Shown piece after piece: positions 1-32,299 of a stretch of DNA of 32,299 nucleotides. The stretch's first letter is position 1, and each line of letters opens with the position of its first letter. Location: positions 1,457 through 33,755 of the forward strand of contig JAHFCY010000004.1 of NCBI GenBank assembly GCA_023249255.1, in the 5' to 3' direction. Position numbers and translations under genes: made by a program. The stretch comes from Candidatus Lindowiibacteriota bacterium (lineage in GTDB: Bacteria > Lindowbacteria > 2-12-FULL-62-27). The notes below the pieces were generated by a model. The model saw only the letters and a list, made by a program, of their open reading frames with translations. It searched no databases and was not told where the DNA came from.

Positions 1-855
1 CTCCGGCGGGCGGAGGGATCGTTGTCCTGCGCGCTGGTCGATCTGGACCGGTTCAAACAGGTGAATGATCTGTGCGGCCATCTGGTCGGCGATGACGTTC
101 TCCGCCGATTTTCGGAGATGCTCAAATCACGCGCGCCGGAAGGCAGTATCTGCGGACGCTGGGGTGGCGATGAATTTTTGATTATCTTCCCGGAGTCTCT
201 CTCCCGCGTTTCCGAGATCGAAACATGGGCGCGGGATATGGTCACGGCGACGGAACAGGAAAAAATGGGTGCGGGGGTGGGCGGATCGAATTCCGAATAT
301 GTCGGGGTCAGCGGCGGCGCGCTGATCGTGCGCGGGCCGGACGTACGCCTGGATCCGGTCAGATTGATCTACGATCTCGATGCCCTGCTCTATCAGGCAA
401 AGAAAAACAGGCGCAATCATATTTTTGTTTCGACCGATCCGAACCTCGGCCGGCAGACGGCGGATGCGGCCGCCGCGGCGCCGGGCGGGCGTGTCGTGTT
501 CGTCCTGGACGACAATGCGGACATCTGCGCCATCGTGCGCGATATTCTGTCCCGGCTGAGTGTGGAGTCGATGGTCTTTCAAACGACGGACGAATTATAC
601 AAGGCTCTGGACGAACGCACGCCGAATCTGATCCTCCTCGATCTCAAATTGCAGGACGCCGATGGAGTGGAAGTCTGCCGCAAGTTAAAACAAAATCCAA
701 ATCTTCATCGGACCAAAATCACCTTTTTGACCGCATTCACATCCGAGGAAGTCCGGCAGAAGGCGGCTGAGGCCGGCGCCGATGGATACATCTTGAAACC
801 ATTTTCCTACTCGAAGTTTGTCGGAGAAGTCAACCGCCTGCTTTCGGCTAATTGA
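1..855 (+). CDS. GGDEF domain - response regulator receiver protein (5' end outside window)
   Basis: The frame is open from base 1, so the N-terminus lies outside the window. The visible part begins inside a GGDEF (diguanylate cyclase) domain. It has the metal-binding segment DLDRFKQVND-x-x-GH and an intact GGDEF signature. I see no RxxD inhibitory site at the usual place before GGDEF. After a short Ala/Pro/Gly linker comes a C-terminal receiver domain with the acidic pair (VLDDN), the phospho-acceptor Asp (LLDLKL), the conserved Thr (FLTAF) and Lys (LKPF). All catalytic and phosphorylation residues look intact, so cyclic-di-GMP synthesis controlled by phosphorylation is plausible. A receiver placed after GGDEF is less common than the PleD/WspR order, and further domains may exist upstream. 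It ends 75 bp before tRNA-Met. Confidence 0.9.
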   Translation, partial: LRRAEGSLSCALVDLDRFKQVNDLCGHLVGDDVLRRFSEMLKSRAPEGSICGRWGGDEFLIIFPESLSRVSEIETWARDMVTATEQEKMGAGVGGSNSEYVGVSGGALIVRGPDVRLDPVRLIYDLDALLYQAKKNRRNHIFVSTDPNLGRQTADAAAAAPGGRVVFVLDDNADICAIVRDILSRLSVESMVFQTTDELYKALDERTPNLILLDLKLQDADGVEVCRKLKQNPNLHRTKITFLTAFTSEEVRQKAAEAGADGYILKPFSYSKFVGEVNRLLSAN

Positions 856-930
856 TCCCGCTTCGTGCATCCTTGACGCTCCCCTTGTCCCCACCGCCGC
901 TTTTTTGTATCACGTAGGCGTGCCGTTTTT

Positions 931-1004
931 GGCGGGGTAGCTCAGTCGGTTAGAGCGGGCGTCTCATAAGCGCCAGGTCACCGGTTCGATCCCGGTCTCC
1001 GCCA
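931..1004 (+). tRNA. tRNA-Met (CAT)
   Basis: The gene folds as a full cloverleaf. The acceptor stem GGCGGGG pairs with CTCCGCC with one G-T wobble, the discriminator is A and CCA is not encoded. The anticodon loop CTCATAA gives CAT at 965-967. The anticodon stem lacks the three G-C pairs of initiator tRNA and position 1 pairs normally, so this is an elongator Met tRNA or, less likely, a lysidine-modified Ile2 tRNA. A weak promoter could be TTGTCC (885-890) and TATCAC (908-913) with 17 bp spacing. The stop codon of the first cassette gene lies only 5 bp past the 3' end, so the cassette array abuts this tRNA. Confidence 0.92.
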
Positions 1005-1009
1005 TTGAT

Positions 1010-1666
1010 TCATCTGATCCTGCGCGTCTGCTCAATCTGTTTACCATCCCTTTTGAGCTTGGTATTTTTATCGATTTCCCTTATTCTCAATATGCAGACC
1101 AATACAGTCCCACATAATATAAATACAAAAAACATCAATGCGTATTTTTTACTTTTGTTCTGTTCGGTATCGAAATCAATCTGCGTTGGCGTGACTTTAT
1201 TATTGATGTGATCGAATAACTGTTGCGTGGCCCTATCCCGACCTATTATTGTTAATCCAGTATCACATGAAATGTAGAGGCTTTCGTTTCCATCCGGGAT
1301 CTCTATCCACGGAGCTATTTCCTTTTTTGTATGAAGAACCGCCCGTACGCCGAGTTTCTTATATACTCTTTGAAAAAGCTTTTCGCCCTTCATAGCCTTT
1401 GCGTCAAGGAAAACATCATCGCCATTTATAAATAATATTCCAGAAGCGGTCGCGGGTAAAAGTTTAAACATTTTCTTCAATCGATTTTCGTCCGTTATGA
1501 TCAGGCGATAGTAGATTGAATCTTTAGCAAGGGTCTCATGATGACTCAAAATATCGTCCTGAATTAAACGGCGTCTTTTTGTATTGCCTATTATGTATCG
1601 TTCTAAAGGCCAGTGTACAATATATACAAATACTCCGACCACAGCCACCAAAATTGCCGAATTCAT
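1010..1666 (-). CDS. Cassette gene 1: membrane protein of unknown function
   Basis: This 218-residue protein has an N-terminal hydrophobic segment (about residues 3-18), a soluble middle of about 140 residues and a second strong transmembrane segment (about 176-195), followed by a basic tail. I recognise no domain. The middle contains alternating strand-like and helical stretches and may be a small alpha/beta domain between two membrane anchors. The ATG at 1666 lies 24 bp from the attC site at 1690-1779, without a clear Shine-Dalgarno sequence. Its stop is 5 bp from the 3' end of the convergent tRNA-Met, so the attC site expected at its 3' end is missing. It is the terminal cassette of the array in this orientation. 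Confidence 0.7.
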   Translation of the reverse strand: MNSAILVAVVGVFVYIVHWPLERYIIGNTKRRRLIQDDILSHHETLAKDSIYYRLIITDENRLKKMFKLLPATASGILFINGDDVFLDAKAMKGEKLFQRVYKKLGVRAVLHTKKEIAPWIEIPDGNESLYISCDTGLTIIGRDRATQQLFDHINNKVTPTQIDFDTEQNKSKKYALMFFVFILCGTVLVCILRIREIDKNTKLKRDGKQIEQTRRIR

Positions 1667-1689
1667 TTTATTTTTGGGCGGGGCATGTC

Positions 1690-1779
1690 AGATAACGACC
1701 ACGCGCTCACACACGCCACCCATATACTCAACGGTGTGAGGGCGGCGATTGTCGCCCGCCGGAGAACGCCAAGTTATGT
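1690..1779 (-). repeat. attC site 1
   Basis: Boxes AGATAAC (1690-1696) and GTTATGT (1773-1779) flank an imperfect palindrome with the array's common core (GGTGTGAGGGCGGCGA then CGCCCGCC). The site lies between the start of cassette gene 1 and the end of cassette gene 2. Its right box (GTTATGTGCC) complements the left box of attC 2 in 9 of 10 positions. Confidence 0.75.
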
Positions 1780-1812
1780 GCCGTGCGTCACCCGGGTTTT
1801 TGCTTGTAAATT

Positions 1813-2478
1813 TCATTTTGTCACTCCTGTATCTTTATTCGAAATTGTTCCTAAATATTCTGTTAGAAAATATCCGTTTTTTACCGTTGAAGGAGGATAA
1901 TGCAATGTTCCATATTCGTTCCAAACCCATGCTTCGAGTTTATCATTTCTATCAAATAGCAATTGTAACGAGCAATAAATCTCCGGGTAATCTTTTAAGT
2001 TTTGGAACTGCCATTTTTCATTTCTGATATTGTTTGGATTAAATTCATCATCCAAATAAATCCAAATTGTTTTCTGCGGCAAAATCGAAAATGTAATCGT
2101 CTTATCTGCTGGTCTACGTAATCTCTCGGCAATGATAGCGGCAGGCATCCCGAATTCGAGTGAACTATAGACTCGTCCTGTCAACAATGTGTCGTCCCAT
2201 TGCGTTGCCTCTCGAAGTCCTGCGATGGAAACGCCCAATGCGATACCCATCATCAGAATTTTCCATCGTCGGATTATAAATAGGAGAAAACAAAACCCCG
2301 TGACCCAAATGATAAATGATTTCCAAGGGAAGTAGTACTCTAATGGAAAATTGAACGAAATAAGCATGTACGTAATAAACCAAACGATCAATGTCGTTAA
2401 TATGATTGTGGCGGCCTTATAAACACTGTTTATTAAATCGCCATGTGTATCTCCTGTCCGACTATTTTTCTGCCACAT
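1813..2478 (-). CDS. Cassette gene 2: membrane protein of unknown function
   Basis: This 221-residue protein has three closely spaced hydrophobic segments in its N-terminal half (about residues 20-40, 50-66 and 70-86), followed by a soluble C-terminal half of about 125 residues rich in Trp, Tyr and Phe. I recognise no family. The ATG at 2478 is preceded by AGGA at suitable spacing. The stop lies 33 bp from attC 1 and the start 22 bp from attC 2, so the gene fills its cassette with almost no spare DNA, as is usual for integron cassettes. Base composition is clearly AT-richer than the core genome to the right. Confidence 0.7.
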   Translation of the reverse strand: MWQKNSRTGDTHGDLINSVYKAATIILTTLIVWFITYMLISFNFPLEYYFPWKSFIIWVTGFCFLLFIIRRWKILMMGIALGVSIAGLREATQWDDTLLTGRVYSSLEFGMPAAIIAERLRRPADKTITFSILPQKTIWIYLDDEFNPNNIRNEKWQFQNLKDYPEIYCSLQLLFDRNDKLEAWVWNEYGTLHYPPSTVKNGYFLTEYLGTISNKDTGVTK

Positions 2479-2500
2479 TAATTATCCTGCGGCGGATGGT

Positions 2501-2591
2501 ACATAACGACCAGCCGCTCCCGCAGCCACCCCCCATATAGTTAGCGGCGTGACGGCGGCGAATGCCGCTCGCCGGGAGTGGCAAGTTATGA
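2501..2591 (-). repeat. attC site 2
   Basis: Boxes ACATAAC (2501-2507) and GTTATGA (2585-2591) bound a palindrome of the same family, with GTTAGCGGCGTGACGGCGGC in the loop side. The left box pairs with the right box of attC 1. The right box does not match the left box of attC 3, so this junction may have been rearranged. Confidence 0.75.
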
Positions 2592-2646
2592 TGGGTTGTA
2601 CCCCGCCCAACGTTCCCACGCTAGGACAACCTGTTTTGAAGCTTCA

Positions 2647-3027
2647 TCAAAAACTCTCCTCGTTATGTGAACTCGAAATATGTTTTGAAATCGATTTTGT
2701 ATCGATTTCTCCTTGATAATAGGTACGTCTTTCTTTGATAGTCCCAATGAATCTCGCGAATGCTGTATCACTGGTATTTAAATTACCAATATCCTTTTCA
2801 ATCTCTTCTAATCTGTGTATGTGATACCGAATCACTTCCGTTTCTTTATTCTCATGTAGGAGTTCTAGTGTGTACATCGAACTTACTGAATCGAGGCTAC
2901 GGCTTAACCGACGATCGTGTTCGACGGTATCCATTATAGATTCGGAACCACGAATATATCCCCAGATAAAAATGGAGACACCACATAGACTCCAGAAAGC
3001 GATTTTTTTAATCCGTTGGGATTTCAT
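2647..3027 (-). CDS. Cassette gene 3: small single-pass membrane protein, unknown
   Basis: This is a 126-residue protein with a basic N-terminus (MKSQRIKK) and one transmembrane segment (about residues 8-24), then a soluble, highly charged and probably helical region (about 35-105) that may form a coiled coil. The topology suggests a signal-anchored periplasmic helical domain. I recognise no family. The ATG at 3027 has a GAGGGA Shine-Dalgarno-like sequence upstream. It is the only gene in its cassette, between attC 2 and attC 3. Confidence 0.65.
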   Translation of the reverse strand: MKSQRIKKIAFWSLCGVSIFIWGYIRGSESIMDTVEHDRRLSRSLDSVSSMYTLELLHENKETEVIRYHIHRLEEIEKDIGNLNTSDTAFARFIGTIKERRTYYQGEIDTKSISKHISSSHNEESF

Positions 3028-3088
3028 GGGATTGATCCCTCTAGTTATTCTTTTCGTCCGGTTGTATCAAATACCCGTGGGGTATGTC

Positions 3089-3177
3089 GCGTAACGAGCA
3101 AGCGTTCACGCACGCCGCCTTATGTGTCAGCGGTGTGGGGGCGGCGAATGCCGTCCCCCGGACACGCCAAATTATCT
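3089..3177 (-). repeat. attC site 3
   Basis: Boxes GCGTAAC (3089-3095) and ATTATCT (3171-3177). The right box has A in place of the invariant G (ATT for GTT). On the minus strand this damages the inverse core, while the expected cleavage core (GTTACGC) is intact. The outward sequence of the right box matches the left box of attC 1 in 14 of 16 positions, not its neighbour. Confidence 0.72.
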
Positions 3178-3198
3178 GACGTGCCCAGCCCCGGGTTT

Positions 3199-3852
3199 TC
3201 ATTTCTGTTCTACAACTTTCGATGCGATCAAAATAACCATGCAAATTAAGCCGATTGCTAAAGAGGAAAACAATATAATTTTGATGAGCAACGGGTTTTG
3301 ATTTTCAAAGCCTTCGCGGGGAGACATCTGATGAATTTCATGTAATGGTTGTTCATCTTCTATAGGGAATTCGAGTTTTTGTTCAAAGCAATCTTTTATA
3401 GGTCCAAAAAAACATTTTGACAGGAAGACACCGTATACGAGGGGTATTAACGAGGTAGAAACACTATCGGTTAATAGTCCAATGTTACTGCCCTGGTTAA
3501 GATATTCCGGCAGCCGAACGAAAATGCAGATGATGCCCAAAAGAAAACCAAACCACCCTCCAATCATCGAGTATCGAGAAAATGTCGTAAATAGTCGTAC
3601 ATAGATCTTCAATTCTGTTTCATCGATCTTTATACCGTGAGAAAAGGAATGCCTTATTGCAAGCCCAAATTTCTTTATATCGCTGCTACGGGAGGCCATC
3701 AACGTTCCACCAAGTGTGATACCGAGAACAATTCCGACAGCACTCGGAATGATAAACATGCTCAAGTCCAGTTTTTCAATGCCCATAAAAATACCAATGC
3801 CTGTAAGAATCAGAATCAGGCCAGAAATTCTTTCTATAGTCATTTTTCTCAT
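3199..3852 (-). CDS. Cassette gene 4: MotA/TolQ/ExbB-like membrane protein (paralog of cassette gene 7)
   Basis: This 217-residue protein has an N-terminal pair of transmembrane helices ending in IIPSAVGIVLGITLGGTL, which resembles the MotA pattern of a P-S pair followed by IVxGGTLGA. A cytoplasmic stretch follows. A second membrane part carries GWFGFLLGII and then LIPLVYGVFLSKCFFGPI, matching the MotA/ExbB pattern of a glycine-rich helix and a TLYGxxxAxxxxxP helix. A further C-terminal transmembrane helix (about 190-210) is extra. It is clearly paralogous to the gene at 7593-8231. The family forms ion-conducting stators or energises outer-membrane processes; no MotB, TolR or ExbD partner is visible, so the role here is unknown. 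AAGGA precedes the ATG. Confidence 0.72.
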   Translation of the reverse strand: MRKMTIERISGLILILTGIGIFMGIEKLDLSMFIIPSAVGIVLGITLGGTLMASRSSDIKKFGLAIRHSFSHGIKIDETELKIYVRLFTTFSRYSMIGGWFGFLLGIICIFVRLPEYLNQGSNIGLLTDSVSTSLIPLVYGVFLSKCFFGPIKDCFEQKLEFPIEDEQPLHEIHQMSPREGFENQNPLLIKIILFSSLAIGLICMVILIASKVVEQK

Positions 3853-3893
3853 TTTTCAATCCTTTTGTTTTTTACTCTGGGCCGAGACATGGC

Positions 3894-3900
3894 GTCTAAC
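3894..3900 (-). repeat. Orphan integron core site (GTTAGAC on minus strand)
   Basis: GTCTAAC sits 42 bp upstream of cassette gene 4, where every other cassette gene has the left box of an attC site. It fits RYYYAAC/GTTRRRY exactly, but the palindrome that should follow is absent and unrelated DNA begins at 3901. It looks like the left remnant of an interrupted or exchanged attC site. Confidence 0.45.
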
Positions 3901-4302
3901 TGCCTGATATCCGTGACGGAGTTGCGTGAAAATATCGTGGATTGACGAAGTCCAATTCCGAGAAAAAGGTTAAATAGGGATGCGCGACGTAAGGGATCGT
4001 GTGTTGTAGCGAGATAAGCCGCTGTGAGGGCATATTCACGCAAGTGAATGGTTGGAGTCATATTCTGCAAGAATATATCAGACGGGTGAAAGAAGTGAAA
4101 GGATTTTCATGCAGGGGAAAGAAATATGGCGGCAGACGGAATTGAACCGCCGACACAACGCATCGATGGAATTACCCTGATAAATGGGCCGGCGCAGGCG
4201 GAAAGATGGGAATGGGAACACGCGTAATTTCCCTTGCCAAATTCCACGAGGCCGGAGACAATAGGGCGTAGATCGAAACCAACGGACACGGAGGTATAAA
4301 AC
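3901..4302. other. About 400 bp without a supported gene; two tandem hairpins
   Basis: No convincing coding sequence is seen. Two compact hairpins stand in tandem: ATTCAC-GCAA-GTGAAT (4034-4049, a GNRA-type tetraloop) and ATATTCT-GCA-AGAATAT (4060-4076). They are followed by the tRNA-Phe-like fragment at 4127-4158 and then about 145 bp leading to hicB. A minus-strand frame at 3849-4070 ends with an ATGA overlap with cassette gene 4, but it lacks a ribosome site and crosses the orphan core, so I do not call it. Confidence 0.5.
4127..4158 (-). pseudogene. 3' fragment of tRNA-Phe (possible distal att repeat)
   Basis: This segment repeats the last 32 nt of the tRNA-Phe gene at 10561-10633 (end of the anticodon arm, variable loop, T arm and acceptor 3' strand). 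With two flanking bases the match is 33 of 34 positions (4125-4158 against 10559-10592). The one difference lies in the acceptor strand. Orientation is the same as the intact gene, so the two copies are direct repeats 6.4 kb apart. The rest of the tRNA is absent. This is the geometry of an att duplication at the 3' end of a tRNA gene. Confidence 0.8.
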
Positions 4303-4506
4303 ATGAAGCTGAAAGTCGTCGTCGAAAAAGGTGAAGACGGATTTTTCGTCGCCCATTGTCCAGTACTCAAAGGATGCTGGACGCAGGGCAAGACAGAGAA
4401 ACAAACGTTAGAGCGATTGAAGGAAGCTATTGGGTTGTATTTGGAAGCTGATCCCGCCGAGAAGAAGACCCGCCCGGAACACAAAGTCGTTTCCCTTTCA
4501 ATTTGA
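4303..4506 (+). CDS. hicB: HicB-family antitoxin
   Basis: This 67-residue protein matches the short HicB fold: a first strand (KLKVVVEKGEDGFFVAHCPVLKG), the central CPxLxGCWTQGKT motif and the helix LERLKEAIGLYLE. HicB is a degraded RNase-H-like domain that binds and neutralises HicA. No separate DNA-binding domain is present at the C-terminus. CGGAGGT lies 7 bp before the ATG. The gene overlaps hicA by 4 bp. Order is antitoxin then toxin, and both are on the plus strand, opposite to every cassette gene around them. Toxin-antitoxin pairs are well known as stabilising cargo in large integrons. Confidence 0.9.
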   Translation: MKLKVVVEKGEDGFFVAHCPVLKGCWTQGKTEKQTLERLKEAIGLYLEADPAEKKTRPEHKVVSLSI

Positions 4507-4727
4507 AACCGCCGCTCGTATCCGGCAAAGAAATTTGCACAGTGCTTGAACGTGCCGGATTCCGGTTCGTCCATCAGCGTGGAAGCCACGTGAAGTATCG
4601 GCATGACCAACGCGGCAAGACAGTCATCGTTGTCATGGACAGCGAAGTCGACCGCTGGACACTGAAAGGAATGCTCCGGGATGCTGGAATCTCCGTCACG
4701 GAATTCGTCCGACTCTTGGGAAGGTAA
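4503..4727 (+). CDS. hicA: HicA-family mRNA interferase toxin
   Basis: This 74-residue protein has the double-stranded-RNA-binding-like fold typical of HicA: SGKEICTVLERAGF, then RGSHVKYRH with the catalytic His in the G-S-H motif, a strand (VIVVMD), and the helix LKGMLRDAGISVTEFVRLL. HicA cleaves mRNA and is held inactive by HicB. The proposed start is TTG at 4503, overlapping the hicB stop as TTGA. The next candidate (a GTG inside the first helix) would remove part of the fold. Translational coupling to hicB is likely. Nothing in the sequence suggests inactivation. Confidence 0.9.
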   Translation: MKPPLVSGKEICTVLERAGFRFVHQRGSHVKYRHDQRGKTVIVVMDSEVDRWTLKGMLRDAGISVTEFVRLLGR

Positions 4728-4921
4728 GACCCACATTCGTAATATTCAGCCGGACTGCTTTGAACTCGGTTTCCGATCCAACCACTGTAACGCATCAGTA
4801 GCGACTATTGACGCGCCTCACAGAATCGTCACAATCAGGCTCCACGCAACCGTGGTGCGATCTGGGGGCAACAGACATATCAAGACACCTATCCGGCGTC
4901 CGGATCACGCAAATCCGAATT

Positions 4922-4977
4922 GGTTGTCAGCGGCGTGAGGGCGGCGAACGCCGCCCGCCGTGAGTGCCAAGTTACAC
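4922..4977 (-). repeat. Truncated attC site 5
   Basis: Only the right two thirds of the family repeat remain, from the TTGTCAGCGGCGTGAGG segment to the right box GTTACAC (4971-4977). The left box and about 30 bp of the left arm are replaced by the DNA carrying hicBA. The hairpin ATCCGG-CGT-CCGGAT (4891-4905) stands just before the break. The right box shows moderate complementarity to the left box of attC 6. Confidence 0.7.
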
Positions 4978-5035
4978 GCCTTACAGCGCCCCACAAATGT
5001 GCGCTTGGACAACCTGTTTTCATTCGCATACATAA

Positions 5036-6346
5036 TCAGAATGATACTTCATATTTTTCATTTTCCATCAGAAAAGTTGATATGGAGCGTTTTTTTGGAA
5101 CATATTCTGGTTGTTGGCCTGTTAAAGGATTTATCAAAACACTCTGCGATAATTTCAAATCCCGAAGTGTAATAGGTAGCACTTTTTGATCATGCAACTT
5201 ACAGGCGATATATGTAATATTAAGCCTCGCATTAATACTTGCCCTGTACATCAACATCCTCTCATATCTTAGAAGTACTCCATGGGTGGACCAATACCAC
5301 GTACGTCCCATGTAGTTTGTTGGATAATTCCATTTAATACGAAGAAATCCAAATAGGCCGTTGTATCCTTCTGACATCATTTCTGGCTTTTTTCTGTATT
5401 CTGGGAGATATGACGTATCGACCATAAAGAACGGAAGTTTAGCGGCTTCAATTATTGAGGCCATGTCATTTCGTGTCCAGTTGATTGTCTCGTCTGCATC
5501 ATAATACAAATACATATGAAATCTTTGCCACCAACCGTATTCGGCTTTTTCTTTTGGGTGTTCTCCTACTGTAAATATAATCAAGGGAGGTGCCGTTTTG
5601 ATATGCATTAATAAGTTTTTGTCTTGTTCGTAGTCGTAGACCAACGAATTAATAATGCCCGTGTCTTGTAAACGAGCCGTAAGCAAATCGGAAGAAAGGT
5701 CGCTAAAGGAAACAGGAAAAGTTTCAGGAATAAATTTAATGCAATCCGCCGCGGCCTTGGCACCTTGGTCTTTGACCGAATTGCCTAGAAGGGTAAGAAT
5801 AGTAGGCCCCTCCAACATGTCTAATTTTGTTCCTATCTCTAAAATCAGACGTGTGGTTTCTAATGCATTTTTGAACTCACCATTTTTCAATAGCCATCTG
5901 ACTTTTAGATGAAGTAACCGTGTTGCATACATATGGAACGGCAATCGAGGTATATAGCCAGAACGAGTGATGGTGTCTTCAAAGGGATACGCCATAGGCG
6001 AGGCTTTGATTAATTTCGCATACAAGGCGATGCTGTCCTCATAAGGCAATAAAAGATCGGGGATGGTTTCTGGCAGATTTGATATTTTGTATGTATCCAG
6101 AAAAGGCATGACCCCATCCGTTAAGTGCCATATGATTTGATTTGATGTGTCACTCGTAAAGTCATTGAGATTTTGGCCGTTTTTTATTGCCATCGGATCT
6201 TTGTTTCTGTGTAGGACGAGTGACTCTTCGATGGGCTGTCGATTGCTTTTTTTAATGCAGGCCTGTAAATATTCGATTGAATATATGAGCACATAACCAA
6301 ATATCAGGAATAGGGCCGTTATTCGAATTATATTTCTTAGTTTCAT
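5036..6346 (-). CDS. Cassette gene 5: signal-anchored protein of unknown function
   Basis: With 436 residues this is the largest gene in the array. An N-terminal hydrophobic segment (about residues 7-27) acts as signal anchor; the rest appears soluble and extracytoplasmic. Much of the middle is predicted helical and rich in Leu (RLLHLKVRWLLKNGEFKNALETTRLILEIG), reminiscent of TPR-like repeats. Near the C-terminus, a block reading LPITLRDLKLSQSVLINPLTGQQPEY resembles the 'P..L..L..DP.tG.P..Y' tail seen in many uncharacterised proteins of uncultured bacteria. I cannot assign a function. The ATG at 6346 lies 31 bp from attC 6 without a strong ribosome site. At over 1.3 kb it is long for a cassette. 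Confidence 0.68.
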   Translation of the reverse strand: MKLRNIIRITALFLIFGYVLIYSIEYLQACIKKSNRQPIEESLVLHRNKDPMAIKNGQNLNDFTSDTSNQIIWHLTDGVMPFLDTYKISNLPETIPDLLLPYEDSIALYAKLIKASPMAYPFEDTITRSGYIPRLPFHMYATRLLHLKVRWLLKNGEFKNALETTRLILEIGTKLDMLEGPTILTLLGNSVKDQGAKAAADCIKFIPETFPVSFSDLSSDLLTARLQDTGIINSLVYDYEQDKNLLMHIKTAPPLIIFTVGEHPKEKAEYGWWQRFHMYLYYDADETINWTRNDMASIIEAAKLPFFMVDTSYLPEYRKKPEMMSEGYNGLFGFLRIKWNYPTNYMGRTWYWSTHGVLLRYERMLMYRASINARLNITYIACKLHDQKVLPITLRDLKLSQSVLINPLTGQQPEYVPKKRSISTFLMENEKYEVSF

Positions 6347-6377
6347 GATGTCAGTAATTCAATCTGCGCTGTATGTC

Positions 6378-6486
6378 GCGTAACGACCAGGCGCTCACGC
6401 ACGCCCGGAGCGAAGCGGAGGGCGTGCGGGAGGGCCGGATCAGGACTCCGACTCCATTCCCGACCGCCGGCAGTGCCAAGTTAGGC
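6378..6486 (-). repeat. attC site 6 (long subtype)
   Basis: Boxes GCGTAAC (6378-6384) and GTTAGGC (6480-6486). The central part is a longer variant (CCGGAGCGAAGCGGAGGGCG ... TCAGGACTCCGACTCCATTC) shared almost exactly with attC 7. The match continues outside the site into the hairpin at 6502-6528. Confidence 0.78.
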
Positions 6487-6501
6487 GACGTAGTAGCCGC
6501 C

Positions 6502-6528
6502 CCACGGCGGCCACGATGGCCGCCGTGG
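6502..6528 (-). other. Perfect 12-bp hairpin beside attC 6
   Basis: CCACGGCGGCCA-CGA-TGGCCGCCGTGG is a perfect 12-bp stem with a 3-nt loop. It lies between the 3' end of cassette gene 6 and attC 6, and an identical copy lies beside attC 7 (7517-7543). No T-run follows on either strand, so it is not a standard terminator. It could block read-through, or be a dispersed palindrome carried with this attC subtype. Confidence 0.7.
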
Positions 6529-6562
6529 CGCAGTGCCGCCGTATCCGATTTACAGAATGTCA

Positions 6563-7324
6563 TCATACATCCCATGCGATATTTGAAATAAGCTTGCATC
6601 GGTAGCATTTGAAATGAAAATAATCATGCCAAGGTTTCTCCAGCAACCATTTGCCGCCACACTTTGGACATTTCCGCCGCTTTTCATCTTTTTTGGATCG
6701 CCCATAATATTTGTTGAGGTAATAATATGTTGGGATTTTGATTTCCTTTTCGATATTTCTACATAACTCGTACGCATCTTTTGAGAGTCGGCTAGAAAAA
6801 GAAGCTACTTGTTTATGACCCCAGTGTTCACCCACTCCTGACCCTACGAAGAGTCCATCGCATCTGTTGTGCGCCTCTTTCCACAATTTTATACCCAGTA
6901 GTCTTTCTCGAGTAAGTTTGAATCTGTATATGGGGATAGGTCTTTTACACTGCCCACAACGAAGTGGGGATTCATATGAAAAATATGTCGTGAGGAAATA
7001 AACACTTGATGGTCGTTTGCAGTGACAAACAGGCCCGGCCTCGGGCGCAGTACCCAATATCTTTATACTCGGTTTTCTATCGGACTTGTCTAAAATCTCT
7101 TTGTACGCTTTGAGGGCTATAGTGGTGTGAAATCTGCTTGATAAAGAGTTTCGTTCGTGGCTGACGATAATCTGACGAGGTATCTTATGGTTTAAAATGG
7201 TTGTGTAATCTGCAATCTGCCCGCTCGTCATAAGTTCTGCGGAGTATGACCAAAGGTCGATTAAATAATCTTCTATCCGAATCTTTTTTGTATCAGGGTA
7301 AAATTTATACTCGAGTACGTACAT
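6563..7324 (-). CDS. Cassette gene 6: DUF2310-family zinc-ribbon protein
   Basis: This 253-residue protein starts MYVLEYKFYPD, like the DUF2310 family (Zn-ribbon, possibly nucleic-acid-binding). Diagnostic blocks are YFLTTYFSYESPLRCGQCKRPIPIYR in the middle and, at the C-terminus, IPTYYYLNKYYGRS followed by RKCPKCGGKWLL...HFKCYRCKLISNIAWDV. Two CxxC pairs form the C-terminal zinc ribbon and another CxxC lies in the SPLRCGQC block. Length fits the family. The frame stays open upstream to 7429, but that part runs through attC 7; the ATG at 7324, preceded by GGGAAA, agrees with the family start. The family's biochemical role is unknown, so its presence as a mobile cassette is informative. Confidence 0.85.
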   Translation of the reverse strand: MYVLEYKFYPDTKKIRIEDYLIDLWSYSAELMTSGQIADYTTILNHKIPRQIIVSHERNSLSSRFHTTIALKAYKEILDKSDRKPSIKILGTAPEAGPVCHCKRPSSVYFLTTYFSYESPLRCGQCKRPIPIYRFKLTRERLLGIKLWKEAHNRCDGLFVGSGVGEHWGHKQVASFSSRLSKDAYELCRNIEKEIKIPTYYYLNKYYGRSKKDEKRRKCPKCGGKWLLEKPWHDYFHFKCYRCKLISNIAWDV

Positions 7325-7392
7325 CGCTTTTATTTCCCATGTTATGTTTTCCAGCCACCACGATGGCGGCTGGCCTTGGACGGTGCTATGGC

Positions 7393-7501
7393 AGATAACG
7401 ACCAGGTGCTCCCGCACGCCCGGAGCCAAGCGGAGGACGTGAGGGAGGGCCGGATCAGGACTCCGACTCCATTCCCGACCGCCGTGAGTGCCAAGTTATG
7501 C
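7393..7501 (-). repeat. attC site 7 (long subtype)
   Basis: Boxes AGATAAC (7393-7399) and GTTATGC (7495-7501). The interior is nearly identical to attC 6, including the long central insert. The right box with its flank (14 nt) complements the left box of attC 8 in 13 of 14 positions. Confidence 0.8.
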
Positions 7502-7516
7502 GACGTAGTGGCCGCT

Positions 7517-7543
7517 CCACGGCGGCCACGATGGCCGCCGTGG
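7517..7543 (-). other. Perfect 12-bp hairpin beside attC 7
   Basis: This is an identical second copy of the 27-nt palindrome at 6502-6528 (12-bp stem, CGA loop). It lies between the 3' end of cassette gene 7 and attC 7. Its constant position relative to the attC site suggests it was duplicated together with the site. Confidence 0.7.
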
Positions 7544-7592
7544 CGCAGTTACCGCCGCATCCGAATGTTTACGAATGTCCAGTCTCCATCTT

Positions 7593-8231
7593 TCATTTTT
7601 GCATAGTTCCAATTTTCCGCGAAACCAAAATGACCACCATGATCAACGTGATGGCGAAGGATAAAAACAAGATCATCTTAAACAATACTCGGTGGAAGGA
7701 TTCCGGCGGCCGCTGAGTTTGTACAGCGAGACTATTCCGCCCACTTTCGGATGGGTGCTCAATCTGCCATTCAAACCAGTTTTTCAGTGGATCAAAGATG
7801 AATTTTGAGGAGAAAGTGCCATAGACAAGCGACATGGATGCCAACGTAATGCCGCCGGAGAGTACCACAAAATTTTTATCTTGCGCTATAAATTGCTCTA
7901 GGGAACTCAAGACACTAATAATACCCAAAAGTAGCCCAAACCAGCCTGCATACATGGAATATCGCGACAACATGGAATACAGCCTCACATATATCTTTAA
8001 CTCTTCCTGATTGCATTTGACTCCCTCTGAAAATGCAGTTCTAAATGCGAGCCAGCATTTTTTAAGATCGTTTTTGTCTTCAGACATCCAGGTCGCGCCT
8101 ATTGTAATACCGAAAACAATTGCGGTCGCACTTGGCGATATAAACATTCCTAAATCTAGGCGTTCAAATGTCATTGTTATACCAATGGCCGTGCCGATGA
8201 GAATTAGGCCGACAATTTTTTCCAGTCTCAT
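7593..8231 (-). CDS. Cassette gene 7: MotA/TolQ/ExbB-like membrane protein (paralog of cassette gene 4)
   Basis: This 212-residue protein shares layout and many motifs with the gene at 3199-3852: the N-terminal KIVGLILIGTAIGI helix, MFISPSATAIVFGITIGATWM (compare the MotA IVxGGTLGA pattern), ELKIYVRLYSMLSRYSMYAGWFGLLLGII and SMSLVYGTFSSKFIFDPLKNWFE. The second half resembles the MotA/ExbB helix pair with a YGxxxxxxxxxP motif. A last transmembrane helix (about 185-205) is extra. GGAG lies 8 bp before the ATG. No ExbD- or MotB-like partner follows. Two diverged copies in separate cassettes show repeated acquisition or cassette duplication. Family assignment rests on motif patterns and could be wrong. 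Confidence 0.72.
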   Translation of the reverse strand: MRLEKIVGLILIGTAIGITMTFERLDLGMFISPSATAIVFGITIGATWMSEDKNDLKKCWLAFRTAFSEGVKCNQEELKIYVRLYSMLSRYSMYAGWFGLLLGIISVLSSLEQFIAQDKNFVVLSGGITLASMSLVYGTFSSKFIFDPLKNWFEWQIEHPSESGRNSLAVQTQRPPESFHRVLFKMILFLSFAITLIMVVILVSRKIGTMQK

Positions 8232-8279
8232 TTAATTTTCTCCATCGGTCTTAAAATATCTTTCTCAAACAGCTTCCCC

Positions 8280-8303
8280 CCATCCGCCATGGATGGCGGA
8301 TGG
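8280..8303. other. 24-nt palindrome upstream of cassette gene 7
   Basis: CCATCCGCCAT-GG-ATGGCGGATGG is an 11-bp perfect stem with a 2-nt centre. It sits between attC 8 and the start of cassette gene 7. A related imperfect palindrome (CCAGCC...GGCTGG) occupies the same place beside attC 7, around 7354-7376. Both could be insertion relics or part of the cassette leader. Confidence 0.6.
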
Positions 8304-8323
8304 CCATAGGCGGCCACTATGTC

Positions 8324-8412
8324 GCATAACGACCAGGTGCTCCCGCACGCCGCCCCAGTTGTCAGCGGCGTGAGGGCGGCGTATGCCGCCCGCCGGGAGC
8401 ACCAAGTTATGC
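8324..8412 (-). repeat. attC site 8
   Basis: Boxes GCATAAC (8324-8330) and GTTATGC (8406-8412) are mutually complementary and bound the typical GC-rich palindrome. The right box and flank complement the left box of attC 9 over 16 of 17 positions, the best such junction in the array. Confidence 0.82.
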
Positions 8413-8455
8413 GTCGTGCCCCGCCCCACATAGCTACGCCCACAAAACCTTAATC

Positions 8456-8932
8456 TCATTTTTGCGTTGTTTTAGAACTATTTTTCTTTATCTGTTCGAT
8501 GATTGCCTTTGGATTTGCCAACCAAAAACTTAACAAACTCAACATTACAAATGATATCTGAGGAGACTGAGCGCCACCCAGCATTATCCAAACCAGTCCA
8601 TAAATCGAAATAGACTGACAAAACGCCCAGAGAACAATCGCATAGACTAAAATAGGGTCTTGGCCCTTTGTTGTTGGTCCTGTCGTGGGCTTATAATATA
8701 ATCTCAAAAGAAACGGTTGAAATTTAAAATTTGTGAAGATCGCTATGGATTCGGCCAGAGCAAGAGCAACCAGAATAGGGAACATAATATCTGGTGGTAT
8801 AATTTCCTTCTTTCGCTGATCTATCAATATTTTTCCTATATATAGAAACGCCCAATTTGAGTGAGTAAATGCCCAATATATGTATTTCATCGTTGGTGGT
8901 GGGTTATCTGTTATACATGTTTGTGATTGCAT
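8456..8932 (-). CDS. Cassette gene 8: four-helix membrane protein with proteolipid-like motifs
   Basis: This 158-residue protein has about four hydrophobic segments (about residues 17-36, 48-68, 93-117 and 122-140). Two of them carry related motifs, ALAESIAIF and FCQSISIYGLVW, which resemble the ion-binding helix of rotary ATPase c/K subunits (E-x-I-A-I-Y-G-L). The first has a Glu at the usual carboxylate position and the second a Gln. This likeness is short and may be convergent, so I do not call it an ATPase subunit. AAAGGA precedes the ATG at 8932; a later ATG (residue 15) is possible. It is the only gene in its cassette. Confidence 0.68.
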   Translation of the reverse strand: MQSQTCITDNPPPTMKYIYWAFTHSNWAFLYIGKILIDQRKKEIIPPDIMFPILVALALAESIAIFTNFKFQPFLLRLYYKPTTGPTTKGQDPILVYAIVLWAFCQSISIYGLVWIMLGGAQSPQISFVMLSLLSFWLANPKAIIEQIKKNSSKTTQK

Positions 8933-8995
8933 TTTGTCGATCCTTTCGGTGTCGGTTTCTCAATTCTTGTTTTCTTCCGTCCTGCGGGGCATGAC

Positions 8996-9068
8996 GCATA
9001 ACGACCAGCCGTTCCCGCACGCCGCCCCAGATGTCAGCGGCGTGAGGGCGGCGAATGCCAAGTTAGGT
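8996..9068 (-). repeat. attC site 9 (short form)
   Basis: Boxes GCATAAC (8996-9002) and GTTAGGT (9062-9068). At 73 bp it is the shortest complete site. It lacks the GCCGCCCGCC arm seen in its relatives, so the stem is shorter on one side. The right box complements the left box of attC 10 in 14 of 16 positions. Confidence 0.78.
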
Positions 9069-9119
9069 GACGGCGCCCGCCCCACATTTCTGCTTGGACA
9101 ATCTGCTTTACTATGAAAT

Positions 9120-9335
9120 TCATTTCGCAATGTCCTTCGATGCTTTGTCTTCATATATCTGCTGTTTTTCAATCTTCGCCTGTTTAGCTTCTTTTAATGC
9201 CCTCATCAATTTCGGTATCGCGGCGGCCGCCAAAATCCCAATAATAGTAATGACCAGAAGAATCTGACTTGAGCTATCAAAGATTACAGAGGTTTTCTTT
9301 GTTTTTTCATCCTTGTCCATCAAAAAAAATGACAT
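9120..9335 (-). CDS. Cassette gene 9: small membrane protein with pilin-like helix
   Basis: This 71-residue protein has one hydrophobic helix, SSQILLVITIIGILAAAAIPKLMRA, which closely matches the N-terminal helix of type IV pilins and pseudopilins (ELLIVIAIIGILAAIAIPNL). It lacks the features of a real prepilin: no G-F cleavage site, no Glu at +5, and the helix begins near residue 23. The C-terminus is a short charged helix, too small for a pilin globular domain. The ATG at 9335 directly follows the stop of the upstream zinc-finger gene, with GGAG in its last codons, so the two genes are probably co-translated in one cassette. A TTG at 9353 is a less likely start. Confidence 0.62.
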   Translation of the reverse strand: MSFFLMDKDEKTKKTSVIFDSSSQILLVITIIGILAAAAIPKLMRALKEAKQAKIEKQQIYEDKASKDIAK

Positions 9336-9336
9336 T

Positions 9337-9711
9337 CTATTTCCACTCTCCAAATCTCTCTAAAATACATCGGTTACATATAGAAGCGTTTTTTCTCTGG
9401 ATTATTTTTATATTGTAGGTCTCTTTATCAACTCCACAGATAAAACACTTCGCATTTTTGTCGGTGCCAAATAAATCGTTTGCAGATTGGTTGATTGGTT
9501 TTATGAGGTGAGTATCCTTTTCAGTGTCGACCTCTGGGTGGGACATCACCTTCTCAATCATTCTGTCAAATGCGGGGTCTTGTTTTAGCCATACCCTATA
9601 TTGAAGAAGACATAGGTGACAAATGGCTTGATCTGATTTTCTGATGACGTTTGTGGGTATTCGGCGGTTTTCGCAGAAACTGCATTTTATGAGTTCATCT
9701 GTTGAAGTCAT
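9337..9711 (-). CDS. Cassette gene 10: protein with two ClpX-type C4 zinc fingers
   Basis: This 124-residue protein has two copies of a CxxC-(17-19)-CxxC finger: CSFC...ICHLC near the N-terminus and CFIC...ICNRC near the C-terminus, joined by about 55 residues. The spacing and the I-C-x-x-C-I/L ending match the zinc-binding domain of ClpX, which dimerises and binds adaptors and substrates. No AAA+ domain follows. A stand-alone double finger could act as an adaptor or decoy for ClpXP, or simply bind protein or nucleic acid. The frame opens at 9741 inside attC 10, but the ATG at 9711, with GGAG 11 bp upstream, is preferred. It shares a cassette with the gene at 9120-9335. Confidence 0.7.
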   Translation of the reverse strand: MTSTDELIKCSFCENRRIPTNVIRKSDQAICHLCLLQYRVWLKQDPAFDRMIEKVMSHPEVDTEKDTHLIKPINQSANDLFGTDKNAKCFICGVDKETYNIKIIQRKNASICNRCILERFGEWK

Positions 9712-9739
9712 ATTATCAATATCTCCTGCGGGCGATGTC

Positions 9740-9833
9740 ACCTAACGACCAGGCGTTCCCACACGCCACCCCACAGGACGTCAGGGCGGCGTGAGGGCGG
9801 CGAATGCCGCCCGCCGTGAGTGCCAAGTTAGGT
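9740..9833 (-). repeat. attC site 10
   Basis: Boxes ACCTAAC (9740-9746) and GTTAGGT (9827-9833) fit RYYYAAC and GTTRRRY perfectly and are complementary. Outside them GATGTC and GACGTC extend the stem by six more positions with one G-T wobble. This is the most canonical site in the array. Confidence 0.85.
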
Positions 9834-9891
9834 GACGTCCCGCGCCCCGAGTCTCGTATCCGGACAATTCTACGTTTCATCTAAGAATTTA

Positions 9892-10290
9892 TCATTTCGT
9901 TGACTTGCCCGCTTCGTTTCCGAGGCGTTTACGGACAGCATCTAATTTCTTCTGCATATCTTCTGATGGCAACAATCCGTATGCACGAGAATACTCGGCC
10001 TCTGCATGTACCGCATCACCTAACGCTAAGTAGATATTGCCGAGGTACTCATGGGCATAATAATCGCTTGGATGTTCTGTTGCCAACTTCTCAGCCACCT
10101 TCAAAGCTTTCTGATAATCGGATTGTCGCATCGCCAATGATACGTCCCTCCATGGATTGTCGGCTTCGCGTGAATAAATCCAAGCACATAACGCAACTGA
10201 TAGCCCGAGAGCTATCATCATACCCAACTGGTTCGCCTTGCGTAATTTCCTCAGTTCGTCAAGAATCTGTTGGTTTATATCGCTGTCCAT
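9892..10290 (-). CDS. Cassette gene 11: TPR-containing membrane protein
   Basis: This 132-residue protein has a cytoplasmic N-terminal helix (DINQQILDELRKLRKANQ), one transmembrane segment (about residues 23-41) and an extracytoplasmic helical part with two TPR-like units (SDYQKALKVAEKLATEHPSDYYAHEYLGNIYLALGDAVHAEAEYSRAYGLLP). TPR pairs of this kind mediate protein binding. AGGAGG lies 7 bp before the ATG at 10290, the best ribosome site in the array. It is the cassette nearest tRNA-Phe and so, in the inferred transcription direction, the first gene of the array. Confidence 0.72.
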   Translation of the reverse strand: MDSDINQQILDELRKLRKANQLGMMIALGLSVALCAWIYSREADNPWRDVSLAMRQSDYQKALKVAEKLATEHPSDYYAHEYLGNIYLALGDAVHAEAEYSRAYGLLPSEDMQKKLDAVRKRLGNEAGKSTK

Positions 10291-10330
10291 CAATTGTCCT
10301 CCTTTTATATTTTATCCTGCGGGCTATGGC

Positions 10331-10421
10331 GACTAACGACTAGGCACTCACGCGCGCCGCCCCAGATGTCAGGGCGGCGTGAGGGCGGCGAATGCCGCCC
10401 GCCGGGAACGCCAAGTTATAC
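10331..10421 (-). repeat. attC site 11
   Basis: Boxes GACTAAC (10331-10337) and GTTATAC (10415-10421) with the usual central palindrome. No gene lies between this site and tRNA-Phe, so on the right side it is an orphan attC: either a gene-less cassette or the scar of a lost one. Confidence 0.78.
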
Positions 10422-10560
10422 GACGGCCGCCGCCCTGTTTTGACCTGTGTGGGTCTATAGTCTTTGACTCTCAATAGACGCAATCTTTTTATCTGATTGT
10501 AAATTTCGATACCCCACGTGTTGCATCCGACAAAAGCGTTCGAATCCTCTCGAAAAACTA

Positions 10561-10633
<73 letters not shown>

Positions 10634-10663
10634 GCAAACCCTGCACAAAATTTCAGGATGACA

Positions 10664-10693
10664 CCCTTACTACGTCTATCGAACTTTAGTCAA
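10664..10693 (-). promoter_or_regulatory. Candidate sigma-70 promoter for tRNA-Phe
   Basis: On the minus strand TTGACT (10688-10693) is followed after 18 bp by TAAGGG (10664-10669). Transcription would start about 25 nt before the tRNA. The -35 box is good and the -10 box poor. The promoter is divergent from the gene at 10720. Confidence 0.4.
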
Positions 10694-10719
10694 CGCAATG
10701 ATATATCGAAAAGTAACTT

Positions 10720-13530
10720 ATGACCATACACCAAACCGGGCGCGGGCGCGCATTGGCGGCAGCGGTCGTGCTCTGCATCGTCGTTGTCGCGCCGGGCGCC
10801 AGCCACGCCAAAACCGTTCAACCTGTTGCGGAATGGTTTGATCCGAATCTTCCCCTGTTCGCCGCCGACGCTCTGGTCGATCCGAATCACGAAGCCGTCT
10901 ATGTCGCCGACCAGATCACGGCAAGGATTTCGAAAATTTCGCTCAGCGCGGACGGCAGTGCCGTGGTGATTCCGGGTGGAGGGACGATTGAATCTCTCGA
11001 GGGCGCCGGATTTTCTCCAACACGGGGCGACGTCCTGGCGATCGTCTCGCGGCGGGCCGAATTTCGGACGCTTCTGGAGGGTGACATCAAACTCGACTGG
11101 GCGGCCGGGAGACTGCGGATGTTTGACGGGCGGCGGATATTCGGCGGCAACCGATGGATCGAGATGGACCCGGCGCGGCCGCAATCGACGGCGGCTGTCC
11201 GGGACGCACCGACGCTCGCAAATGACTCCGCGCGGGATCCATCCCTGCCGGCGGAAGCGGTGGCTGAGATGGCGGGGCTGGGATTTCGAATCCGACCGTT
11301 ACGATGGGCGCTTCGAAACGACATTCTTTCCGTGATCGACGTGCAAGGCCGTGCGTTTGTTTTCCTTCGTGACAAATCCGCCGCGGGACGGTCCCGGCTC
11401 CGGCTGCTTCTTCAAATTGACAGTCTCACATCGCGGCTGGCTGATTTCGATGACGCCGAATTGACCAGCCTATCGGCCGATCAGATCGACATCCGGATCG
11501 GAAAAGAGATCTGGGCGGCAACCGTGTCGGATGATCCTTACACGGGGGAACGCGCCTTTGCGTTCAACGCAACAAAAACCGGCGGGAGCGGGGGATCCGC
11601 GCGGCTGGCGGATGCAGCCGGAAAAAGAAAACTGCAGTTGCCATATCAATGGACCGATTTTCTGCGCCAGCCCCAGATCCTGGCCGAGGGACCGGCGGGA
11701 CAACTCATTTCCTGCAAAATCCGGCTGACGAATCTCGGATTGAAATCCCTGTTGATTCTGTCCGAATCGAACCGGATCCGCATTGTTCCGTGGCGGAGCG
11801 ACGACGAGTTGCGGCCGGAAGACATCGTGACGATGCCGGAGGGATTTGCGGTTCCGGAACCGCCCATGTGGCGGCTCATCGGATGGTCGGCGGAATTCAA
11901 CGGTCTGATTTCGATCGGCAACAGCCGATTTCAGCGGCTGGCCCCGATCCTGTCGGAAAAATCACCCGGGAGGGACGGCGGCGGACGGGCGGATATGACG
12001 GGCGGCTCGGACACGGTGATCGAAACATCCGGATTCTTCGCGCTCGACGCCGAACAATCCATTCTGGCCGAATGGCCAAGGGTGGAATGGCCGCGCACAA
12101 CGGCATTCACCAGCCTGCAAATGAATGCCGAACCGATGGATTTGACGGTGACCCAGACCGGCGAGGTGTTCGTTCTGGCCCGCGATGCCGAACACGGTCT
12201 GCGGCTGTTTCAAATTTCGGAAGTACCCGAGCCGGTCCTCGACATTCCCGACCACATGGATCCGCTGTTTCTACCGGGCGGACGGCCGACGATTTTGTCC
12301 CGGGTTGAGAGACATCAGACAACCTGGATTGTCGCCGGCCAACCGCCGACGCTGATTCGGAAGGAGACATTTGACGCAAACTGGCATGCCGGTCAGGGCA
12401 TTGCCTGGCGCGACGAATCAGCCGGATTCATTCTCTTCAACACCGATCCGGCCGGTCAGAGCGATACCGGAGTGACGATACCGATCGAGGGATTGCACGA
12501 AGTCCGCCAGGCGCTGATTCAAAGTCCGGACGTGTGGCTGCTCGAAACCGATTCCGGCATTGTCCGGTTGGACGCCCGGGATCCGACCGAACCCGACGTG
12601 TCGGTGATCGATCCCCAGGGCGGAGAACTTCGGGTGTCGCCATTCGGTCCGCTCTTCACCGTGCCGGCGGCCGGGACGTCCGAAGTATTCGTGGTGGGGC
12701 CGGGCGGAAATAAAATTTCTCTGGGGCGTTTCAATGCGTCGTGGGAGGCGATGGGCGCCACGCTCGACCGGCTGTTCTTCAAGGATCGCGCAACAGATAA
12801 AATTTTGATCGTGCCCCGGCACGCGGCCGGAGACGACGTCGCCCAGGTGACCGGGCGGCTCGAATTCAATTACGACGATCCGTCCAACGTGCTTCTCTGC
12901 GCCATTGGAGATGAAGCATACTGCATGATGGTCCGGCCCAGGACGCCGACGTTTCTGCTCGGACCCATGCCATACGGAAGCTACATGCTGGATGTGTCAG
13001 CCGGCGGATTCGATCTTGCATCGCCGCCCGTCTTTTCGGTGACCCAGCCTGAAATCATTCTGCCGGACGTGAAACTGGTGAAGTCCCTCGATTTTCTATA
13101 TCGGCGCGCGGTTTCCTACGAAGAATCAGGCAACGCCGACATGGCGAAATTCAACTACGACATGTATCTGTCGCTTTCGTCGGACGGCGGGTCGGCAGAC
13201 GACGCGCGATCGGCCATTGTGCGATTCTTTGCGGACGATTCCCGCTGGAATGACATGATCGATTTTTATCAGAAAACTCCGGCAGGCACGCGCTGGACGG
13301 CGGATGCCCTGCGCCTCGTGTTCGACCATTTGCCGAGACTTGCCGAACGGCTCGACATTGCCCGAAAACTGATGTCCCAGGCCGCCAGACCCGATCTTGG
13401 GCGCCTGGAGCTGTTGTTCTTTCTGTATAAATACACGCTCGATCCGGCCTACAAATCGACGGCGGGCGAACCGGGCGTGCCGCCGGTCTATGCAAAATTT
13501 TTCGAAAGTTTCGACCGGTTTCGGAAATGA
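10720..13530 (+). CDS. Secreted 936-residue protein of unknown function
   Basis: An N-terminal signal peptide ends around ASHA-K (residues 1-30), so the protein is exported. The long middle part has many short strand motifs (EAVYVADQITARISKISL, EVFVLARDAEHGLRLFQIS, KILIVPRHAAGDDVAQVTG) in the style of a beta-propeller or NHL-like protein, but I cannot delimit repeats with confidence. The last 150 residues are helical and TPR-like (DFLYRRAVSYEESGNADMAKFNYDMYLSLSSDGGSADDARSAIVRFF). I recognise no family. The start ATG has no strong ribosome site but fits the signal peptide. It overlaps the phospholipase-D-family gene downstream by 4 bp (ATGA), so the two are probably translated together and act in the same compartment. 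Confidence 0.85.
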   Translation: MTIHQTGRGRALAAAVVLCIVVVAPGASHAKTVQPVAEWFDPNLPLFAADALVDPNHEAVYVADQITARISKISLSADGSAVVIPGGGTIESLEGAGFSPTRGDVLAIVSRRAEFRTLLEGDIKLDWAAGRLRMFDGRRIFGGNRWIEMDPARPQSTAAVRDAPTLANDSARDPSLPAEAVAEMAGLGFRIRPLRWALRNDILSVIDVQGRAFVFLRDKSAAGRSRLRLLLQIDSLTSRLADFDDAELTSLSADQIDIRIGKEIWAATVSDDPYTGERAFAFNATKTGGSGGSARLADAAGKRKLQLPYQWTDFLRQPQILAEGPAGQLISCKIRLTNLGLKSLLILSESNRIRIVPWRSDDELRPEDIVTMPEGFAVPEPPMWRLIGWSAEFNGLISIGNSRFQRLAPILSEKSPGRDGGGRADMTGGSDTVIETSGFFALDAEQSILAEWPRVEWPRTTAFTSLQMNAEPMDLTVTQTGEVFVLARDAEHGLRLFQISEVPEPVLDIPDHMDPLFLPGGRPTILSRVERHQTTWIVAGQPPTLIRKETFDANWHAGQGIAWRDESAGFILFNTDPAGQSDTGVTIPIEGLHEVRQALIQSPDVWLLETDSGIVRLDARDPTEPDVSVIDPQGGELRVSPFGPLFTVPAAGTSEVFVVGPGGNKISLGRFNASWEAMGATLDRLFFKDRATDKILIVPRHAAGDDVAQVTGRLEFNYDDPSNVLLCAIGDEAYCMMVRPRTPTFLLGPMPYGSYMLDVSAGGFDLASPPVFSVTQPEIILPDVKLVKSLDFLYRRAVSYEESGNADMAKFNYDMYLSLSSDGGSADDARSAIVRFFADDSRWNDMIDFYQKTPAGTRWTADALRLVFDHLPRLAERLDIARKLMSQAARPDLGRLELLFFLYKYTLDPAYKSTAGEPGVPPVYAKFFESFDRFRK

Positions 13531-14720
13531 AAATCGCCGCACGGATCATCCTGGTTGCCGCGCTCGGGATCGCGCTCGCCATGCTGTACCGGCGCATCGA
13601 ACGTGAAGATGCCGCGACGACGGTCAAGGCGCCAAGTGAAACCGAGCGACTCGTCGAGCGGATCCGCCGCCTTCCCGAAGCGCCGGCAGGCTGGAAACTC
13701 GTCGAGACGGCGCCCGACGAAATGAATCTTGATGATATCCCCGACATCCAGGACGAGCTTCAAGTTCTTGCCGACGGCGCGACGAAACACATTGTATTTG
13801 AAAGCTATTTTATCCGGAAAAACTGGGGGAAATCGGCCAAACGCATTCTCGACTCGGCAGGCCAGGGCGTGCTGGTACTGGGCGTCCTTCACCCCAATCC
13901 CATGAGCGACGCGCCATTCGTCCGCGAGCTCAAGCAGGCCGGCGCCCAGGTGATCGAACGCGATCTTGCGCCGCTCGGCGGAAATCCCGAGGAGGGATAC
14001 ATTCACGCCAAATTCCTCGTCGTGGACGGCGAGCGGGGATATATCGGCAGCGCCAATTTTTCGGCGGCAGGCATGCGGGAAAATCGCGAGATGGGAATTA
14101 TTTTCGAAGACGAGTCCATCGCCGCGTCGCTTGAAATGCTGGCCGGCTACGACGCCGGACAAATTTCGTCCTGCCGGGCGCGAGATATCCGCCCGGCGGT
14201 TCTGGCGCAGGGCGCACCGGACGGATTTGCGATGGAAGGACTCCCTCTGGCCGAGGCCGCCGTCGCCGCTCTTTGCGATCTGGCCCGGAAAGAAATCGAT
14301 ATCATGATGTTCACGTTCAGCCATCAATTTGGAAATTATTCGACCATCGCCAGTCCCATCCGCGCCGCCGTCCGGCGTGGCGTCAAGGTCCGGCTCATTC
14401 ACGAGGCCCGCACGATGCGTGAGCTTCAGGGCGTCTATCCGACGCTCAAGGACATGAAACAATGGGGCGTAGAGGTTCGCGTCGCCGACATTTCGGCGCT
14501 CGGAAAATCCGAGGATGGCCAGTACCACGTCAAGGCCATGCGGATCGATGATGACCTTCTCTGCGTCGGAAGCAACAACTGGACGCAAGCGGCCTCGCAC
14601 GAAAACCGTGAAATCTCCCTCGTCGTCCGGTCCCACCGCATGACGGACCAGTTCAAGGAGCGCTTCAACGCCGACTGGAACACGACCGGTTACATCGAAC
14701 CGTTCGTCGGAGGAAATTAG
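13527..14720 (+). CDS. Phospholipase D-family protein
   Basis: This 397-residue protein has an N-terminal signal anchor (about residues 5-20) followed by two PLD domains. Each carries the HxK(x)4D catalytic motif: HAKFLVVDGERGYIGSANFS at about residue 159 and HVKAMRIDDDLLCVGSNNWT at about residue 333. Both motifs are complete, so the enzyme is probably active. The family includes cardiolipin synthases, phosphatidyltransferases and nucleases. The single anchor and the secreted partner suggest an extracytoplasmic site, but the substrate cannot be read from sequence. It overlaps the preceding gene by 4 bp. Confidence 0.9.
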   Translation: MKIAARIILVAALGIALAMLYRRIEREDAATTVKAPSETERLVERIRRLPEAPAGWKLVETAPDEMNLDDIPDIQDELQVLADGATKHIVFESYFIRKNWGKSAKRILDSAGQGVLVLGVLHPNPMSDAPFVRELKQAGAQVIERDLAPLGGNPEEGYIHAKFLVVDGERGYIGSANFSAAGMRENREMGIIFEDESIAASLEMLAGYDAGQISSCRARDIRPAVLAQGAPDGFAMEGLPLAEAAVAALCDLARKEIDIMMFTFSHQFGNYSTIASPIRAAVRRGVKVRLIHEARTMRELQGVYPTLKDMKQWGVEVRVADISALGKSEDGQYHVKAMRIDDDLLCVGSNNWTQAASHENREISLVVRSHRMTDQFKERFNADWNTTGYIEPFVGGN

Positions 14721-14771
14721 GCGAACATCCGCCGTTGAATCTTTCGCCCCGCCCAATTACAGTCGGCCATC

Positions 14772-16082
14772 ATGTTCGGAGGTCAACCGCTTCTTCTTGT
14801 GCTGACGATTGCTTTGATCGCGATGCAGGTGTGGGTCATCATTCGACTCGCCCGGACGCGCACGGAGGAACTGCCCCAGCTTAAAGAGAATCTCGACGAT
14901 CTGCGCGATCGCCTGGCCGATTCATTCACCCGCGCCAACGCCGACATGGCCGCGCGCGTGGAGCAGATCAAAGGCGATCTGCGGATCGATCTCACGGAAC
15001 GCCTGCAGGAGGGACTTCACGCCGTCCAAAAAACCGTGGACGATCGGCTCTCTGAAGCGCGGACGCGGCAGGAAAGTCTTGCCCGGGAGGGACGCGCCGA
15101 ACTCAACACCCGGCTCGCTGAAACCACGCAACTGCTCCAATCCCGGTTTGAATCCCTCGAGTCGCGCGTGGCGCAGAATCTCGACGCCATTCGAAGCCGG
15201 GTTGACGAGCGCCTGCAATCCATCAGCGACCAGGTCCAACAAAAACTGGAGAAAAACATTCAGGAAGGCTTTGCGCACTTTCAGAAGGTCCAGGAACATC
15301 TGAAAGCGGCCGAAGACCAGCTTCGAAACGTCGGCGCGGTCGGGCAGTCGATCAACGAGTTGAACAATCTGTTGAAATTGCCGCATCTGCGCGGGAAATT
15401 CGGCGAAGCCGAGCTCGGGCGGCTCCTCGCCGATTTTCTGCCGGCCGAACTCTACGAAGAGCAGGCGAACATTGTGCCGGGAACGATGGAGGCCGTGGAC
15501 GCGATCGTAAAATTTCCAAACGCAAAACTTCCCATTGACAGCAAATTCAACCGCGAACAGATTCTTCCCCTCTTTGAAACAAGCGATCCGCAAAAACTCG
15601 CCGAAGCGAGAAAACAGCTGGCTACCGTGATCAAACAGCAGGCGAAAAAAATTTCGGAGAAATACATCCATCCCGAACATGGCACGACCGATCAGGCTTT
15701 GATTTTTCTGCCGAGCGAAACGATTTATTTCGAAGTCATCCGGGACGTCGATCTCTGCGAGACGCTGCACAAATTGAAAGTCTTCCCGGTATCGCCCAAC
15801 ACGCTGGCGATCACGTTAAAATCGATCGAGAATGGATTTAAATTCTACGAATTTTCGAAGAACGTCGAGAAGACGATCGAGCAGATCCGGATGGCCCAGG
15901 CGCATTTCGCCAATTTCCAGAAAAAATTCGACGATGTCGGCAAAAATCTCGGCAAGGCCCAGGAGGCGTTCAGCACCGCCGCGGGTCATCTCACGCACTA
16001 CGCCGGCCGAGTCGTCCGCCTCACCGGCGAGCCGATGCCAGAACTTCCGGAAGGAAATCCGAACCCGCCGGCCGTCACCTGA
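14772..16082 (+). CDS. rmuC: DNA recombination protein RmuC
   Basis: This 436-residue protein has the normal RmuC layout: an N-terminal transmembrane anchor (about residues 5-25), a long coiled coil (about 30-190) and a C-terminal nuclease-like domain. Signature segments include LPHLRGKFGEAELGRLLADFLP, LPIDSKFNREQILPLFE, IFLPSETIYFEVIRD and FPVSPNTLAITLKSIENGFKFYEFSKNVE. RmuC limits inversions and rearrangements at inverted repeats in E. coli. It stands 51 bp after the PLD gene, and its 3' end overlaps the convergent transpeptidase gene by 8 bp. Nothing unusual is seen. Confidence 0.93.
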   Translation: MFGGQPLLLVLTIALIAMQVWVIIRLARTRTEELPQLKENLDDLRDRLADSFTRANADMAARVEQIKGDLRIDLTERLQEGLHAVQKTVDDRLSEARTRQESLAREGRAELNTRLAETTQLLQSRFESLESRVAQNLDAIRSRVDERLQSISDQVQQKLEKNIQEGFAHFQKVQEHLKAAEDQLRNVGAVGQSINELNNLLKLPHLRGKFGEAELGRLLADFLPAELYEEQANIVPGTMEAVDAIVKFPNAKLPIDSKFNREQILPLFETSDPQKLAEARKQLATVIKQQAKKISEKYIHPEHGTTDQALIFLPSETIYFEVIRDVDLCETLHKLKVFPVSPNTLAITLKSIENGFKFYEFSKNVEKTIEQIRMAQAHFANFQKKFDDVGKNLGKAQEAFSTAAGHLTHYAGRVVRLTGEPMPELPEGNPNPPAVT

Positions 16083-16728
16083 TCGCCGGCAATCCCCACG
16101 CGGCTTCGACGTCGCGGTGAACACTCTTCGGCAGTTGAACCAAAACCGGGCGGGCGGCCGGATCCAGCCACGCAAGAATGAATTCTATATTTTTCAGTGA
16201 GATCGCGGTGCATCCCGACGTTCCGGTGTGTCCATTCTTCCACACATGCAGAAAGATGCAACTGCCTTTCGACGGAGCCGCGGGCAGATTGTGTCCCACC
16301 CCGATGACGCGGCGGTAAAGACCGTCAGGCCGGACCATCTCCTCGGCGCTGGTCCAGTCTTTGGATTTCGATTTCGAAACAATCCGGTTATAGTGACGTG
16401 ATTTCGAATCATCCACACAGCAGAGGTCCGACGTGGACTGACGATACGGCCAGAGTGTTTTGGAGGGCGGCGCAGAATCGTAACCATACGCGGGACAGAT
16501 CGAAAAAATTCCCGCCGGACTTTTGCCGTCGCCTTCCCGCTTTTCAGGTCCGGTTGACGGCGACGGGTGCATGCCCGATCCCCACGCCATTCCATGAACA
16601 CCCACGACCGCCGCCATGGATCGCTCGAGCCGCCACGATTTTCCGGCTCGATCGAACAATCGAACGCGGGCCGATACGGCAGACCAGCCGGCGGTGGTGA
16701 CAAGAATCAGTTGGCGGCGTTGATCCAT
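16075..16728 (-). CDS. YkuD-type L,D-transpeptidase-family protein
   Basis: This 217-residue protein carries the YkuD catalytic signature: a conserved His in IFLHVWKNGHTGTSGCTAIS with the nucleophilic Cys in SGCT. Upstream segments GMAWGSGMHPSP and GDGKSPAGIFSI are also typical of this subfamily (compare 'GDgktPeGiF'). Members cross-link peptidoglycan or attach proteins to it. I see no obvious signal peptide with the ATG at 16728, chosen because GGAG lies 9 bp upstream; a GTG at 16749 would add 7 residues without improving this. It is convergent with rmuC and divergent from the helicase gene. Confidence 0.85.
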   Translation of the reverse strand: MDQRRQLILVTTAGWSAVSARVRLFDRAGKSWRLERSMAAVVGVHGMAWGSGMHPSPSTGPEKREGDGKSPAGIFSICPAYGYDSAPPSKTLWPYRQSTSDLCCVDDSKSRHYNRIVSKSKSKDWTSAEEMVRPDGLYRRVIGVGHNLPAAPSKGSCIFLHVWKNGHTGTSGCTAISLKNIEFILAWLDPAARPVLVQLPKSVHRDVEAAWGLPAIR

Positions 16729-16817
16729 GGACATCATCTCCGGAACCACTCCTGTCCAGACGGCAGTATTTCACCTCAATCGCTGAATATCGAACCCGAA
16801 TATAGTACCTTGCCGTC

Positions 16818-18053
16818 ATGACAACAACCCAAAATAATTTCTATGGACTCGGCATTGCGCCGGGAATTCTGGACGTGCTCCATCGGCTGAATTTCACCGT
16901 GCCGACGCCCATTCAGTATAAAGCCATCCCGGTCGGCATCGAGGGCAAGGATATCATCGGGATTGCCCAGACCGGGACGGGCAAAACTCTCGCGTTCGGC
17001 ATTCCGATGATCCAGCGGCTGGCGCAGAGAAAAGGCCGGGGACTGGTTCTGGTTCCCACGCGCGAACTTGCGATTCAGGTCAACGAAACGATCGCCAAAC
17101 TCGCGCCGACCTTCAAGATGCGGACTGCCGTGGTCATCGGCGGCGAGTCGATGCACATGCAAATCCAGGCCCTGCGGGCCGACCCCCGGATCATCGTCGC
17201 GACGCCCGGACGGCTCATCGACCATCTCAGCCAGAACACCGTGCGCTTAAACGATGTGTGCATCCTCGTCCTGGATGAAGCCGATCGCATGCTGGACATG
17301 GGATTCGCGCCGCAAATTGAGCGTATTCTCAGACTCGTTCCTAAAGACCGCCAGACCATGCTCTTCTCGGCAACCATTCCTGCGGAGATTGTGAAAATTG
17401 CGTCGGCTTATATGCAGTTGCCTGTTCGAACCGAGATTGCGCCGTCCGGCACCGCAGCCGAGCTTGTTTCACAGGAGCTGTTTGTCGTCAGCAAGGACCG
17501 CAAAGGACAACTCCTCGGGGAACTGCTGAAACGATTCACCGGGTCCGTTCTGATGTTCGTCCGGACCAAACGCGGAGCCACCAAGGCGACCCGGCTTCTT
17601 CGGAACATGGGTCATGGCGCGGCTGAAATCCACGCCAATCGCAGTCTGGCCCAGCGCAAGGAAGCGTTGAGCGGATTCAAATCAGGGCGATACCGGATCC
17701 TGGTTGCAACCGACATCGCAGCGCGCGGGATCGACGTCACGGGAATCGAAGTCGTGATCAATTACGATTTGCCCGACGATCCGGAAAATTACGTCCACCG
17801 AATCGGACGAACCGGAAGGGCCGGGCAGACAGGCCATGCCGTCACATTCGCGACCCCCGAACAGGGCCAGGACGTGCGAGACATCGAGCGAATCATCCGA
17901 TCCGTCATTCCGCGCGCGGATCATCCCGGCATCCAGATGGATCGTTTTTCGTCCGCGCCTGCGTACGCCCCACGACCTTCGGCCCCCTTCCGGTCAGGCC
18001 GTCCCCATCACGGCGGGCCGCGCAGTTTTCATTCCAGCCGGCGGCGGAGATAA
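16818..18053 (+). CDS. rhlE: DEAD-box RNA helicase, RhlE-like
   Basis: All helicase motifs are present in order: Q motif (FTVPTPIQYKAIP), I (AQTGTGKT), Ia (PTRELAIQ), II (DEAD), III (SAT), V (ATDIAARGIDV) and VI (HRIGRTGRAG). The core is about 370 residues. The C-terminus is a short basic, Pro/Arg/His-rich tail (PSAPFRSGRPHHGGPRSFHSSRRRR), as in RhlE and similar helicases that remodel ribosomal or messenger RNA. TATAGT just upstream could be a -10 box. The divergent promoter region shared with the transpeptidase gene is about 90 bp. RhlE is the best guess among DEAD-box subfamilies. Confidence 0.9.
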   Translation: MTTTQNNFYGLGIAPGILDVLHRLNFTVPTPIQYKAIPVGIEGKDIIGIAQTGTGKTLAFGIPMIQRLAQRKGRGLVLVPTRELAIQVNETIAKLAPTFKMRTAVVIGGESMHMQIQALRADPRIIVATPGRLIDHLSQNTVRLNDVCILVLDEADRMLDMGFAPQIERILRLVPKDRQTMLFSATIPAEIVKIASAYMQLPVRTEIAPSGTAAELVSQELFVVSKDRKGQLLGELLKRFTGSVLMFVRTKRGATKATRLLRNMGHGAAEIHANRSLAQRKEALSGFKSGRYRILVATDIAARGIDVTGIEVVINYDLPDDPENYVHRIGRTGRAGQTGHAVTFATPEQGQDVRDIERIIRSVIPRADHPGIQMDRFSSAPAYAPRPSAPFRSGRPHHGGPRSFHSSRRRR

Positions 18054-18097
18054 CTCTCACGGAAAATCAAACTGCCTGCGACCTCTGCGGGCGGGAG

Positions 18098-18334
18098 GTG
18101 GGATCTGAAGAACTCAATGAACACCATCTCATCCCGAAACTTCAAATGCGACGGATGAAACGGCGCGGGCGGAAAGTCGAGAACGTGACAGCCCTGTTCT
18201 GCAAGCCATGCCACACGGAGGTTCACGGACTGTTTGAGCCGGCCGTTCTCGCGCGAAACTATTCGACCCTCGAAGCGATTCGAAACGCGACTGAGATACA
18301 GCCTTATCTTGAATGGATCCGAAAAAAAGGCTGA
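18098..18334 (+). CDS. Small HNH endonuclease-like protein, start uncertain
   Basis: The protein has the HNH zinc-finger pattern: CDLC, then EHHLIPK, an Asn (ENVTALF) and CKPCHTEVH. The CDLC pair is encoded at 18077-18088, upstream of the first ordinary start codon in frame (GTG at 18098), so starting there would lose half the zinc site. The frame is open well back into the helicase gene but contains no ATG, GTG or TTG upstream. An ATA at 18050-18052, overlapping the helicase stop as ATAA with GGAG just before it, is the natural position for a start. Either a rare ATA start, a mutated ATG or translational coupling must explain it. The coordinates use the GTG; the real protein probably begins near 18050. 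Confidence 0.65.
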   Translation: MGSEELNEHHLIPKLQMRRMKRRGRKVENVTALFCKPCHTEVHGLFEPAVLARNYSTLEAIRNATEIQPYLEWIRKKG

Positions 18335-18385
18335 CCCGGCAAATGGGCGATTTGCATTTGACCGATTATCCCGGATAATGAACAG

Positions 18386-19582
18386 ATGAATTTTTTAATG
18401 GTGTCTCCGTCCTATCCTCCGCGGATATTTTATTTCGCCAAACGGCTGAAAGAGGCCGGATTCAATATATTTGGAATGGGCGACGCGCCTTACTCCCAGT
18501 TCAATGCCGACCTCAAATCGTCCATGCGGCATCACATCCGTCAGCGCTTGGACTGCTATGATCCCAACGGCGGTATTCTCGATGCCGCGTATCGGCCGAT
18601 CCACGCCAAAATAAAAAAACTGATCCGGGATTACGGCAAACTGGATTACATCGAATCTTTCAATGAATGGTGGCTTCCTCTGGACGCCCGGCTTCGCCTC
18701 GATTTTGACGCCGAAGGCGTCCGGCCGGACGAGCTTGAATGGATCATCAGAAAATCGAAAATGAAGGAAAAGTTCCGGCAGGCCGGGGCCGGGACGGTCA
18801 GGGGCGAGATTATCAGGGATGAAGAGTCCATGCGGGAGTTTAAGAAACAAATCAACGGCGACATCATCGCCAAACCCGACCGGGGACTCGGCTCCGCGCA
18901 TACCTATCGACTGAAGAGTAATGCCGACATCGCCGAATTTTGGAAGAAAAAAAAGCCGGGCGCCGTCTATTTCATGGAAAAATATATTCAAGACGAAAAA
19001 CGCCAATTCATGTCGTTTGACGGCCTGACCGACCGGGACGGCGACATCGTTTTTTATACAGTGCATGTCTATAACGACGGAGACCTCGAGATCGCCACCT
19101 CCGGAAAAACCATTTATTACCACAATCTCCGGCGCGCCGAGATTCCCGAAAAGTTCAGGGAGATCGGATTCAATACGGTCAAGGCGTTCAATCTCCGCAA
19201 GAGATTTTTTCATATTGAATTCTTCAGAATCGGTGAAGACTACTATGCCGTCGAAATCAACGCCCGTCCGCCGGGATTTTTCCACCTCGATATGATGAAC
19301 TTCTCCAACGGCATCGACATCTGGGCGGAATACGCGAGGGTGATGAGAAACGAAAAATTTGTGGTCAGCCCCCAAGGCGACAAAATCTGCATGCAGATCG
19401 GCCGATTCAATCGAATCAAATACCGAAACCCAGCCAGGGCAATCCTGAAAAAATATTATTCAAACGTCGCCTACCAGTGCTCCCTCGGCATCGACCTGTA
19501 TGGCGACTGGGTCTGCCTGATCCTCACCGACGATCACGCCAAACGACAGGAAATCCTCAACTTCGCCGTGGAGCAATTCTAA
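18386..19582 (+). CDS. ATP-grasp carboxylate-amine ligase-like protein
   Basis: This 398-residue protein begins with a Rossmann-like preATP-grasp domain (MNFLMVSPSYPPRIFYFAKRLKEAGFNIFGMGDAPYSQ). The ATP-grasp domain follows, with KLDYIESFNEWW, the nucleotide-binding segment GDIIAKPDRGLGSAHTYRL, the hinge YFMEKYIQ and the metal-binding block YYAVEINARPPGFF (E-x-N). The overall layout matches biotin-carboxylase/PurT-type ligases and many uncharacterised ATP-grasp enzymes that join a carboxylate to an amine. The substrate is unknown. It is convergent, with only 7 bp between stops, with a decarboxylase and a second ATP-grasp ligase, so a functional link is possible but not shown. Confidence 0.82.
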   Translation: MNFLMVSPSYPPRIFYFAKRLKEAGFNIFGMGDAPYSQFNADLKSSMRHHIRQRLDCYDPNGGILDAAYRPIHAKIKKLIRDYGKLDYIESFNEWWLPLDARLRLDFDAEGVRPDELEWIIRKSKMKEKFRQAGAGTVRGEIIRDEESMREFKKQINGDIIAKPDRGLGSAHTYRLKSNADIAEFWKKKKPGAVYFMEKYIQDEKRQFMSFDGLTDRDGDIVFYTVHVYNDGDLEIATSGKTIYYHNLRRAEIPEKFREIGFNTVKAFNLRKRFFHIEFFRIGEDYYAVEINARPPGFFHLDMMNFSNGIDIWAEYARVMRNEKFVVSPQGDKICMQIGRFNRIKYRNPARAILKKYYSNVAYQCSLGIDLYGDWVCLILTDDHAKRQEILNFAVEQF

Positions 19583-19589
19583 TTCGTTT

Positions 19590-21020
19590 TTATCTGAACC
19601 ACTCGCGCGGGTAACGGCGGTCGAAGGATTCGCGTTCCGTCAGTTTCCGTGCGGTTCCGGATTTCGTGAGCAGGACATACGGCGCGAGCGGGAAAAGAAA
19701 TCTCATGGCGGAACTGCTGGAGTAAGCGCCCATGTTGGCGACCCATAGATGATCGCCGGGCACGGGCAGATCGCCCCAGCACGTGTCGCTCCACCAGTCA
19801 TTCGGATCGCACATCGGGCCGAAAACCCGGCACTTTCGCTCGCGCGGCGCGTGACCGGGACGCGAGAGATTGACGACAGGGTGATACTCCTCTTCCATTC
19901 TCCGGTCATGCGTTAAATGGATGCCGCCGTCGACGATGACGGCGTCCCGGCGTTTTTTTGTGAGAGTTGTGACAAGGATTCCCACAGTGTTGTTGACTAT
20001 CCATCTACCAGGCTCAAATCGCACAATGAGATCCTGTCTGATACCGGGGATGGATAATATCGAACGACTTATTTCCTCGGAGATGGCCGAAGCATACTCG
20101 GGAATATCAGCCATCCTCGGAAAAATTTCCCGGCGATCGACCAGACGGCAGCCGGCTTCGGCTTCGGCAACAAGAATCAACCGGCCGATGGCGGTGTCCA
20201 GTAAACGAATTCCCTCGCCGCGAGGATAGAACCCGCCGCCAAGATCGATGTATTGGAGGCAGGCGCGTTCCTTGAGCGACAGGCGCCTCAATACCCGTGC
20301 GAAAATCCGGATCAATTCCCGATAGGGTTCCGGAGACGTGTTCCAGCTCATGTGACCATGAAGCCCCTCCCACTTGAGCCCGCGCGTCGCGATGATCTGC
20401 CGGATCAGCTTGACGGTGTCGTCGGGCGACACGCCGAATTTTCGCCACGTTCCGCCGATTCTGGCGCCGGGATCGATCCGTACCCCCATTCGGATGGGCC
20501 GGCCGGCCGGCAGTTTTAGTCGCCGGATTCGGGATAACTCATTGGCATGATCGACGTGCAGCCAGACGCGGTCGGCGTGTTGAGCGGCAAGTCGGAGTTC
20601 CTCGTCGCTCTTGGCGGGACCGTTGAACAGGATTTGTTTGCATCCTAATTTCAGCGCCAGTTGCAGTTCCATCCCCGATACCACTTCAGCGTCGAGTCCT
20701 TCCCGATGCAGTCTCCGGCAGAGATAGGGCAGTTCGTTCGCCTTGTAAGCGTAGAAGGTTTCCGCGCGTACACCGCATCGGGCAAATGCCCGTGTAAAAT
20801 TTCCAGCCCGTTCCACGAGGTCGGATTCACTCAGCACATAACAAGGCGTGCCGAAATCCCCGGCGACTTTCAGAAGGATGGAGCGGCGTTCGGTTGCGAG
20901 CCGCACTGAATCGTGGATGGGTGTCTTGTCTTCCTCGGCGAGCGGCTCCATGAGAACGTCCTTCAGGCGGGCAAGGACGGCGGGTCTTTGACTGGTCGTC
21001 AGGATCGGATTACTGATCAT
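19590..21020 (-). CDS. LysA-like fold-III PLP-dependent decarboxylase
   Basis: This 476-residue protein is of the ornithine/diaminopimelate decarboxylase group. The PLP-binding Lys is in TFYAYKANELP; GPAKSDEEL matches the LysA 'GPGKs' segment; the phosphate-binding loop is YIDLGGGFYP; FEPGRWIV is the conserved EPGR block; VFGPMCDPNDWW replaces the usual 'GPLCESGD' catalytic Cys segment with Cys kept; and GAYSSSSAMRF matches the 'GAY' region. An N-terminal extension of about 45 residues precedes the barrel. The altered C-P-N-D segment argues against calling this true diaminopimelate decarboxylase. The start overlaps the ligase stop upstream by 4 bp, so the pair is an operon. The likely substrate is an amino acid or a ligated amino-acid derivative. 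Confidence 0.85.
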   Translation of the reverse strand: MISNPILTTSQRPAVLARLKDVLMEPLAEEDKTPIHDSVRLATERRSILLKVAGDFGTPCYVLSESDLVERAGNFTRAFARCGVRAETFYAYKANELPYLCRRLHREGLDAEVVSGMELQLALKLGCKQILFNGPAKSDEELRLAAQHADRVWLHVDHANELSRIRRLKLPAGRPIRMGVRIDPGARIGGTWRKFGVSPDDTVKLIRQIIATRGLKWEGLHGHMSWNTSPEPYRELIRIFARVLRRLSLKERACLQYIDLGGGFYPRGEGIRLLDTAIGRLILVAEAEAGCRLVDRREIFPRMADIPEYASAISEEISRSILSIPGIRQDLIVRFEPGRWIVNNTVGILVTTLTKKRRDAVIVDGGIHLTHDRRMEEEYHPVVNLSRPGHAPRERKCRVFGPMCDPNDWWSDTCWGDLPVPGDHLWVANMGAYSSSSAMRFLFPLAPYVLLTKSGTARKLTERESFDRRYPREWFR

Positions 21021-22027
21021 TTGATGTTGCGATGGCGCCCCATCGAGACAATCCGTTCCATAATTTCAAAATAGCCGATCCCTTCCGCCATGGCGGCCTT
21101 GACGAAATAGCAGTCCTTTTCGGATAGCCGCGGGTTGGCGTTGAGTTCGAGAAACCAGGGCTGTCTCGTCTCGTCGAGACGGAAATCGATCCGCGCGTAT
21201 CCGGTCAGGTTCAGCAGTCTGACCAGCTTGCTGATGTCGGAGAGGATTTTCGTGATGGACTCCTCCGGCAATTTCGCGGGGCATTCCTCGCTGTGCCCGC
21301 CGAAAATCGGATTGTCTTCATGCCACTTGGCCTCGTAGCTCAGAATCGGTATCGCGCCCCCGGGAAGTTTGTCGAAACGAATCTCGAGGAACGGAAGGAT
21401 TTGTGCCTCTCCGTTCTCCGCAAATAGTGGAACCGTCGCGTCCGTGCCTGCGATGTATTCCTCGATCAGCCAGGGACCCGGGTGTCCGGCGCGAATCGAT
21501 TCCAATCGACTCTTGAGTTCAGGAAGACTTCGGCAGAAATTCTCCTGCCGGATCCCGACGCTCGCGTCCTCCGCCGAGGGCTTGATGATCACAGGAAATG
21601 TCAGAGGCACGTCACTCGGGAGACTGTCGCCGAGGGTAATGCCCCTGGCAATCCTCATTCCCGATTGTTCCGCGAAGATTTTCATCCACGGTTTATTGGT
21701 GCTCAGCATGAAAGTAAACGCGTCGCACCCGCTGTAGGCCAATCCAAGTTTCTCCAACACGGCCGGCCAATGGACGTCCCGGGACCGTTCCATCATGTTG
21801 ACCACAACCCCGGATTCTTTCTTGAGTTTATTCAGTTCGGCGAAGACATCGGGATCATCCCCGGACAGATATTCAACGGGATATTTTTGAGACAGAGCCC
21901 TCCCCATCTCCTGCGCGGTCCGCCATGTGTCCGCATCGTCCGCCGGGGCATTCGCCGAGGTGCAACTGCAAAGTATCAGGACGGGCCTGACATCGTTCGA
22001 TGACGGGGAATCCGACTCCAGCCTCAT
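21017..22027 (-). CDS. D-alanine-D-alanine ligase-like ATP-grasp protein
   Basis: This 336-residue protein has the Ddl architecture: an N-terminal Rossmann domain (VLILCSCTSAN), VVNMMERS with SGCDAFTFMLSTNKPWMKIFAEQSGM, the nucleotide-binding PVIIKPSAEDASVGI, LIEEYIAGTDATVPLF and the metal-binding YARIDFRLDETRQPWFLELNANPRLS. A separate canonical ddl sits in the cell wall cluster at 29398-30408, so this copy probably ligates something else. It overlaps the PLP decarboxylase gene by 4 bp. The ATG at 22027 directly follows a 9-bp hairpin; a TTG at 22039 inside that hairpin is a less likely start. Confidence 0.84.
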   Translation of the reverse strand: MRLESDSPSSNDVRPVLILCSCTSANAPADDADTWRTAQEMGRALSQKYPVEYLSGDDPDVFAELNKLKKESGVVVNMMERSRDVHWPAVLEKLGLAYSGCDAFTFMLSTNKPWMKIFAEQSGMRIARGITLGDSLPSDVPLTFPVIIKPSAEDASVGIRQENFCRSLPELKSRLESIRAGHPGPWLIEEYIAGTDATVPLFAENGEAQILPFLEIRFDKLPGGAIPILSYEAKWHEDNPIFGGHSEECPAKLPEESITKILSDISKLVRLLNLTGYARIDFRLDETRQPWFLELNANPRLSEKDCYFVKAAMAEGIGYFEIMERIVSMGRHRNIK

Positions 22028-22051
22028 AGCCGCATCCAATCAGATGCGGCT
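22028..22051 (-). promoter_or_regulatory. Hairpin abutting the start codon of the Ddl-like gene
   Basis: AGCCGCATC (22028-22036) and GATGCGGCT (22043-22051) form a perfect 9-bp stem with a 6-nt loop that ends one base before the ATG. It would cover the GGATG that could serve as ribosome site, so it may limit translation. A TTGACC lies a few bases upstream on the minus strand. Confidence 0.4.
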
Positions 22052-22130
22052 GAGAGGGTCAACGATCAGAAATCCAGTCATTCAGGGCATCATACAAGCG
22101 CCCATCATTTGACGATGAGGTTTCTGAAAT

Positions 22131-22307
22131 TTATGATCCAAGCCATGAAGCCATACAAGCCATAACCAATGCCCCACGGTACGCGTTCATAAGTCGTTCC
22201 AAGGATTCAGACAATTTTTTCGTGTAGAAGTGGGTGTAGATTCGCGCCGCCGTGATCGTCTTGTGCCCCATCAGTGCCATGCGCTCATCCATGTCCACGC
22301 CGTTCAT
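22131..22307 (-). pseudogene. C-terminal stub of a tyrosine recombinase/phage integrase
   Basis: Only the last 58 residues survive. They hold the box II signature MDERMALMGHKTITAARIYTHFYTKKL, with the conserved L-M-G-H, the nucleophilic Tyr in IYTHF and the following helix SESLERLM. An in-frame TAA stands five codons upstream of the first Met and no catalytic Arg region is present, so the gene is dead. It is 181 bp from tRNA-Thr, the kind of site such integrases target. It is a relic of an integrated element and is not recognisable as an integron IntI. Confidence 0.82.
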
Positions 22308-22356
22308 TGCCCTTGTCGATTAAACTCACTTACAACTTTTTTGACCACACAAAAAC

Positions 22357-22378
22357 CGTGCCCTTTTCGTGCCCTTTT
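22357..22378. repeat. 11-bp perfect tandem repeat
   Basis: CGTGCCCTTTT occurs twice head to tail (22357-22367, 22368-22378), between the integrase stub and tRNA-Thr. It may belong to the lost element's attachment region. The interval 22308-22487 contains nothing else that I can support. Confidence 0.8.
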
Positions 22379-22487
22379 GTTTTCAAAATCGCCGGGTTGA
22401 CGGTTGTTTGGTGGTGGAGCTAGATTTTGTGGAGAAGTCAGCAACTGATTGAGCGTGCGGAGGATTTCTGATAAACGAGTGCTGTAC

Positions 22488-22560
22488 GCCAACGTAGCTC
22501 AGACGGTAGAGCAACGCACTCGTAATGCGTAGGTCGGCGGTTCGATTCCGCCCGTTGGCT
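22488..22560 (+). tRNA. tRNA-Thr (CGT)
   Basis: This is a complete 73-nt cloverleaf. The acceptor GCCAACG pairs perfectly with CGTTGGC, the discriminator is T and CCA is not encoded. The anticodon stem ACGCA/TGCGT encloses CTCGTAA, giving CGT. It lies between the integrase stub and the convergent lipoprotein gene. Confidence 0.94.
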
Positions 22561-22570
22561 TGTTTCTGCG

Positions 22571-23116
22571 TTAACGACTTCCTTGCGGGGCTTCCCAACC
22601 GGTGATGCGCCAACCTTCGTTTAATTTGGAGACGTAGACTTTCACGGTGATTTCCGCGGAGGCGTCCGGGGATTTGACTGTCAGTTGCGTCGGGGTCTCA
22701 ACGTGGAATTGCCGGACGGTCGATTCGAGGATCTGAAAGCCGGAGACGGCGGAGGACCATTGTTTGACGTAGGTGTCGAAGTCGCGCCGGCGCATGTCGT
22801 GCTGCAGGGTTTTAGAGAGCAAATCGTACGCGGCGGGGAGCTTGTTGCCGATAACCAGATTCCAGAATGCCTGCACGAGGGAGTCGGCCTCCCTCTGCGC
22901 CAAAAATTTCATCGAGGCGTCACGCGTGAGATCGAGAGCGTGGACCGTTTCCTTCGTGCCGATTCTGCCGATGCCTTTGGCAACATCCCAGGCCAGGCCC
23001 GTCCCGAGTTTGACGACAAACCACGCCGCCTTGCCCGCCATCTGAACGGGGGTTGCACAGGCTGTCAGGACAAGACAGACGGACGCCACGCGAACAAAGA
23101 CTATTGATCTCATCAT
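22571..23116 (-). CDS. Lipoprotein, probably with an NTF2-like domain
   Basis: This 181-residue protein has a signal peptide ending in a lipobox (LVLTAC, Cys at about residue 19), so it is lipid-anchored. A Gly/Ala/Lys linker leads to a C-terminal domain of about 110 residues (ADSLVQAFWNLVIGNKLPAAYDLLS ... WRITGWEAP) with the helix-then-sheet pattern of NTF2/SnoaL-like proteins, often ligand-binding or accessory. No catalytic residue can be named. The start overlaps the stop of the TlpA-like gene by one base (TGATG), so the two are coupled. Confidence 0.82.
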   Translation of the reverse strand: MMRSIVFVRVASVCLVLTACATPVQMAGKAAWFVVKLGTGLAWDVAKGIGRIGTKETVHALDLTRDASMKFLAQREADSLVQAFWNLVIGNKLPAAYDLLSKTLQHDMRRRDFDTYVKQWSSAVSGFQILESTVRQFHVETPTQLTVKSPDASAEITVKVYVSKLNEGWRITGWEAPQGSR

Positions 23117-24342
23117 CAGCCGCCTGATTTTTTCGGCGGGGAATTTTCCTGGAGAAGATATCGGAGGGCGGTTTCGTATTTGTCCATCAGAGCCGTGCGA
23201 GTTTCATCCATGGAGTGATACAGGGGGAAACCAAGATACAATTTCTGGATTTTTCCTCCGGGATCGACAAAAAACGTGCTCGGAAACGCGTTGATGCCGA
23301 GTGCAAGCGCGACAGACTGATCTGACAACACGTAGACGGGCGCGGTGTAGCCGTTTGATTCGATGTATCGGCGGACCGCCGGCACGTCCTCGGGACTTAT
23401 CAGAATAAAATCCACGTTTTTCCGGTACCGGTCATACAACTCCTGCAGAACCGGCCATTCGATGCGGCAGGGGCCGCACCACGTTGCCCAGAAATTGATC
23501 AACATCGGCCTGCCTTTGAATCGGCTCAGGGCAACCTCCCGACCGTCCAGCTGTTTGATTTTGCCCTGCGGAACAGATTTGCCGACAAGCCATTGGGGAT
23601 CGGTTCCCATCGCCATCATCATCGATCTGCCGTCAATCACGGGATACTGCGGCGGAACTTCAAAAGGAGGCAGGGAGGGGGCCGGAGTTTGCCGGTGAAA
23701 GTCAAACGTCAGCCGGCCGATTTTTCTGCCCATCGCGTCCCACTGTTCGATCTCGACCGGCTTCTCATTTTCCGAAGGAACGCGAATGACCAGAGTTTCT
23801 GGCGTCAGACGCCGGGCCGACTGCGCATCCATGCCGCCCTCAAACGCAATCCAGGACTGGAGCACTTTGCGAAAGTCCGGATGCGGCAGAAAAATCAGGG
23901 CCGGCTGACCCTGGCGAGGCGCGACCGGAGAATATTCCCCCTGAATCGCATTCAAAATTCCATCGAGGGGCAGGAGCGGGAAACCGAGCGGTCCGAGAAA
24001 AAGGCGAAGGCGGCCGAATTCCGAGTCCGTCAGTTCATCGGGCGTTACTTCAAATGCGTTCTGACCGAGACGAAACTGCGTCTTTCGTCCGGTCTGGAAC
24101 AGGTCGATTTCGACCTGTTGGTTGGCGAGGCGATATCGGACGGCTCCCGATGTGTCAGCCAGATACACGCCGACGAGGACGTCGGAAAAGACGGCGGATT
24201 GAAACGTGAGCGTTGCGGCCGCGCCCGGTCCCAACGCCCGGAGGCGGTCTGCGACTGTGGAATCGGCCGATGCTCGCCACCCCATCCAGATCCCAAGGGC
24301 AAGTACAGGGATGGCGAAAAATATCCGGCGAGGCGTGGACAT
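23116..24342 (-). CDS. TlpA/ResA-type thioredoxin-domain protein
   Basis: This 408-residue protein has an N-terminal signal anchor (RIFFAIPVLALGIWMGW). About 240 residues of unrecognised domain follow, which could be a lipid-binding or lipoprotein-like beta fold (TLTFQSAVFSDVLVG ... VEIEQWDAMGRKIGRLTFDF). The C-terminal thioredoxin domain has the active site FWATWCGPCRIEWP, the cis-Pro segment INAFPSTFFVD and a typical TlpA/ResA opening (GKIKQLDGREVALSRFKGRPMLINFWATW). It should act as an extracytoplasmic thiol-disulfide reductase. The ATG at 24342 is 2 bp after the upstream gene's stop; a GTG at 24348 would overlap it. It is coupled to the lipoprotein gene downstream. Confidence 0.88.
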   Translation of the reverse strand: MSTPRRIFFAIPVLALGIWMGWRASADSTVADRLRALGPGAAATLTFQSAVFSDVLVGVYLADTSGAVRYRLANQQVEIDLFQTGRKTQFRLGQNAFEVTPDELTDSEFGRLRLFLGPLGFPLLPLDGILNAIQGEYSPVAPRQGQPALIFLPHPDFRKVLQSWIAFEGGMDAQSARRLTPETLVIRVPSENEKPVEIEQWDAMGRKIGRLTFDFHRQTPAPSLPPFEVPPQYPVIDGRSMMMAMGTDPQWLVGKSVPQGKIKQLDGREVALSRFKGRPMLINFWATWCGPCRIEWPVLQELYDRYRKNVDFILISPEDVPAVRRYIESNGYTAPVYVLSDQSVALALGINAFPSTFFVDPGGKIQKLYLGFPLYHSMDETRTALMDKYETALRYLLQENSPPKKSGG

Positions 24343-24344
24343 AC

Positions 24345-25610
24345 TCACCCGCCGGGCAGGGCGTATCGATTCTGGATGAGGCGCTTGACGACGTCCGGCG
24401 CTGCCGGATTGGCGTACACCTGTTCCATGATCGGGCGATCGTCCAGCCTGTCGCGCACGAGATAGGCGAGGAAGGCCGGATTCAGAACCGGTTTCATGGA
24501 CAGGTCGATCAATTCCGAAAGCGAAGTAAGTTTGTATTTTTTGGCCATCTCCCCGATCGCCTCATCAGGGGCAAGTTGGGAGCAGACGTCGAGCGGATTG
24601 AGAAATTCGGCCTCGTCGGGGATGACCGGCACGGGCGCCTGATCGCGTTCGATCATCGATTCATTCTGAAAATAAAAATCGGACAACCGGCCCATCGCGA
24701 CGGCGAGGATGTCCGGCGTCGACGCTGCGGTGATTTCAGTTTCGATTTCCTGCAAATCGCTGTCGAATTGCGCGTGGGCAACCGGAATTTTTTCATGAAG
24801 TTCCGATACGAATTTGCACGCGGCCGCCTTTTCCAGATCGAACTCGCGCTTGCAGATGCTTTCGGTCAACTGCTTCATCTTCTCGTGCCGACCCTCCTTC
24901 GGCTCCCCGGGGCCGACGAATTTGACCTGGGTTTCGAAATGGAACGTGAGGAGGCGGATGAAAAAGCGGATGATCTTGTCGAAAATCGAAGCGAAGCGAT
25001 AGTCGATTTCATCGATGGCGTCGACGCACATTTTCCGTCTCATGGTCTTGTCTTCAATGGTCAGGGGCATCTGGTGAAGGATCGACAGGGCCTTGTTGAA
25101 ATTCTTTTTGGCCACGTAGAAATTATCGACGACGCCGCGTTCGCCCCGATGATACCGATAGACGGCCGCATTGATCAGCGCATCCGCCGAACCGGTTTTG
25201 AGAGCCTCCGTGAGAAATTGATCGGCGACCATGTCATCGCCCATGGAGGCGTAGAGCGCGCCGAGAAACTGAAAGTCGTCGGGAATCAGGAACGTCGCGT
25301 TGATGTCATTGATCACAAAGAGCGGACTTTCACAGACGAAAAGCAACGGGCGGCAATCGGGCCGGCCGCGGTATTTGTGCCAGATGGGGCGCGTGAGTTT
25401 GTCGTATCTTCGAAGCAGGACCACGCCGCGGTCATCCTTGAGCGTTTCGAGAATCCGGGGCGTTTGATTTTCCTGCAGGATGCGGCGATCGAGATAGTAG
25501 CGCGGCGCGAGGACGACCATGAGAGACGCGTCCGGCGACTGTTCGGCCGGTTCGGCCGGATCCGACAGGAGTTGTTTGAGGTCAGATGCAATCTGTTCAG
25601 GCGTTGACAT
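24345..25610 (-). CDS. Conserved-looking cytoplasmic protein of unknown function (TPR-like)
   Basis: This 421-422-residue protein has no signal peptide or membrane segment. The first 90 residues include ASLMVVLAPRYYLDRRILQENQTPRILETLKDDRGVVLLRRYD. The middle (about 110-170) is helical and TPR-like (FQFLGALYASMGDDMVADQFLTEALKTGSADALINAAVYRYHRGERG). The rest is charged and helical. I recognise no family. The ATG at 25610 has AGGA 8 bp upstream and is preferred to a TTG at 25616. It is the first gene of a three-gene unit with the thioredoxin protein and the lipoprotein. Confidence 0.78.
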   Translation of the reverse strand: MSTPEQIASDLKQLLSDPAEPAEQSPDASLMVVLAPRYYLDRRILQENQTPRILETLKDDRGVVLLRRYDKLTRPIWHKYRGRPDCRPLLFVCESPLFVINDINATFLIPDDFQFLGALYASMGDDMVADQFLTEALKTGSADALINAAVYRYHRGERGVVDNFYVAKKNFNKALSILHQMPLTIEDKTMRRKMCVDAIDEIDYRFASIFDKIIRFFIRLLTFHFETQVKFVGPGEPKEGRHEKMKQLTESICKREFDLEKAAACKFVSELHEKIPVAHAQFDSDLQEIETEITAASTPDILAVAMGRLSDFYFQNESMIERDQAPVPVIPDEAEFLNPLDVCSQLAPDEAIGEMAKKYKLTSLSELIDLSMKPVLNPAFLAYLVRDRLDDRPIMEQVYANPAAPDVVKRLIQNRYALPGG

Positions 25611-25657
25611 GGTCAAATCCTACGAAATTTCGCTGGAAAAGAGTAGGCCCGCCCGTC

Positions 25658-25678
25658 CCCGCCTGTCCGACAGGCGGG
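25658..25678. repeat. Palindrome CCCGCCTGT-CCG-ACAGGCGGG
   Basis: This is a perfect 9-bp stem with a 3-nt loop, in the 258-bp gap between the unknown gene and ftsZ. Short GC-rich palindromes of this kind are often dispersed extragenic repeats; only one copy lies in this window. Confidence 0.65.
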
Positions 25679-25755
25679 CGGCGCGCAAGAACGGCCGGCA
25701 CGACCCCGCACATCCGAACCTGCGCGGGACGAACACCATGCGGTCAAAAAATTAA

Positions 25756-25809
25756 CTGTGCGGCGGCGGTGTCTAACTGAGGGGTGGTTGTAGGACCGCC
25801 GCCGCACAG
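25756..25809. other. 15-bp perfect inverted repeat with 24-nt loop
   Basis: CTGTGCGGCGGCGGT (25756-25770) and ACCGCCGCCGCACAG (25795-25809) are exactly complementary around a 24-nt loop. It lies downstream of ftsZ. The stem is very stable but has no T-run, so it could be a bidirectional transcription barrier or a structured RNA element. Confidence 0.65.
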
Positions 25810-25829
25810 ATTCCGGATAATGCAAATGA

Positions 25830-25860
25830 CCGCCTGAAGGCGGCCTGTCACCATCAGGCC
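25830..25860 (-). terminator. ftsZ: Candidate terminator region after ftsZ
   Basis: Two overlapping hairpins stand just after the ftsZ stop: CCGCC-TGAA-GGCGG (25830-25843) and GGCCTG-7 nt-CAGGCC (25842-25860). They share two bases and so exclude each other. The run after them on the minus strand is only weakly T-rich (TCATTTGCATT), so Rho-independent function is uncertain. Confidence 0.35.
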
Positions 25861-25868
25861 GGCAGGAA

Positions 25869-27107
25869 TTATCGACCCTGCGCGCGCCTCAAGAAGCTTG
25901 GAATCTCAAGCTCCTCCTCCGATGGCCTCTCTTTGGGGCCCTCGACCTGAATTTTCTGTCCACCCACGACCGCCTGCCGGACAAACGGCGAAGCCGTAGC
26001 CGGCCGCGCGGACGCGTCCGCCTGGGCCGACTGCGCCGCTGTTTTCTGGGCCGAATGCTGAACCTTGACGGACCCGGCGCTGTTGCGCTGCAATCCCGCG
26101 GCAATCAGGACGACCTGAATGTTGTCGACCAGATTTTGATCGACTCCATATCCGGCATAGAGGTTCGCCCCGCCGCCGGCCTCCTGCTGGACGGTCTCGC
26201 AAATCAATTTGTATTCGCGCATTTCGAAATCGACGCCGCCGCGGACCCACAACAACAGGGACGTCGCCCCGGAGATGGAATAATTTTCCGTCAACTGGTT
26301 GCGCATGGCCTGCGTGACCGCATCCAGGGCGCGATTTTCTCCGGCCGCGATGCCGATACCCATCATGGCGTCTCCGCGATCGTTCATGACGGAACGAACG
26401 TCCGCGAAATCGACGTTGATGACGCCCTCGTCGACGATGATCGACGAAACCCCCTGCACGGCCTGCCGGAGCGTGTCATCCGCCCTAGCGAACGCATCGT
26501 TGATGAACAGCCGTTCGGTGGCGATCTCCATGATGCGGTCGTTAGGAATGGTGATGAGCGTGTCAACGTGTTCCTTGAGTTCGGCGATTCCCGAGTCCGC
26601 GTTCTTGAGACGAACCGGGCCTTCGAATTCAAACGGCCGCGTGACAATGCCGACCGTGAGAATCCCGAGTTCCTTGGACAACTCCGCAACGACCGGCGCG
26701 GCGCCCGTGCCCGTTCCGCCGCCCATTCCGGCGGTGATGAACGCCATCTTGGCGCCCTGCAGAACGTTGAGAATCTGATCGCGCTGTTCGTTGGCCGATT
26801 TGCGGCCGATCTCGGGTTTGCCTCCCGCGCCGAGTCCTCCGGTGAGATTCTGGCCGAGCAGAAGCCGCGTCGTTGCGCGGGAACTCTTCAGCACCTGGGA
26901 ATCGGTGTTCATGGCGACGAATTCGACGCCATTCAATCCAATTTCAATCATTCGCTTGACCGCGTTCCCCCCCGCCCCGCCGACACCGATGACTTTGATG
27001 ATCGTCTCCGGCACCTCGGGCGTTCGCGGACGAATTTTCAACTCCTCATGTTCCTCATAATTAACCACGTCTGTGTTCCCTCCTCTCGAATTTCCCTTCT
27101 TCTTCAT
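25869..27107 (-). CDS. ftsZ: Cell division protein FtsZ
   Basis: This 412-residue tubulin homologue has all the key parts: IKVIGVGGAGGNAVKRM, MNTDSQVL, the GTP-binding loop GGGTGTGAAP, the T7 loop NVDFADVRSVM needed for GTP hydrolysis, and the GYGVDQNL region. A variable linker rich in Ala, Gln and Pro (about 330-395) leads to the conserved tail LEIPSFLRRAQGR, which binds FtsA and other partners. The N-terminal extension of about 30 residues is charged. GGAGGGG precedes the ATG. It is the last gene of the cell wall cluster, 39 bp after ftsA. Confidence 0.97.
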   Translation of the reverse strand: MKKKGNSRGGNTDVVNYEEHEELKIRPRTPEVPETIIKVIGVGGAGGNAVKRMIEIGLNGVEFVAMNTDSQVLKSSRATTRLLLGQNLTGGLGAGGKPEIGRKSANEQRDQILNVLQGAKMAFITAGMGGGTGTGAAPVVAELSKELGILTVGIVTRPFEFEGPVRLKNADSGIAELKEHVDTLITIPNDRIMEIATERLFINDAFARADDTLRQAVQGVSSIIVDEGVINVDFADVRSVMNDRGDAMMGIGIAAGENRALDAVTQAMRNQLTENYSISGATSLLLWVRGGVDFEMREYKLICETVQQEAGGGANLYAGYGVDQNLVDNIQVVLIAAGLQRNSAGSVKVQHSAQKTAAQSAQADASARPATASPFVRQAVVGGQKIQVEGPKERPSEEELEIPSFLRRAQGR

Positions 27108-27146
27108 CTATTTCCCCTCCAAACGGGCGTCTCCCGCCCGCCAGTG

Positions 27147-28376
27147 TCAGCTCCGAATGAATTCCCGGAACCAGTCGCGCATGCGGCGCGTGACATCGCG
27201 AAACATCGCGCCATCCAAAAGTTTGACGCCGGACCCGAGATGTCCGGTTTCTTTCGCGTAGTGAAGCAATCCGACGGCGGTCGAATACCGCGGGCTGTCG
27301 ACCATGTCCGCGATGCCCTTCAAGCCTGACGGTTTACCGATGCGCGCGGGCATCTGCAGAACCTGTTCAGCCAGTCGATCGATTCCGGGCGTGGATGAAA
27401 CGCCGCCGGTCAGAACCACGCCGCCGGAGATCAGGGGGCCGAGCCCCGTCTTTTTGATCTCGTTGCCGAGAATGACGAACAATTCATCAAGCCGCGCGTT
27501 GATGATGCTGACGAGATTGCGCCGAGGCACCATTTCGGCCGAGCGGCTGCCCACAGTCGGAACTTCAACCATCTCGTCCGGCTCGACGAGGTCCAGGAGG
27601 GCCGCGCCCGATTTGATCTTGACCTTTTCGGCCGATGCGATCGGCGCATGGAGCCCCACCGTGATGTCCTTGGTGATATTCTCTCCCCCGACGAGAACAA
27701 CATCCGTGTGCCAGAGGTTGCCGTCGATGAAGATGGCGATGTCGGTCGTGCCGCCGCCGATGTCGACGAGCACGCACCCCATTTCTTTTTCATCCTCGGT
27801 GAGGACGGCCAGCGCGGAGGCAAGCGGTTCGAGGACGATGTCCTCGACGTGAAGGCCCGCCTTGTTGACACTGCGGATGATGTTCTGGGCGCTCGTAACC
27901 GCGCCCGTGACGATGTGCACTTCGGCTTCGAGGCGAATGCCGGTCATGCCGACCGGGTCGCGGATGCCGTCCTGGCCGTCGACGACGAATTCCCGGGGAA
28001 TGATGTGAATGACTTCGCGGTCCGCCGGAATCGAAATCGCCTTGGCCTGCTCGATGACCCGCTCAACATCTTTTTCGGAAATTTCGCGGCCGGTGCCGCA
28101 GGCGACGACGCCGCGCTGGTTGATGCCTTTGATGTGGCCGCCCGCGATCGACGTGTAGACGCGCTCAATCTGGACGCCCGACATGAGCTCCGCGTCCTTG
28201 AGGGCGCGTTCGATGGAATCAACCGTTTTGTCGACGTTAATGACGACGCCCTTGCGGATTCCGATCGACTCCGATTCACCGATTCCCTCCACCCGCAGTT
28301 CGCCGGCTTCACCGACGGCGCCGACGATGGCGACAATTTTGGACGTGCCGATATCGAGTCCGCATATCTTGTTCAT
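27147..28376 (-). CDS. ftsA: Cell division protein FtsA
   Basis: This 409-residue actin-like protein tethers FtsZ to the membrane. Visible signatures are KICGLDIGTSKIVAIVGAV (phosphate 1), the 1C-like region after residue 80 (VERVIEQAKAISIPADREVIHIIPREFVVDGQDGIRDP), VDIGGGTTDIAIFIDG (phosphate 2) and GGVVLTGGVSSTPGI (adenosine motif). The C-terminus ends with the amphipathic helix MRDWFREFI that inserts in the membrane. A GTG at 28388 overlapping the ftsQ stop would add four residues; the ATG at 28376 fits the family start better. It is co-transcribed with ftsQ and ftsZ. Confidence 0.96.
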   Translation of the reverse strand: MNKICGLDIGTSKIVAIVGAVGEAGELRVEGIGESESIGIRKGVVINVDKTVDSIERALKDAELMSGVQIERVYTSIAGGHIKGINQRGVVACGTGREISEKDVERVIEQAKAISIPADREVIHIIPREFVVDGQDGIRDPVGMTGIRLEAEVHIVTGAVTSAQNIIRSVNKAGLHVEDIVLEPLASALAVLTEDEKEMGCVLVDIGGGTTDIAIFIDGNLWHTDVVLVGGENITKDITVGLHAPIASAEKVKIKSGAALLDLVEPDEMVEVPTVGSRSAEMVPRRNLVSIINARLDELFVILGNEIKKTGLGPLISGGVVLTGGVSSTPGIDRLAEQVLQMPARIGKPSGLKGIADMVDSPRYSTAVGLLHYAKETGHLGSGVKLLDGAMFRDVTRRMRDWFREFIRS

Positions 28377-28384
28377 CCGGGCAA

Positions 28385-29401
28385 TCACCTGCCTTGTGTC
28401 ATCCCGCGGTCAGGCCGCAGACGGGTCAATGGAGTCGTGACCGCCCTGTCCGACCGGGTGGGCGGAACCGGCGCGGGTCCGCTTGAAATCCGGCGGTCCG
28501 CAACTGGCTCGTTCGAATACGCGATCACGTCCTGCTGGAAGCGAACATCTATGTACTGCACCGGCCGGGCCGGGGACGATCTGTCGGATCCATTCGCCGG
28601 AGAATCCGGCCGCTGTTGAATTTTTCGAAGAATCCGCTGAAGGGTGTCGATCTTGAACGGAAACGTCGCGGGATCCGCCTTGACGATCATATCGCCCGCA
28701 AATGTCAGTTCGAAATAATCGGACGAGACCACGCGGATCGATTTCAGTTTCGGCGAAAATCCGGGACGGAGGGCCGCAATCATTCTCAAAAGTCCGGCGC
28801 CGGCCGGATGCTCGGCGATGTTTCGCCCGGACGTGACAGCGGAACCAACAAGACCGGAAACGTCCGGCAACTCGGACGGCGGCGATCCGCCCATCTGATA
28901 CAGCATGCCTTCCTTGTCGACTTCGAGTTTCCCCACTCGCCCGCGAATGGCCGCAATGCCCGTCCGTTCGGCAACGACGACGGTCATGGTCCCCCTCCCG
29001 ATGTTCTTGGTCACGACGGCCGACCGGACTGCCGGAATAGTTTTGAGCACATGTTCGGACATATCCGTAACATCGACCTCCATTAGATTATCGGCATTCG
29101 TGGACCGTAACTTGCGGTATATTTCCGACCGGACGGCGTCGGGCGTGAGGCGGCGCGTCCCGATGATTTCAATCGTGCCGGGCAGGATTGGAAGCGTGCC
29201 GAAGGAGAAGGTCACGAAGTCGAAAAGGACCCAACCGATCGGGACCGCCGCGAGAATCATCCAAAGAATTTTGGGCCGGCGGCGAAACGCATCGAGCATC
29301 CGGATCCACCGTTCCTTGAGATTCAATCCGAACCCCGAACCCGAACGCCGGGGGCGCCGGTTGATCGTCAAGACTTTTCCGACCGTTTCGTCGCGGCTCA
29401 T
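28385..29401 (-). CDS. ftsQ: Cell division protein FtsQ (POTRA domain)
   Basis: This 338-residue protein has a basic cytoplasmic N-terminus, one transmembrane segment (about residues 44-64: ILWMILAAVPIGWVLFDFVTF), a POTRA domain (GTIEIIGTRRLTPDAVRSEI ... IPAVRSAVVTKNIGRGTMTVVVAERTGIAAI) and the FtsQ beta domain. A Pro/Arg-rich tail of about 50 residues follows, longer than in most homologues. FtsQ links FtsB/FtsL to the divisome. The ATG overlaps the ddl stop by 4 bp. Confidence 0.9.
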   Translation of the reverse strand: MSRDETVGKVLTINRRPRRSGSGFGLNLKERWIRMLDAFRRRPKILWMILAAVPIGWVLFDFVTFSFGTLPILPGTIEIIGTRRLTPDAVRSEIYRKLRSTNADNLMEVDVTDMSEHVLKTIPAVRSAVVTKNIGRGTMTVVVAERTGIAAIRGRVGKLEVDKEGMLYQMGGSPPSELPDVSGLVGSAVTSGRNIAEHPAGAGLLRMIAALRPGFSPKLKSIRVVSSDYFELTFAGDMIVKADPATFPFKIDTLQRILRKIQQRPDSPANGSDRSSPARPVQYIDVRFQQDVIAYSNEPVADRRISSGPAPVPPTRSDRAVTTPLTRLRPDRGMTQGR

Positions 29402-30408
29402 GACGCGGCCGCCATCCGGATGAGGCGGCGGATCAATTCAGGAAATTCGACGCCCGCGGTCCGCGCCGACATCGGCAGGAGACTCGTTCCGGTCATCCCG
29501 GGAAGCGTGTTGATTTCGAGAAAATAAGGCTGGCCGTCGGCAGGCCGGTCCATGCCGGGAAGATTCGGGCCGGACGCGGCGGCCGGCGGGATGCCGACCA
29601 TCACGTCAATCCGGCATAGATGCCGGATGTCCAGCCTGCGGCAGATTTTTTCGGCGAATTTTTTCAGTTTCTCGAGCAAACCCGGCGATACGTCGGCCGG
29701 GCAGATGTATTCCGTCATGCCTTTGGTGTATTTGGCTTCAAAGTCGAAGAATTTCGCCTTGGGCCGGATTTCGATGACCGGCAGCATCTCCATCGGATGG
29801 CCGAACACCGGGATCGTCAATTCGCGTCCGAAAATTCTCTCTTCAATCAGCACCGGCGTTTTGGTCCGTTTCAGGAGAGCGCGAAGGTCGGACTCCGTTT
29901 CGAGAAAAACCACGCCGACGCTTGATCCTTCCGTGAGCGGTTTGGCCACGGCCGGAAAGGGCGGCAGAATCTGCGGAAACGCGGGCGGGTCGGCCAGCGT
30001 CCAGCGGGGCGTGGGAATCCCGAGCGCCTCAAACGCCCATTTCGTATGGAGTTTGTTCATGCAGATCGCGCTGGCCGCGACGCCGCATCCGACGTAGGGC
30101 ACGCCCAGCGTCTCGAAAAATCCCTGGATCGTCCCGTCTTCGCCGCCGGGCCCGTGGAGCGCGGGGAAGGCGACGGACGGGCCGTAGGCGAGCAATTTTT
30201 TCGCCACACCCGGATCTGCCGGATCGAACGTCTGGAATTCCACATTCAGTCCTTTCAGCGCCTCGGCAACCGCCTTCGCGCTTTTAAATGAAATTTCCCT
30301 CTCCGCTGATTTTCCACCGCCGAAAAGGGCGATTTTCCGCGTCCCGGCGGCCCGCCACGCTTTTGCCGTTTTGGATCGGGCCGTCGTCCGCCGCGTTTTG
30401 GATTTCAC
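29398..30408 (-). CDS. ddl: D-alanine-D-alanine ligase
   Basis: This enzyme makes the D-Ala-D-Ala dipeptide for peptidoglycan. Signatures: KIALFGGGKSAEREISFKSA, FPALHGPGGEDGTIQGFFETLGVPYVGCG, MNKLHTKWAF, AVAKPLTEGSSVGV, CRIDVMVG and FLEINTLPGMTGTSLLP. The open frame reaches back to 30564, but the family start is near residue 77 of it. The best start is GTG at 30408, with GGAGGTGG (30418-30425) 9 bp upstream; it gives a 336-residue protein with a basic extension of about 22 residues before the family start. No ATG, GTG or TTG lies between it and the conserved core. The gene therefore overlaps murB by 125 bp. Confidence 0.93.
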   Translation of the reverse strand: MKSKTRRTTARSKTAKAWRAAGTRKIALFGGGKSAEREISFKSAKAVAEALKGLNVEFQTFDPADPGVAKKLLAYGPSVAFPALHGPGGEDGTIQGFFETLGVPYVGCGVAASAICMNKLHTKWAFEALGIPTPRWTLADPPAFPQILPPFPAVAKPLTEGSSVGVVFLETESDLRALLKRTKTPVLIEERIFGRELTIPVFGHPMEMLPVIEIRPKAKFFDFEAKYTKGMTEYICPADVSPGLLEKLKKFAEKICRRLDIRHLCRIDVMVGIPPAAASGPNLPGMDRPADGQPYFLEINTLPGMTGTSLLPMSARTAGVEFPELIRRLIRMAAAS

Positions 30409-31303
30409 GAACGATTTCCACCTCCAATTCCAGATCAATACCGAATTTGTTTTTGACGGTTTCGCGGGCAATCGCAACAAGTTCCTCGAAATCGCGGAAC
30501 GTCGCGCGGCCGTCATTGAGGAAAAAATTTCCGTGAAGGCCGGAGATGGTGAGTCCGCCGACACTCCGGCCTTTCAGACCCGCCTCGTCGATCAGCCGGC
30601 CGGCTGACTTGTCGGGAGGATTTTTGAAAATGCATCCGACGCTCCGGCCCGGCGGTTGGGTGGAATTCCGGTATTTCATCCGCGCGGTGACCTCGGCCAT
30701 GATTTCTTCGCGCGGCGCGGGGGTCAGACGAAGTTCGGCCGAAAGGATCGCCGCGCGGCGCCTGTGAAATCCACTCGATCGATACCCAAACTCAAGTCGA
30801 TCGGCCGGCAGAGTCACGATTTCATCCCGGCCGGCGTCGAAGAACGTGACCGACGCGACCGCCCGGGCCGTTTCATAATCGCGGGCGCCGCTGTTCTGAT
30901 AGATCGCCCCGCCCAAGGTTCCCGGAATGCCGGTGAGTTTTTCCAGACCCGAAAGGCCCGATTCCATCGTGCGCGTGATCAATGCAGGCAGCGGCACCGA
31001 CGCGCCGGACAACACGCGATCTCCGGATATCTCTATTTTTTTGAATTGTTCGCCCAGCCGGACCAGCAGGCCAGAAAATCCGTCGTCCGTGAAAACGAGA
31101 TTGGTGCCGCCGCCAAGAATTTTGACTGGGATTCCAATCTCGCCGGCCGTTCGAACGACAGTCCGAAGAGTTCGATCATCGTCCACGGTGATCGCACCGC
31201 CGGCGAGGCCGCCGATGCCCAGGGAGCTGAATCGCCGCAGCGACACGCCGCGCGCGGGGGCAAGACCGGTTTTCGATTCAAAGGCCGGCCACTTATTGTC
31301 CAT
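30284..31303 (-). CDS. murB: UDP-N-acetylenolpyruvoylglucosamine reductase MurB
   Basis: This 339-residue flavoprotein reduces UDP-GlcNAc-enolpyruvate to UDP-MurNAc. The FAD-binding part includes RRFSSLGIGG, ILGGGTNLVFTDDGFSGL and GLEKLTGIPGTLGGAIYQNSGA. The catalytic region has FGYRSSGF and SVGCIFKNP, with Cys where many MurBs have Ser. KGRSVGGLTISGLHGNFFLNDG is also typical. The ATG at 31303 fits the family; the frame extends to 31363 inside murC. The C-terminal 40 residues (after EIVREI) are an unusual extension that overlaps ddl. The start overlaps murC by 11 bp. Confidence 0.94.
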   Translation of the reverse strand: MDNKWPAFESKTGLAPARGVSLRRFSSLGIGGLAGGAITVDDDRTLRTVVRTAGEIGIPVKILGGGTNLVFTDDGFSGLLVRLGEQFKKIEISGDRVLSGASVPLPALITRTMESGLSGLEKLTGIPGTLGGAIYQNSGARDYETARAVASVTFFDAGRDEIVTLPADRLEFGYRSSGFHRRRAAILSAELRLTPAPREEIMAEVTARMKYRNSTQPPGRSVGCIFKNPPDKSAGRLIDEAGLKGRSVGGLTISGLHGNFFLNDGRATFRDFEELVAIARETVKNKFGIDLELEVEIVREIQNAADDGPIQNGKSVAGRRDAENRPFRRWKISGEGNFI

Positions 31304-32299
31304 GGTGTTTTCCCAATTCCTCGCTGAGTATCGCAGGCGCCTGATCGACGTCTCCGGCGCCAAGCGTCAGGACCAGATCGCCGGGCTTTGCCCTGTGGAC
31401 AATTTCAAGCACGCCGGCCCGCCAGTCTTTGACGTACATCACTGACCTGTGTCCCCGCCGGCGGACGCTGTCCACAACAGTTTCACCGCTCACGCCGTTG
31501 ATCGGGGTTTCGCTCGCGGCATAGATGTCGGTGATCACCACCATGTCGGCTCCTTCGAACGCGCCGCCAAATTCATCGGCCAGAAGTTTCGTGCGAGTGA
31601 ACCGGTGCGGCTGAAAGAGGACGAGGATCCGGCCATGGGGATTGGCGAGGCGGGCGGTGTCGATGGTCGCCCGTATTTCCGTCGGATGATGTCCGTAGTC
31701 GTCGACAATCCTGACGCCGCCCGACACGCCATGCGATTCGAACCGACGGCCGACGCCGCGAAATTGCGCCAGAGTTTCACGAATCACGTCAAAGGAAATG
31801 CCCAGCTCCCGGGCAACCGCCAACGCAGCCAGGGCATTGAGAACGTGATGGCGGCCCGCGATTCCAAGCATGAATTCGCCGAGGATCTCGCCGCGGGATC
31901 GGACTGAAAACCGGCTCGATTCTCCCGACGCCTCCAGAATTTCCGCGCGAAGGTCAGCGCCGTCTGAAAATCCGTACGTCATGATTTTTCGGCGCAGGTC
32001 GGGCCGGATGCGGCGGACGTTCGGATCGTCCCAGCAGACGATGCCGACGCCGTAAAAGGGCACGAGATTTAAGAAATCGCGGAAGGCATTGCGAAGGGTG
32101 TCCATCGTGCCGTAATAGTCGAGATGGTCCGTGTCGATATTCGTGACGACGGCGAGGGAGGGATGCAGTTTCAAGAATGATCCGTCACTCTCGTCCGATT
32201 CAACGATAAAAAACGACCGGCCTTCGCGAAATGATTTGGACAGCCGGGCGCCGGCCGCCTGATCGAAATTTTTCACGCGGCCGCCGATGATCACCGTCG
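31293..32299 (-). CDS. murC: UDP-N-acetylmuramate-L-alanine ligase MurC (N-terminus outside window)
   Basis: The visible 335 residues cover the central ATPase and C-terminal domains of MurC. Signatures are FIVESDESDGSFLKLHPSLAVVTNIDTDHLDYYG, RRFESHGVSGGVRIVDDYGHHPTEI, LFQPHRFTRTKLLADEF, TDIYAASE and LTLGAGDV. It adds the first amino acid of the stem peptide. The N-terminal UDP-binding part and P-loop lie beyond the window edge. Its stop lies inside murB. It is the first visible gene of the cell wall cluster in transcription order. Confidence 0.95.
   Translation of the reverse strand, partial: TVIIGGRVKNFDQAAGARLSKSFREGRSFFIVESDESDGSFLKLHPSLAVVTNIDTDHLDYYGTMDTLRNAFRDFLNLVPFYGVGIVCWDDPNVRRIRPDLRRKIMTYGFSDGADLRAEILEASGESSRFSVRSRGEILGEFMLGIAGRHHVLNALAALAVARELGISFDVIRETLAQFRGVGRRFESHGVSGGVRIVDDYGHHPTEIRATIDTARLANPHGRILVLFQPHRFTRTKLLADEFGGAFEGADMVVITDIYAASETPINGVSGETVVDSVRRRGHRSVMYVKDWRAGVLEIVHRAKPGDLVLTLGAGDVDQAPAILSEELGKHHGQ

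Follow-up and report, generated by a model that had tools for sequence, protein, structure and literature searches.

How did a toxin-antitoxin pair come to lie, on the opposite strand to its neighbours, in the middle of an array of gene cassettes that ends at a tRNA gene on either side? The question is raised by a locus in a draft genome of Candidatus Lindowiibacteriota bacterium (366 contigs, 88.7% complete; G000). The window, i.e., the whole stretch of DNA that was analysed, comprises 32,299 nucleotides. In a preliminary description, the hicBA block of this locus was thought to interrupt an attC site and to stabilise the array against loss.

Cassette array and attC sites

The array runs from tRNA-Met to tRNA-Phe; its genes are small, share the minus strand and are separated by attC-like sites. 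Fifteen attC sites from G000 and two family relatives (G001 and G002) could be aligned along some 95 positions, and all of them share the ends TAAC/T ... TCGTTA. The covariance model derived from them (R1) was run, with filters off, on positions 1-11000 of the window. It found nine full attC sites, scoring 61-111 bits each, and one degenerate match at 4884-4980 (42 bits), which is a truncated attC. In the rest of G000, R1 finds a single degenerate site; all full attC sites of the genome sit in this array. The GTTRRRY core is uninformative on its own, as it occurs at chance frequency (41 observed vs 45 by chance), and the evidence for the sites is hence their full attC context.

The distal half of the array (1010-3900, minus strand) holds four genes and three attC sites (1687-1782, 2498-2594 and 3086-3180). 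Its last gene stops at 1010, 4 bp from the 3' end of tRNA-Met (CAT; 930-1005, plus strand), which was identified by ARAGORN and is conserved in G001 at L048:2014-2087. The proximal part (5036-10440, minus strand) contains six attC sites (6375-6489, 7390-7504, 8321-8415, 8993-9071, 9737-9836 and 10328-10424). It is followed by a truncated cassette end (10459-10553, minus strand), which comes within 7 bp of the 3' end of an intact tRNA-Phe (GAA; 10561-10633, minus strand), also called by ARAGORN and conserved in G001. Both boundaries of the array are tRNA 3' ends. The truncated segment beside tRNA-Phe has whole, repeated homologues in the cassette array of G001, which sits elsewhere in that genome, at the end of contig C33 and the start of C35. 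A segment of about 94 nt preceding attC is present there in four to five copies (L030:16527-17376, L031:1-81). Two attC regions of the window with larger loops, 6372-6534 and 7387-7549, are 91% identical over 163 nt and are flanked by a palindromic GGCGGCCACGATGGCCGCC motif.

The likely partner of the array is an Xer-like tyrosine recombinase encoded on another contig. One orthologue per genome was found (G000:C6:185-1330, L034; G001:C33:124661-125824, L030:12662-13825; G002:C52:9124-10155, L113), the copies of G001 and G002 being 53% and 51% identical to that of G000. In G001, some 1.3 kb separate the gene from the attC array downstream of it; in G000 and G002, the gene is located at the end of a contig. 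In the alignment of the protein with IntI4 and XerA, the segment specific to IntI (IntI4 residues about 175-245) has no counterpart. The protein carries an N-terminal extension of about 100 aa with a weak match to HARP (PF07443; E 3e-4 in G001 and 0.08 in G000, neither of which passes the curated cut-off). If it is the cassette recombinase, the combination of a missing IntI insertion and a HARP-like domain would be unusual.

The hicBA block and its boundaries

Between the two parts of the array lies a block of 1,022 bp (3901-4922), delimited by sequence, composition and the R1 results. On its distal side stands a bare R' core, GTTAGAC (3894-3900, minus strand). This R' box, G|TTAGAC when read from 3900 to 3894, belongs to the next cassette. 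All intact attC sites read TCGTTA, whereas the junction at 3900 reads CAGTTA, with CA in place of the TC found in every intact site. Similarity to attC thus ends exactly at the G, which places the junction at the G|TT crossover point. Such precision suggests that this end was made by the array's own recombinase rather than by random breakage.

On the proximal side, the truncated attC (4923-4977, minus strand) terminates the cassette that carries the gene 6346-5036. Read from 4977 to 4923, this site retains R'' (GTGTAAC), L'' and the loop down to ...CGCTGACAAC, and its last bases are ...GCTGACAAC at 4923. About 27 nt of the L'/R' arm, present in intact sites, are missing at the 4922/4923 junction. 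The complementarity of R'' and R' in the split site does not discriminate between models of its origin, as intact sites vary equally. The bare core, the left truncation and the size of about 1 kb had been recognised in the preliminary description, which placed the start of the truncated attC one nucleotide lower, at 4922.

The GC content of the block is approximately 50%, between that of the cassettes (about 40%) and that of the chromosome (about 60%). As described before, its only genes are hicB and hicA, on the plus strand vs the minus strand for every cassette gene. HicB (4303-4506; 67 aa) gives a weak but consistent match to its families (PF21748/PF15919; UPF0150/HicB_lk, 27 bits), and its best solved relative is TTHA1756 (PDB 2yzt, E 8e-8). 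The hicA gene (4503-4727; 74 aa) has a TTG start, overlaps the hicB stop by 4 nt and belongs to PF07927 (E 4e-17). HicA has the invariant Q..GSH motif with the catalytic His, and GSH is unchanged in six homologues. Both reading frames are intact. Judged from its sequence, hicBA is predicted to be an ordinary type II toxin-antitoxin pair. HicA is sporadic, with relatives in 31 of 290 genomes and none in viral contigs or phages. At DNA level, no close relative of the block was found in plasmids and phages; the sole match spanned 36 nt and overlapped the tRNA copy described below.

Downstream of hicA, a short conserved stretch (4747-4804, minus strand) resembles a C-terminal coding remnant (..ATDALQWLDRKPSSKQSG*). 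It is 77% identical to G000:C89:580-632 over 53 nt, and on C89 this sequence stands 3' of an ORF6N-like gene. On the minus strand, both stretches encode the common peptide end ATDAL.W..RK..S.QSG.

The block has the marks neither of an insertion sequence nor of a cassette. Its ends had been judged unlike those of an insertion sequence, and indeed no transposase, no terminal inverted repeats and no target duplication were found in it, and HicB and HicA are the sole products identified. An integron cassette carries its own attC at one end and its gene in the direction of the array. Here the genes are reversed, and the R1 scan of 3901-4883 revealed no attC. No attC-like fold better than those of shuffled sequences was detected downstream of hicA (4728-4922; z -0.7) or upstream of hicBA (z -1.0).

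tRNA-Phe copy and tRNA hotspot

The block contains a copy of the 3' end of tRNA-Phe, a key feature that the preliminary description had overlooked. Positions 4127-4158 (minus strand) are identical at 31 of 32 positions to nucleotides 42-73 of the tRNA, and the similarity extends to about 40 nt at 93% with the flank 4119-4126. Rfam does not recognise this fragment. Together with 10561-10592 of the intact gene, it forms a 6.4-kb direct repeat on the same strand (E about 1e-10 within the window). Integrative elements that target tRNA genes classically leave such a repeated tRNA 3' end behind as their scar. Elements with tyrosine recombinases target tRNA 3' ends, carry toxin-antitoxin cargo and decay to CIMEs (PMC5704250). 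As no integrase ORF was found within 3901-10560, only the CIME form would fit here.

The content between the two tRNAs varies between relatives, as in a CIME. G001 keeps the order response regulator, tRNA-Met, interval, tRNA-Phe and a 936-aa gene. Its interval, however, consists of 14.5 kb of unrelated genes (membrane proteins, greA and an hsdM/hsdS/hsdR-like locus of restriction-modification type, which ends near tRNA-Phe) and lacks both a cassette array and a copy of the tRNA. The part beside tRNA-Phe (L048:10043-16670) holds greA and an hsdM/nuclease/hsdS/RhuM/hsdR-like locus, named from the translations alone. Moreover, no HicA match was obtained at 1e-8 in G001 and G002. The different interval and the absence and sporadic distribution of HicA show that the block has not been conserved at this position, and mark the interval as a hotspot. 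Conservation in place across distant relatives had been named beforehand as an observation that would refute the interruption of the array, and none was seen.

Are such surroundings unusual for a toxin gene? In a survey of 57 HicA loci (0.9 Mb), 5 of 16 tRNAs lay at most 500 bp from hicA vs about 1.3 expected (binomial P 0.007). In a control of 56 ParE loci, the figure was 5 of 12 vs 1.06 expected, i.e., about fivefold (L198, L209, L215, L228 and L229). The notion that tRNA proximity is special to HicBA was dropped, as ParE genes are enriched to the same degree. The setting is thus ordinary for toxin-antitoxin genes and needs no array-specific function. Partial tRNA copies bracketed the toxin-antitoxin gene in 2 of the 57 HicA loci vs none of the 56 ParE loci, a difference that is not significant. 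These two were all the partial copies found in the HicA loci, and both bracket hicBA. The bracketing is suggestive, yet statistically it does not set HicBA apart. Replication with four new HicA loci revealed no nearby tRNA.

Origin of the block and comparison with known systems

The tRNA-Phe 3' end within the block makes hicBA look like leftover island cargo, not a device built into the array. The block is probably a remnant of a genomic island that targeted tRNA-Phe, CIME-like in that attachment sites were kept and the integrase was lost, with an ordinary type II hicBA as its cargo. We infer the following order of events. A site-specific element would have integrated at the 3' end of tRNA-Phe, leaving the repeat 10561-10592/4127-4158 as its scar. 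The element would have decayed, with its integrase lost and the hicBA cargo left behind. Cassettes would have ended up inside the repeat pair (10560-4923) and beyond it (3900-1010) as pieces of array were joined at the hotspot. During this joining, the attC at 4923-4977 would have been cut, the proximal junction being a deletion, and the cassette recombinase may have attached the distal cassettes to the block at a site other than an attC. The pair is most likely the addiction module of the former island, if it is active at all.

The strand of the tRNA-Phe copy, which is that of the intact gene, and the position of the array against both tRNA 3' ends speak for this origin. So do the different interval of G001, the lack of attC, integrase and insertion sequence in the block, its composition unlike that of the cassettes, and the tRNA-bracketed hicBA loci of Methanoregula and G126 described below. 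Several observations stand against it. The block side holds a single copy of the repeat and no integrase remains. No homology was detected between 3901-4126 and the sequence flanking tRNA-Phe in G001. Furthermore, the same cassette family occurs on both sides of the presumed attachment site, which simple island insertion does not explain.

Alternatively, a continuous array from tRNA to tRNA may have been interrupted later. A 1-kb hicBA fragment already bearing the tRNA-Phe copy, acquired from another island, would have entered one attC by illegitimate or integrase-assisted recombination, with the deletion of about 27 nt. Indeed, the pieces on either side together make one attC minus these nucleotides, MotA-like cassette genes that are paralogous (47% identical) stand on opposite sides of the block, and this one array holds all full attC sites of the genome. 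However, a tRNA-Phe copy close to tRNA-Phe must then be a coincidence, and neither a target duplication nor end repeats were found. What separates this alternative from the island remnant is weighting alone, by which it is a real but clearly less probable account. The earlier view that the block interrupts an attC site stands as far as the split-site boundaries are concerned. As a simple insertion into one attC, it gives way to island or hotspot DNA at a tRNA, the better reading because the block repeats the 3' end of the very tRNA-Phe at which the array stops; cassettes may have been added on both sides of the block.

Another, unlikely, proposal is that hicBA pairs move as minimal integrase-less units, bracketed by copies of tRNA ends and mobilised in trans, and that such a unit became the assembly seam of the array at a tRNA hotspot. 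Two further loci would join the block as independent examples. The nearest HicA homologue found in named genomes belongs to a Methanoregula MAG (L049, JAJRCF010000002.1). There, tRNA-Asp is followed by 113 bp, hicB, hicA, about 20 bp and a 45-nt copy, 87% identical, of the 3' part of tRNA-Asp (L049:4576-5262). This stretch of about 0.6 kb without integrase is possibly a minimal tRNA-targeted unit in an archaeon. In G126 (L157:7782-10478, contig C13), hicBA and a phosphoesterase-like gene occupy 2.6 kb between tRNA-Ser and 53 nt copied from the 5' part of that tRNA, again without integrase.

It is improbable that the module was recruited and kept because it stabilises the array, as had first been suggested. 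Its frames are intact, and toxin-antitoxin cassettes do stabilise the superintegron of Vibrio cholerae (PMC11551772). Nevertheless, the block has no attC, is thus not a cassette and bears the marks of an island; HicA and ParE genes adjoin tRNAs in general, and a single pair stands in a small array. Stabilisation by hicBA, plausible from the V. cholerae case, would be an incidental by-product. The presence of a toxin-antitoxin pair among attC sites does not by itself make it a cassette that stabilises the array.

It is very improbable that the block is a normal cassette turned around, its attC belonging to a different family, a possibility that the preliminary description had itself named as a refutation. 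The gene pair lies within the array and one junction falls exactly at G|TT, but the flank folds are not significant and the block has no R1 match. Least probable of all is an assembly chimaera at the repeated attC sequence, for although the genome is fragmented and the attC core 4923-4977 has long near-identical stretches in common with other sites, the identical word shared at the junction is short, the block occurs once and its coding sequence is unbroken, and one side is joined exactly at the recombination crossover point.

The locus indicates how a cassette array and tRNA-targeting islands, two kinds of mobile system, can become mixed at a tRNA hotspot. The block and the archaeal tRNA-Asp unit jointly offer a concrete, testable case of very small tRNA-bracketed toxin-antitoxin modules. 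The pair itself is of the UPF0150-HicB/HicA type in its hicB-hicA order, 4-nt overlap and HicA GSH, with no notable difference. As in the V. cholerae superintegron, a type II pair is found among cassettes; there, however, such cassettes own an attC, whereas the block shows no visible site for cassette excision. The array qualifies as a CALIN, an attC cluster without integron integrase defined by at least two attC sites of one family, with its nine full sites and one cut site and no integrase gene at the locus, but differs in being bounded by two tRNA 3' ends. The closest likeness for the block is a CIME or decayed IME at a tRNA 3' end (PMC5704250), with which it shares the direct repeat, the toxin-antitoxin cargo, the lack of an integrase and the variable content at a conserved tRNA. 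It differs in that the repeat pair also encloses DNA of the cassette array, and the cassettes continue beyond it.

Follow-up and report, generated by a model that had tools for sequence, protein, structure and literature searches.

A Ddl-like ATP-grasp ligase and an alanine-racemase-fold decarboxylase as a candidate pair for making a lysine-derived amide-linked amine

Two overlapping genes in the window (the whole stretch of 32,299 nucleotides that was analysed), DDL2 and DEC, encode a Ddl-like ATP-grasp ligase and an alanine-racemase-fold PLP decarboxylase (Table 1). We lean slightly toward the reading that they are a ligate-and-decarboxylate pair that would yield a lysine-derived, amide-linked amine; the activities, their order, the substrates and the product are all deduced from sequence. 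The pair probably belongs to a lysine-derived small-molecule pathway, none of this kind being described in the literature searched.

Table 1. Features of the window discussed in the text.
Feature	Coordinates	Strand	Description and basis
LIG3	18386..19582	+	RizA-like L-amino-acid-ligase ATP-grasp fold; predicted model and Foldseek; outside the DDL2-DEC unit
DEC	19590..21020	-	Alanine-racemase-fold PLP decarboxylase, 476 aa; Pfam, orthologue, clade, residues, model
DDL2	21017..22027	-	Ddl-like ATP-grasp ligase, 336 aa; Pfam, orthologue, residues, tree
Tyrosine recombinase C-terminal-like open stretch	22134..22307	-	Translation only
tRNA-Thr	22488-22560	+	Other side of the recombinase-like stretch from DDL2
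Cell-wall D-Ala-D-Ala ligase	29398..30564	-	Comparison, outside the unit; PRK01372 293.8 bits (cut-off 243)

The three ORFs named in the original prediction are all present at the locus. The DDL2 stop and the DEC start lie in a common ATGA (a 4-nt overlap), and on this basis DEC is predicted, now as before, to be translationally coupled to DDL2. The unit had been drawn to 22051, which is beyond the gene, since the DDL2 ATG is at 22027; an alternative TTG start at 22039 is possible and would give a protein of 340 aa. That DDL2 and DEC together make up a two-enzyme unit seems to us a little better than an even bet.

DEC matches Orn_Arg_deC_N with 81 bits (cut-off 23.4), and Orn_DAP_Arg_deC was also matched. 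The PLP Lys (K93), the EPGR motif (E336-R339), C404 and D408 are invariant in alignments. The predicted model (pLDDT 81.7) aligns with solved alanine-racemase-fold members at Z 30-37 over about 330-410 residues. By its PLP Lys, EPGR, Cys, Asp and fold, DEC is an alanine-racemase-fold PLP decarboxylase. The segment CDPNDWW had been read as an altered catalytic segment. That reading fails, as Cys404 and Asp408 within GPMCDPNDWW are kept in 15/15 aligned decarboxylases, and it is the substrate pocket that differs instead.

Among NCBIfam models DEC scores highest on lysA (TIGR01048), with 160.9 bits against a cut-off of 297.9. The genome's own LysA, on contig C339, scores 474.2 bits on the same model and is the only PF02784 protein of the genome besides DEC. 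The original prediction was to be given up if DEC, as the sole copy in the genome, complemented lysA; with this LysA present, DEC is not the sole copy. D372 and E376 of DEC align with an Arg and a Tyr of the LysA, and the Tyr presumably binds the far carboxylate of DAP. In PMC7857480, the Arg binds the distal carboxylate of DAP in DAP decarboxylase, and an Asp beside the catalytic Cys, which DEC keeps as D405, binds the side-chain amine. Without equivalents of the DAP-carboxylate Arg and Tyr, below the TIGR01048 cut-off, and in a genome with its own LysA, DEC is by these sequence features not a LysA. In the structural ranking of DEC, DAP decarboxylase is first (2qgh, Z 37.1), with 7kh2 at Z 34.9; comparison of the predicted model does not separate DAP from conjugate decarboxylases. 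A clade of five DEC members is separate from LysA (support 100/99). The best solved structure for a profile of the five is N-citrylornithine decarboxylase (2.9e-46, full length), followed lower down by DAP decarboxylase (3.7e-40), BtrK (1.7e-35, full length) and lysine/ornithine decarboxylases (1.5e-29). A single-sequence search with the orthologous DEC of L079 (see below) ranks DAP decarboxylases first.

DDL2 matches PF07478 (Dala_Dala_lig_C) with 78.5 bits (cut-off 24). In the alignment K112, K149, K234, R279, D281 and N296 are invariant and E294 is near-invariant. With the Pfam cut-off passed and the ATP/Mg residues conserved, DDL2 is a predicted Ddl-like ATP-grasp ligase. Its best NCBIfam model, D-Ala-D-Ala ligase PRK01372, gives 95.9 bits, below the cut-off of 243. 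The cell-wall ddl, from which DDL2 was correctly set apart at the outset, lies in the murC/murB/ddl/ftsQ/ftsA/ftsZ (dcw) cluster. The two proteins could instead work in cell wall or lysine synthesis, DEC as a second DAP decarboxylase and DDL2 as a divergent D-Ala-D-Ala ligase; their best NCBIfam models and the nearest fold of DEC, DAP decarboxylase, would suggest this. We judge this very unlikely: both scores are far below the curated cut-offs, a genuine LysA and a genuine Ddl above those cut-offs are encoded elsewhere in the genome, and the Arg and Tyr kept by the LysA are D and E in DEC.

We found a single close relative of the pair, on a Planctomycetota MAG contig (L079), where Ddl-A (a second Ddl-like ligase), a GNAT acetyltransferase, KamA (lysine 2,3-aminomutase), DDL2 and DEC form a single run. 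The DDL2 and DEC orthologues are 58% and 66% identical, respectively. The two other members of the window genome's family (G001 and G002) have KamA-Ddl-A-Ddl-B and no DEC; DEC is thus non-essential to this module. Among 39 KamA-bearing genomes, 13 have KamA with Ddl-like ligases, nine of these with both Ddl-A and Ddl-B, and the examined stretch of the other 26 has no Ddl-like gene. The KamAs of L079 and of contig C107 of the window genome score 443.5 and 505.5 bits on the AblA equivalog, both under its cut-off of 525.4, with AblA still the nearest model. Two Asp residues, which we take to be lysine-binding, are kept in 10/10 aligned module KamAs. A literature search, with most subscription journals outside its coverage, found no description of a KamA/Ddl/Ddl/GNAT module.

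In the window genome, KamA and Ddl-A are adjacent on C107, not on the contig of DDL2-DEC. The C107 Ddl-A groups with those of G001 and G002 (support 100/100) and therefore belongs to the window genome's lineage. Both C107 genes, missed in the original prediction, probably belong with DDL2-DEC. We did not find a GNAT homologue in this genome (88.7% complete), nor a further Ddl-like gene of the DDL2/Ddl-A kind. In a tree of the KamA-module ligases, for which foreign flanks were removed by keeping the last 330 and the last 335 residues of two Ddl-B rows and the first 330 of one more, DDL2 falls on the Ddl-B side (branch support 93/95); its placement with Ddl-A is not rejected (p-AU 0.292).

Genes of a sister branch of DEC immediately follow an ATP-grasp ligase of another kind at 7/8 places, the eighth being cut off by a contig end. 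These operons read SpeD-like/GNAT/ligase/DEC, and the ligase and DEC overlap by 4, 4 and 1 nt at three of the loci. More distant homologues from a first scan of relatives (23-37%) were rejected as orthologues, as they form separate clades in the tree. Another ATP-grasp gene is directly upstream in 9/12 of them, so pairing of ATP-grasp ligases with such decarboxylases is more common than one would judge from the window clade. In a scan of 395 genomes of the phylum of G062, the L079 DEC matched only G342, weakly (E 1.1e-34), and no ATP-grasp hit adjoined that match. A plasmid collection gave 195 records matching DEC, all below 60% identity and, among the 40 matches listed, at 25-31%.

DEC might instead be an ordinary lysine/ornithine decarboxylase for polyamine synthesis, its overlap with DDL2 being incidental. 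The acidic D372 and D405 would fit a free basic amino acid, the sister branch adjoins SpeD-like genes, and with LysA as the only other PF02784 protein the genome has no other dedicated decarboxylase of this fold. An ATP-grasp ligase nonetheless precedes the DEC-clade genes wherever upstream DNA is present, and polyamine decarboxylases need none; the five-member profile also matches lysine/ornithine decarboxylases less well than N-citrylornithine decarboxylase. We consider the polyamine role unlikely.

The third ATP-grasp gene, LIG3, converges on DEC with 7 bp between the stops (19582/19590), as described originally. It has no Pfam match. Its predicted model (pLDDT 92) matches ATP-grasp L-amino-acid ligases, RizA best (4wd3, E 2.5e-22). 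Being adjacent and itself an ATP-grasp ligase, LIG3 was proposed to form one biosynthetic unit with DDL2 and DEC, a reading that we now find most improbable. LIG3 is on the opposite strand, has orthologues of 71-72% in the DEC-less G001 and G002, where we found no shared neighbours within about 20 kb, and has no match in 17 kb of L079, which carries DDL2 and DEC. LIG3 was thus rejected as a partner. The ligase-decarboxylase part of the proposal is supported, with DDL2-DEC linked in L079 and the sister DEC after an ATP-grasp ligase in 7/7 cases where upstream DNA is present; the three-gene unit is not.

Going by its translation, the open stretch between DDL2 and the tRNA-Thr resembles a tyrosine recombinase C-terminus. 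It may be what is left of an insertion through which DDL2-DEC arrived. The pair may then be a recent mobile acquisition near the tRNA, possibly non-functional and of unsettled role, and it is absent from both family relatives. This seems quite improbable to us given that both frames are intact, the catalytic residues are conserved, and GC and GC3 are like those of the native genes nearby. PADLOC, applied to eight left-arm proteins and to 10720-13527, identified no defence family.

In the favored reading, in which the two enzymes ligate and decarboxylate, DDL2 would form an amide bond at the expense of ATP and DEC would decarboxylate a basic amino acid. If DEC acts before ligation, it would supply cadaverine or putrescine; if after, its substrate would be an amino acid linked through the side chain, as for N-citrylornithine decarboxylase. 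Both orders would lead to an aminoacyl-diamine. DDL2-DEC may be accessory to the broader module, in which KamA would provide beta-lysine and is accompanied by the Ddl-A and Ddl-B ligases and, in many cases, by a GNAT acetyltransferase. In the window genome DDL2 would stand in for the absent Ddl-B. The expected product would be a small cationic pseudo-peptide that contains (beta-)lysine and ends in an amine. More speculatively, and doubtful as it stands, KamA, tandem Ddl-like ligases and a dedicated conjugate decarboxylase could constitute an NRPS-independent route, in many bacterial families, to a new class of cationic beta-lysine aminoacyl-diamines (stress solutes or polyamine substitutes), with DDL2-DEC turning the peptide end into an amine. 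In little-studied lineages, the coupling of a stand-alone ATP-grasp ligase to an alanine-racemase-fold decarboxylase recurs with ligases of various types. Should a beta-lysine amide prove to be the product, the known osmolyte chemistry of beta-lysine would be extended, and compact enzymes for aminoacyl-diamine synthesis would become available. The KamA/Ddl/Ddl/GNAT module lends itself readily to product discovery.

Several known systems resemble parts of this arrangement. In pyrrolysine synthesis, the radical SAM lysine mutase PylB is followed by the ATP-grasp ligase PylC, a combination like that of KamA and Ddl; the pathway is not known to include a decarboxylase, however, and the L079 DDL2 scores only 23.4 of 248.3 bits for PylC. 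In the butirosin pathway, the ATP-grasp partner of BtrK is BtrJ, and the DEC clade profile aligns with BtrK over its full length. We saw no carrier protein beside DEC, and KamA with tandem Ddl-like ligases is not known from the pathways of BtrK, SbnH, AcsE and MccE. These four act on an amino acid borne by a carrier or an acyl group, which they decarboxylate (PMC7857480). The AblA/AblB route to the osmolyte N-epsilon-acetyl-beta-lysine likewise uses a lysine 2,3-aminomutase and a GNAT acetyltransferase (PMC3543383). The module differs in its sub-cut-off KamAs, an L079 GNAT without a hit to the AblB model, and two extra ATP-grasp ligases. E-64 type pathways have both an ATP-grasp ligase and a PLP decarboxylase dedicated to the pathway, and stand-alone amide ligases join amino acids to decarboxylated amines; as described in PMC12568646, these enzymes are fungal, an ANL-type amide synthetase adds the amine, and there is no aminomutase. 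In rhizoferrin synthesis, the NIS synthetase FigA is followed by the N-citrylornithine decarboxylase FigC/FslC (PMC7857480). As described there, the synthetase is of the NIS type and not ATP-grasp like DDL2, FigC has a Met beside the catalytic Cys in place of the Asp of DEC, and the context is citrate. DEC reaches 101.9 bits on the FslC model (NF041039), below its cut-off of 500. In FigA-FigC/FslC, as in the pair proposed here, a basic amino acid is joined to an acid by a ligase-like synthetase, and the conjugate is then the substrate of an alanine-racemase-fold decarboxylase (PMC7857480); N-citrylornithine decarboxylase is the best solved-structure match of the DEC clade profile.

The three open reading frames of the region (see table) are of the enzyme types in the original prediction, since the family matches of DDL2 (a Ddl-like ATP-grasp ligase) and DEC (a LysA-fold PLP decarboxylase) both exceed the Pfam cut-offs, and the AlphaFold model of LIG3 (a third ATP-grasp ligase; pLDDT 92), which has no family match over these cut-offs, matches ATP-grasp L-amino-acid ligases, RizA best. 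The TGA of DDL2 overlaps the ATG of DEC (ATGA), and the stops of DEC and LIG3 are 7 bp apart. A scan of genome contigs found one DEC relative (66% over 476 residues) on JAADGH010000001.1, a Planctomycetota MAG (locus L079). A DDL2 orthologue (58%) lies directly upstream of it, and the likely DEC start likewise gives an ATGA overlap. The run continues upstream of the DDL2 orthologue with a radical SAM enzyme of the lysine 2,3-aminomutase (KamA) family, then a GNAT and a further Ddl-like ligase, every gene lying on the same strand.

DECs of a sister branch are also paired with a ligase. A scan of 386 genomes gave three closer relatives, and 12 genomes of one small phylum gave five more places, one genome being counted twice. 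Five DECs form one clade (support 100/99) apart from LysA. The order SpeD-like, GNAT (Acetyltransf_6), ATP-grasp ligase, DEC is found at seven of the eight sister places (L165, L166, L167, L177, L178, L180, L181), hosted by genome G642 and members of the small phylum; the ligase frame is split in L178, the ligase and DEC frames are short in L180, and the DEC frame is short in L181. At the eighth, L179, the contig ends upstream of DEC. The SpeD-like protein scores 80.6 bits with AdoMet_dc, under the equivalog cut-off. The sister ligase belongs to a different ATP-grasp family than DDL2, thus the conserved feature is the pairing with DEC and not one ligase type. This branch supports the predicted ligase plus decarboxylase, which is a real, conserved unit.

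LIG3, which had been placed in the same unit, is a bystander separate from DDL2-DEC. Orthologues 71-72% identical are kept in G001 and G002, the two other phylum genomes examined (both of the same family), where DEC has no match and where the approximately 20 kb around LIG3 shares nothing else with 30 ORFs of the window. At L079, no LIG3 match occurs within 17 kb.

Features of the window and of compared loci
Feature	Location	Coordinates	Strand
tRNA-Met, beside start of left arm	window	930-1005	
Left arm, possible genomic island	window	1010-8932	
Borderline second MotA/ExbB-like protein (left arm)	window	3202-3852	
MotA/ExbB-like protein (left arm)	window	7596-8231	
tRNA-Phe, right of left arm	window	10561-10633	
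936-aa protein	window	10720-13530	
PLD-family protein resembling DrmC of DISARM	window	13527-14717	
LIG3	window	18386-19582	+
DEC	window	19590-21020	-
DDL2	window	21017-22027/22039	-
Stretch resembling a tyrosine recombinase end	window	22134-22307	-
Ddl-like ligase/GNAT/KamA/DDL2/DEC run	L079	4306-9437	
SpeD-like/GNAT/ATP-grasp/decarboxylase operon	L165	7910-11810	-
ATP-grasp/decarboxylase set	L071	7451-12181	-
Histone-deacetylase-family protein in KamA/Ddl-A/Ddl-B/GNAT run	L077	6081-7811	-
Histone-deacetylase-family protein in KamA/Ddl-A/Ddl-B/GNAT run	L143	7249-8991	-

The single KamA match of the window's genome is on another contig, C107, followed by a gene for Ddl-A, the first Ddl-like ligase of KamA loci, which groups (100/100) with Ddl-A of G001 and G002. 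These two genomes have the order KamA-Ddl-A-Ddl-B; on C107 no Ddl-B follows Ddl-A. DDL2 is the only Ddl-B candidate among the Ddl_C matches of its genome, and a tree of 31 rows places it on the side of Ddl-B (93/95). Since the AU test does not reject a placement with Ddl-A (p-AU 0.29), DDL2 is likely, rather than certain, to replace the absent Ddl-B. The DDL2-DEC pathway is probably lysine-based, the KamA link coming from one operon and one split genome.

The KamA/Ddl module extends beyond this lineage. KamA (E 1e-60 or better) is present in 39 of 145 genomes, and its surroundings were examined in each. A Ddl-A-like gene is nearby in 13, six of these stretches also having a GNAT; nine of the 39 have both Ddl-A and Ddl-B. 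The KamA stretches of the other 26 contain no Ddl-A-like gene, some ending at contig ends. Both Asp residues that we take to be lysine-binding are retained in all ten module KamAs aligned. Two runs include a histone-deacetylase-family protein, with a GNAT domain in L143, a hint that the pathway may include acetylation and deacetylation. In loci L083-L085, L091 and L092 a Ddl-like ligase forms the end of a long frame of 649-722 aa; in L084 and L085, the two of these that were scanned, a methyltransferase domain is fused to it.

Between DDL2 and tRNA-Thr lies a stretch that resembles the end of a tyrosine recombinase. Together with the absence of the pair from both relatives (G001, G002), this suggests that DDL2-DEC was acquired, not obviously recently, since its GC and third-position GC match native genes. 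Elsewhere, the left arm of the window has a GC of ~0.39-0.43 (three genes measured) vs 0.56-0.61 for most of the rest, also encodes a DUF2310 Zn-ribbon protein, and has no defence match in PADLOC. The DrmC-like protein (NCBIfam 107.2 bits, cut-off 133; PADLOC DrmC 93.3 bits) adjoins the 936-aa protein, which has no Pfam match, and an RmuC family gene.

DEC is not the genome's LysA: its match to the lysA model is 160.9 bits, against a cut-off of 297.9, and a genuine LysA (474.2 bits) is on contig C339. The "altered catalytic segment" ascribed to DEC does not hold, as GPMCDPNDWW keeps Cys404 and Asp408, invariant in 15 decarboxylases, which rules out a damaged site. By alignment, the difference lies in the substrate pocket, H-L-T-H-D-R-R-M-E in DEC vs N-D-L-V-R-P-T-L-Y in the LysA. 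The Arg of DAP decarboxylase assigned to the carboxylate of DAP in an excerpt of PMC7857480 is therefore Asp372 in DEC. The same excerpt assigns the position after the catalytic Cys, Asp405 in DEC, to binding the substrate side-chain amine. A profile of the five DECs matched N-citrylornithine decarboxylase best among solved structures (2.9e-46), then DAP decarboxylase (3.7e-40), BtrK (1.7e-35) and others. Counting against this likeness, DAP decarboxylases rank first with the L079 DEC as single query and in structural comparison of DEC.

A decarboxylase gene immediately preceded by an ATP-grasp gene recurs in L004-L008, L010, L011, L013, L015 (9/12 of loci L004-L015) and L169. Most of this set have an N-terminal Y-E-K-P-like, RiPP-leader-like stretch, which varies or is absent in L005, L006, L011 and L013. 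In L071, the set lies between a PqqD-family protein on its upstream side and, downstream, a urea-transporter-like protein that carries a peptidase-like tail.

Fold-III decarboxylases require a free alpha-amino acid. An amino acid bound in the ligase product through its alpha-amine or alpha-carboxylate would not be a DEC substrate, so DEC would use either a free basic amino acid, decarboxylated before ligation, or one linked by its side chain. Either order would give an aminoacyl-diamine, and beta-lysine would be the natural donor or partner, KamA being present. Decarboxylation of a side-chain-linked amino acid would parallel FigC, the N-citrylornithine decarboxylase of the rhizoferrin pathway, which acts after joining (excerpt of PMC7857480), and decarboxylation before ligation would parallel E-64 clusters, where a dedicated decarboxylase provides the amine first (excerpt of PMC12568646).
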